A stretch of DNA of 64,000 nucleotides from an uncultured Gammaproteobacteria bacterium (GTDB taxonomy: Bacteria > Pseudomonadota > Gammaproteobacteria > Eutrophobiales > Eutrophobiaceae). The stretch covers positions 1,550,001 through 1,614,000 of the forward strand of contig OY282354.1 of the NCBI GenBank assembly GCA_958295485.1. The letters run 5' to 3'. Shown piece by piece: positions 1 through 64,000 of the stretch. Position numbers and translations under genes: made by a program. Below the pieces are notes generated by a model. The model was not told the DNA's origin. It did not search any database and saw only the letters and a program-made list of their open reading frames with translations. Every line of letters begins with the position of its first letter. Positions within the stretch are counted from its first letter, which is position 1.

Positions 1-108
1 TCACCAGGTTTCCTGGCCGGGCTTATAAATGATTTTTTTCGCGAGGGAACGGAAATCATTGTAACAAGCCCTGCCGTCCTTATTGTTGGAGAATGCGGTG
101 GCGTTCAT
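1..108 (-). CDS. Tiny ORF coupled to upstream AlbA_2 gene (35 aa)
   Basis: The minus strand from 108 to 1 encodes a complete 35-residue frame ending in TGA at the window edge. Its ATG overlaps the TAA stop of the preceding gene in a TAATG arrangement, the geometry of translational coupling. The peptide has no recognisable motif, signal peptide or membrane segment. It could be a real small protein of the operon, the remnant of a longer gene, or chance. The overlap with the upstream stop is the only support. Confidence 0.3.
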   Translation of the reverse strand: MNATAFSNNKDGRACYNDFRSLAKKIIYKPGQETW

Positions 109-1295
109 TACTGTTTCCTTATTCTGACAAAAACGAAGTTTTCTTTGGCGTCGAATTCCGGTGGTGGATTTCCGTTTTCTTTCAGCGCTTTGTGCGCCGT
201 GGTGATGCCGATTCCGAATCGTTGCATAAAGCCCATATTTTTCATGGCTTCCGCAATGGTGGGATTACGGTAGTCTGTCGTGCCGGGCTTGCCGAAGTTT
301 TCGGGTGTTACCGCGCCATAAACCGTCCCGGGGTTGATGATTTCCACGTTGTCGGCAAACCAATGAATCCTCACGGGCGCGTTGGTTCCCTCGTAGTTTC
401 GGTGAATTACCGCATTACGGGCGAGTTCGCGCAATGCCGCAAACGGATAGTCCGGTATTTCCTTATGTCTTTCTCCACTCGTATCCAGCGCGGTGACGAT
501 ATGCACTTTTAGCAGGCTGTCCAAGGCGCGAAGTTGTTCCGTTAAAGTCCCGCGTATTTCTTTCTGATCTACAATAGAAGCTGTGAGTTCGTTTCCCGCA
601 AAGCGAACAAACTGAATGTAAGCGCCCGGAAACCAATAATCCGGTTCTTTGCCCACCGTGAGAATGGCCGTCACCGTCGGTATCCCTTCCTGGGTCGCGA
701 GACGTAACGCCTGCAATTGATCTTCCCGGCTGCGGTCATTCTCCGCCAATACTTCCGGCGATACGGCAGCAGGCAGGTATTCAATCTCGAATTTTCGCAT
801 ATCCAGGTCGTTTTCTACGGATGCGCCTCTCATCCCTTGCATATCGAAGGGCGAACTTTTCCAACGCCTTTTCTCCGTCAGACGGCGCTCTTCCTCCGCA
901 GAGGCTTGGGCGCGTCTCGGCCCGACTCGAATCCAACACCTGCCATCAACCTTTACCGGTGGATTGTCCGAAGGTTCTACCTGTATCACGGCGACTTCAC
1001 AGCCATTCAGGATTCGCTTGCCGACTTCCATGGTTGGAAAAGGCAGAATCTTGCCGTCACTTCTCAACCCGCCGAGTGTCTGCAATAACTTGTCGTCTAT
1101 TATAAGTTTGGCGCAACTCCGGTCATCTTTGATACCGATAAAGACCAAACCGGGTTTCCTGTGGTCAGGCAGGTCGTTGGCAAAAGCACAAACCGCTTGC
1201 CGAATTTTGTCCAGGTTTTTAGTGGACTCGGTAAGTTCTGCCCGGTCGCTTTCCCCTGCTTTAAGAACATCCCCCAGTTCCTGGTCACTCAGCAT
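108..1295 (-). CDS. AlbA_2 (Schlafen-type) putative DNA-binding and ATPase-fold protein
   Basis: The N-terminal part has the features of the AlbA_2 domain: an E-x-x-E segment, AFANDLPDH and FIGIKDD, followed by WIRVGPRRAQAS. The C-terminal part, about residues 290-395, has ALRELARNAVIHRNYEG and EIINPG, the pattern of the GHKL-like ATPase half of RecG-related ATP-binding proteins. Such proteins are common in restriction and defence islands; their biochemical role is not settled. The ATG at 1295 is chosen because GGGG lies just upstream and the preceding gene stops at 1300, leaving 4 bases; a longer frame to 1340 would overlap that gene. It is last but one in the minus-strand arm and has a paralogous architecture at the far end of the plus-strand arm (9300-10550). 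Confidence 0.8.
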   Translation of the reverse strand: MLSDQELGDVLKAGESDRAELTESTKNLDKIRQAVCAFANDLPDHRKPGLVFIGIKDDRSCAKLIIDDKLLQTLGGLRSDGKILPFPTMEVGKRILNGCEVAVIQVEPSDNPPVKVDGRCWIRVGPRRAQASAEEERRLTEKRRWKSSPFDMQGMRGASVENDLDMRKFEIEYLPAAVSPEVLAENDRSREDQLQALRLATQEGIPTVTAILTVGKEPDYWFPGAYIQFVRFAGNELTASIVDQKEIRGTLTEQLRALDSLLKVHIVTALDTSGERHKEIPDYPFAALRELARNAVIHRNYEGTNAPVRIHWFADNVEIINPGTVYGAVTPENFGKPGTTDYRNPTIAEAMKNMGFMQRFGIGITTAHKALKENGNPPPEFDAKENFVFVRIRKQ

Positions 1296-1299
1296 GATC

Positions 1300-2847
1300 T
1301 TACCCCGCTTGCGGCGGTTGCCCTGGAGATGTCGGTGCAATTACATCTTCATCGTTTATCAATATCTCCAATAAATTGAATATGCATCGAAAATGCTCGA
1401 AATCTTCTACTGTGCCATTTTCACAAAGCCAATCGCAAAGGTGGTTTTTTTCATTCACATTGACAGTCCATTTTTCGGGAATAGTTATCTCTTGCCCTCG
1501 TTCTGTTTTTGTATGTTCTTTAGTGACATCTATGAATGTGGGGTTGAATTCTATCGCTCTTTTCAGAGTCGCTTCCTCAAACAGATTTTCAATACCTGTT
1601 TGCAGTGGATGATTTTCCTGCTTGGGAATATTTCGCTTAAATACGTTTCCTCTGGAGGCATCGTTGCGTCTATCACAGTCATAAAGGAGGATTATTTTTT
1701 GTGGTATGATTTCGGCAAGTTCGGCAAGTTTGGAATCAAACTTTCTCCAGATATTATCCAGGTTTCCAAACCCCCCACCATTCCTTATTTGTATGTCCTT
1801 GAGTAATTCCGTCTTATTAAGCAATTCAGCAGCTTTTTCCAAGTATTTCACATCGGTTGTTCCTTCTACAAATACAATAGGTTTTTGGGCGTCTTGTACT
1901 GCTTGTCGCATGTCGTCCGAGAATGTTTTTGTTTCCATGAACGACTGATAGGCGCTACCGAATTCGCTGAACTCTTCGGGACTGATTTGTTGTCCCTGCG
2001 GCAACCTGTACAGGGCGAAGCCATCCTCCCCGAAGGTTCTTTGCATCCCGAGGGCGGAAAGTGGGGAGTGAGTTGTAACTATAAATTGAACACCCGGGAA
2101 CATCTCCACTAATTTTGGCAGAATTTCATACTGATGGATGGCGTGAAGGTGCAGGTCGATCTCATCCACGACGACGATACCACGCACTGCACTGGCGCCT
2201 TCAAAAGGTGTACGAGTCGCATCGAAATCTCGCAAGATGGACAAGAATAGATTTAGCAAGGAAGTTTCACCTGTGGACAACTGAAAAATGTTGGGAACAA
2301 TAAGTTCTTTGACTATCCCTCCATCTACTTTATGGCCCTGTACAAAAAGAATTTTTCGGTCGTGTCTATTCGTAGTGTTTACTCCTAAATTATCTCTCTG
2401 AAAGATTTGCTTTAGTATGTTAGAAATAGCTATTGATAGCCGTGCACCTGTTCCTATTCCTTCTATGCCCGGAGGTTCGTAACTATGATCATAAAAAACA
2501 TTGAGCATCCAGTTTTGGTTATCGGAAAGAGATGAATAGTTGATAATTTTACGGTCAGCGTATCCCTCGATATTCATTGGTTTTCTAAACTCAGCCTTGG
2601 CTCTTAGATTTCTTTCGTTCAGCCAAGCAGGTTCTTCAAACCGGTTGGGTGGAAAGTAAAGGATGCAATTACTGTTAAAAATATCGGTTATGGACATTCG
2701 GTTATTTTCATAATAATTGTTTTGATAAAAACGTGTTTCATTGCCGGAAATAGAATCCCATAGACTCTTAGCGGACTCAGCAAGCTCTGCCGGTTTCTCG
2801 GGAAAATATTTTTTCTTATGATTCAACTCTAACTGTTCGCAATACAC
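1300..2847 (-). CDS. OLD-like ATPase/TOPRIM protein, C-terminal part (frameshifted)
   Basis: This frame carries an ABC-ATPase signature (QLSTGETSLLNL, about residue 190), a Walker B with acidic pair (VVVDEIDLHLH, about 226), a switch histidine (TTHSPL, about 258) and a TOPRIM-like segment (VFVEGTTDVKYL near 325 and LLYDCD near 387). ATPase followed by TOPRIM is the layout of OLD-family nucleases, which act in phage defence. The Walker A lysine is missing here and sits in the next upstream frame (2861-3136). Translation upstream of the GTG at 2847 continues sensibly back to a run of six G, so the two pieces look like one gene of about 610 codons split by a one-base shift. It lies between the methyltransferase and the AlbA_2 gene in one operon. 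Confidence 0.75.
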   Translation of the reverse strand: MYCEQLELNHKKKYFPEKPAELAESAKSLWDSISGNETRFYQNNYYENNRMSITDIFNSNCILYFPPNRFEEPAWLNERNLRAKAEFRKPMNIEGYADRKIINYSSLSDNQNWMLNVFYDHSYEPPGIEGIGTGARLSIAISNILKQIFQRDNLGVNTTNRHDRKILFVQGHKVDGGIVKELIVPNIFQLSTGETSLLNLFLSILRDFDATRTPFEGASAVRGIVVVDEIDLHLHAIHQYEILPKLVEMFPGVQFIVTTHSPLSALGMQRTFGEDGFALYRLPQGQQISPEEFSEFGSAYQSFMETKTFSDDMRQAVQDAQKPIVFVEGTTDVKYLEKAAELLNKTELLKDIQIRNGGGFGNLDNIWRKFDSKLAELAEIIPQKIILLYDCDRRNDASRGNVFKRNIPKQENHPLQTGIENLFEEATLKRAIEFNPTFIDVTKEHTKTERGQEITIPEKWTVNVNEKNHLCDWLCENGTVEDFEHFRCIFNLLEILINDEDVIAPTSPGQPPQAG

Positions 2848-2860
2848 GCTTTTTTCAAAG

Positions 2861-3136
2861 TCAATTCGCCCCCCAAGAGTATTCGCATCCGAATTTGATA
2901 TAGGAAGGAGAAAAAAGTTTGTATACTGCCCCTCGCTCCACCTCGCTGTTTTCAGGATAGATGACTCCTTGTGCCACCATCAGTCCGTCAACAATGTGGG
3001 ATAACAGGATACTCTTCCCCGACCCATTCTCACCGACCAGTAAGATCGGTTTAGGATTTTCTCCGTTAAAAGGCAAGGGAATATCAAGGTGATCAATGGG
3101 GCCGTAATTGCTGATTTGGATTCTTTTTGCGTACAT
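2861..3136 (-). CDS. OLD-like ATPase, N-terminal part with Walker A (frameshifted)
   Basis: The N-terminal fragment begins MYAKRIQISNYGPIDHLDI, the usual first strand of OLD/RecF-type ATPases, and has a perfect Walker A, GENGSGKS, at about residues 36-43. It terminates at 2861 just after a G6 run at about 2870-2875 (plus-strand C6). Skipping one base there joins it to the frame of the 1300-2847 segment and restores ATPase order (Walker A, signature, Walker B, TOPRIM). The ATG at 3136 is preferred to one at 3160, which would overlap the methyltransferase stop at 3145. It could be a pseudogene, a sequencing error in a homopolymer, or a slippage site. Confidence 0.7.
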   Translation of the reverse strand: MYAKRIQISNYGPIDHLDIPLPFNGENPKPILLVGENGSGKSILLSHIVDGLMVAQGVIYPENSEVERGAVYKLFSPSYIKFGCEYSWGAN

Positions 3137-3144
3137 CTGTTTTT

Positions 3145-5868
3145 CTACTCCCCCCACCACAGATAGGGCTTGATTAGTGAAATGAAGTGTCGTTTTTCTT
3201 CTTCGGTCATGGCGGCGGGGTTGATTTTTTCCTCTGTGTCGTCGGTGAAGGTGACGGTGTCAGCCGTGCGGCGGCGGATGGGTTTGCCGAGGATGTTGGA
3301 GAGGGATTCGGCTATGTCCACGTCCGGGTAGAGATTGTGGAGGTTGATTTTCAGTTTGCCGTTTTTTAGCGGTTTGACCGCGTGGGCGAATTTGTCGTCG
3401 CCGAAGAAGACATACTGCTCGAAGGGTGATTTCAAGCTGTCCAGTTCCAGCTGTTCGCCGTCTTCGTAGCGGGCGTTTTTCAGGGTTTCTTCGTATTGTT
3501 CCAATGTGTAGTATTTGAGGAAGTGGCTGCTGCCCTCGCGGGAGGTGGGCTTGCCGTCTTTCCAGTCTTTGGAATAAATGACTTTCTTGATGCGTGGGAG
3601 CAGTACCGTGTGGAAATAGTCTCCCATCTCAATGAGCAGGTACTTTCTGTTGCCTCCGTCCTCCCTGTTCAGGTTGATGACTGCATGGGCTGTCGTGCCG
3701 GAGCCGGCGAAGTAATCAAGGACGACCCCATTCTCATTTGTTGAGGCTGCGTTTACCAGTTTTTCATAAAGAGACGTTGGGTGGCAGTACGGAAATTCCA
3801 ATCCCAGGTTATCTATTTCTACTTTTCCTCTTTTGCCATCCTGGATGACCGTTGATACCACCCGTCTTGTGTCCTGATTCAAGAATATCTTTCGTCTAGG
3901 TTGAACGGTGTGGTCCTTCCCGAAAATTATTTCATTACGTCTCAATAATTCCTGCATTTTCTCTGGCGAACGAGACCAACCTCTACTAGGGACAGGGCAA
4001 GGTTTATTGGTGGTGGGATGGGTTAAAGGAACAAAGAATTGTTCAGGGGGCTTGCTTGGATTTGGCCATATCAAAGCCGCGCTTTGAAACACTCTACCGT
4101 CTTCATTCAGAAATCTATAAGAGCGCTCTCCTCCGGTAAAACCTTCATTGCTGTCAATCCATCGCGCAAATTTTTCCTGGGTATCATCGTTCACGCCGCC
4201 ATATTTTTTAACGAGTTCCTCGGCCTTGGCGAGAATCAGCTTGGCATTCGTGTTTTTCAAGTAAAAAGAACCCTCATGCCTGGTTCGCCATAATATGTAT
4301 TCATGTTGCGTGGCGATACCCTTTGCGCCCATCATTGGATTCTTCTTGTCCCAGATCACCGTTCCTGCGTTAAGCAATCCCGTGTTCTCCATGAGAAGCT
4401 GGAGTCTCTCGTACTCGTTCTCGTCAATGTGGCATAAAAAAGAACCATCTTCCAAGAGCAATTCCAAGACCATATTCACGCGGTTTTCCATCATGGTAAG
4501 CCAACTGGAATGTTTGTATTCGTTCTGGTAGAGAAAACCGCTGGTTTTCGTGTTATAGGGAGGATCAATGTGGATGCACTTTACCCTGTCTCTATAACGC
4601 TTTTGCAATGTATTCAGGGCTTGCCAATTCTCACTATGCGCCAGTTCGCCGTCCAGCGCTTCATCCAGGTCGCCCAGGGCGTCTAAAATTTCCAGCTCCA
4701 ATTCTTTGAAATGTCTTGTGTCCAGTGGCAGGAAACGGTGGTTGTCATTTGTCGGGCCGTTAGCCGCCACGTCCAATTTACCCTGTCCTTTGTGCAACTC
4801 TGTCATTGAAAATTTCTCATCCACCAAGTCGAGTTCCAACCACTCTTTAATTTGCGCTTGCGCGCCTTTGTGGTTGGCGACTTTCGACAGCAGGGCGGCA
4901 GGCAGTTTGTCCAGTGTCACCACATAGTTGACGTTACGCGCAAACTTGGGTTTCTCCCAAGCGCGTCGCAGTTCATCCTCGAACTGGGCGATGAAGTCTA
5001 TGATGTCACAGGCGGTTTGCTGGATTGCCTGCAACTGGTTGAGGCGTTCCTGCTCGAATATGGTTTCCTCCCGGAACATGTATTGGTAAAGCCACAGGTC
5101 GAATTGCTCGCGAAGGAAACCGCGCGCGTCCTTGTTGATGAAAAAGTCGGCTTCGGTTTGCCGCTTGAAAACGCGGAAGGCGCCCTGTAAATCATCTTCG
5201 GTCAGCGTGACCCTTGCGCTGGACGTAACCCCCCCTTGACCCCGTTTGTCAGGGGAGTGGGCCTGTTTGATAATGGTTTCCAGGTTGGTTTTTTTGCCCC
5301 TTTGGGAGTAGGAAACCTTCAGGTGAACCACGTTTCCCTCCATGGCTTTTTCCACCTTGGCAAATTCAAACACAAACTCGCGCCGCTCGTTGTTGCGTTT
5401 ATGTTCAATGCCGGAGGCGTCAAAATAAAAACGCTTGATGTTCCCTGTTCCCGGCCCCCTGTCTTCTATCCCCAGGACCACAGGCATGGAGCGCACCAAT
5501 ATGTCGGATTTCACGTAGTAGAGCATTTGGGTTTTCCATGACAGGGCCACGTCCTCGCCACCGGCATAGACCCGCTCGTAGGTTTTTGAGAAGGCGGGCA
5601 GGTGGCGGAAGTAGATGGAACCGCTTTCGCAGAAGTAGCGGGAGAAGAAGGTATAGAGTTTGTCGAACAGTTCCTCGCGAAAAGCAGTGTCTTTTTCGGC
5701 GCGTTCGTCAATGGTTTCCATCAGCTTCGGGCGGATGGACTTGAAGTAACCGCGCTTCATGCGCATCAGGTTGATGAAGCCGGAATCGCCCTCGACTTCT
5801 GCGCCCGTGAAAAGGGCTTCCAGGGCGTCTAAAAAGCGTTTTTCTTTTGTTCCATCGTGCGTTGTCAA
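3145..5868 (-). CDS. Site-specific DNA methyltransferase, beta class (type III Mod-like)
   Basis: This 907-residue protein contains IHIDPPYNTKTSG (motif IV, about residue 433) followed by DYFAGSGTTAHAV (motif I, about 719), the order that defines beta-class N6-adenine/N4-cytosine methyltransferases of the Mod type. An N-terminal region of about 400 residues precedes the catalytic domain. The start is taken as TTG at 5868 because GAGGAG lies 6 bases upstream; the frame stays open to 6060 only through repeat-like sequence, and no ATG has a ribosome site. No Res-type helicase is seen in the window, so it may be a partner lying left of base 1, lost, or replaced by the OLD-like nuclease immediately downstream. 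Restriction-modification or a related epigenetic defence role is inferred. Confidence 0.85.
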   Translation of the reverse strand: MTTHDGTKEKRFLDALEALFTGAEVEGDSGFINLMRMKRGYFKSIRPKLMETIDERAEKDTAFREELFDKLYTFFSRYFCESGSIYFRHLPAFSKTYERVYAGGEDVALSWKTQMLYYVKSDILVRSMPVVLGIEDRGPGTGNIKRFYFDASGIEHKRNNERREFVFEFAKVEKAMEGNVVHLKVSYSQRGKKTNLETIIKQAHSPDKRGQGGVTSSARVTLTEDDLQGAFRVFKRQTEADFFINKDARGFLREQFDLWLYQYMFREETIFEQERLNQLQAIQQTACDIIDFIAQFEDELRRAWEKPKFARNVNYVVTLDKLPAALLSKVANHKGAQAQIKEWLELDLVDEKFSMTELHKGQGKLDVAANGPTNDNHRFLPLDTRHFKELELEILDALGDLDEALDGELAHSENWQALNTLQKRYRDRVKCIHIDPPYNTKTSGFLYQNEYKHSSWLTMMENRVNMVLELLLEDGSFLCHIDENEYERLQLLMENTGLLNAGTVIWDKKNPMMGAKGIATQHEYILWRTRHEGSFYLKNTNAKLILAKAEELVKKYGGVNDDTQEKFARWIDSNEGFTGGERSYRFLNEDGRVFQSAALIWPNPSKPPEQFFVPLTHPTTNKPCPVPSRGWSRSPEKMQELLRRNEIIFGKDHTVQPRRKIFLNQDTRRVVSTVIQDGKRGKVEIDNLGLEFPYCHPTSLYEKLVNAASTNENGVVLDYFAGSGTTAHAVINLNREDGGNRKYLLIEMGDYFHTVLLPRIKKVIYSKDWKDGKPTSREGSSHFLKYYTLEQYEETLKNARYEDGEQLELDSLKSPFEQYVFFGDDKFAHAVKPLKNGKLKINLHNLYPDVDIAESLSNILGKPIRRRTADTVTFTDDTEEKINPAAMTEEEKRHFISLIKPYLWWGE

Positions 5869-5940
5869 CTTTGACTCCTCCGTAAACCCCGGCTCAGGTT
5901 GCGCTGGACCGGTTCCAGTGTCCGGGCCAAGTCTGCGGAT

Positions 5941-6317
5941 AGTATAACGCAAGCAGCCGATCTCATCATGGCGCATCGCAAAACCCCCTCCGCCACCACC
6001 GGCGATGGCTCGCAGGGGCAACCCCTTGTGGTTGTCCTGCTCCCCGGTACCTGCCGGCATGGCTCAGGCAGGCGCGGGCCTGCCCCTGCAAGGATTAAAT
6101 ACCGCCCTGGAATAGCGGGGGGGCATGTCAGGGCAGGTCATTAAGGGAAATTCCTAAACGGCGGGTGGCTCAGATTACGGAGAGAGGGTCATAATTTACT
6201 AAATATATTTATACTCAATAAACTTTGACTTTGAGGAAAATTGTGGCTTTTAGTTATAATCCCCTATTAAAAATACTATTATTTCTATATTATGATATAA
6301 ATATATCATTTGTTAAT
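5941..6317. other. Divergent intergenic region with palindromic repeat and AT-rich tract
   Basis: The region separates the two divergent defence-like arms. Bases about 6040-6125 hold a GC-rich extragenic repeat with inverted segments; its end (AAGGATTAAAT, then CCGCCCTGGAATAGCGGG) recurs at about 10655-10688. Bases 6170-6340 are strongly AT-rich, unlike the flanking genes. I see no RNA gene here. Confidence 0.6.
6231..6260 (+). promoter_or_regulatory. Candidate sigma70 promoter of the plus-strand defence arm
   Basis: TTGAGG at 6231-6236 and a consensus TATAAT at 6255-6260 are 18 bases apart. The start at 6318 of the first plus-strand gene lies about 50 bases beyond the predicted transcription start. 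This is from sequence match only. Confidence 0.45.
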
Positions 6318-6635
6318 ATGTTTATAAATCAGACAGTTACAGACTACGCATTGCTAAAGTCCGACAGTCTGCCAGGTGAAGCGGTTCGTTGGGAAAATGC
6401 CTTTGCCTTAGGCGACCCCGGTGTGCATGGCGTATTGCACCAATTTCGCTGGCAGGGGTTCGAGGTTCCTGAAATTGGTTACGAGGTAGAGGATCGCAGA
6501 GGAATGGTCGTGGCGCAGTTGGAATTGGCTTGGCCTTCGCAGCGATTGGGTGTCGCGATTTCGCAAGAAGATTTGGAGACGGCACAGGCGGCTCTCTGGA
6601 ATGCAATCCCCGTGCATAAGGCGGTGGATGTATGA
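6318..6635 (+). CDS. Small protein of unknown function upstream of PHP-ATPase
   Basis: This is a protein of about 105 residues in the frame ending at 6635. The ATG at 6318 is chosen because the frame upstream of it is AT-rich and low-complexity; an alternative alternative-codon start at 6225 cannot be excluded. The stop overlaps the ATG of the next gene in an ATGA, so the two are probably co-translated. The central segment GYEVEDRRG, then VVAQLELAWP, reminds me of the C-terminal end of some helicase or nuclease proteins of defence operons. It may therefore be a remnant of a larger gene. No confident family assignment is possible. Confidence 0.6.
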   Translation: MFINQTVTDYALLKSDSLPGEAVRWENAFALGDPGVHGVLHQFRWQGFEVPEIGYEVEDRRGMVVAQLELAWPSQRLGVAISQEDLETAQAALWNAIPVHKAVDV

Positions 6636-9307
6636 ATCAATGGCAATTTCCGGGCGCCCGGTGGTGGAAATTTGATTTTCATACCCACACGCCTGCCTCG
6701 GACGACTTTATGAAAGGATGCAAGCCACAGGATAAAGACGAGGTTACGCCTGAATTCTGGCTGCGAAAATTCATGGAAAAGGAGATCGATTGCGTAGCGA
6801 TTACCGACCATAACAGCGGAACATGGATAGATAAACTCAAGCAGGCGCTTGCAAGCCTTGATGAGACAAAACCTGACTGGTATCGCCCCTTACATCTGTT
6901 TCCAGGGGTTGAAATTTCCGTCCAGGGAGGGGTGCATCTGCTTGCTGTTTTTAGCACGCAAAAAAACACAAGTGACATCGATTCCTTATTGGGATCGGTT
7001 GGTTACGGTGGAACAAAAGGGGCAAGTGATGATGTAACCACCCAGTCGCTAACTGCGGTAGTTGACCTGATTGTAAACGCCGAGGGTATTGCCATTCCTG
7101 CCCATGTAGATAAAGAAAAAGGACTTTTCGGTTTACAAGGAAGCACTTTGCAACAGGTGTTGGATGACGAAAATATCTACGCCATGGAATTGTGTGACAG
7201 CGGTCGCCAAAAACCACAGCTATACATCGATAAGAAATTGCAATGGACCGAAGTCAAAGGTTCTGATACCCATAACTTCATGAGCGACGCATTTGGCGCG
7301 TTTACCTGGATCAAGATGGATGAGCCTTCCATAGAAGGACTGAAACTTGCATTGATAGACGGCGCTGTTTCCGTAAATCGCGACATGAATGACAAGCCGA
7401 ACCGGCACGCGAAAAAATATGTTATTGAAGAGCTCATCGTTAAAGAGGCCAAATATATGGGACGCTCTGGTCAACTGAACTGTCGGTTCAGTCCCTTCTT
7501 GAACACGATTATCGGTGGGCGAGGCAGTGGCAAATCCACATTACTGGAATTTATGCGCTTCGCATTGCGGCGAGATAAGGAAATTCCCAAATCCCTGACT
7601 GAAGATAGCAAGAAATACTTCAATGTGGGCGGAGATAACCTGTTACTCAATACCAGTTGCCTATCCCTGATTTACCGTAAAGGCGAAACTCGCTATCGCC
7701 TGAACTGGTCGACAAAAGCTGATTCAGCTTCACTGGAAGCAGAGACAGATAATAGCTGGAAAGCCGAATCTGGCGATATCAGATCCCTGTTCCCGGTATA
7801 CATATACAGCCAGAAGCAGATTTTTACTCTGGCGCAAAAACCAGACGCATTGCTGGACATCGTTGATAAAGATCCTTCCGTGGAATACGCAAGCCTTGAA
7901 CAAAACCGTACCCATTCGGTGAATCGCTACAAACATCTGGAGCAACAAGCGAAAGAACTTGAAGAAAAGATAGCCCGGAAGGACACACTTACCGGTTTGC
8001 TGAACGATGTATCCCGGCAAATTGGACAGATAGAAAAATCCGGGCATAAGAATGTACTACAGAGTTACCGTCAACGCCGACGACAACTGTCAGTCATGGA
8101 TAATTTGGAAAAACACTGGGGACAAATGGCCTTTCGTCTCCGGGAAGCGCAAGAAGAGATTGCTCCCATGCCTTTCGATGAGCAGGTATTCAGCAACCAC
8201 AAGGATATTCTGCAAGCGATTACCGATACCAATGACAAGTGGAAGACAATTAATGGACAACTGGGCAAACTGATCAAAGAGTCGCAAAGCATCGTGAGTG
8301 TCTGGCAGCAGACAAAAGCCGGCGCCGAATGGATGAAAAACCTGAAAGTTGATGTCGAACAATATGAGCAATTACGCACCCAGTTAGAGCAACAGGGTAT
8401 TGACCCGGAAGAGTATCCGCAGTTATTGCAGCAACAGACACAGTATCAAAAAGAACTGGAGCAGATAGATGGCTATGTTGAGTCGCTTGAGAGATTGGTC
8501 AGGGATAAGCAACAGGTGTTGGAAGAGATTAAACAGATACGGGAGCAGTTGACAGAAAAAAGAATATCGTTCCTGGCCTCGGTATTGATGGGTAATCAAT
8601 CAGTTGATATTAAGGTAAAGCCTTTCGGGCAGCGCTGGAAGGAGGTTGCGGGAGATATTCGTCAAACGCTGCAATGCGAAACCCGCTTTGATGGAGACTT
8701 TGATGAGCTAAAAAAAGTGTATGAGAACGGGGATAAAAACGTTGCCATTCAAGACATCAAGAACAAGTTGATAAACATTCGTAGTGGCAACGATAGCGCA
8801 AAAGATAGACGCTTCGCCACGCATGTAAGGCGTCTTCCCCAAGAGTCTATCAGTGAATTGCTGTGCTGGTTCCCGCAAGACGCGCTGGAGATCATCACTT
8901 TCGGCGACCAAGGTAAGGAACAGAACATTCAACAGGGGTCACCGGGGCAGAAAACTGCTGCACTGTTGACATTTATTTTGTCGTATGGAGAAGAACCTTT
9001 ACTGCTTGACCAGCCGGAAGATGACCTGGACAACGAACTGATCTACGGGATGATAGTTAAACAGTTGCGTGAAACCAAAAGTAAGCGACAAATTATTGTG
9101 GTTACGCATAACGCCAATATCGTCGTTAATGGTGATGCCGAGATGGTATTGCCGCTCACCGTAAAGAATGGTCAGTCTTTTGTCGAGAGCCCTGCCAGTA
9201 TTCAAAATAATCATACCAGAGAGAAGATATGTAATATCCTGGAAGGTGGACAACAAGCGTTCGAGCAACGTTATAAGCGTATTCATTTGGAGCATTCCAA
9301 TGTTTAG
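6632..9307 (+). CDS. PHP-domain and SMC-like ATPase (TrlF-like)
   Basis: The 891-residue protein starts with a PHP metal-dependent phosphoesterase module: FDFHTHTP (about residues 13-20), AITDHNSG, PGVEIS, a histidine in PAHVD and SDTHN. An SMC/RecF-type ATPase follows: Walker A GGRGSGKST (about 293), a long central charged coiled-coil region (about 430-690), signature-like GSPGQKTAAL, Walker B LLLDQPEDDLDN (about 790) and VTHNANIV. This architecture matches the family named TrlF-like AAA ATPases, found in defence-type gene clusters; the PHP half probably hydrolyses a phosphodiester in nucleic acid or a nucleotide. It overlaps its neighbours by 4 bases upstream and 8 bases downstream, indicating a tight three-gene operon. 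Confidence 0.85.
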   Translation: MNQWQFPGARWWKFDFHTHTPASDDFMKGCKPQDKDEVTPEFWLRKFMEKEIDCVAITDHNSGTWIDKLKQALASLDETKPDWYRPLHLFPGVEISVQGGVHLLAVFSTQKNTSDIDSLLGSVGYGGTKGASDDVTTQSLTAVVDLIVNAEGIAIPAHVDKEKGLFGLQGSTLQQVLDDENIYAMELCDSGRQKPQLYIDKKLQWTEVKGSDTHNFMSDAFGAFTWIKMDEPSIEGLKLALIDGAVSVNRDMNDKPNRHAKKYVIEELIVKEAKYMGRSGQLNCRFSPFLNTIIGGRGSGKSTLLEFMRFALRRDKEIPKSLTEDSKKYFNVGGDNLLLNTSCLSLIYRKGETRYRLNWSTKADSASLEAETDNSWKAESGDIRSLFPVYIYSQKQIFTLAQKPDALLDIVDKDPSVEYASLEQNRTHSVNRYKHLEQQAKELEEKIARKDTLTGLLNDVSRQIGQIEKSGHKNVLQSYRQRRRQLSVMDNLEKHWGQMAFRLREAQEEIAPMPFDEQVFSNHKDILQAITDTNDKWKTINGQLGKLIKESQSIVSVWQQTKAGAEWMKNLKVDVEQYEQLRTQLEQQGIDPEEYPQLLQQQTQYQKELEQIDGYVESLERLVRDKQQVLEEIKQIREQLTEKRISFLASVLMGNQSVDIKVKPFGQRWKEVAGDIRQTLQCETRFDGDFDELKKVYENGDKNVAIQDIKNKLINIRSGNDSAKDRRFATHVRRLPQESISELLCWFPQDALEIITFGDQGKEQNIQQGSPGQKTAALLTFILSYGEEPLLLDQPEDDLDNELIYGMIVKQLRETKSKRQIIVVTHNANIVVNGDAEMVLPLTVKNGQSFVESPASIQNNHTREKICNILEGGQQAFEQRYKRIHLEHSNV

Positions 9308-10550
9308 CGCTGCCCAGTTGTTGGAAAAAGTCGCTACGGGCGAAAGTTCCGCAGTGGAATTCAAGTCGGCACGAATTATCGGCAATAAAGTAAAAGAACC
9401 AGCCAGAAACGACCTGTCGGATGAAATTGCAGCTTTTGCCAACCATCGAGGCGGCGTGATTATCTTTGGTGTTTCCGATAACAGGGAGATTCATGGAGTA
9501 GGCGTCGATAGCGCGCCGCTAATTCATTTCATCAGTGAAATATGCCATGACTCGATAGAGCCTCACATCATGGATTATTTCGTGGACAGCGTTCGGGTTC
9601 CCGATGAAATGGGGCAAGAAAAAATCTTGGTTTATATCGATATTTCACGGAGTTTGTGGTCGCACCAAAGCGCTGGCGGATTCTTCTTGCGGCAAGGAGA
9701 TGCCAAGCGCAAAATGACGACGGAGCAATTAGGCAGACTGTTGCAGGCTCGCTCGCAGGCCAGGATTATCAGTTTTGATGAACAGTTCGTGCCCGATACC
9801 GACAAATCGACTTTACGCAAAGATTTATTCGTAAGATTTCTCCGTAGCGCGAAAACCGAACAGCAGGAAAACGCTCAACTCCTGAGACGGCGTTTGCTGG
9901 TTAATGACAATGGTAATTATCGGGCTTCCGTGGCAGGACTGCTGATGTGCAGCGACCAATCTCACGATTACCTCTACAATAGTTTTATATGCGCCGTTTG
10001 CTACAGGGGGCCACATAAAGATGCTAACTATCAACTGGATGCGCAAGATTTCAAGGGGCCGCTGGATAAACAAATTCTGGACTCTTGTAAATTTGTCGAA
10101 AGACATAATCAAAAATCGGCCCGCAAAGAGGTGGGGAGAGAGGAACGGTCGCAATACAGTATGAAAGCCGTTTTCGAAGCCTTGGTCAATGCGGTTGTGC
10201 ATAGAGATTATTCCAAACATGGTTCAAAAATACGCCTGTTCATGTTCTCCGACAGACTGGAACTCTACTCACCGGGCGCTCTCGCGAATACCATGACGTT
10301 AGAAACATTGGAGAATAACCAGATAACTCGCAATGAATTGCTATCCCGTCTGTTATCTGAACTTTCCGTGGAAGAACGACTCGGTGACGCCGTAGGAAGA
10401 ACGTACTTTCTGGAGCGCAGGGGCGAAGGTGTGGGGATTATTCTCCGCGAGAGTGAAAACCTGAGCGGACAAAAACCGGTCTATCAGATGTATGACGAAG
10501 AATTATGTTTAACCATTTTTGCCGCGCAATCCTTGCAGGAAGGGCGGTAG
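9300..10550 (+). CDS. AlbA_2 (Schlafen-type) putative DNA-binding and ATPase-fold protein
   Basis: The N-terminus has the AlbA_2 hallmarks ESSAVEFKSA, DEIAAFANHRGGVIIFGV and GGFFLRQGDAKRKM. The C-terminal half has FEALVNAVVHRDYSKHG (about residue 291) and LELYSPG, the ATP-binding half seen in RecG-like proteins. The start is the ATG at 9300, which overlaps the end of the PHP-ATPase gene by 8 bases; in-frame codons further upstream lie inside that gene. It is the last gene of the plus-strand arm. Layout and size match the protein at 108-1295 but the sequences differ, so they are distant paralogues rather than a recent duplication. A role as nucleic-acid-binding partner of the ATPase is inferred. 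Confidence 0.8.
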   Translation: MFSAAQLLEKVATGESSAVEFKSARIIGNKVKEPARNDLSDEIAAFANHRGGVIIFGVSDNREIHGVGVDSAPLIHFISEICHDSIEPHIMDYFVDSVRVPDEMGQEKILVYIDISRSLWSHQSAGGFFLRQGDAKRKMTTEQLGRLLQARSQARIISFDEQFVPDTDKSTLRKDLFVRFLRSAKTEQQENAQLLRRRLLVNDNGNYRASVAGLLMCSDQSHDYLYNSFICAVCYRGPHKDANYQLDAQDFKGPLDKQILDSCKFVERHNQKSARKEVGREERSQYSMKAVFEALVNAVVHRDYSKHGSKIRLFMFSDRLELYSPGALANTMTLETLENNQITRNELLSRLLSELSVEERLGDAVGRTYFLERRGEGVGIILRESENLSGQKPVYQMYDEELCLTIFAAQSLQEGR

Positions 10551-10725
10551 TGACCCTCTCCCCAATCTTGTACCACGAACCATTCAGGAAAATTCATCAT
10601 ATCTGACCTGTGACATGCCCCCTGCAGCTTGCCGTTTTTTAGCGGTTTGACCGCGTGAAGGATTAAATGCCGCCCTGGAATAGCGGGGGTTGGATCCCGG
10701 ATTTCGTCGAGATGGCGGGGAGGCG
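10551..10725. repeat. Intergenic patchwork with a methyltransferase fragment and an extragenic repeat
   Basis: Bases about 10628-10657 copy about 30 bases of the methyltransferase gene (about 3354-3384, coding around KNGKL). The next stretch, about 10658-10690, matches the repeat at about 6092-6122. No gene is seen here; it lies between convergent ends. Confidence 0.55.
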
Positions 10726-13269
10726 CTAATGGCTCAGTTCGTGCAGTTGGTAGAGGATTTCCAGCGCCTGCTTGGGTGTCAGTGTATCCGGGTCGGTTTC
10801 TTTCAGGAGTTCCCGTAGTTTGTCGGGTTGCTGGAACAGGTCTCCTTGGGGGGAGTCCAGGACCAGGTCTATCGTGTTTTTTTCTATCACGTCTAATTGG
10901 TGGTTTGCCTGGTTGATGACGGCGCGGGGGATGCCGGCTAATTGCGCTACCTGGATGCCGTAACTTCGATTCGTGGCGCCGGGTTTCACCGCGTGCAGGA
11001 AAACGATTTCATCTTTATGCTTGATTGCGTCCAGGTGGACGTTTTTTACGGTGTCTATGATTTCGGGCAAGGTGGTCAATTCAAAATAATGGGTGGCGAA
11101 CAAGGTAAAAGCCCGCACCTTGTTTGCCAGGTGGGCGGCGCAGGCCCAGGCCAGGGCCATGCCGTCATAGGTGCTGGTGCCGCGGCCTATCTCGTCGATT
11201 AACACCAGGCTCCTGTCCGTGGCATTGTTCAGGATGTTTGCGGTTTCCACCATTTCCGCCATGAAGGTGGATTTGCCGGCGGAGATGTCATCGACGGAGC
11301 CGATGCGCGTGAAAATACGATCCACGGGCCCGAGGATCGCCCGGTCGGCCGGGACGAAACTGCCGATGTGCGCGAGCAGCGTGATGAGCGCGGTCTGGCG
11401 CATGTAAGTTGATTTGCCCCCCATGTTCGGGCCGGTAATCAACAGCATCCTGGTATCATCGGTGAGGGCCGTATCGTTGGCGATGAAAGGCGCCGTCTGC
11501 AATTGTTCGATCACGGCGTGGCGACCTGCCTGGATGTCAAAACCGGGCGCGTCAACGAATTCGGGTTGGTGATAGTCTAAAATGTCGGCGCGTTCGGCGA
11601 AACAGGCCAGCGCGTCGGTCTCGCAAAGCGCCGCGGCGGTTGTCTGCAACGGCACGAGGTCTTCGCAAATCCGCGCCAGGATTTCCTCGTATAATATTTT
11701 TTCCCTTGCCAGCGCCCTTTCCCTTGCGCTTAGTACCTTGTCTTCAAAGTCTTTTAATTCTTCGGTAATAAATCGTTCCGTCGATTTCAGGGTTTGTCTC
11801 CTGTGATATCGCGGGGGAACGGAGTCGCCGCGTTGCCTGGAAACTTCGATGTAGTAGCCATGCACGCGGTTGAACCCGACCTTCAACGTGGCGATGCCGG
11901 TCCGTTCCCGCTCCCGTTCTTCGAGTTCACTCAGGAAAACGCCTGCCTCGCTACTTAGCCGGCGCAGTTTGTCCAGTTCATCGTCAAACCCGTCAGCGAT
12001 CACACCGCCGTCCCGAATGCTTGCGGCAGGGGATTCATGCAACGCCTTTTCAAGAAACGCCTGCAACCCGGGGAATTCAAGGATTAGATCGTCCAGTTCA
12101 TTAATGCGGGGACTGTTGACGGCGGCCAGCGCTTGTTTCAGGTCGGGTAACCGGGTGAGTGATTTATGCAGCTGCGTCAGGTCCCTGGGACGCGCGGATT
12201 TCAATGCCACCCTGGTCAGTATCCGTTCCAGGTCATTTATGTGTTTCAGCGATTTATGGATTTCAAGGTAAGTTTTGTCGAGCAGCAGGTTTTTGACTGC
12301 ATCGTGGCGAAGCCGAAGCGTCGGCTGATCGCGCACAGGCCGATTGAGCCAGCGCTTCAGCAACCGGCCGCCCATTGCCGTTATCGTCTTATCAAGCACT
12401 CCCAGCAGGCTGTGCTTTTTCCTGCCGGTGAAATCCTGTTCCAGTTCCAGGTTGCGACGACTTACGGCGTCAATGATGATGCTGTCGGACTGGTATTCAA
12501 TCTTGATTGGCTGCAAGTGCAATAATGCCGCAGTTTGTGTTTCATTGACGTATTGCAAAAGCGCGCCGGCGGCTGCCGTTGCAAGGGGCAGCGCGGCACA
12601 GCCCAGCCCTTCCAGGTCGCTGACTTGATATTGTTGTTTAATGACGTTCGCGGCCGTGTCGTAATCGAAATGCCAGGCGGCCCGGGATACGATGTTTTTA
12701 CACAGGCCGTTTAATTTGTCTTCCAGGCCGGCCCCTTCGCGGACTAACAGCTCAGCGGGTTGCAGACATTGCAACTCATCGTGCAGTGAACTTGCAGTCT
12801 GGGTGAGGGTAAAGCGGCCATCAGACAGGTTCAGACATGCGATGCCTTGTTCATTCCCGTAGACGTGGACGCAGACCAGGAAATTGTCCGCCCTTTCTTC
12901 CAACAAGTTCTCATCCGTGACAGTGCCGGGCGTGACAATGCGAGTGACCTTTCTCTCAACCGGTCCCTTTGCCAGGGCCGGGTCGCCGATTTGTTCACAA
13001 ATGGCGACTGATTCACCCAATCGAACCAGCTTTGCCAAGTACGAATCAACGGCATGAAAGGGCACGCCCGCCATGGGTACGGCTTCACCGCTGGACTTGC
13101 CCCTGGAGGTCAAGGTTATGTCAAGCAACCTGGCTGCTTTACGGGCATCTTCATAGAACAACTCATAGAAATCGCCCATGCGGAAGAACAGCAGGATTTC
13201 AGGGTAGTCGGCCTTGAAGCCCAGGTATTGTTGCATGGCCGGGGTATGTGCGGGGATTTTTACAGACAT
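10726..13269 (-). CDS. mutS: DNA mismatch repair protein MutS
   Basis: The 847-residue protein has the MutS order: mismatch-binding N-terminus with the Phe-x-Glu motif in [11 protein letters not shown] (about residues 28-38), connector, lever and clamp regions, then the ATPase with Walker [27 protein letters not shown], Walker [14 protein letters not shown] and the switch histidine in FATHYFEL. Length is normal for proteobacterial MutS (about 850). It recognises mismatches and recruits MutL in post-replicative repair. The ATG at 13269 follows directly from the conserved N-terminus. It stands alone on the minus strand, flanked upstream by a dense block of tandem palindromic repeats. No damage is visible. 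Confidence 0.97.
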
Positions 13270-13410
13270 GCTTTTATTGTAGCAACAAAAAATAAAAATG
13301 GGACCGATGACAAAGGCCGGATGCGCGGGCGCGGCGTCTGGGTGGCGTGTTCAGGTTCAGGCAGACAGGGGACGATGATCTCGCAGGGCAGGCACGGGGC
13401 CTGCCCTGAA

Positions 13411-13668
13411 CCATGCCGCCGCATAGCGGGGATCAGGGCAACCGGGGTTGCCCCTGCACCATGCCGCCGCGCAACGGGGGTCAGGGCAACTACAGGGGGG
13501 TTGCCCCTGCACCATGCCGCCGCGCAACAGGGGTCAGGGCAACTACAGGGGGGTTGCCCCTGCACCATGCCGCCGCGCAACGGGGGTCAGGGCAACTACA
13601 GGGGGTTGCCCCTGCACCATGCCGCCGCGCAACGGGGGTCAGGGCAACTACAGGGGGTTGCCCCTGCA
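13411..13668. repeat. Tandem repeat, five copies of about 52-53 bp
   Basis: Units beginning CCATGCCGCC start at 13411, 13459, 13512, 13565 and 13617; the first is shorter (48 bp), the rest 52-53 bp. Each unit holds an inverted pair GGGCAAC ... GTTGCCC that could form a hairpin. All frames through it remain open because of base composition, so the apparent proteins are not credible. Confidence 0.85.
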
Positions 13669-13935
13669 CGTCAGCGCCAGTAGCGACGCTGAGGCTTTTG
13701 CGACACCCCCCGCTTACGACATGCAGGGCCTCCCCCGGCTTGAACCGGGGGGCAGGCCCGCATCACAGGAACCTGCGACTTAAGCGGGGGGTTGCCCCTG
13801 TAGACCAGCGCCAGTGGCGGCGCTGAGGCTTTTGCGACGCCCCCTGCTTACGACATGCGGAACATGCCCCCGGCTTGAACCGGGGGGCAGGCCCGCATCA
13901 CAGGAACCTGCGACTTAAGCGGGAGTTGCCTGAAC
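13669..13935. repeat. Two tandem copies of a 134-bp palindromic element
   Basis: Copies begin at about 13672 and 13806. The first has a perfect 11-base inverted repeat (13706-13716 with 13781-13791) enclosing a smaller palindrome, CCCCCGG-CTTGAA-CCGGGGG, so it could extrude a nested hairpin. It resembles a REP- or MITE-type element; no coding potential is apparent. Confidence 0.75.
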
Positions 13936-13985
13936 AGGGTTGGCGTCATTGGCCGACAGGCAAGCCCGACCCCGGCCAGGGTGGA

Positions 13986-14360
13986 TTATTGCTTGCCCTT
14001 GTAAGCCCGGACTGCGGAGTTGAACAGGTCGCCGACCGAGGTCATTTCATCCACTATTTTATTGTAAAACAGCGTGTTGATTTGATCTTGTTCCGGAGTT
14101 ATGGCCTCGCCCCAGCCTTGTCTGAGTCCATCCAGGCAGGTCAATACCGCCTCACCCTTCGCCATATAGGCTTTCATGTTTTTTTGCGCCTCGAGCATCT
14201 CTTCTTCGGTTGACGTCCGCCCGTTGGGGATGGAAGGTTTTTCAGGCAAGGGGCAATTTTCGATGACCTCGGTGGAGGCAGACTCGGCTTGCGCAAATAC
14301 GGTCTGAACGGATAACGCGCCGACGAATATAATTAAACAATACAATGCTGGTAGCTTCAT
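13986..14360 (-). CDS. Small secreted protein of unknown function
   Basis: This 124-residue protein has a clear Sec signal peptide: positively charged MKLPA, a hydrophobic core (about residues 5-20) and a likely cleavage after VFAQA. The mature part has two cysteines (in ENCPLPEKP and LTCLDG), which could form one disulfide, and is mostly helical and charged. No catalytic motif is seen. It is probably periplasmic or outer-membrane associated. It stands alone between the repeat block and the divergently transcribed lipB; the function is unknown. Confidence 0.8.
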   Translation of the reverse strand: MKLPALYCLIIFVGALSVQTVFAQAESASTEVIENCPLPEKPSIPNGRTSTEEEMLEAQKNMKAYMAKGEAVLTCLDGLRQGWGEAITPEQDQINTLFYNKIVDEMTSVGDLFNSAVRAYKGKQ

Positions 14361-14483
14361 GATTATCCCTCTGGATTAACGTATTTTCAGGTTAAGGATA
14401 CCCTGGATACCTGTTTATGATCTACCAAAACGCCTCAGACGACAAACTCCACAGGTATTCCCGGCGCGTCTATGTTACGCTTT

Positions 14484-14649
14484 TATAATCCTGACTGGAA
14501 CCGATATTTTACAGGACTTTATACCCATGAGAATCTTATCAATGGGGTCAGGTCGTATCAATGGGGTCAGGTCGCACAATGCACACCCTCCTGACTGGAA
14601 CCGATATTTTACAGGGCTTTATATCCATGGGAATCCTGTTCGGCAGTAT
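14484..14649 (+). promoter_or_regulatory. lipB leader with a 100-bp-offset duplication and a candidate -10
   Basis: A TATAAT lies at 14484-14489 without a clear -35. A segment beginning CTGACTGGAACCGATATTTT occurs at 14491 and again at 14591, exactly 100 bases apart, each followed by a similar CTTTATA-CCATG stretch. Between them the phrase ATCAATGGGGTCAGGTCG occurs twice. The original leader has been duplicated together with inserted bases. Confidence 0.6.
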
Positions 14650-15306
14650 ATGAACAAAGTTTTGATTCGACAATTCGGCTTGCAGGAATACCTGAACGTG
14701 TATAACCACATGGTTGAATATACGGATAAGCGGGACGAAACAGCAGCGGATGAAATCTGGTGTTTAGGGCATGAGCCTGTGTTTACCTTGGGCTTGGCGG
14801 GCAAAATCGAGCATTTACTGGATACCGGCGATATACCGGTGCATAAAGTCGACCGGGGAGGGCAGGTTACCTATCACGGCCCCGGCCAGCTAATTATATA
14901 TTTGCTGTTGGACCTGAAACGAAAAGGGCTTTCAATCAAGCGATTTGTAAGGCTGCTGGAGCAGTCGATCATCAGTTTTCTGGCGGGCCTCAGCTTGGCG
15001 GCAAGCCGCCGCCAGGGCGCGCCGGGCGTGTATGTAGACGGTAAGAAAATAGCGGCCCTGGGCATCAGGGTCAGAAAGGGTTGTTGTTATCATGGGGTAT
15101 CGATAAATGTCTGCATGGATTTAGCGCCTTTTTATCGGATTAACCCATGCGGATTTCCCGGGCTTGAAGTAACGCAACTGGCGGACCTTGGAATAGGCTT
15201 ATCGGTCGATGAGGCGGTTGAGAGATTTTTACCGCACCTGTTAAATCATTTCGAATATAGCGAGGTGGAAACCCTGAACAAATCCGGGTTTCCCGGAATA
15301 TTATGA
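14650..15306 (+). CDS. lipB: Octanoyl-[ACP]:protein octanoyltransferase LipB
   Basis: LipB moves octanoate from acyl carrier protein to the lipoyl domains of 2-oxoacid dehydrogenases and the glycine cleavage H protein. Family signatures are present: [22 protein letters not shown] with the catalytic lysine, and the catalytic cysteine in INPCGFPG. With the start at ATG 14650 the protein is 218 residues, normal for LipB; the frame is open upstream to 14527 but that extension is coded by the duplicated leader and is not family-like. Its TGA overlaps the lipA ATG at 15303, so the pair forms an operon for lipoate synthesis. Confidence 0.93.
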
Positions 15307-16340
15307 AAACAACGGCAGTAGAAAACCGGATAAAGAAGGAACAGCGGGGAAAATCAAAGATCCGCATACCTGTAAAAGTGGCGCCTTTCGAGAGCAAGAC
15401 GCCTCAAAAACCCGCCTGGATCAGGGCGAAAGCGCCGACGGCCCCCAGGGTTTCTGAACTGAAACGACTCTTGCGGGGGCATGGTTTGCATACGGTTTGT
15501 GAAGAAGCCTCCTGCCCGAATTTAGGTGAGTGTTTTGCCCGTGGCGTCGCAACGTTCATGATTATGGGAGACCTCTGCACCAGGCGTTGTCCTTTTTGTG
15601 ACGTCGCCCATGGCCGTCCCCAACCGCTGGATGAAAATGAACCGGCGCGCCTGGCTGAAGCCATCGAATTAATGGAGTTGAAATACGTGGTCATCACTTC
15701 CGTTGATCGGGATGATCTGCGGGACGGCGGGGCAGGGCATTTCAGGGATTGCATTGATGCCGTTCGTGAAAAAACGCCGGACACGAAAATAGAAATTTTG
15801 ACGCCGGACTTTCGCAAACGCATGGACGTCGCGCTTGAAAAATTAGGCCAGTCACTGCCGGACGTCTTTAATCATAACCTGGAGACAGTGCCGGGGTTAT
15901 ATAAAAAAGTCAGGCCGGGCGCGGATTATAAGGGGTCACTGGAGTTGATACGGAAATTCAAGTCACAAAATCCTGAAATACCGACCAAGTCCGGGCTTAT
16001 GCTGGGACTCGGCGAAGCCATCGATGGAGTGAAACAGGTCTTGCATGACCTGAGAGAGCACGATTGTGATATGTTGACATTGGGTCAATACCTGCGACCG
16101 AGCAAGTACCACCTGCCGGTGGAAAGGTTCGTGGAACCGGGGGAGTTTGATGAGCTGGGAGCTTATGCGAATGAGCTGGGTTTTACCAGCGTGGCCAGCG
16201 CGCCCATGGTGCGTTCATCCTATCACGCCGACCAGCAAGCCGGCCACGCCGACCAGCAAGCCGGTCACGCCGACCAACAAGCCGGCCACGCCGACCAACA
16301 AGCCGGCCACGCCGACCAGCAAGCCGGCCACGCCCACTGA
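15303..16340 (+). CDS. lipA: Lipoyl synthase LipA with amplified C-terminal repeat
   Basis: LipA is a radical-SAM enzyme that inserts two sulfurs into protein-bound octanoyl groups. The auxiliary cluster motif [12 protein letters not shown] and the radical-SAM motif CTRRCPFC are both intact, followed by the usual TIM-barrel sequence up to [15 protein letters not shown], the normal LipA terminus. Here that end, HADQQAG, is repeated five times before a final HAH and stop, giving a tail of about 37 residues. The tail is encoded by a perfect-looking 21-bp minisatellite. The enzyme core is complete, so activity is probably retained. It is convergent with xseA, whose stop is only 2 bases away. Confidence 0.95.
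16224..16328 (+). repeat. 21-bp minisatellite inside lipA 3' end, five copies
   Basis: Units of 21 bases start at 16224, 16245, 16266, 16287 and 16308, each coding HADQQAG, differing only at silent positions. The repeat was seeded by the conserved LipA terminus itself. Confidence 0.92.
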
Positions 16341-16341
16341 C

Positions 16342-17688
16342 TTAATCCCGCACGATCTTGTTTACCGTTGATTGTATGCTCCCCTTCGAGAGTTTGGTGT
16401 TGATCACGGCGTTTTCCTGTACTTGATCCGCCTTCCGTATGATATTTTCATGTTCATCGGTGACAATGGCGTAGCCCCTGTCCAACGTCGAGAGAGGGCT
16501 GGCCATATTCAAGGCGCGGGAAAGAAAACGAAGTCGTTCTGTTAATGTATGCAGGGTATGCCCGCAATGGTCTTGCAGCTGTTTGTTCAAGTGAGTGCAT
16601 TTATCACGATATGACCTTAATCGATGCAAGGGATTTTCTTCCCTGACGACTCCGGCAAGCCGGTTCAGGCGGGCGCGTCGCAACCTGATAATGTTGTCGG
16701 TCGAGTGTTTTAACCGGATAGTCAAATCATCCACGCGCTGAAACATGTTTTGCAGCAGGTTGACGGGGCGGGGCAGCCGTTTAAATAATTGATTGACGTT
16801 TTTCACCTGTGAATCCAGCAGGTTGGCGATATGCAAGCCAAGTTTCGAGTCCAGGTATCCCAACCTGGCTTTCAACTCCATCGTATCGGGACTGACTAAT
16901 TCAGCCGCCGCCGACGGGGTAGACGCTCTTTGGTCGGCAACGAAATCGGCAATGGTGAAGTCGATTTCATGGCCGATGCCGCTAACGACGGGGATTGCGG
17001 ATTGATAAATCGCCCTGGCGACGATTTCTTCATTAAACGACCACAGGTCTTCCAGTGAACCGCCGCCCCTGGCGATGATAAGCACGTCGCATTCCCGCCT
17101 CTGGTTTGCCATGCTGAGGGTTTTTGCAACCTGGTCGGCTGAGCCTTCCCCCTGTACGGGCACGGGGTAAATGATGACGCCGGCGGTGGCGTAACGTCTT
17201 CTTAAAACCTGTAATATGTCTTTGACAGCGGCGCCCGTCGGCGAGGTAACCACCCCGATTATCTTCGGATATGCGGGCAGCGGCAGCTTGTGTTCTTTAT
17301 CGAATAACCCTTCTTCCAGCAAGCGTTGTTTGAGCTTCTCAAACATTTGTTGCAGGGCGCCGGCGCCGGCCGGTTCCATCCGCTCCACGATCAGTTGAAA
17401 TTCACCCCGGCCCTCGTAAAGACTGACGTTCACCTGGGCCAGGACTTCCAAACCATTTTCCACAAGGAACTTCAGGTGGCGGTTGCGGTTTTTGAACATC
17501 GCGCAACGCACCTGTGAATATTTGTCTTTCAGTGAGAAGTAAAGATGGCCGGAACCGGGTTGCGCAAGGTTGGAAATCTCGCCGCGCACCCAGATAGCCG
17601 GGGGGAAATTGCCTTCCAGCGCCGCCCTGGCTTCGCGGTTGAGGCGCGTGACCGTGTAAATATCCCGCGTTTCTTGTTCTTTATTCAT
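16342..17688 (-). CDS. xseA: Exodeoxyribonuclease VII large subunit
   Basis: XseA with XseB degrades single-stranded DNA in both directions. The protein begins with the N-terminal OB domain (VTRLNREARAALEG ... WVRGEISNL ... GHLYFSLKD), followed by the catalytic region GVVTSPTGAAVKDI, IIARGGGSLEDLWSFNEE and PVVSGIGHEIDFTIADFVAD, and a long helical C-terminus. The ATG at 17688 gives 448 residues, normal for the family; an alternative ATG at 17700 adds four residues. It is monocistronic on the minus strand, back to back with guaB. xseB is not in the window. Confidence 0.95.
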   Translation of the reverse strand: MNKEQETRDIYTVTRLNREARAALEGNFPPAIWVRGEISNLAQPGSGHLYFSLKDKYSQVRCAMFKNRNRHLKFLVENGLEVLAQVNVSLYEGRGEFQLIVERMEPAGAGALQQMFEKLKQRLLEEGLFDKEHKLPLPAYPKIIGVVTSPTGAAVKDILQVLRRRYATAGVIIYPVPVQGEGSADQVAKTLSMANQRRECDVLIIARGGGSLEDLWSFNEEIVARAIYQSAIPVVSGIGHEIDFTIADFVADQRASTPSAAAELVSPDTMELKARLGYLDSKLGLHIANLLDSQVKNVNQLFKRLPRPVNLLQNMFQRVDDLTIRLKHSTDNIIRLRRARLNRLAGVVREENPLHRLRSYRDKCTHLNKQLQDHCGHTLHTLTERLRFLSRALNMASPLSTLDRGYAIVTDEHENIIRKADQVQENAVINTKLSKGSIQSTVNKIVRD

Positions 17689-17736
17689 AAGGGTTCCCAT
17701 TATACAGCAGTTCCCGCTAACAGCCTCCAAACCCAC

Positions 17737-17850
17737 TTTCGACGAACAGCGGGGCTCCTGCTTTCAGTCCGGTTAGCGGGGGGCGCTGCCCATTATTAAT
17801 CCCGCCTCCCGGGCTTGTTCCCGGATGACGGGGTTTACTTTTTTTACGAT
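17737..17850. other. xseA-guaB intergenic region with dispersed repeat
   Basis: Bases about 17703-17755 contain an ACAGCAGT-CCCGCT ... CTTTCGACGAACAGCGGG element that recurs near 57731-57772 upstream of argC. It is a probable small dispersed extragenic repeat. Confidence 0.45.
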
Positions 17851-17878
17851 TTGCCATTGCTGTCGAGGCTACTATAAT
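17851..17878 (+). promoter_or_regulatory. Candidate guaB promoter
   Basis: TTGCCA at 17851-17856 and a perfect TATAAT at 17873-17878 are 16 bases apart, 38 bases upstream of the guaB ATG. It probably drives guaB-guaA. Confidence 0.6.
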
Positions 17879-17916
17879 AAACACATTGCTGTTCTACTTG
17901 GCTATCATCCCCGATT

Positions 17917-19377
17917 ATGCGCATTATCGAAGAAGCTCTCACATTTGACGATGTTTTATTGGTTCCGGCCTTCTCCCAGGTCTTGCCCTGGGAGGTCAGC
18001 CTTGAAACGCAGCTGACCAGGCGCATCAAGCTCAATATACCGATGATCTCAGCCGCGATGGATACGGTGACGGAATCCCGTCTGGCGATTGCCATAGCCG
18101 TCCAGGGTGGTATCGGGATCATCCACAAGAATATGAGTCCCGAGCAACAGGCCAGGGAGGTATTGCAGGTTAAAAAATACGAGGCCGGGGTGATACGCGA
18201 TCCCCTTACCGTCAATCCGGGAACCAGTATCGGTGAAGTCTTGCAGGTGACGCATTCAAATAATATTTCCGGCGTGCCGGTAGTAGAGGGTCGGGAGCTT
18301 GTGGGGATTGTCACCAGCAGAGACCTTCGGTTTGAAACCCGATTTGATGATCCCGTAGCCAATATCATGACACCCAAGGAGCGATTGGTGACGGCGCAAG
18401 AGGGCGCCGGCATAAGTGAAATTACCGCGCTGTTGCACCAGCATAGAATCGAGAAAGTCCTGGTGGTCAACGACAAGTTTGAGTTGAAGGGCCTGGTCAC
18501 GGTGAAAGACATCTACAAGGCCAAGGAATTTCCCAACGCCTGTAAAGATGAAGATGAGCGGTTGCGCGTCGGCGCCGCCGTGGGCGTTGGTCCGGGCACC
18601 CGGGAGCGGGTCGAAGCGCTTGTTAAAGCCGGCGTGGATGCGCTGATCGTTGATACCGCCCACGGACATTCAGAGGGCGTGTTGCAGATGGTCAAATCAA
18701 TCAAGTCGGAATACCGCAACTGCGAAGTTATCGGGGGGAACGTGGTGACGGCGGCAGGGGCGCTGGCCTTGGTAGAGGCGGGCGCGGATGCGGTCAAGGC
18801 CGGCATCGGCCCCGGTTCGATTTGCACGACCCGCGTTGTGACCGGCGTCGGCATGCCGCAGATAACGGCTTTGGCCAACATAGCCGAGTCGTTGAAGGGG
18901 ACGGGCATCCCGTTTATCTCTGACGGCGGCATCCGCTATTCAGGCGATATTGCCAAGGCGCTGGCGACGGGCGCCTGGTCAGTGATGATAGGTGGTTTGT
19001 TTGCCGGTACGGAGGAAGCGCCCGGAGAGGTTGAATTATTCCAGGGCCGGTCATACAAGTCTTACCGGGGCATGGGATCATTGGGCGCCATGTCACAGCA
19101 GCACGGCTCGTCTGATCGTTATTTCCAGGAAAATGATGAAATAGAAAAACTGGTTCCGGAAGGCATCGAAGGGCGTGTGCCGTACAAGGGGCCGTTGGAT
19201 GCGATTGTGCATCAGCTGCTTGGCGGACTGCGCGCCTCCATGGGTTATACGGGTTGTCAAAACCTGGAGGAAATGCGCGCCAAACCGAACTTTGTCAAAC
19301 TGACCGGCGCGGGCATGAAAGAAAACCACGTGCATGACGTGACGATCACCAAGGAATCCCCCAACTACAGGGCATGA
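17917..19377 (+). CDS. guaB: Inosine-5'-monophosphate dehydrogenase GuaB
   Basis: GuaB oxidises IMP to XMP with NAD+, the committed step of guanine nucleotide synthesis. Its 486 residues match the family. Visible landmarks: N-terminal [13 protein letters not shown], two CBS domains at about residues 95-205 ([22 protein letters not shown] and [22 protein letters not shown]), [10 protein letters not shown], the catalytic cysteine loop [13 protein letters not shown], and the flap region [11 protein letters not shown] good promoter lies just upstream. The next gene, guaA, follows after 56 bases, forming the usual guaBA operon. Confidence 0.97.
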
Positions 19378-19433
19378 AGGCAGGAAGGGGAGAGGGAGCT
19401 AACCGGATGACGGAGAGTCAAGCGGCCTGATCC

Positions 19434-21023
19434 ATGTCGGACCTGCACAGTGACAAAATCCTGATCCTGGATTTCGGGTCCCAATATACCCAACTCATCG
19501 CCCGGCGCGTGCGGGAAGCCGGGGTGTACAGCGAGATTTTTGCCTGGGACGTCCCAGTGCAGGCGATTGCGGATTTCAACCCCGACGCGCTCATCCTGTC
19601 GGGGGGGCCGGAAAGCGTTACCGGGTTAAACGCCGCCAAGTCGGGTAGCGTGATAGCGCCGCCTGAGATATTCGACCTCAAAGTTCCCATCCTGGGGATT
19701 TGCTATGGAATGCAGACCATGGCCCAACAATTAGGGGGCGCCGTCATCGGTTCGCAAAAACGCGAATTTGGCCATGCCGTTGTGCGGGCCAGGGGCCATT
19801 CCAGGTTGCTGGAAGACATACAGGATGCGACAAACCCGGAGGGACACGGCCTGTTGAACGTCTGGATGAGCCACGGCGACAAGGTCGTTGCCATGCCGGA
19901 AGGGTTTAAAATCATCGCCTCTACGGGGAATGCCCCCATTGCCGGGATGGCGGACGAAGACCGGGGATTTTATGGTCTCCAGTTTCACCCTGAAGTGACC
20001 CATACCACCCAGGGCGGGGCTATCCTGGACCGGTTCATCCACGCCATAGCCGGCTGCGGTTCACGCTGGAACGTGGCGAATATCATCGAAGAATCCCTGA
20101 CTCGAATCCGCTCCCAGGTCGGCAAGGACAAAGTGTTATTGGCCTTATCGGGCGGGGTGGATTCCTCGGTTGTCGCGGCCCTGTTGAATAAGGCGGTCGG
20201 CGAGCAACTAATCTGCGTGTTTGTGGATAATGGTTTGCTCCGCCTGCATGAAGGCGACCAGGTCATGCAGACCTTTGCGGATGACATGGGCATCAACGTA
20301 GTTCGAATCGATGCCGGGCAGCGGTTCTTGCAAAGGTTATCAGGCGTGAATGATCCCGAAGAAAAACGCAAGATTATCGGACGGGAGTTCATAAAAGTTT
20401 TCGAGGAGCAGGCGGCAAAGCTGGATAATGTCAAATGGCTTGCCCAGGGAACGATTTATCCTGACGTCATCGAGTCCGCCGGCGCAAAAACCGGGAAAGC
20501 CCAGGTGATTAAATCACATCATAATGTTGGTGGTCTGCCGGAGAACATGAAACTGGAATTGCTCGAGCCCCTGCGGGAATTATTCAAGGATGAAGTCAGA
20601 AAACTAGGCGCTGAGCTGGGTCTGGCGAAACGGATAATTCACCGCCACCCGTTCCCAGGTCCCGGCTTAGGCGTGCGCATATTAGGTGAAGTAAAAAAGG
20701 AATATGCCGACCTGCTGCGCCAGGCGGATGATATTTTCATACGGGAACTGCGCCGGCAGGGATTGTATGACCGGGTAAGCCAGGCCTTCGCGGTATTCCT
20801 CCCCCTGAAATCCGTAGGGGTAAAAGGTGACGCCAGGGTTTATGAATACGTGGTCGCCCTGCGGGCCGTGGAGACCATCGATTTCATGACCGCCCGCCAC
20901 GCCGACCTTCCCGCCGAATTCCTGAGCCACGTTTCCAACAGAATTCTCAACGAAATCGATGGAATATCAAGAGTGACCTACGATATTTCCAGCAAGCCGC
21001 CGGCCACGATAGAGTGGGAGTAG
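19434..21023 (+). CDS. guaA: GMP synthase (glutamine-hydrolysing) GuaA
   Basis: GuaA aminates XMP to GMP. The 529-residue protein has the class I glutamine amidotransferase domain first ([11 protein letters not shown] with the catalytic cysteine, and FHPEVTHT with the histidine-glutamate pair), then the ATP pyrophosphatase loop [15 protein letters not shown], and a C-terminal dimerisation domain ending TIEWE, the typical terminus. It is co-directional with guaB and followed by a hairpin at 21035-21059. A segment of about 45 bases of this gene (about 20428-20473) reappears at 42358-42403 in an unrelated intergenic remnant. Confidence 0.97.
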
Positions 21024-21034
21024 CGAAACTTCCT

Positions 21035-21059
21035 GAAACCCCCATTCTATAAGGGTTTC
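21035..21059 (+). terminator. Hairpin downstream of guaA
   Basis: GAAACCC at 21035-21041 pairs with GGGTTTC at 21053-21059 across an 11-base loop, followed by a short T-containing stretch. It is a weak candidate terminator of guaBA. Confidence 0.5.
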
Positions 21060-21111
21060 TTAACAACGCACTACGGAAACTATATGGTTAACCATAAGTG
21101 ATAAACAACCT

Positions 21112-21291
21112 GATTAATCCGGATGGATATTGAGGATGTTTAGTTATGTGAGATATAATGAGTACATATTACAAAATGAGAAACCAGCGTAATGCTGTTC
21201 CTTATCAATCGAATGCGATTCCCATGCGCTTGTGCTATGACTGAATGAATAATCTTTCAAATCCGCCGCAAAAGAGCGCTTTGGCAACATT
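21112..21291 (+). promoter_or_regulatory. Upstream cassette of giant gene 1 (shared with giant gene 3)
   Basis: About 180 bases starting GATTAATCCGG and ending GAGCGCTTTGGCAACAT are closely matched at 61858-62040 in front of the third giant gene, and in part at about 35830-35900 in front of the second. The aligned -10-like hexamers are TATGAC (21236), TATAAT (61986) and TATAGC (35842). It is probably the promoter region of the family. Confidence 0.65.
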
Positions 21292-21314
21292 ATGGGGAAG
21301 TATTCGATAGAGCC

Positions 21315-24300
21315 GTGCGATCCGAAGCTGGCAATAAAAGTCGAAGTGCAGGCGTTGTTTTCGCGGCGCTGCTGGCCGCGGCGCTGCTGTTCGCGGCGTC
21401 TCCGGCGAAAGCGCATGTCCTATTGCCCGATTACGACGTACACTATCATTTCGAGATCAAGTTGTCTTCGGACACGATTGCGGAGAATTCAGGGGACACC
21501 ATTACCGTTACCGCCAACTGCACATCTAATCATTGCCGCCAATTATTCACCGATCCGAATCCGGAGACCAATCAGAGCGCGTATATAGATATCTTCATCG
21601 ACGGCGGAGAACTCCAAGCAGGCGGCGCCGTGCTGAGCGCCAATAAGCGATTGACTTTCACTACCGGAAATACTGTCGCTCTGCCGCGCAGGTCCAGTGG
21701 AACAGTGACGATCAGGGTCACGGACGACGGGCTGGGCAACGGCGACCGGAGAGTGACGATAACGGGTTCGGTTCCCTACCACCCGAGCAAAGGCAGCGAT
21801 TACTGGTATACCACCAGTGACGCAACCCCTGTCATCACCTCCGCCACGCTGACGATACAGGACGACGAGCCTCCGGCGGCGACGCTGGCGCTGGGCGAGA
21901 CCTCGATCAACGAGAGCGGGGCGGGTAATTCGGCCACGATCGAAGCACGGCTGAGCCGAGCGGTGACGACGGCGACGACGATCACGCTGACGGCGCCGGC
22001 GGGGACATCGCTGAGCGGGACGACGCTGACGATCGACGCGGGCGACACCTCCAGCGCGGACGCGGCCACGGCGGCGCGCCGGCAGGTGACGCTCACGGCG
22101 GTGGACAACACGACGGACGCGCCGGACCGGATGGTGACCGTGACGGGGACGTCGAGCCTCCCGGGCGAGCCGCCGCCGCTGATCGCTTCGCTGACGATCG
22201 CCGACGACGACGCTGCGCCGACGGTGACGCTGTCGCTGTCGAGCGCATCGATCTCGGAGAACGGCGGGACGAGCGCGGTGTCGGCGACGCTGAGCCACCC
22301 CTCCAGCGAAGCGACCACGGTGACGGTGCCGGCGGCGTCGGGGCTGTACACGGTGGGTTCGGACGCGACCATCACGATCGCGGCGGGGGACACCACGAAC
22401 AGTTCGGACACGGTCTCCATCACGGCGGTGAACAATACGACGGACGAGCCGCACCGCGCGGTGACGGTGACGGCCTCGGCGCAGAACAGCCAGGGAGTGG
22501 GCGCGGTGTCGGGGGCCGCATTGACGATCACCGACGACGACAATACGCCGACGGTGACGCTGGCGCTGGCGGACACCACGATCGAGGAGTCGAGCGGCAC
22601 GGCGAGCGAGACGATGACCACGGTGTCGGCGACGCTGAGCAATCCCTCGAGCGAGGCGACGACGGTGACCGTGGCGGCGGTGTCGGGAGCGTACGCGGTG
22701 GGCGCGGACGCGACCATCACGATCGCGGCGGGAGAGACTGCGAACAGTTCGGACACGGCGTCCATCACGGCGGTGGACAACGACATCGACGTCGGCGCGA
22801 ACCGCGCGGTGACGGTGACGGCCTCGGCGCAGAACAGCCAGGGAGTGAGCGCGGTGACGGGCGCGGCGCTGACGATCACCGACGACGACGAAGCGGGCCT
22901 GACGCTATCGAAGAATTCGGTGTCGACCACGGAGGCGGCCGGCGCCGGCCGCACGGACACGTTCACGGTGCAGCTGGACACTGAGCCGACGGCGACGGTG
23001 ACGGTCACCATCGGCGTCACCGGCGGCGACACGGACGAGGCGACGGTGAGTCCGGCGACCTTGAAGTTCGCGGCGACGGCGAACAGCGGCAACAACGAGT
23101 TCAAGTGGGACGATCCGCAGACGGTGACGGTGACGGGCGTGGACGAAACCGTGCAGGACAGCGACCGCGCGTACACGATCACGGTAGCGGCGGCGAGCGG
23201 CGATGCGATCTACAACGACAACGCGAAAGTGCCGGACGAGACGCTGTCAGGTTTGAATGTGGACGACGATGCGTCGAGGGTGACGCTGGCGCTGGGCAGT
23301 ACCTCGATCAACGAGAGCGGGGCGGGCAATTCGACCACGATCTCGGCGCGGCTGAGCCGGGCCTCGACGGCCTCGACGGCGATCACGCTGACGGCGCCGG
23401 CGGGGACATCGCTGAGCGGGACAACGCTGACGATCGACGCGGGCGAGACTTCGAGCGCGGACGCGGACACGGCGGGGCGCCGGCAGGTGACGCTGACGGC
23501 GGTGGACAACACGACGGACGCGCCGGACCGGATGGTGTCCGTGACGGGGTCGGCGAGCAACGCCGGGGTCGTGGCGGGCCCGGCGCCCGTTCCGCTGACG
23601 ATCGCCGACGACGACGCTGCGCCGACGGTGACGCTGTCGCTGTCGAGCGCATCGCTCTCGGAGAACGGCGGGACGAGCACGGTGTCGGCGACGCTGAGCA
23701 ATCCCTCGAGCGAAGCGACGACGGTGACGGTGCCGGCGGCGTCGGGGCTGTACACGGTGGGTTCGGACGCGACCATCACGATCGCGGCGGGGGACACCAC
23801 GAACAGTTCGGACACGGTCTCCATCACGGCGGTGAACAACACGACGGACGAGCCGAACCGCGCGGTGACGGTGACGGGCACGGCGCAGAACAGCCAGGGA
23901 GTGGGAATGGTGACGGGCGCGCCGCTGACGATCGCCGACGACGACGCTGCGCCGACGGTGAGGCTGAGGGTGACGGACGCCGCGATCAAGGAATCGAGCG
24001 GCACGGCGAGCGAGACGATGACCACGGTGACGGCGACGCTGAGCAATCCCTCGAGCGAAGCGACGACGGTGACCGTGGCGGCGGTGTCGGGAGCGTACGC
24101 GGTGGGCGCGGACGCGACCATCACGATCGCGGCGGGAGAGACCGCGAACAGTTCGGACACGGCGTCCATCACGGCGGTGGACGATGACATCGACGTCGGC
24201 GCGAGCCGGGCAGTGACGGTGACGGCCTCGGCGCAGAACAGCCAAGGGGCGGGCGTGGTGACGGGCGCGGCGCTGACGATCACCGACGACGACGAAGCGG

Positions 24301-27300
24301 GCCTGACGCTATCGAAGAATTCGGTGTCGACCACGGAAGCGGCCGGCGCCGGCCGCACGGACACGTTCACGGTGCAGCTGGACACTGAGCCGACGGCGAC
24401 GGTGACGGTCACCATCGGCGTCACCGGCGGCGACACGGACGAGGCGGCGGTGAGTCCGGCGACCTTGAAGTTCGCGGCGACGGCGAACAGCGGCAACAAC
24501 GAGTTCAAGTGGGACGATCCGCGGCAGGTGACGGTGACGGGCCAGGATGACAGCGCGTCGGACGGTGACCGCGCGTACACGCTCACGGTGGCGGCGGCGA
24601 GCGGCGATGCGATCTACAACGCCCTGAGCGAGACGGTATCGGGTTCGAATGCAGACGACGATGCGCCGAAAGTGACGCTGGCGCTGGGCAGGACCTCGAT
24701 CAACGAGAGCGGGACGGGCAATTCGACCACGGTCTCGGCGCGACTGAGCCGGGCCTCGACGGCCGCGACGGCGATCACGCTGACGGCGCCGGCGGGGACG
24801 ACGCTGAGCGGGACGCGGCTGACGATCGACGCGGGCGAGACTTCGAGCGCGGACGCGGACACGGCGGGACGCCGGCAGGTGACGCTGACGGCGGTGGACA
24901 ACGACGTCGACGCGGCGGACCGCAGGGTGTCAGTCACGGGGTCGGCGAGCAACGCCGTGGCCGTGACGGACCCGGCGGCCGTGTCGCTGACGATCGCCGA
25001 CGACGACACCGCGGGACTGACGGTGTCGAAGAGCTCGGTGTGGACCAGCGAGCCCAACGTAAGGGATTCGTTCACGGTGCAGCTGGACACTGAGCCGACG
25101 GCGATGGTGACCGTCACCATCGGCGTCACCGCCGGCGACACGGGCGAGGCGACGGTGAGTCCGACGACCCTGAAGTTCGCGGCGGCGGCGAACAGCGGCA
25201 ACAACGAGTTCAAGTGGGACGATCCGCGGCCGGTGACGGTGACGGGCCAGGATGACAGCGCGGCGGACGGCGACCGCTCGTACACAATCACGGTGGCGGC
25301 GGCGAGCGCGGACGCGAACTACAACGCCCTGAGCAAGACGGTGTCGGGTTTGAATGCGGACGACGATGTGCCGAGGGTGACGCTGGCGCTGAGCGAGACC
25401 GAGATTGCCGAAAGCGGTAGGTTCATCAGTTCGACCAGAATTTCGGCGGAACTGGACCGGGAATCGACGGCGCCGACGACGATCACGGTGACGGCGCCGC
25501 CGGGAACGACGCTGAGCGAGACGAGGATGGGCGAGACGCTCGACACGCTGACGATCGACGCGGGCAGGCTCTCGAGCAGGTCTGCGGCCACGGCGGCGCA
25601 CCGGGAGCTGACGCTCAGGGCGGTGGACAACGGCCTCGACGCGCCGGACCGCGTGGTGACGGTGACCGGCACGGCGACCAATAGCGCGGTCGTGTCGGGC
25701 CCGGCGGGGGTGTCACTGACGATCACCGACGACGACGACACCCCGCGCCTGGAGGCGACGCTGACCTCGAACTCCCTGAGAACCTCCGAGGCGGTCGGGC
25801 CGCCGGTCAACATACGGGTGCGCCTGCAGTCGGAGCCGACGGCGACGGTGACGCTGTCGATCCGCAGCAGCGACACGAGCGAGGCGACGGTGACCCCATC
25901 GACCCTGAAATTCGCGGCGGTGGCGGACATCCGCGACTTGGATGATCCGGTGTACGAGTGGAACGTCCCGCAAAGTGTGACGGTGAGAGGAGTGGATGAT
26001 CTGGAGGACGACAACCATCAGCCTTTCGTGATCACGATGACGGCGGCGAGCGCGGACACGAGGTACCATGGTCAAAGTTTGAGAATGTCGGGCGTGAACC
26101 TGGATGACGATGATCCGGAGGTGAAGCTGTCGCTGTCGGACGCTTCGATTTCGGAGAACGGCGGCACGACCGAAGTGTCGGCGGCGCTGACCGAAGTGTC
26201 GCACCAGACGGTGATGATCACGTTCGTCCATGCGAGGGGCGCGTACACGGTGCCGTCGGCGTCGGATGCGAACACGATCACGATCGAGGCGGGGGAGACG
26301 AAAAGCGCGGATCGGGTGACACTGACGGCGGTGGACAACGCGACGGATTCGCCGGATCGTTCGGTGACAGTGAGTGGGATCAGCAGCCCACAGGCAGAGG
26401 TGGTGGAGGCAGAACTGACCTTGGAGGACGACGACGATGCGCCGACGGTGACGCTGGCGGTGGCGGACAACACGATCAAGGAGAACAGCGACACGGCGAG
26501 CGAGACGATGACCACGGTGTCGGCGACGCTGAGCCATGCCTCGAGCGAAGACACGACGATCACGGTGACGCCGGTGTCGGGGGCGTACACGGTGGGTTCG
26601 GACGCGACCATCACGATCGCGGCGGGGGAGACTGAGAACAGTTCGGACACGGTGTCGATCACGGCGGTGAACAACGCCTGGGACGAGCCGGACCGTTCGG
26701 TGACGGTGACGGGGTCGGCGGCCAACAGCCACGAAGCGGGCTCGGTGACGGGGGCCTCGCTGACCATCACCGACGACGACGAGGCGCCCTCGATCACGTT
26801 GACGGTGGATGACAGCAATGTGGGCGAGGGCGACGGGGCCACCACGATCACGGTGACGGCAACGGTGGACGGCACGACCCGGTTCGCCGAGGCCACGACG
26901 GTGACCGTGAGCGTGGCGGGCAGCGGCACGGCGTCGGCGGTGGACTTCGCGGCGGTGTCGGACTTCGACATTGAGATTGAGGCAGGGGCGGCGAGCAACA
27001 CCGGGACGTTCACGCTGACGCCAACGGACGACGTCGTGGACGAGACCAACGAGACGGTGACAGTGAGTGGGGTATCAGGCAGCCTGACGGTGAACTCGGC
27101 CACGATCACGTTGACGGACGACGACGCGACGCCCTCGATCACGTTGACGGTGGATGACAGCAGTGTGGGCGAGGGTGACGGGGCCACCACGATCACGGTA
27201 ACGGCGACGGTGGACGGCACGACCCGGTTCGCCGCGGCCACGACGGTGACCGTGAGTGTGGGGGGTAGTAGCACGGCGACGGCGGTGGACTTCGCCGCGG

Positions 27301-30300
27301 TGACGGACTTCGACATTACGATCGCCGCGGGGGCGGCGAGCCAGACCGGAACCTTCACGCTGACGCCGACGGACGACGTCGTGGACGAGACCAACGAGAC
27401 GGTGACGGTAAGCGGCGCCTCAGGCAGCCTGACGGTGAACTCGGCCACGATCGCGCTGACGGACGACGATGCGGCGCCGACCGCGATCACGCTGACGGTG
27501 AACGACAACAGCGTGGGCGAGGGCGATGGGGCAACGACGATCACGGTGACCGCGACGGTGGACGGCGCGACCCGGTTCGCCGAGGCCACGACCGTTGGGG
27601 TGAGCGTGGGGGGCAGCGGCACGGCGACGGCAGTGGACTTTGCGGCGGTGTCGGCGTTCAACATCGTTATCGGAGCCGGGGCGGCGAGCCAGACCGGGAC
27701 GTTCACGCTGACGCCGACGGACGACACGGCAGACGAGACCAACGAGACTATCACGGTGAGCGGTACCTCAGGCAGCCTGACGGTGAACTCGGCCACGATC
27801 ACGTTGACGGACAACGACGCCGCGCCGACTGCGATCACGCTGACGGTGAATGACAACAGCGTGGGCGAGGGCGACGGGGCGACGACGATCACGGTGACGG
27901 CCACGGTGGACGGCACGACCCGGTTCGCCGCGGCCACGACGGTGACGGTGAGCGTGGCGGGTAGCGGCACGGCGACGGCGGTGGACTTTGCGGCGGTGTC
28001 GGACTTCGACATTGAGATCCCGGCGGGGGCGGCGAGCCAGACCGGGACGTTCACGCTGACGCCGACGGACGATGCGACGGACGAGACCAACGAGACGGTG
28101 ACGGTGAGCGGCGCGTCGGGCAGCCTGACGGTGAATTCGGCCACGATCACGTTGACGGACAACGACGCGGCGCCGACCGCGATCACGCTGACGGTGAACG
28201 ACGACGGCGTAGGCGAGGGCGACGGGGCGACCCTGATCACGGTGACGGCGACGGTAGACGGCACGACCCGGTTCGCCACGGCGACGACGGTGACCGTGAG
28301 CGTGGCGGGTAGCGGCACGGCGACGGCGGTGGACTTCGCCGCGGTGACGGCCTTCGACATTACGATTGCGGCGGACGCCGCGAGCGGTACCGGCAGCTTC
28401 ACGCTGACGCCGACGGACGATACGGCGGACGAGACTGATGAGACCATCACGGTGAGCGGCGCGTCGAGCGGCCTGACGGTGAACCCGGATACGATCAGCC
28501 TGACGGACGACGACGGCGCGCCGACCTCACTCACGCTGACGGTGAACGACAACAGCGTGGCCGAAGGTGACGGGGCGACCCTGATCACGGTGACGGCGAC
28601 GGTGAATGGGACGACGCAGTTCGCTACGGTCACGACAGTGCAGGTGAGCGTGGGGGGTAGCGGGACGGCGACGGCGGTGGATTTCGCGGCGGTGTCGGAC
28701 TTCGACATTACGATTGCGGCGGGGGCGACGAACGGTACCGGGACGTTCACGCTGACGCCGACGGCTGACGTCGTGGACGAGACCAACGAGACGATCACGG
28801 TGAGCGGTACCTCAGGCAGCCTGACGGTGAACTCGGCCACGATCGCGCTGACGGATGACGACGCCGCCCCGACTGCGATCACGCTGACGGTGAACGACAA
28901 CAGCGTGGGCGAGGGCGACGGGGCAACGACGATCACGGTGACGGCCACGGTGGACGGCGCGACCCGGTTCGCCGAGGCCACGACCGTTGGGGTGAGCGTG
29001 ACGGGTAGCGGCACGGCGACGGCGGTGGACTTTGCGGCAGTGTCGGCGTTCAACATCGAGATTGCGGCGGGGGCGGCGAGCGGTACCGGGACGTTCACGC
29101 TGACGCCGACGAACGACGTCACGGACGAGACCAACGAGACGGTGACGGTGAGCGGTACGTCGGGCAGCCTGACGGTGAACTCGGCCACGATCACGTTGAC
29201 GGACAACGACGCCGCCCCGACCGCGATCACCTTGACAGTGAATGACAACCGCGTGGGCGAGGCTGACGGGGCGACCACGATCAGGGTGACGGCGACGGTG
29301 GACGGCACGACCCGGTTCGCCGAGGCCACGACCGTTGGGGTGAGCGTGGCGGGCAGCGGCACGGCGACGGCGGTGGACTTCGCGGCGGTGTCGGACTTCG
29401 ACATTACGATCGGGGCCGGGGCGGCGAGTCAGACCGGAACGTTCACGCTGACGCCGACGAACGACACGGTGGACGAGACTGATGAGACGGTGACGGTGAG
29501 CGGCGCGTCGGGCAGCCTGACGGTGAACTCGGCCACGATCACGTTGACGGACAACGACGATGCCCCGACCTCGATCACCCTGACGGTGGACGACGACGGT
29601 GTAGGTGAGGGCGACGGGGCGACCCTGATCACGGTGACGGCGACAGTGGACGGCACGACCCGGTTCGGCGCGGCCACGACGGTGACCGTGAGCGTGGCGG
29701 GTAGTGGCACGGCGTCGGCGGTGGACTTTGCGGCGGTGTCGGACTTCGACATTACGATTGCGGCGGACGCCGCCAGCGGTACCGGGACGTTCACGCTGAC
29801 GCCGACGGACGATACGACGGACGAGACTGATGAGACCATCACGGTGAGCGGCGCGTCAGGCAGCCTGACGGTGAACCCGGACACGATCAGCCTGACGGAC
29901 GACGACGGCGCGCCGACCTCACTCACGCTGACAGTGAACGATAACAACGTGGGCGAGGCCGACGGGGCGACCACGATCACGGTGACGGCGACGGTGAACG
30001 GGGCGACGCAGTTCGCCGCGGCCACGACAGTGCAGGTGAGCGTGGCGGGCAGCGGCACGGCGACGGCGGTGGACTTCGCAGCGGTGTCGGACTTCGACAT
30101 TACGATTGCGGCGGGGGCGACGAACGGTACCGGGACCTTCACGCTGACGCCGACGGCTGACGTCGTGGACGAGACCAACGAGACGATCACGGTGAGCGGT
30201 ACCTCAGGCAGCCTGACGGTGAACTCGGCCACGATCGCGCTGACGGATGACGACGCCGCCCCGACTGCGATCACCTTGACGGTCAACGACAACAGCGTGG

Positions 30301-33300
30301 GCGAGGGCGACGGGGCCACCACGATCACGGTGACGGCGACGGTAGACGGCACGACCCGGTTCGCCGAGGCCACGACCGTTGGGGTGAGCGTGACGGGCAG
30401 CGGCACGGCGACGGCGGTGGACTTCGCAACGGTGGCGAACTTCAACATCGAGATTGCGGCGGCGGCGGCGAGCGGTACCGGGACGTTTACGCTGACGCCG
30501 ACGAACGACGTCACGGACGAGACCAACGAGACTATCACGGTGAGCGGCGCGTCGGGCAGCCTGACAGTGAGCTCGGCCACGATCACGTTGACGGACGACG
30601 ATGCGGCGCCGACGTCGCTCAGCTTGACGGTGAACGACGACAGGGTGAACGAGGGCGGCGGGGCGACCACGATCACGGTGACGGCGACGGTGGACGGCAC
30701 GACCCGGTTCGCCGTTGCCACGACGGTGACCGTGAGCGTGGCGGGGACCGGCGCGCCGACGGCAGTGGACTTCGCGGCAGTGTCGAACTTCGACATTACG
30801 ATTGCGGCGGCGGCGGCGAGCGGCGCCGGGACCTTCACGCTGACGCCGACGGACGATGCGGTGGACGATACCGACGAGACCATCACGGTGCGCGGCGCGT
30901 CGGGCAGCCTGACGGTAAGCTCGGCCACGATCACGTTGGCGGATGATGAAGGGCCGGTGACGCTGTCGATCAACTCGTCGAGCGTGACGGAAGGGAACAG
31001 CGGCTCGAAGGACCTGACGTTCACGGTAACCATGAGTCCGGTGAGTATCGAGCTGGTGGCGGTGGACTACGCGGACGCCGGGAGCGGGACAGCGACCTCG
31101 GGGGCGGACTATGTGGCGATCACCGGCGGCACGCTGATCTTCCCTGCGGGAACCGCGAGTCAGGAGGTCACGGTGTCGGTGACGGGGGACACCGCCGTCG
31201 AGGCGAACGAGACGGTGGTGTTATCGCTGAGCAACCCCGCCAACGCGATGATTGGAACCGGCACGGGGACAGGGACGATCACGAACGACGATGTCGGCGA
31301 GCCTCCCCCGATCGACGACGCCCCGTCGCTGTCGATCGACTCGCCGAGCGTGTCGGAGGGGGACGACGATTCGGTGAGCCTGATGTTCACGGTGACCCTG
31401 AATCCGGCCAGTAGCGTGCCGGTGACGGTAGACTACGTGGTCACCGGCACGGCGAGAGCGGGGACGGACTTTGCGGCGCTCACCGGCGGCACGCTGACCT
31501 TCCCGGCGGGGGCCACGAGTCGGACAATCACGGTGTCGGTGATGGGCGATGCCCTGGATGAAGATGACGAGACCATCGTGGTGACCCTGAGCAACGTCAG
31601 GAATGCGGCCATCGACACGGCGACGGGGACAGGCACCATCACCGACGACGACACGGGCCCGTCGCTGATGATCGACTCACCAAGCGTGGCGGAGGGTGAC
31701 AGCGGTTCGACAAACCTGACGTTCACCGTGACCCTGAGCGAGGCCCTCACCGAGCCGGTGACGGTGGACTATGCGGACGCCGGGACTGGCACGGCAACAT
31801 CGGGGACCGACTACGTGGCGATCCCCGGCGGCACGCTGACCTTCCCGGCGGGAACCACCAGCCGGTCGATCGTGGTAGCGGTGACAGGCGACGTCCTGGC
31901 CGAGCCGGACGAGACCGTTGCGGTGACCCTGAGCAACGCCGCCAACGTAGCCATCGGTCCGGCGACGGGAACCGGCACCATCATCGACGATGACGACGCC
32001 GGCGACGCGCCGACGCTGTCGATCGACTCGCCGCGCGTGACCGAGGGCGCCGCCGGTTCGACGACCCTGACGTTCACCGTGAGCTTGAGCGCGGCGAGTA
32101 CCGAGCAAGTGACAGTGGCCTACGCGGACGCCGGGACCGGCACGGCGACCCCGGGGACGGACTACGCGGCGCTCACCGGCGGCACGCTGACCTTCCCGGC
32201 AGGCACCACGAGCCAGACCTTGAACGTGTCGGTGACGGGCGATGCCCTGGACGAGGCGGACGAGACCGTAGTGGTAACCCTGAGCAATGCGACGAACGCG
32301 ACCATCGGCACGGCGACGGGTACCGGCGTCATCACCGATGACGACGCCCCGCCGTCGCTGTCCATCGACTCGCCGAGCGTAACGGAAGGCGACCCCAGTT
32401 CGACGACCCTGACGGAGGGCGCCGCCGGTTCGACGACCCTGACGGAGGACGCCGCCGGTTCGACGACCCTGACGGAGGACGCCGCCGGTTCGGTAAGCCT
32501 GACCTGGACGGTGACCCTGGACGCGGCCAGCGGGCGGACGGTGACAGTAGACTATGCGGACGCCGGGACCGGCACGGCGACCCCGGGGACCGACTACACG
32601 GCCCTCGGCGCGGGGACGCTGACCTTCCCCGCCGGAGTCACCAGCCGGGCGGTAACGGTGGCAGTGACGGGGGACACTATCACCGAGCCGGACGAGACCG
32701 TAGTGGTCACCCTGAGCAACGCGGCGAACGCGACCATCGGCACGGCGACGGGAACCGGCACAATCATCGACGACGACGTCGACCTGACGCCGAGCTTCGA
32801 TTCTATGACCATCCCGGCCCAGTCCTGGACCCGGAACTGGCCGATCCCGGCATTGACACTACCGGCGGCCACGGGCGGCGACGGCGCGCTGACCTACACG
32901 CTGACGCCGGCGCTACCCAGCGGACTGAGCTTCGATGCGGCCACGCGGGAATTATCAGGCACGCCGACGACGGCGCTGGCGGCGACCGAATACAGCCTGA
33001 CGGCCACAGACGCGGACGGGGATGCAGTGACGCTGAGTTTCACGATCGAAGTGACCGGCCCGATTGTAATATCGATTACGGACGGCGAGGCGGTGGAGGG
33101 CGAGCCCGTCGAGTTCGGGATTACATTGTCCAGGCCCGTGCCGGAAGCCGGGACGCTGCTGGTGGTTTATCGGATAACTGACGGCACGGCCCTGGCGCAT
33201 ACCGACTACACGCCGCCTGCGGGTCAGCGAGGAGAGTTCACGATCGCGGCGGGACAGACTGCGGCGGCGATCGTCGTTCGGACGACGGCCGACGACCTGG

Positions 33301-34982
33301 TGGAGGACGAGGAGACATTCACGGTGACGCTGGTCAACGCCCGTCATGCGGAGTTGGGCGATGCCGAGGCCACGGGGAGGATTATCGATGACGACCTGGC
33401 GTCCTTGCGCGGCGAGGCGTTGCAATGGTCTCTGGCGGCGTTCGGGCGGACGGTGGCGACGGATGCGGTGGACGTCATCGGCCAACGCTTCCGGCCCGGC
33501 GGCCCGCCGCGCCCGCCACGCGCCGGGTTGCCGGGCACGTCGCTACGGGACGGCATCGGCTCGGCCGGCGCGGGTACCGGCACAACCGGTGCGGTTAGCG
33601 GCACGGCCGGCGCGGGTTGGACCACCGGCGCGTGGCGGAACTTTTACCTGGACAGTCCCGCCGGTTCGAGCTCGCCCGGCGGTTTTTCCGGCCCGGAGCG
33701 TTCCCCGCAGGGCGAATTCCTGTCCCAGGTCGCCTTTGAGACGCGCCTTGACGCGCCGGACGAGGCTGGCGCTGATGGCGGGGATGACGCTGATGGTGAG
33801 GATGACGCCGATGGTGAGAATGGCGCGAAGGGTCGGGAGTGGACAGTATGGGGCCGGGGTTCGCGGAGCCAGTTCAGTGGCCAGTCCGGGGCGGGGATAA
33901 CATTGGACGGGGAGGTGAACACGGGCTACCTGGGCGCGGACGTGCGGCTGGCTGAGCACGACCTGTTGCTGGGCGTGGCGTTATCGCACAGCGTCGGGGA
34001 ACTGGACTATCAAGCGGCGGCGGCAGGGTTGAACGAGGGGCAGATAGACTTGGACCTGAGCAGCGTCCTGCCCTATGCTCACTGGGCATTGAACGAGCGG
34101 GTATCCCTGTGGGGGTTGCTGGGCATTGGTTGGGGGGAGGCGACTTTGACGGACGAGTTCGGGCGGGTGACGACGGACACGGAGATGCGGATGGCGGCGT
34201 TAGGCAGTCGCGGGGAGTTGGCGACGTGGCGGGGCCTGGACCTGGCGTTGAAGGGCGACGCCTTTATAGTGAACATGAAAGGGTCGGAATGGGAGCAGAG
34301 CGATGCGGTGGCGATGCCGGAAGTGGATGCGGATGCGCATCGCGTGCGCCTGATGCTGGAGGGCCGGCGCGCCTGGCAGGCAGGGCCGCAACAGCAGTTG
34401 GAGTTAAGCCTGGAGTTCGGCGGTCGTTGGGACGGTGGCGATGCGGACACGGGCGTGGGCGCGGAGTTGGGCGGGGGGTTGGCATACCGCCATGCGGCTT
34501 GGGGTCTGGGGATTGAGACGCGGGGCCGGTATTTGCTGGGGCATACGGAGCGGGCGTTCGAGGAGTGGGGCGCGAGCGTGTCGGTGGCGTTGGATCCGGG
34601 CGTGGAGGGGACTGGCCCGTCGTTGACCTTGTCGCCGGCCTGGGGCGAGGCATCGAGCGGGGTGGAGAACCTGTGGCGGGAAGAGCGGTTGTTAGGCGCG
34701 AGTCTGGGCGGTCAACCGTCCCCGGCTGAACGCGGCGGCCTGCGGCCAAGCCGGTTACAGATGGAGTTGGGCTATGGCTTTGAGACTCGCGGCCCGGGCT
34801 TGCTGAAGCTGTACAGCGCCATGGACGAGGGCAGCCCGGGGAGCAGGAACTGGCGTCTGGGCGGCGAGGTAACGGGCGGGTGGTTCACCTGGGGCCTGGA
34901 ACTGGACCGGCGGGAGAACTGGAGCGGGTCACCCGAGCACGGCGTCTTCCTGCAGTTCGGCAACGGAAGAAGTGAAAGGTAA
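21315..34982 (+). CDS. Giant Calx-beta repeat protein with autotransporter beta-barrel (4555 aa)
   Basis: The start is GTG at 21315, followed by a signal peptide with a long hydrophobic core and an AKA cleavage site at about residue 32. After a unique region of about 120 residues come beta-rich, acidic repeats ending in I-x-DDD: a four-module super-repeat of about 1.4 kb (about residues 190-1720), twelve units of about 115 residues starting LTVNDNSVGEG (about 1823-3210), then classic Calx-beta units beginning LSIDSPSVTEG. A putative Ig (He_PIG) domain with PSGLSFDAATRELSGTP (about 3830-3915), one more Calx-beta unit, a Gly/Ala linker and a C-terminal domain of about 400 residues starting EWTVWGRGSRSQF complete it; the last part resembles autotransporter barrels. 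A large calcium-binding type V secreted adhesin is inferred. GC is far above the flanking core genes, and long antisense frames are artefacts of this. Confidence 0.88.
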   Translation: MRSEAGNKSRSAGVVFAALLAAALLFAASPAKAHVLLPDYDVHYHFEIKLSSDTIAENSGDTITVTANCTSNHCRQLFTDPNPETNQSAYIDIFIDGGELQAGGAVLSANKRLTFTTGNTVALPRRSSGTVTIRVTDDGLGNGDRRVTITGSVPYHPSKGSDYWYTTSDATPVITSATLTIQDDEPPAATLALGETSINESGAGNSATIEARLSRAVTTATTITLTAPAGTSLSGTTLTIDAGDTSSADAATAARRQVTLTAVDNTTDAPDRMVTVTGTSSLPGEPPPLIASLTIADDDAAPTVTLSLSSASISENGGTSAVSATLSHPSSEATTVTVPAASGLYTVGSDATITIAAGDTTNSSDTVSITAVNNTTDEPHRAVTVTASAQNSQGVGAVSGAALTITDDDNTPTVTLALADTTIEESSGTASETMTTVSATLSNPSSEATTVTVAAVSGAYAVGADATITIAAGETANSSDTASITAVDNDIDVGANRAVTVTASAQNSQGVSAVTGAALTITDDDEAGLTLSKNSVSTTEAAGAGRTDTFTVQLDTEPTATVTVTIGVTGGDTDEATVSPATLKFAATANSGNNEFKWDDPQTVTVTGVDETVQDSDRAYTITVAAASGDAIYNDNAKVPDETLSGLNVDDDASRVTLALGSTSINESGAGNSTTISARLSRASTASTAITLTAPAGTSLSGTTLTIDAGETSSADADTAGRRQVTLTAVDNTTDAPDRMVSVTGSASNAGVVAGPAPVPLTIADDDAAPTVTLSLSSASLSENGGTSTVSATLSNPSSEATTVTVPAASGLYTVGSDATITIAAGDTTNSSDTVSITAVNNTTDEPNRAVTVTGTAQNSQGVGMVTGAPLTIADDDAAPTVRLRVTDAAIKESSGTASETMTTVTATLSNPSSEATTVTVAAVSGAYAVGADATITIAAGETANSSDTASITAVDDDIDVGASRAVTVTASAQNSQGAGVVTGAALTITDDDEAGLTLSKNSVSTTEAAGAGRTDTFTVQLDTEPTATVTVTIGVTGGDTDEAAVSPATLKFAATANSGNNEFKWDDPRQVTVTGQDDSASDGDRAYTLTVAAASGDAIYNALSETVSGSNADDDAPKVTLALGRTSINESGTGNSTTVSARLSRASTAATAITLTAPAGTTLSGTRLTIDAGETSSADADTAGRRQVTLTAVDNDVDAADRRVSVTGSASNAVAVTDPAAVSLTIADDDTAGLTVSKSSVWTSEPNVRDSFTVQLDTEPTAMVTVTIGVTAGDTGEATVSPTTLKFAAAANSGNNEFKWDDPRPVTVTGQDDSAADGDRSYTITVAAASADANYNALSKTVSGLNADDDVPRVTLALSETEIAESGRFISSTRISAELDRESTAPTTITVTAPPGTTLSETRMGETLDTLTIDAGRLSSRSAATAAHRELTLRAVDNGLDAPDRVVTVTGTATNSAVVSGPAGVSLTITDDDDTPRLEATLTSNSLRTSEAVGPPVNIRVRLQSEPTATVTLSIRSSDTSEATVTPSTLKFAAVADIRDLDDPVYEWNVPQSVTVRGVDDLEDDNHQPFVITMTAASADTRYHGQSLRMSGVNLDDDDPEVKLSLSDASISENGGTTEVSAALTEVSHQTVMITFVHARGAYTVPSASDANTITIEAGETKSADRVTLTAVDNATDSPDRSVTVSGISSPQAEVVEAELTLEDDDDAPTVTLAVADNTIKENSDTASETMTTVSATLSHASSEDTTITVTPVSGAYTVGSDATITIAAGETENSSDTVSITAVNNAWDEPDRSVTVTGSAANSHEAGSVTGASLTITDDDEAPSITLTVDDSNVGEGDGATTITVTATVDGTTRFAEATTVTVSVAGSGTASAVDFAAVSDFDIEIEAGAASNTGTFTLTPTDDVVDETNETVTVSGVSGSLTVNSATITLTDDDATPSITLTVDDSSVGEGDGATTITVTATVDGTTRFAAATTVTVSVGGSSTATAVDFAAVTDFDITIAAGAASQTGTFTLTPTDDVVDETNETVTVSGASGSLTVNSATIALTDDDAAPTAITLTVNDNSVGEGDGATTITVTATVDGATRFAEATTVGVSVGGSGTATAVDFAAVSAFNIVIGAGAASQTGTFTLTPTDDTADETNETITVSGTSGSLTVNSATITLTDNDAAPTAITLTVNDNSVGEGDGATTITVTATVDGTTRFAAATTVTVSVAGSGTATAVDFAAVSDFDIEIPAGAASQTGTFTLTPTDDATDETNETVTVSGASGSLTVNSATITLTDNDAAPTAITLTVNDDGVGEGDGATLITVTATVDGTTRFATATTVTVSVAGSGTATAVDFAAVTAFDITIAADAASGTGSFTLTPTDDTADETDETITVSGASSGLTVNPDTISLTDDDGAPTSLTLTVNDNSVAEGDGATLITVTATVNGTTQFATVTTVQVSVGGSGTATAVDFAAVSDFDITIAAGATNGTGTFTLTPTADVVDETNETITVSGTSGSLTVNSATIALTDDDAAPTAITLTVNDNSVGEGDGATTITVTATVDGATRFAEATTVGVSVTGSGTATAVDFAAVSAFNIEIAAGAASGTGTFTLTPTNDVTDETNETVTVSGTSGSLTVNSATITLTDNDAAPTAITLTVNDNRVGEADGATTIRVTATVDGTTRFAEATTVGVSVAGSGTATAVDFAAVSDFDITIGAGAASQTGTFTLTPTNDTVDETDETVTVSGASGSLTVNSATITLTDNDDAPTSITLTVDDDGVGEGDGATLITVTATVDGTTRFGAATTVTVSVAGSGTASAVDFAAVSDFDITIAADAASGTGTFTLTPTDDTTDETDETITVSGASGSLTVNPDTISLTDDDGAPTSLTLTVNDNNVGEADGATTITVTATVNGATQFAAATTVQVSVAGSGTATAVDFAAVSDFDITIAAGATNGTGTFTLTPTADVVDETNETITVSGTSGSLTVNSATIALTDDDAAPTAITLTVNDNSVGEGDGATTITVTATVDGTTRFAEATTVGVSVTGSGTATAVDFATVANFNIEIAAAAASGTGTFTLTPTNDVTDETNETITVSGASGSLTVSSATITLTDDDAAPTSLSLTVNDDRVNEGGGATTITVTATVDGTTRFAVATTVTVSVAGTGAPTAVDFAAVSNFDITIAAAAASGAGTFTLTPTDDAVDDTDETITVRGASGSLTVSSATITLADDEGPVTLSINSSSVTEGNSGSKDLTFTVTMSPVSIELVAVDYADAGSGTATSGADYVAITGGTLIFPAGTASQEVTVSVTGDTAVEANETVVLSLSNPANAMIGTGTGTGTITNDDVGEPPPIDDAPSLSIDSPSVSEGDDDSVSLMFTVTLNPASSVPVTVDYVVTGTARAGTDFAALTGGTLTFPAGATSRTITVSVMGDALDEDDETIVVTLSNVRNAAIDTATGTGTITDDDTGPSLMIDSPSVAEGDSGSTNLTFTVTLSEALTEPVTVDYADAGTGTATSGTDYVAIPGGTLTFPAGTTSRSIVVAVTGDVLAEPDETVAVTLSNAANVAIGPATGTGTIIDDDDAGDAPTLSIDSPRVTEGAAGSTTLTFTVSLSAASTEQVTVAYADAGTGTATPGTDYAALTGGTLTFPAGTTSQTLNVSVTGDALDEADETVVVTLSNATNATIGTATGTGVITDDDAPPSLSIDSPSVTEGDPSSTTLTEGAAGSTTLTEDAAGSTTLTEDAAGSVSLTWTVTLDAASGRTVTVDYADAGTGTATPGTDYTALGAGTLTFPAGVTSRAVTVAVTGDTITEPDETVVVTLSNAANATIGTATGTGTIIDDDVDLTPSFDSMTIPAQSWTRNWPIPALTLPAATGGDGALTYTLTPALPSGLSFDAATRELSGTPTTALAATEYSLTATDADGDAVTLSFTIEVTGPIVISITDGEAVEGEPVEFGITLSRPVPEAGTLLVVYRITDGTALAHTDYTPPAGQRGEFTIAAGQTAAAIVVRTTADDLVEDEETFTVTLVNARHAELGDAEATGRIIDDDLASLRGEALQWSLAAFGRTVATDAVDVIGQRFRPGGPPRPPRAGLPGTSLRDGIGSAGAGTGTTGAVSGTAGAGWTTGAWRNFYLDSPAGSSSPGGFSGPERSPQGEFLSQVAFETRLDAPDEAGADGGDDADGEDDADGENGAKGREWTVWGRGSRSQFSGQSGAGITLDGEVNTGYLGADVRLAEHDLLLGVALSHSVGELDYQAAAAGLNEGQIDLDLSSVLPYAHWALNERVSLWGLLGIGWGEATLTDEFGRVTTDTEMRMAALGSRGELATWRGLDLALKGDAFIVNMKGSEWEQSDAVAMPEVDADAHRVRLMLEGRRAWQAGPQQQLELSLEFGGRWDGGDADTGVGAELGGGLAYRHAAWGLGIETRGRYLLGHTERAFEEWGASVSVALDPGVEGTGPSLTLSPAWGEASSGVENLWREERLLGASLGGQPSPAERGGLRPSRLQMELGYGFETRGPGLLKLYSAMDEGSPGSRNWRLGGEVTGGWFTWGLELDRRENWSGSPEHGVFLQFGNGRSER
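21880..26780 (+). repeat. Super-repeat of about 1.4 kb in giant gene 1
   Basis: The phrase GACGCTGGCGCTGGGC starts at 21881, 23282 and 24674, giving periods of 1401 and 1392 bases. Two full copies carry the same order of four module types (INESG, SENGG, ESSGTAS and LSKNSVSTTEA); the third is shortened and diverged. This implies duplication of four-module blocks. Confidence 0.75.
26785..30950 (+). repeat. Twelve tandem Calx-beta-like units of about 345 bp
   Basis: Twelve units coding LTV-(N/D)-D, then VGEGDGAT and VDFAAVSDFDI, are in tandem. Units 5-7 and 9-11 match each other better than their neighbours, with an offset of 1392 bases (28199 to 29591), showing block duplication of four units. 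Confidence 0.8.
32399..32488 (+). repeat. 30-bp minisatellite inside a Calx-beta unit, three copies
   Basis: Copies at 32399, 32429 and 32459 code STTLTE-(G/D)-AAG. They interrupt a Calx-beta unit between its first strand and SVSLTWTVTL; the corresponding unit of giant gene 2 lacks the insertion. Confidence 0.85.
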
Positions 34983-35016
34983 AAAGTTTTTAAACCTCAA
35001 ACTTCATTTCTTCGCC

Positions 35017-35418
35017 TCAGGTTACCCAATTTTCCAGTCGCAGCCCCTTGACGTGTTTGAACTCTCGTAGATTGTTCGTAACGAGTATCAACCCTTCGCT
35101 TCTGGCGTGTCCGGCAATCAGTTGGTCGTAGGGGCCGATTGACATTCCTGCCTTGGCCTGCTCGGCCCTGATCTGACCGGTATGCGCGGCGGCCTCATTG
35201 CCATAAGGCAACACCTCCAACCGGGCTGTGAACCCTTCCAATGTATTCAAGTTACGTTCCGGGTCACCTGATTTTTCGGCGCCATAGGTCAATTCCATCA
35301 AGGTGACGCTGGAAATACACATTTGCCCGTAATGCTTGACAAACGCATCCTTGACGGGCCGGGGTTTGCTTTTCATCGTGTAGATGACGATATTGGTATC
35401 CAGCATGTACTTGAGCAT
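35017..35418 (-). CDS. vapC: VapC-family PIN-domain ribonuclease toxin
   Basis: This 133-residue PIN-domain protein starts MLKYMLDTNIVIYTMK with the first acidic residue in LDTN, has the conserved glutamate in TLMELTYGAEKS, the acidic pair region GPYDQLIAGHARSEG and the ending ILVTNNLREF. VapC toxins cleave RNA, usually tRNA, and are held inactive by VapB. The ATG at 35418 overlaps the antitoxin TGA by one base (TGATG), so translation is coupled. All catalytic positions look intact. The pair lies in the short gap between two giant surface-protein genes, on the opposite strand. Confidence 0.9.
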   Translation of the reverse strand: MLKYMLDTNIVIYTMKSKPRPVKDAFVKHYGQMCISSVTLMELTYGAEKSGDPERNLNTLEGFTARLEVLPYGNEAAAHTGQIRAEQAKAGMSIGPYDQLIAGHARSEGLILVTNNLREFKHVKGLRLENWVT

Positions 35419-35648
35419 CAAAAAGCTTCTCGTTCCTGGCTGGCCGGTTGTTCGCGCTCCCGCATGAAGTCGTCGGTAACGCCTTCATCGTCGAACCAGC
35501 TATCCCAGGCCTCGCCGGCCGGCGTAATCAGTCTGGCTCGCCCCAGTCGGACGATATCCACCTGCTTTACGGATTCCGGCAAAGCCATGGGCTTGGGCAA
35601 CCTGACGGCTTGGCTCTTGTTGCTTTTGAATACGCTTGCCCGTTCCAC
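35418..35648 (-). CDS. vapB: VapB-family antitoxin
   Basis: The GTG at 35648 is chosen because GGAGGT sits 5 bases upstream; a longer frame to 35669 lacks a ribosome site. The 76-residue product begins VERASVFKSNKSQAVRLPK, the swapped-hairpin AbrB/VapB DNA-binding fold (SNKSQAVRLPK is the family hallmark), followed by an acidic C-terminus (DSWFDDEGVTDDF) of the kind that occupies the VapC active site. It should neutralise VapC and repress its own operon. The gene order antitoxin then toxin is standard. Confidence 0.88.
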   Translation of the reverse strand: MERASVFKSNKSQAVRLPKPMALPESVKQVDIVRLGRARLITPAGEAWDSWFDDEGVTDDFMREREQPASQEREAF

Positions 35649-35669
35649 GTCACACCTCCAACAAATCAA

Positions 35670-35991
35670 GACATACCAAGGAGATTCATATACTCCGGCA
35701 AACTTGGGGATATGTCAAGGGTATATCCCTCTCAAAGCGCTCTCCGGGAACGGGTTTGACGATTTGCCATCAAGGTTTTTGCGCCCTGACAAGCTGTCAA
35801 GAGGACTGGAAAAGTTTTTGTTGATAAAAATTATGCTGTGCTATAGCCTGACAGGTAATCTTTACAAATTCGATACAGGTGGACGCTTTGGCAACACGGG
35901 GGATTGCGCAAGTCGTACTTGGCGTTTGTTTCGGCGAAACGCCTTGTTGTCATTGCCACTCGTTTATCGAATAAATTGAGCAATTTCTGAT
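35670..35991 (+). promoter_or_regulatory. Upstream cassette of giant gene 2
   Basis: Bases about 35885-36060 (GGACGCTTTGGCAACA onward) closely match 62030-62200 before giant gene 3. A hairpin GGCGTTT ... AAACGCC lies at about 35922-35945 and again in the third gene's leader at about 62066-62090. A 17-base CTCCGGCAAAC-type motif near 35692 also occurs at the ends of the IS3 remnants near 42675 and 47959. Confidence 0.6.
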
Positions 35992-36129
35992 ATGCCGCTG
36001 CTTTTTTCTTTGCCTCTCTCTTTTCTTCGCTTCAGCTTCGGGGGTGTGAAGCGGTGGATTGCCCCCCCCCCCCCCCCCGATACCGAGCGTGTCGGAGGGC
36101 GACAGCGGCACGACGACCCTGACGTTGGC
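35992..36129 (+). other. Leader ORF with 17-C tract in frame with giant gene 2
   Basis: An ATG at 35992 opens a frame that runs through VKRWIA, a run of 17 C (36062-36078) and into the main ORF. VKRWIA mirrors the true signal peptide start MKRWIAG. In the frame reached by losing one C, the post-tract sequence reads IPSVSEGDSGTTTLTLA and stops at a TGA overlapping the main ATG at 36130. It is a duplicated, truncated 5' end of the same gene family. Confidence 0.65.
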
Positions 36130-39100
36130 ATGAAGCGCTGGATCGCCGGCTGGCGCCCCTGCCTTGTCCCCTTGCTTCTCCTCGCCTTGGTCGCCGTCGC
36201 GCCCGAGGCCGCCGCGCAGACCCCGACGCTGTCGATTGACTCACCGAGCGTGACGGAGGGGAACAGCGGCTCGACGAACCTGACGTTCACGGTGACCCTG
36301 AGCGCGGTCAGCAGCCAGCAGGTGACGGTGGACTACGCGGACGCCACGACCGGCACGGCCACGTCGGGAACGGACTACACGGCCATCACCGGCGGCACAT
36401 TGACCTTCACGGCGGGGACGACCAGCCTGACCCAGACCTTCAACGTATCGGTGACGGGCGATACGACCGACGAAGTGAACGAGACCGTCGTGGTGACCCT
36501 GAGCAGCGCGACGAACGCGACGATCGCGACGGGTACCGGCACGGGGACGATCACGGACGACGACGGGCCGGCGGTGTCGATCAACTCGCCGAGCGTGACC
36601 GAGGGGGACAGCGGCTCGACGAACCTGACCTTCACGGCGACGTTGAGCGCGGCGAGCGCCCAGCAGGTGACGGTGGCCTACGCCGACGCCACGACCGGCA
36701 CGGCCACTTCGGGGACCGACTACACGGCGATCACCGCCGGCACGCTGACCTTCACGGCGGGGACAACCAGCCAGACCTTCAACGTGGCGGTGACCGGCGA
36801 CACGACCGATGAGGCGAACGAGACGGTGATCGTGACCCTGAGCAGCCCGACGAACGCGACGATCGCGACGGGTACCGGCACGGGGACGATCACGAACGAC
36901 GACGGGCCGACGCTGTCGATCGACTCGCCGAGCGTGACGGAGGGTGACAGCGGCTCGACGAACCTGACCTTCACGGTGACGTTGAGCGTGGCGAGCAGCC
37001 AGCAGGTGACGGTAGACTACGCGGACGCCACGACCGGCACAGCCACGTCGGGGACGGACTACACGGCGATCACGGACGGGACGTTGACCTTCACAGCGGG
37101 GACGACCAGCCAGACCTTCAACGTATCGGTGACGGGCGATACGACCGACGAGGTGGACGAGACCGTCGTGGTGACCCTGAGCAGCGCGACGAACGCGACG
37201 ATCTCGACGGCGACCGGCACGGGGACGATCACGGACGACGATGTGACGCCGGGAGCCAGATGGACGCCGGGCGGCCTCTGGACTCATGATGTGACCACGA
37301 CGAGCCTCATAGGCAAGCTGACGCTTCAGCAGTCAGTCACAATCACCGGAGGAAGCAGGCAATGGGCTAACGCCGCGATTGACGCTTGTCCCTGGACGAG
37401 GGTGACTCCGCCGCTCCCGTCTACCGCGTGTCAGTTACTCAAGGACTATCGTGCGAATGGTTTTCCCAATTTCCAAGATTTGAGGTTGACGAATTTCATT
37501 CCGACCCAAGCCATGATCGACAACGGCGGGGTCGTCATCAGACTTAGGTGGTTAAACTACAACAGCCCTGCCGGGAACAACGTTGGCATGGTCGAGTGGG
37601 TTCCTCTTCTAACGCCTCCGAGTGCGACGCTGGTCCTCACGCCGCCGTCGATTTCGGAGAACGGCGGGGTTGCGACGGTGAGCGCGACGCTCGACCGGCA
37701 GTGGTCCGACGCGGTGACGATCACAGTGTCGGCGGCGGCGGGGACGGGCGCGGACGCTTCCGACTTCACCCTGAGTTCGGCGAACACGCTGACGATCGCG
37801 GCGGGCGAGACGACGAGCACAGGGACGGTGACGCTCACCGCGGTGGACAACGCGATTGATGCGGTGGACAAGGCGGTGACCGTTTCGGGAACCGCCTCCG
37901 ACAGCGTGACCAACGCGCCGCCCGACGTAACGCTGACGATCACGGACGACGACTTGCCGACGCTGTCGATTGACTCGCCGAGCGTGACGGAAGGGAACAG
38001 CGGTTCGAAGGACCTGACGTTCACCGTGAGCTTGAGCGGGGCCCTCACCGAGTCGGTGACAGTGGACTACGCGGACTCCAGGAGCGGGACGGCGACTTCG
38101 GGGACGGACTATGCGGCGATCACCGGCGGCACGCTGATCTTCCCTGCGGGAACCGCGAGCCAGGAGGTCACGGTGTCGGTGAGGGGGGACACCACCGTCG
38201 AGGCGAACGAGACGGTGGTGTTATCGTTGAGCAACCCTGCCAACGCGATGATCGGAACCGGCACGGGGACAGGGACGATCAGGAACGACGATGTCGGCGA
38301 GCCCCCTCCGATAGACGACGCCCCATCGCTATCGATCGACTCGCCGAGTGTGGCGGAGGGGGACGATGATTCGGTGAGCCTGACGTTCACGGTGACCCTG
38401 AGTCCGGTTAGTAGCGTCCCGGTGACGGTGGACTACGTCGTCACCGGCACGGCGAGGTCGGGGACGGACTTTGCGGCGCTCACTGGCGGCACGCTGACCT
38501 TCCCGGCGGGGACCATGAGCCGGACAATCACGGTGTCGGTGATGGGCGATGTCCTGGATGAAGATGACGAGACCATCGTGGTGACCCTGATCAATGTCAG
38601 GAATGCGGCCATCGACACAGCGACGGGGACCGGCACCATCACCGACGACGACACGGGGCCGTCGTTGGCGATCGACTCGCCGAGCGTGGCGGAGGGTGAC
38701 GCCGGTTCGACGGACCTGACGTTCACCGTGACCCTGAGCGAGGCCCTCACCGAGCCGGTGACGGTGGACTATGCGGACGCCGGGACTGGCACGGCAACAT
38801 CGGGGACCGACTACGTGGCTATCACCGGCGGCACGCTGACCTTCCCGGCGGGAACCACCAGCCGGGCGATCGTGGTAGCGGTGACGGGCGACGTCCTGGA
38901 TGAGCCGGACGAGACCGTTGCGGTGACCCTGAGCAACGCCGCCAACGCAGCCATCGGTCCGGCGACGGGCACCGGCACCATCATCGACGATGACGACGCC
39001 GGCGACGCGCCGACGCTGTCGATTGACTCGCCGAGCGTGACGGAAGGTGACGCCGGTTCGACGAACCTGACGTTCACCGTGAGCTTGAGCGCGGCGAGTA

Positions 39101-42100
39101 CCGAGCAAGTGACAGTGGCCTACGCGGACGCCGGGACGGGCACGGCGACCCCGGGGACCGACTACGCGGCCCTCATCGGCGGCACGCTGACCTTCCCGGC
39201 GGGAACCACGAGTCAGACCTTCAACGTAGCGGTGACGGGCGACGTCCTGGACGAGCCGGACGAGACCGTAGTGGTGACCCTGAGCAACGCGACGAATGCG
39301 ACCATCAGCACGGCGACGGGAACCGGCGCCATCGCTGATGACGACGAGCCGCCGGCGCTGTCCATCGACTCGCCGAGCGTGACGGAGGGCGACGCCGGTT
39401 CGGTAAACCTGACCTGGACGGTGACCTTGGACGCGGCGAGCGGCCGGGTGGTGACGGTGGCCTGGGCGGACACCGGGACCGGCACGGCGACCTCGGGGAC
39501 CGACTACGTAGCGATTACCGGCGGCGCGCTGACCTTCCCGGCGGGAACGACGACCCAGACCTTCAACGTAGCGGTGACGGGGGACACGACCACCGAACCG
39601 GACGAGACCGTGGTAGTGGCCCTGAGCAATGCCAGGAATGCCACCATCGGCACGGCGACGGGAGGCGGCACAATCATCGACGACGACCTGACGCCGAGCT
39701 TTGGTTCGGCGACGGTCCCGGCTCAGTCCTGGACCCGGAACTGGCCGATCCCGGTATTGACGCTGCCGGCGGCCATGGGCGGCGACGGCGCGCTGACCTA
39801 TGCGCTGACGCCGGAACTACCCAGCGGACTGAGCTTCGATGCGGCCGCGCGGGAATTATCGGGTACGCCGACGACGATGCTGGCGGCGACCGAATACAGC
39901 CTGATGGCCACGGACGAGGATGGGGATACGGTAGCGCTGAGTTTCACTATCGAGGTAACCGGCCCGATCACTATATCGATTGCGGACGGTCAAGCGGTAG
40001 AGGGCGAGCCCGTCGAGTTCGGGATTACATTGTCCAGGCCTGTGCCGGAAGCCGGGACGCTACTGGTAGTTTATCGGATAACTGACGGCACGGCCCTGGC
40101 GCAGTCCGACTATGCGCCGCCCGCAGGTCAGCAAGGGGAGTTCACGATCGCGACGGGGCAGGACGCGGCGACGATCGTCATTCGGACGACGGACGATGAC
40201 CTGGTGGAGGACGAGGAGACGTTCACGGTAACGCTGGTTGGCACGAGTCATGCGGAGTTGGGCGATGCCGAAGCGACGGGCCGGATCATCGATAACGACT
40301 TGGCGTCCCTGCGCGGCGAGGCGTTGCAATGGTCTCTGGCAGCGTTTGGGCGGACGGTGGCAACGGAAGCGGTGGACGCTATCGGCCAACGCTTCCGGCC
40401 CGGTGGCACGCCGCGCGCGCCACGCGCCGGGTTGCCGGGCACGTCGCTACGAGACGGCATCGGCGCGGCCAGCGCGAGATGGACAACGCACGCCGGCGGG
40501 ACGGCTGCGCTGTCGCAGGCCGGCAGCGGCACGGTTGGTATGGGCCGGCCGACCGGTGCGGTTGGCGGCCCGGCTGGCGCCGCTTGGACGACCGGTGCGG
40601 CCAACGACGCGGCTGACGCGGACTGGACGACTGGTGCGGTTAGCGGCATGGCTGACGCGGACTGGACGACTGGTGCGGTTAGCGGCATGGCTGACGCGGA
40701 CTGGACGACTGGTGCGAGCAACGACGCGGCTGACGCGGACTGGACGACCGGTGCGGGCAACGGCGCGGTTAGCGGCGTGGCTGACGCGGACTGGGCCAAC
40801 GGTGCGGTTAGTGGCGTGGCTGGCGCGGACTGGGCCAACGGCGCGGTTAGCGGCGTGGCCGGCGCGGGCTGGACCACCGGCGCATGGCGGAACTTTTCCT
40901 TGGGCGGTCCCGGCGGCGCGGCATTGCCCGGCGGCTTTTCCGGCCCGGAGCGTTCCCCGCAGGGCGAATTCCTGTCCCAGGTCGCCTTTGAGACGCGCCT
41001 TGACGCGACGGATGAGGATGGCGTCGATGGCGGGTCGGGTCAGGAGTGGACAGTGTGGGGTCGGGGTTCGCGGAGCCAGTTCAGTGGCCAGTCCGGGGCG
41101 CGGATAACATTGGACGGGGAAGTGAACACGGGTTACCTGGGCGCGGACGTGCGGCTGGCTGAGCATGACCTGCTGCTGGGCGTGGCGTTATCACACAGCG
41201 TCGGGGAACTGGACTATCAAGCGGCGGCGGCCGGGTTGAACGAGGGGCAGATAGACTTGGACCTGAGCAGCGTACTGCCCTATGCTCACTGGCAGTTGAA
41301 CGAGCGGGTATCCCTGTGGGGGTTGCTGGGCATCGGCTGGGGGGAGGCGACTTTGACGGACGAGTTCGGGCGGGTAACGACGGACACGGAGATGCGGATG
41401 GCGGCGTTGGGCAGTCGCGGGGAGTTGGCGACGTGGCGGGGTCTGGACCTGGCGTTGAAGGGCGACGCCTTTATAGTGAACATGGAAGGGTCGGAATGGG
41501 AGCAGAGCGATGCAGTGGCGATGCCGGAAGTGGATGCGGATGCGCATCGCGTACGCCTGATGCTGGAAGGCCGGCGCGCCTGGCAGGCAGGGCCGCAACA
41601 ACAGTTGGAGTTAAGCCTGGAGTTCGGCGGTCGCTGGGACGGTGGCGATGCGGACACGGGCGTGGGCGCGGAGTTAGGCGGAGGGTTGGCATACCGCCAT
41701 GCGGCCTGGGGTTTGGGGATTGAGACGCGGGGCCGGTACCTGCTGGGGCATACAGAACGGGCGTTCGAGGAATGGGGCGCGAGCGTGTCGGTAGCGTTGG
41801 ATCCGGGCGTGGAGGGGATTGGCCCGTCGTTGACCTTGTCGCCGACCTGGGGCGAGGCCTCGAGCGGGGTGGAGAACCTGTGGCGGGAAGAGCGGTTGTT
41901 AGGCGCCAGCCTGGGCAGTCAACCGTCCCCGGATGAGCGCGGCGGCCTGCGCCCGAACCGGTTACGGATGGAGTTGGGCTATGGCTTTGAGACCCGCGCG
42001 CAGCGGTTGCTGAAGCTGTACAGCGCGCTGGACGAGGCTGGCCCGGGGAGCAGGAACTGGCGTCTGGGCGGCCTGGTGACGGGCAGGTGGTTCACCTGGG

Positions 42101-42201
42101 GCCTGGAACTGGACCGCCGGGAGATTTGGGACGCGTCGCCCGAGCACGGCATCTTCCTGAGGTTCGGCAACGGATTGACGAACACAAGAAGTTTGAAGTA
42201 A
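36130..42201 (+). CDS. Giant Calx-beta repeat protein with autotransporter beta-barrel (2023 aa)
   Basis: The ATG at 36130 starts a textbook signal peptide (MKRWIAGWRPC, hydrophobic core, cleavage after PEAAA). The mature protein has three Calx-beta units starting LSIDSPSVTEG (about residues 35-372), a unique domain of about 120 residues with two cysteines (about 373-495), a SENGG-type unit, five further Calx-beta units, a He_PIG-type domain, one more Calx-beta unit, a linker with a 13-residue tandem repeat and a barrel domain of about 400 residues starting EWTVWGRG. From the He_PIG domain to the end it is nearly identical to giant protein 1. The barrel's last beta strand (HGIFLRFGNG) is followed by a short tail. 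A type V secreted surface adhesin is inferred. A longer frame starts at 35992. Confidence 0.87.
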   Translation: MKRWIAGWRPCLVPLLLLALVAVAPEAAAQTPTLSIDSPSVTEGNSGSTNLTFTVTLSAVSSQQVTVDYADATTGTATSGTDYTAITGGTLTFTAGTTSLTQTFNVSVTGDTTDEVNETVVVTLSSATNATIATGTGTGTITDDDGPAVSINSPSVTEGDSGSTNLTFTATLSAASAQQVTVAYADATTGTATSGTDYTAITAGTLTFTAGTTSQTFNVAVTGDTTDEANETVIVTLSSPTNATIATGTGTGTITNDDGPTLSIDSPSVTEGDSGSTNLTFTVTLSVASSQQVTVDYADATTGTATSGTDYTAITDGTLTFTAGTTSQTFNVSVTGDTTDEVDETVVVTLSSATNATISTATGTGTITDDDVTPGARWTPGGLWTHDVTTTSLIGKLTLQQSVTITGGSRQWANAAIDACPWTRVTPPLPSTACQLLKDYRANGFPNFQDLRLTNFIPTQAMIDNGGVVIRLRWLNYNSPAGNNVGMVEWVPLLTPPSATLVLTPPSISENGGVATVSATLDRQWSDAVTITVSAAAGTGADASDFTLSSANTLTIAAGETTSTGTVTLTAVDNAIDAVDKAVTVSGTASDSVTNAPPDVTLTITDDDLPTLSIDSPSVTEGNSGSKDLTFTVSLSGALTESVTVDYADSRSGTATSGTDYAAITGGTLIFPAGTASQEVTVSVRGDTTVEANETVVLSLSNPANAMIGTGTGTGTIRNDDVGEPPPIDDAPSLSIDSPSVAEGDDDSVSLTFTVTLSPVSSVPVTVDYVVTGTARSGTDFAALTGGTLTFPAGTMSRTITVSVMGDVLDEDDETIVVTLINVRNAAIDTATGTGTITDDDTGPSLAIDSPSVAEGDAGSTDLTFTVTLSEALTEPVTVDYADAGTGTATSGTDYVAITGGTLTFPAGTTSRAIVVAVTGDVLDEPDETVAVTLSNAANAAIGPATGTGTIIDDDDAGDAPTLSIDSPSVTEGDAGSTNLTFTVSLSAASTEQVTVAYADAGTGTATPGTDYAALIGGTLTFPAGTTSQTFNVAVTGDVLDEPDETVVVTLSNATNATISTATGTGAIADDDEPPALSIDSPSVTEGDAGSVNLTWTVTLDAASGRVVTVAWADTGTGTATSGTDYVAITGGALTFPAGTTTQTFNVAVTGDTTTEPDETVVVALSNARNATIGTATGGGTIIDDDLTPSFGSATVPAQSWTRNWPIPVLTLPAAMGGDGALTYALTPELPSGLSFDAAARELSGTPTTMLAATEYSLMATDEDGDTVALSFTIEVTGPITISIADGQAVEGEPVEFGITLSRPVPEAGTLLVVYRITDGTALAQSDYAPPAGQQGEFTIATGQDAATIVIRTTDDDLVEDEETFTVTLVGTSHAELGDAEATGRIIDNDLASLRGEALQWSLAAFGRTVATEAVDAIGQRFRPGGTPRAPRAGLPGTSLRDGIGAASARWTTHAGGTAALSQAGSGTVGMGRPTGAVGGPAGAAWTTGAANDAADADWTTGAVSGMADADWTTGAVSGMADADWTTGASNDAADADWTTGAGNGAVSGVADADWANGAVSGVAGADWANGAVSGVAGAGWTTGAWRNFSLGGPGGAALPGGFSGPERSPQGEFLSQVAFETRLDATDEDGVDGGSGQEWTVWGRGSRSQFSGQSGARITLDGEVNTGYLGADVRLAEHDLLLGVALSHSVGELDYQAAAAGLNEGQIDLDLSSVLPYAHWQLNERVSLWGLLGIGWGEATLTDEFGRVTTDTEMRMAALGSRGELATWRGLDLALKGDAFIVNMEGSEWEQSDAVAMPEVDADAHRVRLMLEGRRAWQAGPQQQLELSLEFGGRWDGGDADTGVGAELGGGLAYRHAAWGLGIETRGRYLLGHTERAFEEWGASVSVALDPGVEGIGPSLTLSPTWGEASSGVENLWREERLLGASLGSQPSPDERGGLRPNRLRMELGYGFETRAQRLLKLYSALDEAGPGSRNWRLGGLVTGRWFTWGLELDRREIWDASPEHGIFLRFGNGLTNTRSLK
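40590..40890 (+). repeat. 39-bp linker minisatellite in giant gene 2
   Basis: Tandem units of about 39 bases code variants of ADADWTTGAVSGM (about seven copies, some shortened). The homologous linker in giant gene 1 (about 33560-33640) has only one comparable WTTGAW unit, so linker length varies between paralogues. Confidence 0.8.
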
Positions 42202-42237
42202 GAAGTTTGAAATCATTTCTTCGCCCTTACCCCCTTC

Positions 42238-42411
42238 GGCAGCTACCACAAACTCCTTCACCAGACCGCTAAAACCCGGCTGCTCATCATTGATGACTGG
42301 GGCATGGAGACACCTGACACCGCACAGCGCCATGACCTCATGCACACTATGGATGACGTCAAATGGCTTGCCCAGGGAACGATTTATCCTGATGTCATCG
42401 AATGGAGATGA
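42238..42411 (+). pseudogene. IS21 istB fragment fused to a guaA fragment
   Basis: The frame reads HKLLHQTAKTRLLIIDDWGM, which is the Walker B region of IstB, the ATPase helper of IS21 transposases, then after about 40 codons switches without a break to [16 protein letters not shown], which is guaA residues coded at about 20425-20473, and ends at TGA 42409. Both parts are short fragments, so this is a dead chimeric remnant. Confidence 0.7.
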
Positions 42412-42431
42412 CGGTGTCGTAAATGTCGATA

Positions 42432-42698
42432 TGAACCGCCCCGGGTCTCCCGGAGACTCGTTAGTTTGAGGCATGCCGCTTTGCATGACCGGTTATTTTC
42501 ATCATCATAGTACATCTGTTCATATTCAGCCGGTGGCGCATGGCCAATCGGCGCCAACAGGCGCCGATTATTGAACCAGTCCACCCATTCCAGCGTCGCA
42601 TATTCCACGTCATTGATGGTCTTCCACGGCCCCCGCGTCCGGATCACTTCCGTCTTGTACAGGCCGATGATCATCTCCGGCAAACCTGGGGCGATTCA
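42432..42698 (-). mobile_element. IS3-family remnant, copy 1 (internally deleted)
   Basis: The minus strand codes GLYKTEVIRTRGPWK and LEWVDWFNNRRLL, the C-terminal end of IS3-family OrfB (DDE integrase core). The ends, TGAACCGCCCCGGG at 42432 and the inverted TGAATCGCCCCAGG at 42698, look like IS terminal repeats. Everything between the 5' end and the last 70 or so codons is missing. No target duplication is obvious. Confidence 0.75.
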
Positions 42699-42821
42699 TT
42701 ATGCCTCAGCGCATCCATTGGTGAGACACGCGGTCAGGTTTGGAATCGCTTGACTATGAGAGATTAAAGCTCTATCCTTTCCGGTAGTCAACAGGACGAA
42801 TACATAATACGGAGACAGGAA

Positions 42822-43319
42822 ATGAACCAGGAAACCACCGTCGTCCCCCTCCGCGACCTGGAGGAAGCCCGAGAACGCGGGATGCTCTCTGGCGAGGTGC
42901 GCATTCTCAAGTGGGGAACCACTGCCGCAATTACCGTGATCCTCCTCTTTCTCACTTACCTTGCGCAACAGATCAGCGAGGTTCGGAGCGACCTTACGCA
43001 ACAGATCAACGAGGTTCGGAGCGACCTTACACTACAGATCAACGAGGTTCGGAGCGGCCTTACGCAACAGATCAACGAGGTTCGGAGCGATCTTACACAA
43101 CAGATCAACGAGGTTCGGAGCGACCTTACACAACAGATCAACGAAGTGCGGAAAGAGATGAATCAAGGGCAAATCGCTATTCATGAACGTTTGACGAGTG
43201 TTGAACACCAACTCGGTTTACGCCCCACATTGACGGAACCCGCTTCGCCGGCAGTGGCGGACGAACAAGCAGTTACAGATATAACAGGGCGTACGGCAAA
43301 ACTGGACAAGAACCGCTAA
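42822..43319 (+). CDS. Membrane-anchored hendecad coiled-coil protein, copy 1
   Basis: The 165-residue protein has a charged N-terminus (LRDLEEARERGML), one transmembrane helix (about residues 31-48, TTAAITVILLFLTYLA) and six tandem 11-residue units QQINEVRSDLT, the hendecad pattern of a parallel coiled coil. A short Pro/Ala tail ends it. The start is supported by GGAGACAGGAA just upstream. A second copy with the same leader lies at 48104-48613, and a distant relative of the same plan at 43936-44298. The function is unknown; a membrane-tethered oligomer is inferred. It follows directly on an IS3 remnant, and the two form a duplicated unit. Confidence 0.75.
   Translation: MNQETTVVPLRDLEEARERGMLSGEVRILKWGTTAAITVILLFLTYLAQQISEVRSDLTQQINEVRSDLTLQINEVRSGLTQQINEVRSDLTQQINEVRSDLTQQINEVRKEMNQGQIAIHERLTSVEHQLGLRPTLTEPASPAVADEQAVTDITGRTAKLDKNR
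42966..43164 (+). repeat. 33-bp tandem repeat within coiled-coil gene copy 1
   Basis: Six units of 33 bases (CAACAGATCAACGAGGTTCG plus 13 more) code the hendecads. Copy 2 has three. Confidence 0.85.
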
Positions 43320-43320
43320 G

Positions 43321-43633
43321 CAGGGCGCCGGTTCATCGCCGGGCTAATCATTCGTCTTCATTTAACCCTTGATACCCAATTTATGCCCAAATACCAAATT
43401 TCAGGCCGAGGGGGCAAAGCCCCCCTTGGAACCCCCCAAAAAGACGCAAAGAGGTAATGCTTCACGGGGTGAGCGTCCGCGCCACACGAAACCCGATGAC
43501 GTAGTAACGGAAAATAGATTAAGAGTTGCAAAGTAGGAAATAAAGTGCTGCAAAGTACTGATTATAAAGAGAAATTAAACAACATTATTATTGAGTGGGA
43601 GTAGGAAAAATATAATGTGTCGGAGAAGAAATT
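43321..43633. other. Intergenic region, end of duplicated unit
   Basis: Bases 43321-43400 are repeated at 48615-48690 (GGCGCCGGTTCATCGCCGGG onward). The rest, 43440-43633, is unrecognised and turns AT-rich toward the next gene. Confidence 0.5.
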
Positions 43634-43948
43634 ATGAAAATTGCTAATTACTTACTCGCCTTCTTTCTGATTATGGCTTCTTTCTCTGCATATACAGATT
43701 CCCACGTGGATTACAGGCATGGGGAAGGTGAAAAAGAACATTCAGGTTATTGGAAGGCGGAAGATTGCAAAGAAATCAGCGAGGCCTCTGGTACGTTTCT
43801 TTATATATCAGGGGAACTATTGGAAGAGGCTGATATTTCCGATAAGAAGGGGGCGGAAAGAGACGCTGAAGAATCCTTCGAAACCGCGCTGGCATTCTCT
43901 GAATTAGCGGCAAACTATGCCAAGAATTTTGAAGCCTACTGTAAGTGA
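43634..43948 (+). CDS. Small secreted protein of unknown function
   Basis: This 104-residue protein has a signal peptide (MKIANYLLAFFLIMASFSAYT) and an acidic, helical mature part with two cysteines (EDCKEI near residue 45 and the next-to-last residue). GGAG lies 9 bases before the ATG. It is convergent with the next gene and overlaps its 3' end by 13 bases. The AT-rich composition suggests an origin different from the core genes. No family is recognised. Confidence 0.65.
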   Translation: MKIANYLLAFFLIMASFSAYTDSHVDYRHGEGEKEHSGYWKAEDCKEISEASGTFLYISGELLEEADISDKKGAERDAEESFETALAFSELAANYAKNFEAYCK

Positions 43949-44298
43949 TCAAATGCCCTGCTTGATTCGATTCGCACGACACGTTTATGCAAACCTGCAA
44001 CCTCAGCGCGCAAACCTATGACCTCAGCGCGTAAACCCGAGATTTCAACGCGCAGTCCGGTATGTTGCTGTTCCATTGCAATACGCAAGTCCGCGAGCTC
44101 CGTGTAGAGAAACGTGAAGCCGCCTAAAATGGCGGTAAGAACAAACGCCCCCGTCCAAAGCGCTAAACGGAATTCGCCGCGTCGGACGAAATCTTCGCTC
44201 CAGCGTTCCGCAGGGGCATTTTCTGAACGAGGCTTCTCTATTGTTTCCTTGGTCTCTTTCCGGGCAATGGCATCTTCAGAGTTCATTGTCATATCCAT
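43936..44298 (-). CDS. Membrane-anchored coiled-coil protein
   Basis: The ATG at 44298 is chosen because GGAGG lies 9 bases upstream; the frame is open further to 44334. The 120-residue protein has a charged N-terminus, one transmembrane helix (LALWTGAFVLTAILGGFTFL, about residues 46-65) and a C-terminal coil of repeating GLRAEV- heptads. The plan is the same as the two hendecad proteins nearby, with a different coil. The function is unknown. Confidence 0.65.
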   Translation of the reverse strand: MDMTMNSEDAIARKETKETIEKPRSENAPAERWSEDFVRRGEFRLALWTGAFVLTAILGGFTFLYTELADLRIAMEQQHTGLRVEISGLRAEVIGLRAEVAGLHKRVVRIESSRAFDHLQ

Positions 44299-44372
44299 AA
44301 TAGTAAACCTCCATGATAAGATAGTAAACCTCAACTCCTGATTTGATGTAAACCTTACCGTCCTTCCACTTG

Positions 44373-46001
44373 CTATGGGTCGGTGTCATGCGACTTCAGG
44401 TCATTCAGTTTTTCTTGTGTAAATTGTAAAAGTTCTGTAAGTCCCTGTTCCTGTGCCAGCATTTGCGCGCGTTTTATATCTTCAATAGCTGCTGGATACT
44501 GCTGGAGACGTTCTTTGGCTAACCCTCGGCCATAACAGGCCTCGGCGAATCTTGGATTGAGGTTTATTGCCTCGTCAAAGTCCTCAATCGCTGCCGGATA
44601 CTGTTCCAGGTTATACTTGGCGATGCCTCGGTTGTAGTAGGCAATGGCATATTTCGGATTGAGGTTTATCGCTATGTCATAGTCTGCCACCGCTGCTTCA
44701 TACTGCCTCAGGTTATACTTGGCCAAGCCCCGGTTATTGTAGGCTTCGGCATATTCTGGATTGAGGTTTATCGCTATGTCGTAGTCTGTAATCGCTGCCT
44801 CATATTGACCTAGTTCATCCTTGGCGAGGCCTCGGTTATTGTAGGCAATGGCATATTTCGGATTGAGGTTTATCGCTATGTCGTAGTCTGCAATCGCCGC
44901 CTCATATTGACCTAGTTTAGCTTTGGCATTGCCTCGGTTGTAGTAGGCAATGGCATATTCCGGATTGAGGTTTATCGCTATGTCGTAGTCTGTAATCGCT
45001 GCCTCATACCGACCCAATTTAGTCTTGGTGCCGCCCCGGTCGTGATAGGCTTCGGTGAATCTTGGATTGAGGTTTATCGCCTTGTCGTAGTCTGTAATCG
45101 CTGCCTCATATTGACCAAATTTATCCTGGACAACCCCTCGGTTGTAGTAGGCTTTGGTATATTTCGGATTGAGGCTTATTGCCCTATCGTAGTTTTCGAT
45201 AGCTGCTGCATAGTTCCCTTGCCGAAAGTGTTTGTTACCACTTTGGAACCATTGTTCACTGGTTTTGTGGCTGACAGGTCGGTCTTGACTATGTGAGGCA
45301 GCAAAGCCTGCAAAATCTCTGAAAATGCTCTGCTCTTCCAATCCGTAGTATTTTTGCAGTAGCTCCCTGATTTCTTTTTTATCTCCTTTAGATATGGGTA
45401 TTTCCTTATAAGCCGATTCTTTGATGGGTCGGGCAGAAAAAATAAAACAACTTTGTTGCGCAACGATCCGATTTTCATTTGGGGGTGGCTTCCAATAATA
45501 AATCGGATAGTTGTCTTCATATAATCCTTTTTTATCAGGGACTGCTTGATTTTCAAGTAATTTTTCAATGTCTTTTTCTGAGTCGTCGGGAGTGACTTCT
45601 TCGAAAGTCAGGATATTGCCGCGATTGATGATAAACACTTTGCCGTCGTTGCTATCATCTTGGCAGGCAAACCACAGGGCGGTATGAAAATTATCGGTGG
45701 CATCAATGAGGCAGGTCGCAGCTCCTTGGTGTTGTAATGCGGCCAGCAATTCTAAATCGTTAAGCTCTTTATTTTGTCGGTGTGCGTAGCCTTCATTTCT
45801 GGCAGGTTCAATCAGGGATTTATCCAGATATTCAATTAGGTTGGGGGCACCTTCCCCGTTTGAATTTTTTAGCCGTCTATCGGCACTGCTTACTAACTCC
45901 CATTTGTGGTTCTCTTGTCCGCGAAAAATAAGGACAGCGTTTTCGTCCCATTCTTCTATTGCCCTCGACAGCCTTTCTTCGTATGCAGTCAGCTTTTCCA
46001 T
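44373..46001 (-). CDS. FRG-domain protein with tandem TPR repeats
   Basis: The N-terminal 200 residues carry the FRG domain: the name motif FRGQENHKWEL, then LLAALQHQGAATCLIDAT, ALWFACQ and RIVAQQSCFIFSA. FRG domains occur in phage-associated and defence-type proteins; their activity is unproven as far as I know. From about residue 250 eight tetratricopeptide repeats follow, each 34 residues with the AAI-DYD-AINLNP pattern; several are nearly identical at the DNA level (102-bp units). TPRs usually mediate protein binding, so a sensor or partner-docking role is inferred. ATG at 46001 is preferred over a TTG at 46028. It is a single gene within IS-rich DNA. Confidence 0.85.
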   Translation of the reverse strand: MEKLTAYEERLSRAIEEWDENAVLIFRGQENHKWELVSSADRRLKNSNGEGAPNLIEYLDKSLIEPARNEGYAHRQNKELNDLELLAALQHQGAATCLIDATDNFHTALWFACQDDSNDGKVFIINRGNILTFEEVTPDDSEKDIEKLLENQAVPDKKGLYEDNYPIYYWKPPPNENRIVAQQSCFIFSARPIKESAYKEIPISKGDKKEIRELLQKYYGLEEQSIFRDFAGFAASHSQDRPVSHKTSEQWFQSGNKHFRQGNYAAAIENYDRAISLNPKYTKAYYNRGVVQDKFGQYEAAITDYDKAINLNPRFTEAYHDRGGTKTKLGRYEAAITDYDIAINLNPEYAIAYYNRGNAKAKLGQYEAAIADYDIAINLNPKYAIAYNNRGLAKDELGQYEAAITDYDIAINLNPEYAEAYNNRGLAKYNLRQYEAAVADYDIAINLNPKYAIAYYNRGIAKYNLEQYPAAIEDFDEAINLNPRFAEACYGRGLAKERLQQYPAAIEDIKRAQMLAQEQGLTELLQFTQEKLNDLKSHDTDP

Positions 46002-46028
46002 TTCGTATTTTCCAAAATCCTGTGCCAA

Positions 46029-46229
46029 GTGTTATTTGACCGCGAAAGGTTACACTGAGCGGGCATCGGTTGTCCACACAATCGATATTTGGGGTCAGTG
46101 TAAAAACTTATTCCTTCTGATTATAGGTCTTCAGCTATACTAGCCGTCTGCCAACCATTTTCAGGGAGGGTGAAAATCAGGCTTTCACACCGATCCCAAA
46201 TATGAAATTGAAACTTGGAGGAAAAATTT
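46029..46229 (+). promoter_or_regulatory. Intergenic region with hairpin upstream of HicB-like gene
   Basis: A TATACT at 46136-46141 lacks a good -35. GTGAAA and TTTCAC near 46170-46190 form a short inverted repeat that could be an operator or hairpin. No gene is seen. Confidence 0.35.
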
Positions 46230-46397
46230 ATGCAATTGGCAGCAGTGCTTATACCTGCTCAAGAAGGTGGGTTTATTGCCACGAATCCGGAAACAGGCAC
46301 GACTACCCAGGGAGAAACCATTGAGGAAGCTTTAGCCAACCTGCAAGAGGCCATAAGGCTTTATCTTGAAGAATTTCCGTTGGAAGCATACGGCTAA
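46230..46397 (+). CDS. HicB-family antitoxin (orphan)
   Basis: The 55-residue protein reads MQLAAVLIPAQEGGFIATNP, then GTTTQGETIEEALANLQEAI, the partial RNase-H-like fold of HicB antitoxins. The ATG at 46230 has GGAGG 8 bases upstream. HicB normally pairs with the small dsRNA-binding toxin HicA, adjacent on the same strand; no HicA is visible on either side, and the protein lacks the C-terminal DNA-binding extension. It is an orphan or a solitary HicB-like regulator. Confidence 0.75.
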   Translation: MQLAAVLIPAQEGGFIATNPETGTTTQGETIEEALANLQEAIRLYLEEFPLEAYG

Positions 46398-46459
46398 CCA
46401 TTTTTGACCACGATTTATGAGACTGAAGCTATATCGACAGCCCGCCTCCAGGATTCATT

Positions 46460-46497
46460 TTGCTTGAATGACAGCAATATGATAGCATATCGCTGTC
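46460..46497 (+). promoter_or_regulatory. Promoter-operator of FitA-like antitoxin
   Basis: TTGCTT (46460-46465) and TAGCAT (46483-46488) are 17 bases apart. GACAGCAATATG (46470-46481) and CATATCGCTGTC (46486-46497) form a 12-base palindrome with one mismatch and a 4-base centre, covering the -10. This is a natural site for autorepression by the ribbon-helix-helix antitoxin 22 bases downstream. Confidence 0.6.
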
Positions 46498-46518
46498 AAA
46501 GTAACAGGAAAAAGACCA

Positions 46519-46755
46519 GTGGGAAATTTAACGATTAGAAATCTTGACGATGATGTGATTAAGGCTTTGAAGACGCAAGCGAAGACAAATCAGCGTTCGC
46601 TGGAAGCGGAGATCCGTTATGTATTGACGCAACGAGCCGACCGCCGTAGCCGTCTCGCCGACTTTCGAGAACGAATCCGGCAAATCGCCGACATGACTTC
46701 CGGCGCCGTCCAGACAGATAGCGTGGAACTTCTGCGCGAAGATCGAAACCGGTGA
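46519..46755 (+). CDS. FitA/VapB-type ribbon-helix-helix antitoxin
   Basis: The 78-residue protein begins GNLTIRNLDDDVIKALKTQA, then RSLEAEIRYVL, the Arc-type ribbon-helix-helix of FitA-like antitoxins, and has a C-terminal toxin-binding tail. The start is GTG at 46519, with AGGAAA upstream. Its TGA overlaps a GTG that begins VKLTVD, the usual first residues of a VapC toxin, but that toxin frame changes to IS21 sequence after about six codons. A matching VapC C-terminal fragment lies about 3.7 kb downstream at 50495. The antitoxin itself looks intact. Confidence 0.8.
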   Translation: MGNLTIRNLDDDVIKALKTQAKTNQRSLEAEIRYVLTQRADRRSRLADFRERIRQIADMTSGAVQTDSVELLREDRNR

Positions 46756-46930
46756 AGCTAACCGTGGATTGGGTTGGTCGTTGCCGGCTGACCTGGATGA
46801 CAGCCGGTTGGCCGGGCTGTTCTATCCCGGCGCTGATACCGCTGGCAGCTGTCGCCGTCAGGTACCGAACTGGGCGGCGGTCCACGAGGAATTGAAACGT
46901 CCCCATGTGACCAAGCGACATGCAAGTAGA
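46752..46930 (+). pseudogene. vapC 5' stub joined to IS21 istA fragment
   Basis: GTG at 46752 codes VKLTVD of a VapC toxin. From about 46767 another frame reads LGWSLPADLDD, LAGLFYPG and VPNWAAVHEELKRPHVT, an N-terminal region of IstA, the IS21 transposase. The match ends at about 46925. The junction marks an IS21 insertion into vapC, now decayed. Confidence 0.65.
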
Positions 46931-46985
46931 TTGAGGAACTTTCATATTCGTAGTATGTCGTGTCAGTTCAGGGGAAGTAAATGCC

Positions 46986-47273
46986 TCAAGCCGCTTTTTT
47001 CGAGCGTGTTGTAATTTTCAGTTCCCGCCCTACCTTGGCTAGCATATTCACCAACGCATCAATACTGAATTTGAATATGTGACCGTTCATCAATGCACTC
47101 ACCTCAGGCTGGTTTATACCCAGCAAGGTAGCGGCATCTTTCTGCTTGAGGCCTTTCTTGCGGATGTATTCTCGAATTTCAAGCAGTAATTCCGTACGGA
47201 CTTTCATGTTGGCGGCTTCCTGTTTGTTAAAACCGATATCCTCAAAGATGTTGTCCGTCGTGAGATTTTTCAT
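46986..47273 (-). CDS. XRE-family HTH antitoxin (HigA-like)
   Basis: The 95-residue protein has a helix-turn-helix in KGLKQKDAATLLGINQPEVSAL, with the rest matching the compact antitoxins that accompany RelE/HigB-type toxins (KFSIDALVNMLAKVG). ATG at 47273 has AGAGG upstream and follows the toxin stop (47278) by 4 bases; the frame open to 47393 lies inside the toxin gene. It should bind and neutralise the toxin and repress the operon at the palindrome at 47608-47627. The order toxin first, antitoxin second is that of higBA. Confidence 0.85.
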   Translation of the reverse strand: MKNLTTDNIFEDIGFNKQEAANMKVRTELLLEIREYIRKKGLKQKDAATLLGINQPEVSALMNGHIFKFSIDALVNMLAKVGRELKITTRSKKAA

Positions 47274-47277
47274 CGCG

Positions 47278-47601
47278 TTACCTCTTAATCTGTTTAAGCC
47301 TGTTTCTGGCCAGGTCCAAGTCTTGTCTTGATGTACGCTGTGTCTTTTTTCGGAATGCATGAAGCACGTAAATTGACTCACCGAATTTGGCAATATAAAT
47401 CACCCGGTATTGTCCTTCATACTGGACCCGGATTTCCCTGACACCCGGACCGATACTACTCATGGGTTTCCAATCAGATGGCTCATAACCTGACTGTACA
47501 GCCATCAGTTCAGCGCCGACTATTTGTCTAACCTTCTCCGGGAGAGACTTCACGTCATCCCTGGACGTGCCTAACCAGGTAATCGGCTTTAAATTCGTCA
47601 T
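47278..47601 (-). CDS. RelE/HigB-family toxin (Gp49-like)
   Basis: The 107-residue protein matches phage Gp49-like / HigB toxins: KPITWLGTSRDDVKSLPE, then REIRVQYEGQYRVIYIAKF, IYVLHAFRKKTQRT and a basic C-terminus. These proteins cleave mRNA on the ribosome. The ATG at 47601 lies only 5 bases after the -10 TATAAT on the minus strand, so the transcript is expected to be almost leaderless. It is followed by its antitoxin after 4 bases. The pair sits in IS-rich DNA. Confidence 0.85.
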   Translation of the reverse strand: MTNLKPITWLGTSRDDVKSLPEKVRQIVGAELMAVQSGYEPSDWKPMSSIGPGVREIRVQYEGQYRVIYIAKFGESIYVLHAFRKKTQRTSRQDLDLARNRLKQIKR

Positions 47602-47606
47602 ACCGA

Positions 47607-47636
47607 ATTATAGAAAATAATCTATAAACTCGTCAA
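47607..47636 (-). promoter_or_regulatory. Promoter and operator of the HigBA-like operon
   Basis: On the minus strand TTGACG (47636-47631) and a perfect TATAAT (47612-47607) are 18 bases apart. A perfect inverted repeat TTATAGA-N6-TCTATAA (47608-47627) covers the -10 and spacer. Autorepression is likely. Confidence 0.7.
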
Positions 47637-47715
47637 GATAATACTAAGGATGAACAGCCTGTTCAATTGCATGAAATGACCATCTCGTTATCTGCAAGTG
47701 TGTTGTTTGTCAGAC

Positions 47716-47982
47716 TGAACCGCCCCGGGAATCCCGGAGACCCGTTAGTTTGAGTCATGCCGCTTTGCATGACCGGTTATTTTCATCATCATAGTACATC
47801 TGTTCATATTCAGCCGGTGGCACATGGCCGAGCGGCGCCAACAGGCGCCGATGGTTAGACCAGTCCACCCATTCCAGCGTCGCATATTCCACGCCATCGA
47901 TGGTCTTCCACGGCCCCCGCGTCCGGATCACTTCCGTCTTGTACAGGCCGATGATCATCTCCGGCAAACCCAGGGCGGTTCA
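47716..47982 (-). mobile_element. IS3-family remnant, copy 2 (internally deleted)
   Basis: It is almost the same as 42432-42698: OrfB C-terminal codons (GLYKTEVIRTRGPWK and following) between TGAACCGCCCCGGG at 47716 and its inverse ending at 47982. It keeps both ends but only about 70 codons, and so resembles a non-autonomous derivative. Confidence 0.78.
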
Positions 47983-48103
47983 ATGACTCAGCGCATCCAT
48001 TGATGAGACATGCGGTCAGGTTTCGGAGCGCTTGACTATGAGAGATTAAAGCTCTATCCTTTTCGGCAGTCAACAGGACGAATACATAATACGGAGACAG
48101 AAA

Positions 48104-48613
48104 ATGAACCAGAAAACTACTGTCATCACCCTCCGCGACCTGGAGGAAGCCCGAGAACGCGGGATGCTCTCCGGCGAGGTGCGCATTCTCAAGTGGGGAA
48201 CCATTGCCGCGATTACCGTGATCTTCCTCTTTCTCACTTACCTTGCGCAACAGATCAACGAGGTTCGGAGCGACCTTACACGACAGATCAACGAAGTGCG
48301 GAGCGACCTTACACGACAGATCAACGGTCTCCGGGGAGAGATCAGCGAAGTGCGGAAAGAGATGAATCAAGGGCAAATCGCTATTCATAAACGTTTGACG
48401 AGTGTTGAACAGCAACTCGGTTTACGCCCCACATCGACGGAACCCGCTTCGCCGGCAGTGGCGGACGAACAGGCAAGTACAGATATAACAGGGCGAGCGG
48501 CAAAACCGGACGAACAGGCAAGTACAGATATAACAGGGCGAGCGGCAAAACCGGACGAACAAGCAGTTACAGATATAACAGGGCGAGCGACAAAACCGGA
48601 CAAGAACGGCTAA
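48104..48613 (+). CDS. Membrane-anchored hendecad coiled-coil protein, copy 2
   Basis: The 169-residue paralogue of 42822-43319 has a nearly identical leader, N-terminus and transmembrane helix. It differs in repeat content: only three 11-residue QINEVRSDLT-type units, but three 15-residue units DEQASTDITGRAAKP at the C-terminus where copy 1 has one. The ATG follows GGAGACAGAAA. Both coding frames have stayed open while their minisatellites changed, which suggests selection. The function is unknown; a membrane-tethered oligomer is inferred. It follows IS3 remnant copy 2. Confidence 0.75.
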   Translation: MNQKTTVITLRDLEEARERGMLSGEVRILKWGTIAAITVIFLFLTYLAQQINEVRSDLTRQINEVRSDLTRQINGLRGEISEVRKEMNQGQIAIHKRLTSVEQQLGLRPTSTEPASPAVADEQASTDITGRAAKPDEQASTDITGRAAKPDEQAVTDITGRATKPDKNG

Positions 48614-48739
48614 GCAGGGCGCCGGTTCATCGCCGGGCTGCTCATTTGTCTTCATTTAACCCCCGATACCTGATTTATGCCCAAATACCAGTTTTTGATC
48701 CGGGGGAGGGGCAAAGCCCCCCTTTGACCTTGCACCATA

Positions 48740-48907
48740 AAACCGAGCCATTTCAATCTGCCTGCGTATGAATCGACCCGTGACGCAAAATCGAAGACCG
48801 CCCATTACTTTACCTTTTACAATCAATGCCGGCCACACTCAACACTTGACCGGCAAACACCGGATCAGGTTTACTTTAACTCGCTGCCTTCACAGGAGGC
48901 GGCATAA
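48740..48907 (+). pseudogene. IS3-family orfB 3' fragment (second type)
   Basis: The plus-strand frame reads FNLPAYESTRDAKSK, HYFTFYNQCRPHSTL and TPDQVYFNSL, ending at TAA 48905-48907. This is the C-terminal end of an IS3-group OrfB with the FYN-x-RPH motif, distinct from the remnants at 42432 and 47716. The rest is missing. Confidence 0.75.
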
Positions 48908-48973
48908 CAGGGGCTGCGGATCCACTTAAGAAATGAAAAAAGTTGCTCAGATAAACGGGGCCACCTCTAACAA

Positions 48974-49135
48974 TCAAGTTGGCTTGTCCTGTTTTGTTTT
49001 ATGAAGCTCTATGATATTTTTCCTGAATTCTTTATGCTCATCAATTCCGGTTTTAATCATAAACCAGATTGGTGCATGAAAAATTGCCAAAATTGCACAT
49101 AGTGCACCTAGATCAGCTAAAGTCATTGTCATCAT
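48974..49135 (-). CDS. Small membrane protein (53 aa), unrecognised
   Basis: The ATG at 49135 is preceded by a near-perfect ribosome site, GGAGGTGAAG. The 53 codons give MMTMTLADLGALCAILAIF, a hydrophobic helix of about 22 residues, then a basic, helical tail (IDEHKEFRKNIIELHKTKQD). Strong Shine-Dalgarno, transmembrane helix and charged tail all argue for a real small protein. It is AT-rich and divergent from the tnpB gene beside it. The function is unknown. Confidence 0.6.
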   Translation of the reverse strand: MMTMTLADLGALCAILAIFHAPIWFMIKTGIDEHKEFRKNIIELHKTKQDKPT

Positions 49136-49232
49136 CTTCACCTCCAAGTGTTATATATCATCACACACAAACAATAACATGAAATATTAAAAATTAAAAG
49201 ATTTAATAAGGACTTATGTATAATAGTCACAA

Positions 49233-50402
49233 ATGAAGACACATAAAACAATCAGATACCGCCTGCACCCGCAAACAAAGACAAAGGCCAATAAACTCTT
49301 TGCTCTTGCCGGTGCCCGTCGGTTTATCTGGAATCATTTTGTTGAAAAGTTGCAAGAAGATTATAAATCTTATAGCAAGTGTAATCCGAGCTACTATACC
49401 CTAGGTCTTCAATTCACCCGCCTTCGAGATCAGTTACCATGGTTGCAAACATATTCAGCAAACATAGTAAAATATTCTCTGAAACCGCTTGAAACTTGCT
49501 ACAAGAAATATTGGAAAAATCAAGGCGGATTACCGAGATTTCATGGTAAATACACTCATCCACCAAGTATCAGCTTGCCCCAAGGAACATTTAAACTAAA
49601 TCGAAAATCGTTATATATCCAAAAAATTAGTCAAATTAAATTGTCCGGTAATAATCCTTACCCGGATAGCAAATGCAAGACTATCACAATCAAACATGAA
49701 GCCGGTAAATGGTATGCCTACGTAGTTTATGAAGTCGAAACATCAAAGCTGCCTGAGTCAATTAACCCAGTTGGCATCGACCGTAACGTAGGACAGATAA
49801 CGCTATCAGACGGAACACGTTATAACTTACCGGATACAACGAAATTAAACGCGCGCAAACGCCGGTATCAAAAAATGATGGCAAGACGACAACGCCTGAA
49901 TCGCAAGCAGGGTATTGCACCGTCCAAACGATACCTGAAAGCAAAATTGCTTCATGCCAAAACCCAGCAGCGTATCGTTCAAGCCCGAACAAACTGGTGC
50001 CACCAGACATCCCGTGAAATTGCCAATAAATATAACCTGACATATATGGAAAATCTGAATACAAAGGGAATGACTGCCAGCGCCAAAGGAACTATAGACA
50101 AACCAGGTAAAAATGTGAAACAAAAAGCCGGTCTAAATAAAGCGATATTACAATCCGGCTGGAGCAAACTGGAACAATATTTAGACTACAAAACAACAAT
50201 TATAAAAGTACCATCTGCCTATACCAGTCAAACATGTAACAAATGCGGACATACAGATAAGACTAATCGTAAAACACAAACAAAATTTCATTGTGTTAAA
50301 TGCGATCATCGGGCTAACGCAGATCTGAATGCTGCGCTAAATATCTTGGCCTCCGGGATTGGGGCTACTGCACGTGGAGATAGCGCCGTTAGGCGATCGT
50401 GA
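49233..50402 (+). CDS. tnpB: TnpB, IS200/IS605-type RNA-guided nuclease, without tnpA
   Basis: The 389-residue protein is full length for TnpB. RuvC-type catalytic residues are all present: aspartate in GIDRNVGQITL, glutamate in YMENLNTKGM and aspartate in ADLNAALNIL. The zinc finger is CNKCGHTDK with CVKCDH. TnpB nucleases use a guide RNA transcribed from the 3' end of the element to cut DNA. The gene is markedly AT-richer than the neighbouring core genes and has no tnpA beside it, so it is a solo IS1341-type copy. A TATAAT at 49219-49224 lies 8 bases before the ATG. The conserved 3' part and downstream sequence (about 50340-50450) are where a guide RNA scaffold should lie. Confidence 0.92.
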   Translation: MKTHKTIRYRLHPQTKTKANKLFALAGARRFIWNHFVEKLQEDYKSYSKCNPSYYTLGLQFTRLRDQLPWLQTYSANIVKYSLKPLETCYKKYWKNQGGLPRFHGKYTHPPSISLPQGTFKLNRKSLYIQKISQIKLSGNNPYPDSKCKTITIKHEAGKWYAYVVYEVETSKLPESINPVGIDRNVGQITLSDGTRYNLPDTTKLNARKRRYQKMMARRQRLNRKQGIAPSKRYLKAKLLHAKTQQRIVQARTNWCHQTSREIANKYNLTYMENLNTKGMTASAKGTIDKPGKNVKQKAGLNKAILQSGWSKLEQYLDYKTTIIKVPSAYTSQTCNKCGHTDKTNRKTQTKFHCVKCDHRANADLNAALNILASGIGATARGDSAVRRS

Positions 50403-50494
50403 AACGTGAAATTGATCGAATATTGCAATAAATTCATTGTAACTATTCGATATAATTCCCATTTAATAACAACTTTTCCACACACACCAACAAA

Positions 50495-50640
50495 AACGAG
50501 CTTGACCATCCCGTCTATGACTGTCTGTATCTTGCCTGTGCCGAAGCCACCGAGTCGGCGCTGGTCACAGCCGACCGCAAGTTCGTGAACAAAGTCTCTG
50601 ACAGTTTTCCCGGGGCGGTTCAATCCGTTACTTGGGCGCC
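50495..50640 (+). pseudogene. VapC C-terminal fragment
   Basis: In the frame of 50585 the sequence reads NELDHPVYDCLYLACAE, then SALVTADRKFVNK, the second half of a PIN-domain VapC with its YDCLYLA and TADRKF motifs. There is no N-terminal half. The frame stays open to 50890, running antisense over tyrS. It is plausibly the 3' remainder of the toxin whose first codons are at 46752. Confidence 0.7.
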
Positions 50641-50791
50641 AGTGACTTTGCGTTGGTTTAAGCCGTTGGCAGAGTATCTCAATGAGAGGCTGACGACTCA
50701 CCTGGGCAGATATACGCTGACGAAGCCGCCCTTCAACCTTGGCAGACCATCCACTTTCAAGCCTATGGGTGATTTCGAGGATTTTAATGAA

Positions 50792-51991
50792 TTATTTAAC
50801 AGTGACCCTGGCGAACCGGCGTTTGCCTACCTGGTAGACGTGGGTCGTGCCGGCGGCGATGGTCATGGCGTTATCTTCCACTCTTTCTGAATCTATGCGT
50901 ACCGCGCCCTGTTTCAGCATCCGGATGCCTTCCGAGGTGCTCGTCACTAATCCGCTGTTTTTCAACAAGTTGGCGATTGGTATCCCTTTTCCGTAGGCTG
51001 CTACTTGTTTTTCCTCGATTTCCGACGGCATTGCCCCCTGTCGGAACCTGGCGATAAATTCATCGTTGGCTTTTCCGGCTGCCGCTTTGCCGTGAAACCG
51101 TTCAACGATTTCCAACGCCAGCTGGACTTTGGCCTGTTTCGGGTTTGCCCCCCCCTGAATCTCTTTTTGCAAGCGTTGAACATCGTCCCACGGCCGGAAA
51201 CTGAGCAGTTCAAAATAACGCCACATCAATTCATCGGAAATTGACATCAATTTGCCGAACATCTCACCTGCCGGCTCATCGATGCCTATGTAATTCTTCA
51301 GCGACTTGGACATCTTCTTTTTTCCGTCCAGTCCTTCCAATATGGGCATGGTCAGCGCCACCTGGGGCTCCTGTCCTTCTTCCTTTTGCAACTCCCTGCC
51401 AACCAGCAAGTTGAATTTCTGGTCCGTCCCCCCCAGTTCAACATCGGCTTTCATGACAACCGAATCATAGCCCTGCATCAGGGGATAGAGAAATTCATGG
51501 ATGGAGATAGGCTGCTTCGCCGCATAACGTTTCTTGAAATCATCCCGCTCCAGCATCCGCGCCACCGTATACCTGGCCGCCAGTTTGATCATCCCGGCAG
51601 ACCCAAGGGCATTGCCCCATTTGGAATTAAAGCAAATCTCCGTCTTATCGCGGCGCAGAATTTTGTAGACCTGTTGTCTGTAGGTCTCGGCATTCTCGGC
51701 AAGCTGCTCATTTGTCAGTGGCTTACGGGTAGCGTCCCGAGCGGAAGGATCACCGATGAGGCCGGTAAAATCACCGATAAGAAACATGACGTGGTGCCCC
51801 AGGTCCTGGAAATGACGCATCTTGTTGATCAAGACCGTATGACCCAGATGCAAATCCGGCGCGGTCGGGTCGAAACCTGTTTTTACACGAAGTGGTTTAC
51901 CCCGTTCGAGCTTTTGAAGCAAGTCATCTTCCCGGATGATCTCATCCGCGCCACGGCGGATCAACGCCAGTGATTTTTCTAAATCGGTCAT
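50792..51991 (-). CDS. tyrS: Tyrosyl-tRNA synthetase
   Basis: TyrS charges tRNA-Tyr. The 399-residue protein has the class I signatures in [13 protein letters not shown] (HIGH-type) and KKMSKSLKN (KMSKS), tyrosine-pocket sequence [18 protein letters not shown], and a C-terminal S4 RNA-binding domain ([17 protein letters not shown]). This is the TyrRS branch of about 400 residues common in gammaproteobacteria. The ATG at 51991 fits the conserved N-terminus. It is divergent from the M23 peptidase gene, and the shared 340-base gap is mostly a 90-bp tandem repeat. Confidence 0.97.
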
Positions 51992-52006
51992 TTTTTATCC
52001 TGCGTA

Positions 52007-52277
52007 ATTGACTAAAGCAACCCGCCGCATCCCCCCCAGATAAGGGGAAACTTTACTTCTCCCCCCGCGAGAGTGGCTATTATTTTTATCTTACCCATTG
52101 ACTAAAGCAACCCGCTGCATCCCCCCCAGGTAAGGGGAAACTTTACTTCTCCCCCTGCGAGGGCGGCTATTATTTTTATCTTACCCATTGAATAAAGCAA
52201 CCCGCCGCATCCCCCTCAGGTCAGGGGGGACTCTACTTCTCTCCTTGCGAGAGCAGCCATTATTTTTTATCTTACCC
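52007..52277. repeat. 90-bp tandem repeat, three copies plus a start, between tyrS and peptidase gene
   Basis: Units beginning ATTGACTAAAGCAACCCG start at 52007, 52097, 52187 (as ATTGAATAAA) and, truncated, 52278. Each ends with TATTTTTATCTTACCC. The last unit start supplies the TTGACT -35 of the candidate promoter at 52279. Confidence 0.88.
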
Positions 52278-52278
52278 A

Positions 52279-52307
52279 TTGACTAAATTTAAAATTACAG
52301 ATATTTT
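52279..52307 (+). promoter_or_regulatory. Candidate promoter of M23 peptidase gene
   Basis: TTGACT (52279-52284) and TATTTT (52302-52307) are 17 bases apart, about 27 bases upstream of the GTG start. Confidence 0.5.
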
Positions 52308-52333
52308 TCGCACTGATTTATTCAGTAAACACC

Positions 52334-53821
52334 GTGACTTACAAAGTATATATAAAAAACGACTATAAGCCAGGGGTCATTTGGGTCGATCCGCGTCCCT
52401 GGTATCGGCGTATTCGTTACTGGCTGTTGCTCGGCATACTTCCATTTGTCTTTACCCTGTATGGATTTTTCAGCGGGGTCAAACCGGGAATTGACTCCCA
52501 AACAGTCGACGCCGGGCTTCAAGCGCGCCCTCATCCCGTAACGGTAAATTACCATAACGAATCCGCCCTGGAAATGGCGGCAATCCCGGAACCCCCCGGC
52601 GAGACCATCACCGACAACTCCGACGACGACAACAACGCGACCGACGTTGCTGATAAAACGCCAGGCTGGATCGATGTAAAAATCAAAAACGGCGATAGTC
52701 TGGCGCGGGTCTTCAGCCGGCTTGGCCTGAGCCCCCGGGATTTGCACGAAATTATGACCGGGAACAAACAAACCGCGGTCCTGAAACAATTGATTCCAGG
52801 CCAAACCGTCTCTTTTCAAGTTGATGAGGGTGAGGGCAACCTGCAAGCGCTCAAATTTGAATTCGATTTAACCAAAACACTATGGGTGACTAAAAAAGAA
52901 GACAAATTCACCAGTGAAATCATTACCACAGAACTTGATACGCGGGTCAGGCAAACAGAAGGCATCATTAACGACTCCCTGTTCCTGTCCGGCCAGGCAG
53001 TCGGTTTATCGGATAACCTGATGATGCAATTAGTGGATATTTACGGATGGGACATCGATTTCGTCCTGGATATTCGTAAAGGCGACAGTTTCAACGTCGT
53101 ATATGAAGAGAAATATAAAAACCAGGAAAAAGTAATAGACGGCCCCATTCTTGTAGCCGAGTTCACTAACCGAAACAAGAAAATTCGAGCAGTCAGGTAC
53201 CAACGCAAGGACGGTCAATTTGATTATTACACCGCCGCCGGTCTCAGTATGCGCAAGGCCTTTCTAAGGACGCCACTTAAATTCAGCCGGATCAGTTCCC
53301 ATTTTAATCTCAAGAGAAAACATCCGATCCTGAACAGGATCAGGGCACACACAGGGGTGGATTACGCCGCCCCGACCGGAACGCCGATAAAAGCCACCGG
53401 CGATGGCACAATCCATCATCTCGGAAACAAGGGCGGCTATGGCAAGACCATCATCATTAAACATGGCGGAAAATACAGTACGCTTTACGCCCACCTGTCC
53501 CGGTATAAAAAAGGCATGAAGCGCGGCCGTTCAGTCAGACAGGGCCAGATCATCGGTTACGTGGGTAAATCAGGCCTGGCGACGGGCCCACACCTGCACT
53601 ACGAATTTCGCGTGCATGACACACATCGCAATCCACTGACGGTGGCGCTGCCAAAAGCCGACAGCATTCCCCAGTCGGAAATTGATGAATTCATATCCCG
53701 CACGTCTCAACTGTTTGCTTTGCTGGACTCATCACAACCCGTCATGGCCGGCAACACGAGAAATATAAACACAGAATTGCTTGCGCAAACCGAACACGGG
53801 TTAAACAGCAGCATACGATGA
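52334..53821 (+). CDS. M23-family murein endopeptidase, membrane anchored
   Basis: The 495-residue protein starts at GTG 52334 and has an N-terminal cytoplasmic stretch, PWYRRIRYW, and one membrane helix (about residues 32-50). A LysM/OapA-like region follows (about 110-170, IKNGDSLARVFSRLGLS), then a spacer and the LytM (M23) domain: HTGVDYAAPTGTPI with the first zinc ligands, GYGKTIIIKHG, TLYAHLS and GPHLHYEF with the catalytic histidines. These enzymes cut peptide cross-links during cell-wall growth, like E. coli MepM. All zinc ligands are present. It lies between tyrS and anmK as in Pseudomonas, linking it to peptidoglycan turnover and recycling. Confidence 0.93.
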   Translation: MTYKVYIKNDYKPGVIWVDPRPWYRRIRYWLLLGILPFVFTLYGFFSGVKPGIDSQTVDAGLQARPHPVTVNYHNESALEMAAIPEPPGETITDNSDDDNNATDVADKTPGWIDVKIKNGDSLARVFSRLGLSPRDLHEIMTGNKQTAVLKQLIPGQTVSFQVDEGEGNLQALKFEFDLTKTLWVTKKEDKFTSEIITTELDTRVRQTEGIINDSLFLSGQAVGLSDNLMMQLVDIYGWDIDFVLDIRKGDSFNVVYEEKYKNQEKVIDGPILVAEFTNRNKKIRAVRYQRKDGQFDYYTAAGLSMRKAFLRTPLKFSRISSHFNLKRKHPILNRIRAHTGVDYAAPTGTPIKATGDGTIHHLGNKGGYGKTIIIKHGGKYSTLYAHLSRYKKGMKRGRSVRQGQIIGYVGKSGLATGPHLHYEFRVHDTHRNPLTVALPKADSIPQSEIDEFISRTSQLFALLDSSQPVMAGNTRNINTELLAQTEHGLNSSIR

Positions 53822-53852
53822 TTTTGCCCGTTCGGGTAACCAGAAACCAGCC

Positions 53853-54962
53853 GTGTACTACATAGGTCTCATGTCCGGCACAAGCATGGATGCCATAGAC
53901 GTCGCAATAGTCCATATAAAAAATGACGATCTTGAAATCATCGGCTATCGGCAATTCCCGCTGGCCCGGGATATTCAACAAACTCTCAGAAAGGTAAACA
54001 TATCATCATCCGTCAACGAGGTTGCCAGGCTGGATGCGCTTACAGGCAAGCTCCTTGGCGAGGCGGTATTGACGCTGCTCGATGATAGCGGCATAAAAGC
54101 GGAACAGGTCAGGGCGATCGGCAGTCATGGACAAACGGTCATGCACTTACCCTCAGCGACGCCGCCCCGGACCTTGCAAATTGGCGACCCCAATGTGATT
54201 TCTTACCTGACCGGCATCACTACCGTAGCGGATTTCCGCCGCGCTGATATGGCGGCGGGGGGGCAAGCCGCCCCTTTAGCGCCGGCCTTCCATGCCTGGA
54301 AGTTTCGCAGCGCCCAGGTTAATCGCGTTGTATTAAACCTCGGCGGCATGGCGAATATAACGATATTGTCCGCCGGCGCTGATGACGACATTCAGGGATT
54401 TGACACCGGTCCGGGCAATGCGCTCATGGACGCGTGGATACAACAATGCCTGAACAATGATTTTGACTACCAGGGTAAATGGGCCGCTTCCGGCAAACCC
54501 CAGGATGATTTACTCAAACTCATGCTCAGTGACCCCTATTTTTCCGCGCCGCCGCCAAAGAGCACCGGAAAAGATGATTTCAACCTGGACTGGTTGACAA
54601 CCATGCTGGAAAAATCGGGGATAACATACAGGGAACAAGATGTACAGGCCAGCTTGCTGGCGCTGGCCGCTATCAGCATATCCGACGCAATCACGACATA
54701 CGCGCCTGAAACCGGGGAAGCGTTGGTTTGTGGCGGCGGCTTGCATAATACGGTTTTAGTGCAACGCTTACAGTCATTACTGCCCGGCGTCAGCCTTAAA
54801 TCCACCAGTGAATACGGGGTAGACCCGGATGCGGTTGAAGCCGTGACTTTTGCCTGGTTGGCAAAACAGCGTTTGGAAAATGCCCCGGGGAACCTGCCTT
54901 CTGTTACGGGCGCGAAGAGGCCGGTTGTCTTAGGCGGGGTCTACGAACCAGGGAACAGGTAA
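53853..54962 (+). CDS. anmK: Anhydro-N-acetylmuramic acid kinase
   Basis: AnmK opens and phosphorylates 1,6-anhydro-MurNAc to MurNAc-6-phosphate in peptidoglycan recycling. The protein starts at GTG 53853 with YYIGLMSGTSMDAIDVAIV, the ATP-binding phosphate-1 motif, and has GSHGQTVMHLP, VVLNLGGMANIT, GFDTGPGNALMD and VCGGGLHNTVL, all typical of the family. Its 369 residues are normal. It follows the M23 peptidase by 31 bases and converges on erpA, so it likely shares the peptidase transcript. Confidence 0.96.
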   Translation: MYYIGLMSGTSMDAIDVAIVHIKNDDLEIIGYRQFPLARDIQQTLRKVNISSSVNEVARLDALTGKLLGEAVLTLLDDSGIKAEQVRAIGSHGQTVMHLPSATPPRTLQIGDPNVISYLTGITTVADFRRADMAAGGQAAPLAPAFHAWKFRSAQVNRVVLNLGGMANITILSAGADDDIQGFDTGPGNALMDAWIQQCLNNDFDYQGKWAASGKPQDDLLKLMLSDPYFSAPPPKSTGKDDFNLDWLTTMLEKSGITYREQDVQASLLALAAISISDAITTYAPETGEALVCGGGLHNTVLVQRLQSLLPGVSLKSTSEYGVDPDAVEAVTFAWLAKQRLENAPGNLPSVTGAKRPVVLGGVYEPGNR

Positions 54963-55001
54963 CAAATTCTGCTCCCCGCCGCCTGTTCCTCGTTGCCCGC
55001 T

Positions 55002-55355
55002 TCAAACTGAAAATGACGAACCGCAACCACAGGTGGTTTGCGCATTGGGGTTGCGGATGACGAATTGCGCGCCTTCCAGGCCTTCCGAGTAATCGATCTC
55101 GGCCCCCGTTAAATATTGAATGCTCATGGGATCGATCAGGAGCCTGACCCCTTCTTTTTCCACGACGGTATCACCCTCGGTAACACTCTCATCGAAGCTG
55201 AAGCCGTATTGAAACCCGGAGCAACCGCCACCGGAGATAAAGACCCTCAGCATCAAGGCATTGTTTTCTTCATCGGCGATCAGCTGCTTGACTTTGGATG
55301 CGGCAGAATCCGTAAATACAAGCGGATCCGGCAATTTTTCGGCTATCTCTAACAT
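55002..55355 (-). CDS. erpA: Iron-sulfur cluster insertion protein ErpA
   Basis: ErpA is an A-type carrier that delivers Fe-S clusters, for example to isoprenoid enzymes. The product has the three conserved cysteines in [13 protein letters not shown] and [11 protein letters not shown], preceded by [16 protein letters not shown]. The ATG at 55355 is preferred (117 residues) because GGAG lies 9 bases upstream; another ATG at 55376 adds seven residues. It heads toward anmK convergently and lies downstream of the bactofilin gene, as in Pseudomonas. Confidence 0.95.
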
Positions 55356-55509
55356 AATTTTATTCTCCGTAACCATTCGTTGAACATCCGCGCATGGCGC
55401 TTGGCGTCAACAAAAAATAATATGGGACGACTCTACTCCTGTTTCAAGGAAAAACCAAGCGCCTGTCCCAACAGTTTCCGCTGACAGTGGGTTTGGGGCT
55501 GTCCTGTTT

Positions 55510-55917
55510 CTATGCCGGCGAATCATTATCGACGATGGCCGAGACATCTTCATTGGCGTTCGGCACGTGTATCAGCTTGCCGTTCACCTCTGCGCCTGTG
55601 GCTATTTCGAGCAGGTTGTAATAAATATCCCCTGTGATGCGCGCCTTGGAAGAAAGCTCGATATGCTCACTACTGCGCACGTCGCCGATGACGGCGCCAT
55701 TTAAAAAGGCATGGGGGACCTTGATTTCGCCTTCAATTGTACCCTGTTCACTGAGTGACAATGTGGAACGGCTGTCATTATCCGCAGTAACGTCCCCCTT
55801 GACGCGGTTGTCAATGTGCAATCCACCGACAAACCTGATGTCTCCCAGCACTTCCGTTTGCTGGCCGATTAACGTATCAATTTTCGTGGTTTTTCGTTTA
55901 CGACTATTACCCCACAT
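55510..55917 (-). CDS. Bactofilin (polymer-forming cytoskeletal protein)
   Basis: The 135-residue protein has the bactofilin beta-helix core: IGQQTEVLGDIRFVGGLHID, LSEQGTIEGEIKVPHAFLNG and SKARITGDIYYNLLEIATGA, with flexible ends. Bactofilins polymerise without nucleotide and often scaffold cell-wall enzymes. It overlaps the upstream membrane-protein gene by 11 bases, so the two are coupled. The neighbourhood of peptidase and anmK fits a cell-envelope role. Confidence 0.93.
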   Translation of the reverse strand: MWGNSRKRKTTKIDTLIGQQTEVLGDIRFVGGLHIDNRVKGDVTADNDSRSTLSLSEQGTIEGEIKVPHAFLNGAVIGDVRSSEHIELSSKARITGDIYYNLLEIATGAEVNGKLIHVPNANEDVSAIVDNDSPA

Positions 55918-56641
55918 TTGTTCCCTCCCGGCTGACAGTTGAGGGCCAATCGAATATTTTCTCCAGCCTGGATTTTTCCTTGCCCTTTATCAGTAAATTT
56001 ACAAACACTCTTTGCGGCTTGAAATTCTCCGGCAGAACAAAATTGTTTTCAAAACGCTGAAAACTCCTGAACCTGAAATCATACGTCAAACCCTCATCAA
56101 GGGTTATTTCGCTCAAGCTCAAATGTTTGGCGCTGTCTTTTTGAATACCCTCCAAGGCAACGTCCAGTACCCCTTCGGTCATTGTATCAGTTTTTGCGAC
56201 GTGGATTAGTATCAATTCCAGGCGATAGCTCCGTTCCTGTGACAGGGGTCGAATACGCATCCCATGCACGTCCACTCCCTTCCCATTTCCGGTCGCGTTG
56301 ATGATTCCCTTATAAAACCCCAACTCTTTCTTCAACTCGTAAATTTCTTCCTGCGAGGTCATCAATTCAGCTTGCAACAGGGCCGTAGCCTGTTTGTCAA
56401 TGTTGGCTGTCTGCTCCAGTCTCAATACTGTTTCACGGAGGTCGGCGTTCTCATTTTGCAAACCCTGGTTAGCATCCTGCAGTAACCTGTGCTCCCAGTT
56501 TGTGACAATCAGCTCCTTGAGGCGCGACCGGCGCTCATCGCTCAATAATAATATGGCCAACAACGCAAAAAACAGGCACAGACTCCCGACCGCAAGCCGG
56601 CGAAGCCGGGGTCGGTATGATTTAACGACAAGTTTTGACAT
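55907..56641 (-). CDS. Membrane coiled-coil protein (DUF6776-like)
   Basis: The 244-residue protein has an N-terminal basic stretch, one transmembrane helix (about residues 17-33, GSLCLFFALLAILLL), a coiled coil (about 45-105, with leucine heptads) and a globular C-terminal part. It matches the family that gammaproteobacterial genomes place between argC and bactofilin. The function is unknown; coupling with the bactofilin gene suggests that it anchors or partners the filament. Confidence 0.75.
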   Translation of the reverse strand: MSKLVVKSYRPRLRRLAVGSLCLFFALLAILLLSDERRSRLKELIVTNWEHRLLQDANQGLQNENADLRETVLRLEQTANIDKQATALLQAELMTSQEEIYELKKELGFYKGIINATGNGKGVDVHGMRIRPLSQERSYRLELILIHVAKTDTMTEGVLDVALEGIQKDSAKHLSLSEITLDEGLTYDFRFRSFQRFENNFVLPENFKPQRVFVNLLIKGKEKSRLEKIFDWPSTVSREGTNVG

Positions 56642-56672
56642 TATTCAGCCGGTAAAACCGACATTAACCGGG

Positions 56673-57704
56673 TCACGGGGAGAGCGCCACGTGGGTCAGC
56701 CCCGTCGTTTCATCGAGGCGATAAATGATATTCATGTTTTGCACCGCCTGGCCGGCGGCGCCTTTAACCAGGTTGTCTTCCACGGCCAGAATAACCGCCG
56801 TATTACCGTTTTGGGGACGAAAAGCAGATATCCGGCACATATTTGAACCACGCACGGAGGCTGTACCCGGATGCTCGCCCGGGGGCAACACGTCGACACA
56901 GGGCTCATCCCCATAGCGACTTTCGAAAATGCCGTGGATATCAACGTCGGGTTCTGTCAACCGGGCATATAAAGTGGCATGTATGCCCCGGATAATCGGC
57001 AACAGGTGCGGGATGAAAACAAGGTCGATTTTCCCGCGGGACACGGCGGACAGGCCCTGTTTAATCTCCGGCAAGTGGCGATGCCCGTTTGCGGAATAGG
57101 CGGAAAAAGACTCCCCGCTTTCACAAAATTGCGTTGCCAACGTGGCCTTGCGTCCGGCCCCGCTTATGCCCGATTTGGCATCGGCTATCAAGCTGTCCGG
57201 CGCTACCAGGTCGTTCTCCAACAGCGGCAGAAAACCCAGTTGTATCGCTGTCGGATAACAGCCCGGGTTGGCTATCAATTGCGCGCCCCTGATTTCAGCC
57301 CGGTTCATTTCCGGCAACCCGTACACGGCCCGGCTTAAATAATCGGGACAGGCATGTCTTTGACCATACCATTGTTTCCATTCATCCTTGTCTTTCAGGC
57401 GAAAATCCGCCGACAAGTCGATGACCTTGACACCCCTCTCGAGTAATTCCGGCGCCTGGCGCATTGCCGTCCCGTTTGGCGTCGCAAAAAAGACCAGGTC
57501 ACAACCCGACAGCCCGGCTGTATCCGGTTCGGAAAAACACAAATCAATGACCCCGCGTAATGACGGAAACACGGAGGAGACGGGCTTGCCCTGCTCGACC
57601 CGGGATGTGACGGTAACCAATTCCACCTCGGGGTGTTGAGATAACAGCCGCATCAATTCAACGCCTGTATAACCGGTCGCCCCGACTATGCCCGCTCTAA
57701 TCAT
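56673..57704 (-). CDS. argC: N-acetyl-gamma-glutamyl-phosphate reductase
   Basis: ArgC makes N-acetylglutamate semialdehyde in arginine synthesis. The 343-residue protein has the NADP-binding start [20 protein letters not shown], the catalytic cysteine motif [17 protein letters not shown], and HRHLPEI and [10 protein letters not shown]. Length and ending are normal. It is the first gene of the minus-strand cluster argC, coiled-coil protein, bactofilin, erpA. Confidence 0.96.
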
Positions 57705-57730
57705 TTCAGCTATCGCCTAAAATAAAAATG

Positions 57731-57825
57731 TGTACAGCAGTCCCCGCTTCCCGCTTTCGACGAACAGCGGGCGCTACCGAAATACATGCCTGCCTGTAAG
57801 AATTGGTCTGTAAAATTGATATAAT
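57731..57825 (+). promoter_or_regulatory. argC-tlpA divergent region with extended -10
   Basis: TGATATAAT at 57817-57825 is a perfect extended -10 facing the thioredoxin-like gene, about 60 bases before its ATG. Bases about 57731-57772 match the dispersed element near 17703-17755. Confidence 0.5.
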
Positions 57826-57883
57826 ATCAGGATTGCCCGGATTCAGATAGAATATGAGACCTTGCATCGCGCGAACCGCTTGA

Positions 57884-58384
57884 ATGAAACCAAAGGAAAT
57901 CATCGCAGTCGTATTTGTCGTAGCCATAGCCGGAATATCACTCTGGTTATGGCTTAGCCCGTCGGGGCTTGAACGAGCGCCCGAGGTCACGTTCTCAATA
58001 TTGGATGGTCGCAAGATCAAGATGCAGGAACTCCGCGGCAAACCTGTGTTGGTCACATTTTGGGCAACTACCTGCTCCGGCTGCCTGAAAGAGATGCCGC
58101 ACCTGGTGGAGTTATACGAAGAATTTGGCAAGAACGGGTTTGAATTGATTGGGGTAGCCATGGCCTATGACCCGCCCAACCAGGTTTTAGAGTTGACAAC
58201 CACACGAAAAATACCCTATCCCATCTCCCTGGATATCGACGGCGCCATTGCCACTGCCTTCGGCAACGTCATGCTTACCCCGACCTCATTTTTAATCGAT
58301 CCGCACGGAAAGGTAATCAAACACAAGATCGGAGAAATGGACATTTATAAACTCAGGCGACAAATTCAAAATTTACTTATTTGA
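57884..58384 (+). CDS. TlpA/ResA-like membrane-anchored thioredoxin
   Basis: The 166-residue protein has an N-terminal uncleaved-looking membrane anchor (EIIAVVFVVAIAGISLWLWL) followed by a thioredoxin domain with the redox motif ATTCSGCLKEMPHL, LIGVAMAYD and the cis-proline region LTPTSFLID. Such proteins reduce disulfides in the periplasm, for example in cytochrome c maturation. The CxxC pair and cis-proline are intact. It is next to hemJ on the same strand, 51 bases apart; haem-related co-expression is possible but not shown. Confidence 0.88.
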   Translation: MKPKEIIAVVFVVAIAGISLWLWLSPSGLERAPEVTFSILDGRKIKMQELRGKPVLVTFWATTCSGCLKEMPHLVELYEEFGKNGFELIGVAMAYDPPNQVLELTTTRKIPYPISLDIDGAIATAFGNVMLTPTSFLIDPHGKVIKHKIGEMDIYKLRRQIQNLLI

Positions 58385-58435
58385 GTTTCTGTCTTCCGGT
58401 TCCGCCCCTTTTCCCAAAAACCAATCACTAAAAAC

Positions 58436-58861
58436 ATGCTGCTGCTGAAATCGTTGCACTTGATCTTCATGGTCACCTGGTTCGCCGGCCTGTTTTACCT
58501 GCCGAGGTTGTTTGTATATCACGCCATGAGCGCCGACCAAACCAGCATTGATCGATTCAAAATCATGGAGAGGAAACTCTATTTCAGCATTATGGCGCCC
58601 GGCGCCGTCTTGACCCTTGTCTTTGGCGTTTGCCTGGCGGTAATCAACGGCTGGAGCGCATATGCCGGGCAGGCGTGGTTCCAAATCAAGCTGTTGCTGG
58701 TCCTGGCCCTGATCATCTACCATGTTTATTGCGGAAAGTTACTGAATGATTTCAAGTTCGGGCGCAATAAACATTCACATGTATGGTATCGCTGGTTTAA
58801 CGAAATACCGGTTATCTTCCTGATCGCGATCGTGCTGCTGGCCGTTTACCGGCCGGCATGA
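58436..58861 (+). CDS. hemJ: Protoporphyrinogen oxidase HemJ
   Basis: This 141-residue membrane protein has four hydrophobic helices and the HemJ (UPF0093) features: LLLLKSLHLIFMVTWFAGLF with the conserved histidine, LPRLFVYH, WFQIKLLLVLALIIYH and the ending RWFNEIPVIFLI. HemJ oxidises protoporphyrinogen IX to protoporphyrin IX in many proteobacteria. hemL, an early haem-pathway gene, lies 1.7 kb downstream. The rubredoxin gene converges 12 bases after the stop. Confidence 0.9.
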   Translation: MLLLKSLHLIFMVTWFAGLFYLPRLFVYHAMSADQTSIDRFKIMERKLYFSIMAPGAVLTLVFGVCLAVINGWSAYAGQAWFQIKLLLVLALIIYHVYCGKLLNDFKFGRNKHSHVWYRWFNEIPVIFLIAIVLLAVYRPA

Positions 58862-58872
58862 CGGGAAGCCCG

Positions 58873-59037
58873 TCAAATTTCCACCATCTCGAAATCTTCT
58901 TTTCTGGCGCTGCATTCCGGACACGTCCAGTTTAACGGCACGTCCGCCCATTTTGTGCCGGGTTCTATGCCATCTTCCGGCCAGCCTTTTTCCTCGTCGT
59001 AGATATAACCACAGATGACACACATGTATTTCTTCAT
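58873..59037 (-). CDS. Rubredoxin
   Basis: The minus strand encodes a complete 54-residue rubredoxin: [20 protein letters not shown] with the first C-x2-C pair and [17 protein letters not shown] with the second. Four cysteines bind one iron for single-electron transfer. Length and every core residue (Y, G, W, P, F) match the family. ATG is at 59037 and TGA at 58873-58875. It is divergent from thiD. Confidence 0.95.
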
Positions 59038-59086
59038 TATCGTATTGTCCGATTCTTTTTAGTCTTGTCGTTCACTAATCGATACA

Positions 59087-59896
59087 ATGTTATTCGTGAA
59101 CGCGTCTTCAAAACCCGTGGTGCTTGCTTTATCCGGCCATGATCCGTCAGGCGCCGCCGGGATACAAGCCGATATGGAAACAATTGCGCGCACGGGTTGT
59201 CATTGTGTCTCAGTCATCACGTCGTTGACCACCCAGAACACCGCGCAATTCAAGGCTGTGGAGCCCCAATCCCCGGTCAGGTTCAGGGAGCGGTTAGAGT
59301 TGCTCACGGCGGATATAAATGTGGACGCGTGTAAAATCGGTTTAATCGGCAGCATCGAATTGGTCGAAATAATCGCCGATTATTTGGCGGCTTGCCAGGC
59401 ATCCACAGGGCTGCCCGTTGTTTTCGATCCGATCTTGAACGCCGGCGCCGGCGCTGAAATAGTCGGGCCGAAATTAAGGCAGGGCATGGTCGAAAACCTG
59501 TTCCCGCATACCACCGTCATAACGCCGAACCTGAAGGAAGCCCTTGCGCTGACAAAATGTGATAAACCGACAAAAGCCTTACCCGCCCTGCTGGACCTCG
59601 GTTGCCATGCCGCCCTCGTCACCGGCGCGGATGACGCCCGGGCCAAGGTGGTAAATAAGTATATGAATAATGAGCGTAAAATAACCAATTACCGGTGGGA
59701 AAAACTGCCCGGCGCGTATCACGGCTCAGGTTGTACTTTGTCAGCGCATATCGCAGGGCGACTGGCTCAAGGCGATGACATCCGGGCGGCTGTTGAAAAA
59801 GCGCAGGAATATACGTGGCAGACACTGAAAAACGCTGCAAAAGTGGGCAAGTCACAGCTTCATCCCGAACGCTTTTTTGATATGAAAAAGGGGTAG
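59087..59896 (+). CDS. thiD: Hydroxymethylpyrimidine/phosphomethylpyrimidine kinase
   Basis: ThiD phosphorylates HMP twice to give HMP-PP for thiamine synthesis. The 269-residue protein has VLALSGHDPSGAAGIQADME, FDPILNAGAGAEI, TVITPNLKEALAL and the anion-hole region AYHGSGCTLSAHIA, all ribokinase-fold ThiD hallmarks. It is followed 25 bases later by thiE, forming a thiamine operon with hemL downstream. Confidence 0.95.
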   Translation: MLFVNASSKPVVLALSGHDPSGAAGIQADMETIARTGCHCVSVITSLTTQNTAQFKAVEPQSPVRFRERLELLTADINVDACKIGLIGSIELVEIIADYLAACQASTGLPVVFDPILNAGAGAEIVGPKLRQGMVENLFPHTTVITPNLKEALALTKCDKPTKALPALLDLGCHAALVTGADDARAKVVNKYMNNERKITNYRWEKLPGAYHGSGCTLSAHIAGRLAQGDDIRAAVEKAQEYTWQTLKNAAKVGKSQLHPERFFDMKKG

Positions 59897-59921
59897 AATC
59901 ACAGGAAGGTTCAGCCGGGAC

Positions 59922-60560
59922 GTGAGCGGGAACAAAAAAATAAGCCGGGGTCTTTATGCCATCACGGATTGTGAAAATACCCCCACCGATAAATTGCTGT
60001 CCGTAACGGAGAGCATTCTCGAGGCGGGTGTCATAATTTTACAATACCGGGATAAATCCGGGGATCAATCCAGGAGAGAATACGAAGCGACCGAATTGCA
60101 AAAACTTTGTCAACGGCATGACTGCCTGTTTGTCATCAATGATGACGTGCGGCTTGCCAAATCGATAAACAGTGACGGGGTCCACCTGGGGAGTGGGGAT
60201 TGTGACTACGAAACCGCAAGAAACGCATTGGGGGCCGAGGCGATAATCGGCGTCTCGTGCTATAACAGGATAGCGCCGGCAATCGATGCGGAAGCCAAGG
60301 GCGCGGATTACGTTGCGTTCGGTTCATTCCATCCCACTACGTCAAAGCAAAACACGGTTGCCGCGGAGCCGAAAATTATAAAAGAAGCAAAAGAAAAAAT
60401 TTCATTGCCGGTTGTCGCCATCGGCGGGATTACCCCCGCCAACTGCGCGCCATTGATTGAACATGGCGTGGACTTGCTCGCGGCAATCAGTAGCATTTAC
60501 CAGGCCGAAGATCCCTGTTCCGCGGCGCTGGAATTTAACCGGTTGATTTATACGACATGA
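59922..60560 (+). CDS. thiE: Thiamine-phosphate synthase
   Basis: ThiE joins HMP-PP with thiazole phosphate to give thiamine phosphate. The 212-residue TIM-barrel protein starts at GTG 59922 and has [53 protein letters not shown] and [11 protein letters not shown], the standard motifs. Its stop TGA overlaps the ATG of hemL at 60557, indicating translational coupling, an order also known from pseudomonads. Confidence 0.95.
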
Positions 60561-61852
60561 GTGACAAGCATTTCTCCAGGCATTTCAAAGAAGCTGAAAA
60601 ATTTATCGCCGGGGGGGTAAATTCACCGGTGCGCGCGTTCAAGGCTGTCGGCGGAACCCCGATATTTTTTGAACGGGGCAGCGGCGCCTGCCTGTATGAC
60701 ACCGAAGGCAAGTCTTACATAGACTACGTAGGGTCCTGGGGGCCGATGATTTTAGGTCACGCCCACCCTGAAGTTATCGGGCGGGTAACAGAAAGCATGG
60801 CACGCGGTTTGAGTTTCGGCGCGCCCACGACGATAGAGACGGCCCTGGCAAAAAAAATATGTGAGCTCATGCCCGGCATCGGGAAAGTGCGCATGGTGAA
60901 TTCCGGCACGGAAGCGGCCATGAGCGCAATACGCCTCGCGCGCGGCTTCACCGGCAGGGACAAAATCATCAAATTCGAAGGCTGTTACCATGGTCACGCC
61001 GATTCATTATTAGTCAAGGCCGGTTCCGGCGCCCTTACTTTAGGCATCCCGACGTCACCGGGCGTACCGGCGGATACGGCAAAACATACCATCACGCTGA
61101 CGTTTAATGATGCCGACCAGGTGGCGGACGTTTTTGCTGATGTGGGTGAACAGGTTGCCGCGGTTATCGTCGAACCGGTTGCCGGCAACATGAATTGCGT
61201 CCCCGGTACGCAACATTTTCTGGATACGTTGCGCAGGGTCTGTGACCAGTACGACAGCATCCTGATCTTCGATGAGGTGATGACCGGTTTTCGCGTGGCC
61301 CTGGGTGGAGCGCAATCACTCTACAAAATAACACCCGATCTCACCCTCCTGGGCAAGGTAATCGGCGGCGGCATGCCGGTCGGCGCATTTGCCGGTCGCG
61401 GGGAGATCATGGATCACCTGGCCCCGGACGGCGCCGTGTACCAGGCGGGGACGCTGTCAGGAAATCCGGTGGCAATGACGGCCGGCTTGACAACCTTGAA
61501 CCTTATCTCCAAGCCGGGGTTTTTTAACGACCTGTCCGAGACTCTCGCCGGGCTGCTCGCGGGTATAAAAGCGGCGGCGACTTCAAACGGCGTATCAATT
61601 TCGACCAATCAGGCCGGGGGCATGTTCGGATTGTTCTTTACCGAAGACGCCTCAGTCACCTCGTATGAACAAGTGATGGCCTGTGATAAAAACATATTCA
61701 ACCGGTTTTTTCACGGCATGTTGGATAAGGGGATCTATCTCGCCCCTTCAGCGTATGAAGCCGGTTTTCTGTCAAGCGCCCACGGCCCCGCTGAAATCGA
61801 CAAGACCATAGAGTCCGCCGCAACCGTATTCACCTGTTTGGGCGCAGTGTAA
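60557..61852 (+). CDS. hemL: Glutamate-1-semialdehyde 2,1-aminomutase
   Basis: HemL converts glutamate-1-semialdehyde to 5-aminolevulinate, the start of tetrapyrrole synthesis by the C5 route. This PLP enzyme of 431 residues shows [63 protein letters not shown] and the PLP lysine motif [17 protein letters not shown]. It overlaps thiE by 4 bases. It is followed directly by the third giant-gene cassette. Confidence 0.96.
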
Positions 61853-61857
61853 AAACC

Positions 61858-62135
61858 CGATTAATCCGGAGCAGGTGATTGAATATGTTTAGTATATGTG
61901 GGATATTAATGAGTACATATTACAAAATAAGAAACCAGCGTAATGTTGTTCCTTTCGATTGAATGGGATTCCCATGCGCTTGCGCTATAATTGAATGAAT
62001 AACCTTTCAAATCCGACGCAGAAGAGCGCTTTGGCAACATGGGGGGATTGCGCAAGTCGCGCTTGGCGTTTGTTTCGGCGAAACGCCTTGTTGTCATTGC
62101 CACTCGTTTATCGAATAAATTAAGCGGTTTCTGAT
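61858..62135 (+). promoter_or_regulatory. Upstream cassette of giant gene 3
   Basis: The first part (61858-62040) matches 21112-21291; the second (62030-62135) matches 35885-35991. It thus contains both halves, and the other two genes keep one main half each. TATAAT is at 61986-61991 and a GGCGTTT ... AAACGCC hairpin at about 62066-62090. Confidence 0.65.
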
Positions 62136-62312
62136 ATGTCGCTGCTTTTTTCTTTGCCGTTTGCCCTTCTTCGCTTCAGCTTCGAGGGTGTGAGGCGGTG
62201 GGTTGCCTGCCCCCCCCCCCCCCCCCGCCGCGCAGACCCCGGATCCGACGATTTCCATCAGCTCGCCGAGTATGCCGGAGGGCGACATCGCCACGATTAC
62301 CCTGACGTTGGC
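62136..62312 (+). other. Leader ORF with 17-C tract in frame with giant gene 3
   Basis: ATG at 62136 opens a frame through VRRWVA and a run of 17 C (62210-62226) that joins the main ORF at 62313. In the alternative frame the post-tract sequence reads AAQTPDPTISISSPSMPEGD, a Calx-beta start, and stops at a TGA overlapping the main ATG. This is the same arrangement and tract length as in giant gene 2. Confidence 0.65.
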
Positions 62313-64000
62313 ATGAAACGCTGGATCGCCGGCTGGCGCCCCTGCCTTGTCCCCTTGCTTCTCCTTATCTTCGCCATCGCGCCCGAGGCCGCCGCGCAGA
62401 CGCTGTCGATCAACTCGCCGAGCGTGACCGAGGGGAACAGCGGCTTTCCGAACCTGACGTTCACGGTGACGTTGAACCCGGCGAGCAGCGGGCAGGTGAC
62501 GGTGCAATACAGCACCAGGGCGAGCCGCAGCACGGCCACGCCGTCGACGGACTACGGGACGACCACCGGCACGCTGACCTTCGCGGCGGGGACGACCAGC
62601 CAGACCTTCAACGTGTGGGTGAGGGGCGATACGACCGACGAGGCGAACGAGACCGTCGTGGCGGAGATTGGCAACGCGAGTGGCGCGACGATCTCGACGT
62701 TTAGGGGCACGGGGACGATCATCGACGACGACGGACCGACGGTGTCGATCAACTCACCAAGCGTGACGGAGGGGGACAGCGGCACGACGAACCTGACGTT
62801 CACGGCGACGTTGAGCGCGACGACCGTCCAGCAGGTGACGGTGGCCTACGCCGACGCCACGACCGGCACGGCCACGTCCGGGACGGACTACACGGCCATC
62901 ACCGCCGGGACGCTGACCTTCGCGGTAGGCGCCACCAGCCAGACCTTCAACGTGGCGGTGAGGGGCGATACGACCGTCGAGGAGAACGAGACCGTCGTGG
63001 TGACCCTGAGCAGCCCGACGGGCGCGACGATCTTGACGGGTACCGGCACGGGGACGATCACGGACGACGACATCACGCTGTCGATCGACTCGCCGAGTGT
63101 GACGGAGGGGAACAGCGGCACGACGAACCTGACGTTCACGGTGACCTTGAGCGCGGCGAGCGGCCGGCAGGTGACGGTGACGGTGGACTATGCCGACGCC
63201 ACGACCGGCACGGCCACGTCCGGGACGGACTACACGGCGCTCACCGCCGGGACGCTGACCTTCCCGGCGGGGACGACCAGCCAGACCTTCAACGTAGCGG
63301 TGATGGGCGATACGACCAACGAGGCGAACGAGACCGTCGTGGTAACCCTGAGCAGCGCGACGAACGCGACGATCTCGACGGCGACCGGCACGGGGACGAT
63401 CACGGACGACGACTTCCCGACGCTGTCGATCAACTCGCCGAGCGTAGCGGAGGGGGATAGCGGCACGACGAACCTGACGTTCACGGTGACGTTGAGCGCG
63501 GCGAGCGCCCAGCAGGTGACGGTGGCCTGGGCCGACGCCGGGACCGGCACGGCCACGTCCGGGACCGACTACACGGCGCTCGGCGGCGGCACGCTGAACT
63601 TCGCGGCGGGGACGACCAGCGCAGACATCATCGTATCGGTGAGGGGCGACACGCTGGGCGAGGCGAGCGAGACCGTCGTGCTGACGTTGAGCAACCCGAC
63701 GAACGCGACGATCTCGGTGGGTACCGGCACGGGGACGATCGGAAACGACGAGGGGGCGACGCTGTCGATCGACTCGCCGGGCGTGACGGAGGGGGACAGC
63801 GGTTCGACGACCCTGACGTTCACGGTGACCCTGAGGCAGGCCAGTACCGAGCAGGTGACGGTGGCCTACGCCGACGCCGGGACCGGCACGGCCACGTCCG
63901 GGACGGACTACACGGCGATCACCGGCGGCGCGCTGACCTTCGCGGTGGGGGAAACCAGCCAGACCTTCGACGTATCGGTGACGGGCGACACGCTGGACGA
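62313..64000 (+). CDS. Third Calx-beta repeat surface protein, 5' part (runs off window)
   Basis: ATG at 62313 begins MKRWIAGWRPCLVPLLLL, nearly the same signal peptide as giant protein 2, with cleavage expected after PEAAA. The frame is open for 562 codons to the window end. It contains about five Calx-beta units starting LSI-(N/D)-SPSV-(T/A)-EG, each ending in I-x-DDD or a variant, with units about 85-110 residues long. By analogy it should end in an autotransporter barrel, but that part is not in the window. It is GC-rich like its paralogues and follows hemL by 460 bases of shared cassette. Confidence 0.85.
   Translation, partial: MKRWIAGWRPCLVPLLLLIFAIAPEAAAQTLSINSPSVTEGNSGFPNLTFTVTLNPASSGQVTVQYSTRASRSTATPSTDYGTTTGTLTFAAGTTSQTFNVWVRGDTTDEANETVVAEIGNASGATISTFRGTGTIIDDDGPTVSINSPSVTEGDSGTTNLTFTATLSATTVQQVTVAYADATTGTATSGTDYTAITAGTLTFAVGATSQTFNVAVRGDTTVEENETVVVTLSSPTGATILTGTGTGTITDDDITLSIDSPSVTEGNSGTTNLTFTVTLSAASGRQVTVTVDYADATTGTATSGTDYTALTAGTLTFPAGTTSQTFNVAVMGDTTNEANETVVVTLSSATNATISTATGTGTITDDDFPTLSINSPSVAEGDSGTTNLTFTVTLSAASAQQVTVAWADAGTGTATSGTDYTALGGGTLNFAAGTTSADIIVSVRGDTLGEASETVVLTLSNPTNATISVGTGTGTIGNDEGATLSIDSPGVTEGDSGSTTLTFTVTLRQASTEQVTVAYADAGTGTATSGTDYTAITGGALTFAVGETSQTFDVSVTGDTLD

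Follow-up and report, generated by a model that had tools for sequence, protein, structure and literature searches.

A probable slippage-prone poly-C tract in a leader preceding a giant gene for a Calx-beta, autotransporter-like protein of an uncultured gammaproteobacterium

The pure run of 17 C at positions 36062-36078 (plus strand) of the window, the 64-kb stretch of DNA that was analyzed here at its full length, is best read as a slippage-prone contingency tract in the transcribed leader of a predicted giant Calx-beta autotransporter-like surface protein, with a leader output in three states; judged from the sequence, we hold this reading with moderate confidence. That the leader tract varies in length by slippage is well supported by comparison of paralogous copies and related genomes; that it acts as a switch is probable, which would make it a new form of homopolymer phase variation, in an unusual host and an unusual gene family. 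Among known systems, it would work most like the poly-C phase variation of NalP and the leader-peptide phase variation of pil1.

A contingency locus is expected to carry a long, pure repeat beyond chance, and the C17 tract is such a repeat. A run scan of the whole window found only two C/G homopolymers longer than 8 nt, both exact runs of 17 C (the second at 62210-62226, plus strand); a first-order model of the window puts the expected number of runs at least this long at about 2e-5 for the whole 64 kb. For runs of at least 12, the first-order expectation is about 0.9 per 3.74 Mb, against 36 present in the genome (3.74 Mb, six contigs). The homopolymer census covered 676 kb of DNA, together with pattern counts; within these 676 kb, A/T runs reach 10, plus one T14, and only C/G runs are expanded. 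Since mutS (10741-13248, minus strand, intact) and mutL are both present, the tracts do not reflect a general repair defect, and a general mutator was ruled out.

The leader ORF up to the tract (35992-36061, plus strand) starts at an ATG at 35992 (MPLLFSLPLSFLRFSFGGVKRWIA) and contains an in-frame GTG at 36046, from which the frame reads V-K-R-W-I-A, continues through five prolines, and passes without a frame change into MKRWIAGWRPCL at 36130, where the main ORF starts. With one C fewer, the frame reads IPSVSEGDSGTTTLTLA and then ends at a TGA that overlaps the main ATG (ATGA, 36130-36133, plus strand); with one C more, the leader stops at a TGA at 36120-36122 (plus strand), 7 nt before the main ATG. 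A change in length therefore alters the reading frame, as expected of a contingency locus, and the resulting states are three, not two: fused, ATGA and early stop. In all three, ribosomes translating the leader of the 36 kb copy would end up no more than about 10 nt away from the main ATG. An earlier note on this DNA had described the 17-C tract, an upstream ATG reading through VKRWIA and the tract into the main ORF, the ATGA created by the loss of one C, and a duplicated 5' end; the tract is exact in sequence, both frames hold as described, and the duplication is real, with the upstream GTGAAGCGGTGGATTGCC matching ATGAAGCGCTGGATCGCC at the main start. The recurrence that it had reported at 62210-62226 stands with respect to C17 and layout, but tract and ATG are 86 nt apart in the 62 kb copy and 51 nt apart in the 36 kb copy; moreover, the recurrence is no independent case, since the two copies are paralogous and share their layout by common descent.

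In this second copy, the leader ORF (62136-62209, plus strand; ATG 62136, in-frame GTG 62190) precedes a main ORF that begins at 62313 (62313-64000, plus strand) and runs past the end of the window, with a whole open frame of 15,554 codons. A candidate -10 element, TATAAT (61986-61991, plus strand), precedes the tract by about 220 nt; it was recognized only in the alignment of paralogues, since the consensus scan did not find it. The hexamers TATAGC, TATGAT and TATAAT occupy the same place in most paralogues of this genome, and, with a common TATAAT-like element well upstream, the tract is probably transcribed. The stretch upstream of gene 1 (gene at 21315-34982, upstream stretch at 21160-21290) resembles the corresponding region of the 62 kb copy, but has no tract.

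Among the paralogues of this genome, the changes between leader ATG and tract fall on the three codon positions as 11/3/6, a distribution shaped like that of the main-ORF signal peptide (16/5/10), which hints at coding in the leader before the tract. Between tract and main ATG, the changes by codon position in the ATGA frame are 17/16/11, without periodicity; therefore, no constraint at the protein level is visible on either reading, coupled or fused. This spacer (36079-36129, plus strand) is the relic of a Calx-beta start (IPSVSEGDSGTTTLTLA followed by a stop in the ATGA frame), without codon-level constraint. The ATGA overlap itself arises automatically from the Met-Lys start, because the second codon of the main ORF is Lys (AAG/AAA). 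At C17, in the current sequence, the leader is fused, and its stop does not overlap the main start as it would in a leader coupled to its gene. No Shine-Dalgarno sequence was found at the main ATG, but most genes here likewise lack one, so that independent initiation at 36130 may also take place.

The 5' element of the window recurs at about ten sites in its own genome, with tracts of C14, C15, C17 (three times), C20, C22 (twice), C26 and C28, all of them at the 5' ends of one giant gene family and with C on the coding strand; most copies have retained a long uninterrupted tract in this position, despite flank divergence of about 20%. At their current lengths, and with the caveat that the assembled consensus length of C17-C31 runs may err by at least 1 and makes frame calls for individual copies unsafe, the copies at 1586k, 1612k, 1873k and 3545k are fused, as is a KRW leader at 2866k in OY282519.1, whereas those at 1659k, 3523k and 17k, plus the KRW leaders of several relatives, are in the third frame; the coupled ATGA frame occurs only in OY282379.1, with C5, and in no long-tract copy among the assemblies. 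In the 2511k copy, C28 lies between the n-region and the h-region of its sole signal peptide, currently in frame and without a second start; by its layout, this copy is a plain ON/OFF design. In the 2580k copy (G000:C1:2579738-2580107), the second start is now ATA, and the 5' end, which has C26, continues into a gene-1-like body. In another copy, the leader has a G18 (G000:C1:737475-737492) where the other copies have a short run of G4-G6, and thus one leader can contain two expandable tracts. Two paralogous neighbors at 3176k and 3178k, which by eye encode membrane proteins of 570 and 576 aa, carry C24 right after ATGACGAGCACAG, within five codons of the ATG and in frame in both (G000:C1:3176795-3176818 and 3178779-3178802). 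Small contigs are rich in poly-C as well (C2:28121-28217, C4:4379), and one stretch consists of tandem units of about 42 nt, each with C12-C14; they may come from another replicon or organism.

Tracts of at least 12 C number up to 15 in other genomes of the same genus (36 in the genome studied here), whereas almost every remaining genome of the family has 0 or 1. A protein search led to five loci in the chromosomes of three MAGs (uncultured Pseudomonadales bacterium), OY282519.1, OY282379.1 and OY282455.1, with 43, 14 and 43 tracts of at least 10 C, respectively. The homologous site upstream of MKRW holds C22, C21 and C22 in OY282519.1, C5 in OY282379.1, and C31, C22 and C8 in OY282455.1. With one genome per species in the collections, paralogues and relatives are the best stand-in for strain variation; the upstream and the downstream flank are each at least 80% identical in 14 tract pairs (paralogues and relatives together), of which 9 differ in length, and pairs with conserved flanks include C31/C22, C17/C14 and C21/C5. 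Three copies in another gene family of OY282455.1 have C13, C17 and C19 within identical 50-nt flanks. Length variation between near-identical copies, a further property of contingency loci, is thus found in paralogues and relatives. The 5' element gave no useful match outside its own species when searched in 95 relatives, and no other alleles of it were found in viral contigs. Some relatives also have short RiPP-precursor-like peptide genes (with KKVWSKPRILRIEDGTL) in which poly-C follows within a few codons of the ATG; of ten such genes, the current tract leaves six in frame and four out of frame, and the downstream frame is intact in all. A family-model search of these peptides yielded no match; a family 8 glycosyltransferase gene adjoins one of the genes.

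In OY282455.1, the KRW leader is interrupted (GTG ACC CGG TGA), and the tracts C31 and C22 are nevertheless retained. This bears on the phase switch that the earlier note had proposed, a toggle between a fused N-terminal extension and a translationally coupled leader peptide: the length-variable tract at its core is well supported, but the specific toggle is not, given that the ATGA is automatic, the spacer lacks codon periodicity, the states are three, the leader is broken in OY282455.1, and no long-tract copy is in the coupled frame. The same broken leader and the unconstrained spacer would also fit a neutral homopolymer, in a lineage that expands C runs anywhere, so that the leader tract has no effect and translation starts from 36130 only. 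Many tracts of the genome are in fact intergenic or on the antisense strand, and, with paralogues collapsed, tracts are not significantly enriched just after ATG (15 of 48 clusters, vs. 12 of 48 on the other strand); without such enrichment, many tracts of the clade may be neutral. For the tract studied here, however, neutrality seems rather unlikely: long pure tracts have persisted at one site while their flanks diverged, and in the C28 copy and the short peptide genes the tract lies inside the coding frame.

An alternative in which the tract acts through RNA or transcription, by leader-ribosome-dependent attenuation or by regulator spacing instead of fused or restarted translation, has a precedent in Streptococcus gallolyticus pil1 (PMC3894217), and the tract kept in OY282455.1 behind an interrupted KRW leader is compatible with it. 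Attenuation of the pil1 type would place a terminator hairpin between leader and gene, but no intrinsic terminator was found from the tract to the main ATG, and the leader RNA folds no better than its shuffles (z -0.11). The candidate -10 lies too far upstream for an effect on promoter spacing, and consensus scans found no promoter; we consider the alternative as a whole improbable. A conserved 5' hairpin (GGCGTTT/AAACGCC) was also considered and rejected, with one compensatory change in one copy and the 5' arm lost in another. Finally, the tract could be a recombination joint, where poly-G strand structure or homopolymer homology shuffles the 5' ends of giant genes. Deletions in the 1586k and 1659k copies that end exactly where the tract begins or ends, the replaced sequence upstream of the C8 tract (locus L187), and the composite 2580k copy would agree with such a role; yet a systematic flank test found no pair with homology only downstream of the tract, and pairs with homology only upstream are explained by deletions or tandem repeats, which leaves this explanation very improbable.

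The product of the main ORF (gene 2, 36130-42201, plus strand) is a predicted Calx-beta repeat, autotransporter-like giant: MKRWIAGWRPCLVPLLLLALVAVAPEAAAQ, by eye a typical Sec signal peptide, is followed by nine Calx-beta repeats and a C-terminal domain (40942-42198, plus strand) related to the autotransporter beta-domain. This domain has no direct PF03797 match of its own; the relationship comes from the family alignment, in which 7 of 13 members match PF03797 (best E 1.7e-14). The structure model of the C-terminal domain is poor (pLDDT 30), the alignment being too shallow. Open frames of 15,554 (window 62313 onward), 21,139 (own genome, near 737-800 kb) and 20,170 codons (G096, near 3.71-3.76 Mb) contain many Calx-beta-type repeats and are among the largest predicted bacterial genes.

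If the tract is a contingency tract as proposed, it would have arisen in the 5' end of one ancestral gene and spread with the gene family, and replication slippage in living cells would add or remove C. Ribosomes would use the leader start; at C17 they would read into the protein, so that extra N-terminal residues precede the signal peptide, at C16 they would stop at ATGA and could restart, and at C18 they would stop 7 nt upstream of the main ATG. The likely output would be that one of about ten adhesins is modulated in a graded way or at its N-terminus, with a presumed effect on how much of it is made or exported. In the sister copy, where C28 interrupts the signal peptide and a second start is lacking, the gene would be switched plainly ON or OFF.

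At the lic loci of Haemophilus influenzae, several starts are used and output is graded. These loci are similar in being contingency loci whose simple repeats differ widely in copy number from strain to strain, but their repeats are tetranucleotides and their products LPS enzymes (PMC2651432). NalP/MspA of Neisseria meningitidis shares a poly-C tract in an autotransporter coding sequence whose length switches the frame; there, 6-15 C lie inside a single ORF under strict ON/OFF control, with NalP ON at 7, 10 or 13 C (PMC3723659), whereas the roughly ten giant paralogues described here have 14-28 C in a leader, and behind it a second start that comes with a separate signal peptide. In pil1, a repeat in a leader ORF likewise shifts the leader stop relative to the downstream adhesin gene, but this repeat consists of GCAGA pentamers combined with a transcription terminator (PMC3894217), as opposed to a homopolymer with no terminator found. 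Large adhesins of marine bacteria also carry Calx-beta repeats in very large surface proteins. To our knowledge, no phase-variable tract is known for them, and a search of the open literature on Calx-beta proteins and phase variation, and on symbionts, gave nothing relevant.

At the level of the genus, we suggest as a speculative and on balance doubtful extension that very long poly-C leaders with three states (fused, restart, stop) could independently switch some ten giant autotransporter-like adhesins, whose genes reach 15,000-21,000 codons, as well as the RiPP-like peptide precursors of relatives, giving each cell a random surface and peptide repertoire. Homopolymer phase variation is known mainly from host-adapted pathogens; if the leader tract is indeed such a switch, this kind of variation would also occur in uncultured Pseudomonadales, whose genes include some of the largest predicted in bacteria, and would account for the ability of a cell with about ten giant adhesin genes to express few of them at once.

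What the first reader, a model, noticed from the sequence alone, without database searches (positions are those of the whole stretch)
44373..46001. FRG domain fused to eight near-identical TPRs
FRG domains are linked to phage-related contexts. The fusion to a recently expanded TPR array (102-bp units) suggests a sensor or adaptor changing its binding surface by unit number. It lies among toxin-antitoxin genes and IS remnants.
Basis: partly seen in the sequence, partly recalled or inferred. Interest (0 to 1): 0.5.

Follow-up and report, generated by a model that had tools for sequence, protein, structure and literature searches.

The report
FRG enzyme fused to TPR repeats
A bacterial gene joins a suspected anti-phage enzyme domain (FRG) to a row of protein-binding TPR repeats, and its closest relatives, found mostly in bacteria that appear to live in marine sponges, usually keep the two parts together, which points to one sensor-plus-effector unit rather than a chance fusion.

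Summary
Confirmed: one 542-aa gene (44373-46001, minus) with an FRG domain and eight TPRs. 'Near-identical' overstates it: units 2-7 share 53-82% of residues. FRG matches the PADLOC phage-defence candidate PDC-S15; its model's best PDB matches are ADP-ribosyltransferase (ART) folds, Z at most 6.8. The pairing recurs. In 19 genomes that look sponge-derived (five phyla), of 81 FRG genes found 55 are fused to TPRs and 17 directly followed by a TPR gene; in control windows 5 of 272 genes are TPR-linked. Elsewhere 55 FRG loci plus 10 from a 398-genome draw have none; L013 is the one further fused case. TPR-linked FRGs share one tree branch. A restriction-modification-type gene adjoins 15 of 81 versus 4 of 272. 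Unit number differs among related proteins; the window's units vary mostly at TPR ligand positions. Best reading: an ART-like effector whose TPR array senses or recruits a partner, probably in phage defence. Function and catalysis are untested; the window copy has no restriction gene beside it. New variant of a known kind.

The parts
44373..46001 (-). FRG-TPR gene, 542 aa plus stop
   Evidence: full-length model pLDDT 87.6, pTM 0.61
45261..46001 (-). FRG domain with its C-terminal extension (aa 1-247); PADLOC PDC-S15 match aa 11-236; ART-like model; R27, H91, T96, D100, R178, Q182 present
44445..45260 (-). eight 34-residue TPR units (aa 248-519, 102-bp period)
44376..44444 (-). C-terminal helix and tail (aa 520-542)
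43936..44334 (-). small ORF 38 bp downstream on the same strand, membrane segment and coiled coil by eye; one of 7 related places in this genome, so probably not a specific partner
   Evidence: (no Pfam family)
46230..46397 (+). HicB/DUF7387-like antitoxin-type ORF (neighbour, not shown to belong)
46519..46755 (+). FitA-like ribbon-helix-helix antitoxin-type ORF (neighbour, not shown to belong)
46986..47601 (-). HTH_37 plus Gp49 (HigB-like) toxin-antitoxin-type pair (neighbour, not shown to belong)

Best explanation
The gene encodes a cytoplasmic two-part conflict protein. Its N-terminal FRG domain is an ART-fold effector that would use NAD+ (as a NADase or ADP-ribosyltransferase), and its C-terminal TPR solenoid is the sensor/adaptor that binds a protein partner and holds or releases the effector. 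A plausible trigger is a phage or plasmid protein; the outcome would be growth arrest or death of the infected cell. In some relatives the module is encoded with a DNA methyltransferase or restriction system, so there it may answer to, or back up, modification-based self/non-self discrimination. SHOWN here: domain make-up; FRG/TPR coupling as fusion or adjacent gene pair; one branch across phyla; enrichment beside restriction-modification-type genes; unit-number differences; variation focused on ligand positions in the window's array; ART-like model. INFERRED: cytoplasmic site, NAD+ use, sensing, phage as trigger, cell arrest.
For: PDC-S15 match E 3.9e-29. Foldseek rows 1-30 and the 50 VIA rows shown are, by title and my knowledge, ART-fold proteins: cholera toxin A1 Z 6.8, TreTu/TreX, Tpt1/KptA, pertussis toxin; RES toxin in Foldseek. 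R27, G28, T96, F111, Q182 invariant in 41 of 41 FRG sequences and present here. FRG called an ART-superfamily member and possible NADase in PMC9503650 (passages). 55 of 81 fused + 17 of 81 directly followed by a TPR gene vs 5 of 272 control genes. One branch of the FRG tree, 96/94, 80 rows: 57 fused, 17 split, 6 none; the 49 other rows have no TPR. RM-type neighbour 15 of 81 vs 4 of 272; methyltransferase gene ending 8-72 bp upstream or overlapping in L032, L033, L035, L037, L040; BsaWI-type REase 3 bp downstream in L133. Variation at TPR positions 2,5,9,12,13 in the window: entropy 1.71 vs 0.45, permutation 2e-5, pN/pS 1.12 vs 0.43. No FRG in the 6 sibling genomes; in one sibling the tyrS 3' side holds an ispH-like and other genes instead (by eye).
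Against: No restriction gene beside the window copy (7 neighbours scanned) or directly upstream of its nearest relative L030 (Mfd and CsiV). ART fold rests on no significant match: Foldseek best E 0.019, Z under 8; no PDB chain matched the FRG profile at E <= 1; no catalytic Glu equivalent was identified. TPR genes are common near FRG genes: 25 of 457 other ORFs >=150 aa in the FRG loci, two of them duplicate FRG-TPR genes, but 7 of 481 in control windows. RM references came from 8 of the FRG loci; without those loci it is 10 of 73, and one of the 15 (L126) is a DUF499 gene, not a methyltransferase. Controls came from 3 of the 19 genomes. Variable ligand positions are general to TPRs. Within-array identity is low in most other arrays (mean 0.38), so fast array turnover is not general.
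Confidence: 0.5

Rival explanations
1. Host-interaction effector: one of the TPR 'eukaryotic-like proteins' of sponge symbionts, delivered to sponge cells, with FRG modifying a host target.
For: The family is concentrated in MAGs of lineages that look sponge-associated (bins named like six of the 19 are Ircinia sponge MAGs, PMC9531527 passages); the same passages list TPR among enriched eukaryotic-like domains.
Against: The chains printed begin close to the FRG domain and show no obvious signal peptide by eye; close links to DNA methyltransferase and restriction genes; FRG without TPR occurs in other bacteria and in viral contigs. Secretion was not tested.
Confidence: 0.2
2. RM accessory: the TPR array docks FRG on a methyltransferase/restriction complex, and the protein works only as part of restriction-modification.
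For: 15 of 81 FRG genes adjoin RM-type genes of several kinds (type IIG, ISP, MTase-S fusion, DUF1156/DUF499, Mod) vs 4 of 272; 29 of 74 loci hold any such gene vs 7 of 55 control windows (8 of the 74 supplied the references).
Against: 66 of 81 FRG genes have none adjacent by that rule, the window copy has none; the partner type changes freely; TPR is the constant partner (72 of 81).
Confidence: 0.15
3. Toxin-antitoxin or addiction-like gene: FRG a toxin held in check by the TPR part or by a neighbour, with no sensing of phage.
For: RES (an ART toxin) is among the structural matches; split forms with overlapping or near-abutting genes look like a toxin and its partner; the window copy lies among TA-type genes.
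Against: A covalently fused antitoxin with 2 to 32 variable units is unusual; variation at binding positions suggests outside ligands; the small ORF downstream is one of 7 related places in the genome.
Confidence: 0.1
4. Ordinary domain shuffling in TPR-rich genomes without functional meaning.
For: TPR genes are common near FRG genes (25 of 457 other ORFs).
Against: 72 of 81 vs 5 of 272; one branch keeps the link in five phyla and in both fused and split form.
Confidence: 0.05

Closest known systems
PADLOC PDC-S15 (phage-defence candidate; FRG family)
   Same: The FRG region matches 13 PDC-S15 models at E <= 1, 11 of them at 1.2e-5 or better; best PDLC04938 over aa 11-236.
   Different: The match covers only the FRG part; the TPR array is extra. 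Such candidates are called uncharacterised in PMC12482510 (passages).
FRG as ART-superfamily effector (PMC9503650)
   Same: FRG is placed in the ART superfamily with a possible NADase role in immunity (passages); my model agrees.
   Different: A TPR partner is not in the three FRG passages seen; the earlier paper they cite for it was not read.
RES-Xre toxin-antitoxin and Tpt1/KptA
   Same: ART folds among the structural matches of the FRG model; NAD+ use (recalled, and PMC9503650 passages).
   Different: No sequence match at E <= 1, no TPR array (recalled), different partner.
VMAP/AP-ATPase-TPR conflict systems
   Same: Effectors joined to TPRs in bacterial conflict systems (PMC7159879 passages).
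   Different: NTP-dependent multi-gene switches; 'frg' has 0 occurrences in that text.
Sponge-symbiont TPR eukaryotic-like proteins
   Same: TPR, same kind of bacteria (PMC9531527 passages).
   Different: Enzyme-like domain and, in part, RM neighbours; no host target known.

Membership tests
Pfam FRG (PF08867) | match above gathering score | tested here: met
   61.0 bits vs 25
TPR | 34-residue helical-hairpin units above cut-off | tested here: met
   8 stretches of TPR_1, 200.8 bits vs 27.8; paired helices in the model
PADLOC PDC-S15 | HMM match over most of the model | tested here: met
   PDLC04938 positions 51-265 of 276, E 3.9e-29
PADLOC PDC-S15 | phage protection | not testable with these tools
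   needs phage challenge
ART superfamily | ART fold | tested here: inconclusive
   top rows are ARTs, but Z at most 6.8 and Foldseek E 0.019 at best
ART superfamily | NAD-binding and catalytic residues | tested here: inconclusive
   R27 invariant 41 of 41; the alignment to cholera toxin A1 opens at residue 21 against residue 1, which would put R27 opposite R7 if ungapped (inference; role of R7 recalled); no catalytic Glu equivalent identified
Restriction-modification accessory | RM gene beside the gene | tested here: not met
   window: none among the 7 neighbouring ORFs scanned, 42.8-47.6 kb; relatives: 15 of 81
Toxin-antitoxin pair | separate small antitoxin gene next to the toxin | tested here: inconclusive
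   a 132-aa ORF lies 38 bp downstream on the same strand, without Pfam family and with 6 related places elsewhere in the genome
Host-delivered eukaryotic-like protein | secretion into host | not tested
   no signal-peptide or secretion prediction was run

The most novel reading that the evidence does not exclude
FRG-TPR (fused or as an FRG|TPR gene pair) is a distinct immune family, shared between unrelated phyla of sponge symbionts, in which an ART-type effector is aimed by a TPR array whose unit number and ligand positions are retuned by evolution, and which has repeatedly teamed up with DNA-methylation systems of different types: a repeat-based pathogen sensor for dense symbiont communities.
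Probability: 0.35. Interest if true: 0.75.

Novelty: new variant of a known kind. Interest (0 to 1): 0.52.

Why it matters
FRG is a widespread but uncharacterised defence candidate. A branch in which FRG is nearly always tied to a TPR array gives a direct handle on what switches FRG on: the split FRG|TPR pairs let effector and sensor be tested apart, and related proteins with 8 to 12 units allow a test of what unit number does. It may also explain some of the TPR proteins of sponge symbionts that are usually put down to host interaction.

Tried and rejected
Housekeeping role: rejected; FRG in 23 of 193 genomes, own included, and in none of the 6 other genomes of the genus. Chance fusion: rejected. 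Viral origin of the fusion: nine viral FRG loci, none with TPR. A solved FRG structure: none by profile at E <= 1. Sponge restriction of FRG as a whole: rejected, FRG without TPR occurs in other bacteria. L119 as a case of unit-number change: dropped after checking, because its array holds a run of unknown bases and breaks into a second ORF; it still counts as one fused gene. L031 runs off its contig, so its unit count is a lower bound.

Literature: ten searches; 'FRG domain' is in 8 papers, PDC-S15 in one; no title or abstract start listed was about FRG-TPR, but several lists were capped. I saw passages of PMC9503650, PMC12482510, PMC9531527, PMC7159879 and PMC9519451 and found no hit in PMC12839542; everything else was seen as listing only. 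Most subscription papers are not held and no bioRxiv collection is searched, so absence in print is not shown. Sponge source: bin names of the jk18x form stand in the Ircinia paper; for other MAGs it rests on lineage and record names (recalled). The source of the window's genome and of L013's genome is unknown.

Rows dropped before counts: the second ORF of L047 and the duplicates L043 600 aa and L125 369 aa, L053 did not pass the FRG model (29 of 30 loci L049-L078 counted), and L001, L013, L017 were set apart as TPR-bearing (L017 is the same gene as L030). L010/L025 and L075/L076 are duplicates or near-duplicates among the 55 control loci; no ORF with two TPRs lies anywhere in those 55. L002-L029 hold flanks of 1.5 kb or less. 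The tree counts rows: domains under 150 aa were left out, L017 and L030 are both in, and 'split' there has no limit on the gap. TPR counts come from my own profile at 3 bits. Control windows were about evenly spaced, a few moved or skipped to avoid FRG loci already fetched.

Full report
OBSERVATION. The ORF at 44373-46001 (minus) encodes 542 aa. Pfam gives FRG at aa 24-118 (61 bits, cut-off 25) and eight TPR_1 stretches. TRF sees a 102-bp period, 6.3 copies, 80% matches. Units 2-7 share 53-82% of residues and 67-88% of bases; units 1 and 8 are more divergent. So the architecture is right and 'eight near-identical' is too strong. Synonymous difference among units 2-7 is 0.33 per site, uncorrected: a tandem expansion, but not a very recent one.

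THE FRG PART. It matches 13 PADLOC models at E <= 1, all PDC-S15, best E 3.9e-29 over aa 11-236; PMC12482510 calls such candidates uncharacterised (passages). PMC9503650 (passages) puts FRG in the ART superfamily and suggests NADase action. A model from 41 sequences has pLDDT 91.3 and pTM 0.87. Foldseek's first 30 rows are ART-fold proteins by title and my knowledge, but with E of 0.019 or worse; VIA-align gives cholera toxin A1 Z 6.8, TreTu 6.6, Tpt1 6.2, middling by that tool's own note. R27, G28, T96, F111 and Q182 are invariant in 41 of 41 sequences; H91, D100 and R178 are in 39, 40 and 39 of 41; all are present in the window protein. No PDB chain matches the FRG profile at E <= 1.

THE FUSION RECURS. 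Of 29 FRG matches in 23 of 193 genomes, own included, two besides the window's carry TPRs: L013 and L017. A scan of the genome collection with the FRG parts of these three gave 40 loci. The 19 with the best E-values (L030-L048) lie in MAGs of Poribacteria, Chloroflexota, Latescibacterota, Acidimicrobiia and Gammaproteobacteria (L030 is the same gene as L017); by my profile 16 of the 19 are fused to TPRs, two are split (L032, L047) and L048 has one weak unit. Six of the 19 bear names of the jk18x form that PMC9531527 uses for Ircinia sponge MAGs; for the rest a sponge source is judged from lineage and record name, not checked. I then took every FRG gene found in these 19 genomes, 81 in all (fetched): 55 are fused to two or more TPRs, 17 are followed on the same strand within 60 bp by a separate TPR gene, and 9 are neither, two of those within 300 bp of a contig end. 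Leaving out the 19 loci that chose the genomes: 39 fused and 15 paired of 62. In 55 control windows from three of these genomes, 5 of 272 genes of at least 200 aa carry TPRs or are followed so. In 55 FRG loci outside the 19 genomes (26 of L002-L029 and 29 of L049-L078) no TPR is in the FRG ORF or anywhere in the stretch held, and none in 10 more FRG loci from a draw of 398 genomes of the phylum.

TREE. Of 129 FRG rows, every TPR-linked one, the window's included, is in one branch (support 96/94) of 80 rows: 57 fused, 17 split, 6 without; the 49 rows outside have none. Fused and split forms are interleaved inside it. The window row groups with L030/L017 (82/74, weak).

NEIGHBOURS. In L032, L033, L035, L037 and L040 the FRG gene starts 8-72 bp after, or overlaps, a DNA methyltransferase gene: type ISP, MTase-S fusion, type IIG-like, DUF1156. 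Genes similar to the type III Mod of L043 adjoin others (L112, L114); a BsaWI-type endonuclease lies 3 bp downstream in L133; GmrSD genes are near in L111 and L046. By one BLAST rule 15 of 81 FRG genes adjoin an RM-type gene (one of them, L126, a DUF499 gene) against 4 of 272 controls; the references were drawn from eight of the FRG loci, and without those eight it is 10 of 73. N6_Mtase genes number 3 to 30 per genome in the 19 genomes. The window gene has no such neighbour: it lies among HicB-like, FitA-like and HigBA-like genes, and the small ORF just downstream on its strand is one of 7 related places in the genome. L030, L034, L038 and L041 have ordinary neighbours too. In one sibling genome (G002) the right side of tyrS is collinear with the window and the left side holds an ispH-like gene and others instead of the FRG region (by eye); a second sibling contig ends there.

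THE ARRAY. Three Caldilineaceae proteins with 73-76% identity over the first 300 aa have 8, 11 and 12 units, and two tandem paralogues in L148 with 77% have 10 and 7; assembly of long arrays could be at fault in short-read MAGs, and one candidate case, L119, was dropped for that. By my profile fused proteins hold 2 to 32 units. Other close pairs keep the same number (L042/L043, L144/L155, L162/L163). Units resemble others of the same array more than those of other arrays in 38 of 46 arrays, the window's being 0.56 against 0.35. In the window the variation sits at positions 2, 5, 9, 12 and 13, the ligand-facing positions of TPRs as I recall them: entropy 1.71 against 0.45, permutation 2e-5, pN/pS 1.12 against 0.43. 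Other FRG-TPR arrays lean the same way more weakly (2.02 against 1.33), and it is a general trait of TPRs.

READING. An ART-like effector tied, by fusion or by adjacent genes, to a protein-binding array that differs in length and in binding face, in a branch enriched beside restriction genes, is best explained as a sensor-effector of cellular defence. Nothing here shows NAD+ use, a ligand or phage protection. The main rival is a host-directed protein of symbionts.

Noticed in passing
window 42822-43319 and 48104-48613: Two related short ORFs with a likely membrane segment and 33-bp coiled-coil repeats lie on either side of the FRG region.
   Followed up: no
window 43936-44334: A small membrane/coiled-coil-like ORF just downstream of the FRG gene belongs to a family with 7 places in this genome.
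   Followed up: partly
window 49233-50402: An ORF that reads like an IS200/IS605 TnpB protein between the FRG region and tyrS (by eye, no family search).
   Followed up: no
window 26771-30943, 36223-39696, 62399-63992: Arrays of 339-351-bp repeats (TRF), in part inside giant ORFs that look like Calx-beta-type adhesins (by eye).
   Followed up: no
L148:5947-11716 and L126:5925-10109: Three tandem FRG-TPR genes behind a type IIG-like enzyme, and one FRG-TPR protein of 1394 aa with about 32 TPR units downstream of a DUF499 gene.
   Followed up: partly
L030:5977-8373: Between its TPRs this relative carries several near-identical degenerate repeats of unknown nature.
   Followed up: no
L037, L045, L048 FRG-TPR C-termini: A glycine-rich C-terminal stretch that looks shared by proteins of three phyla (by eye).
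   Followed up: no
G193, G197, G198, G203 (Poribacteria genomes): Each holds 19 to 30 N6_Mtase-family matches, many in open frames of about 1030-1100 aa: a large expansion of type IIG-like enzymes.
   Followed up: no
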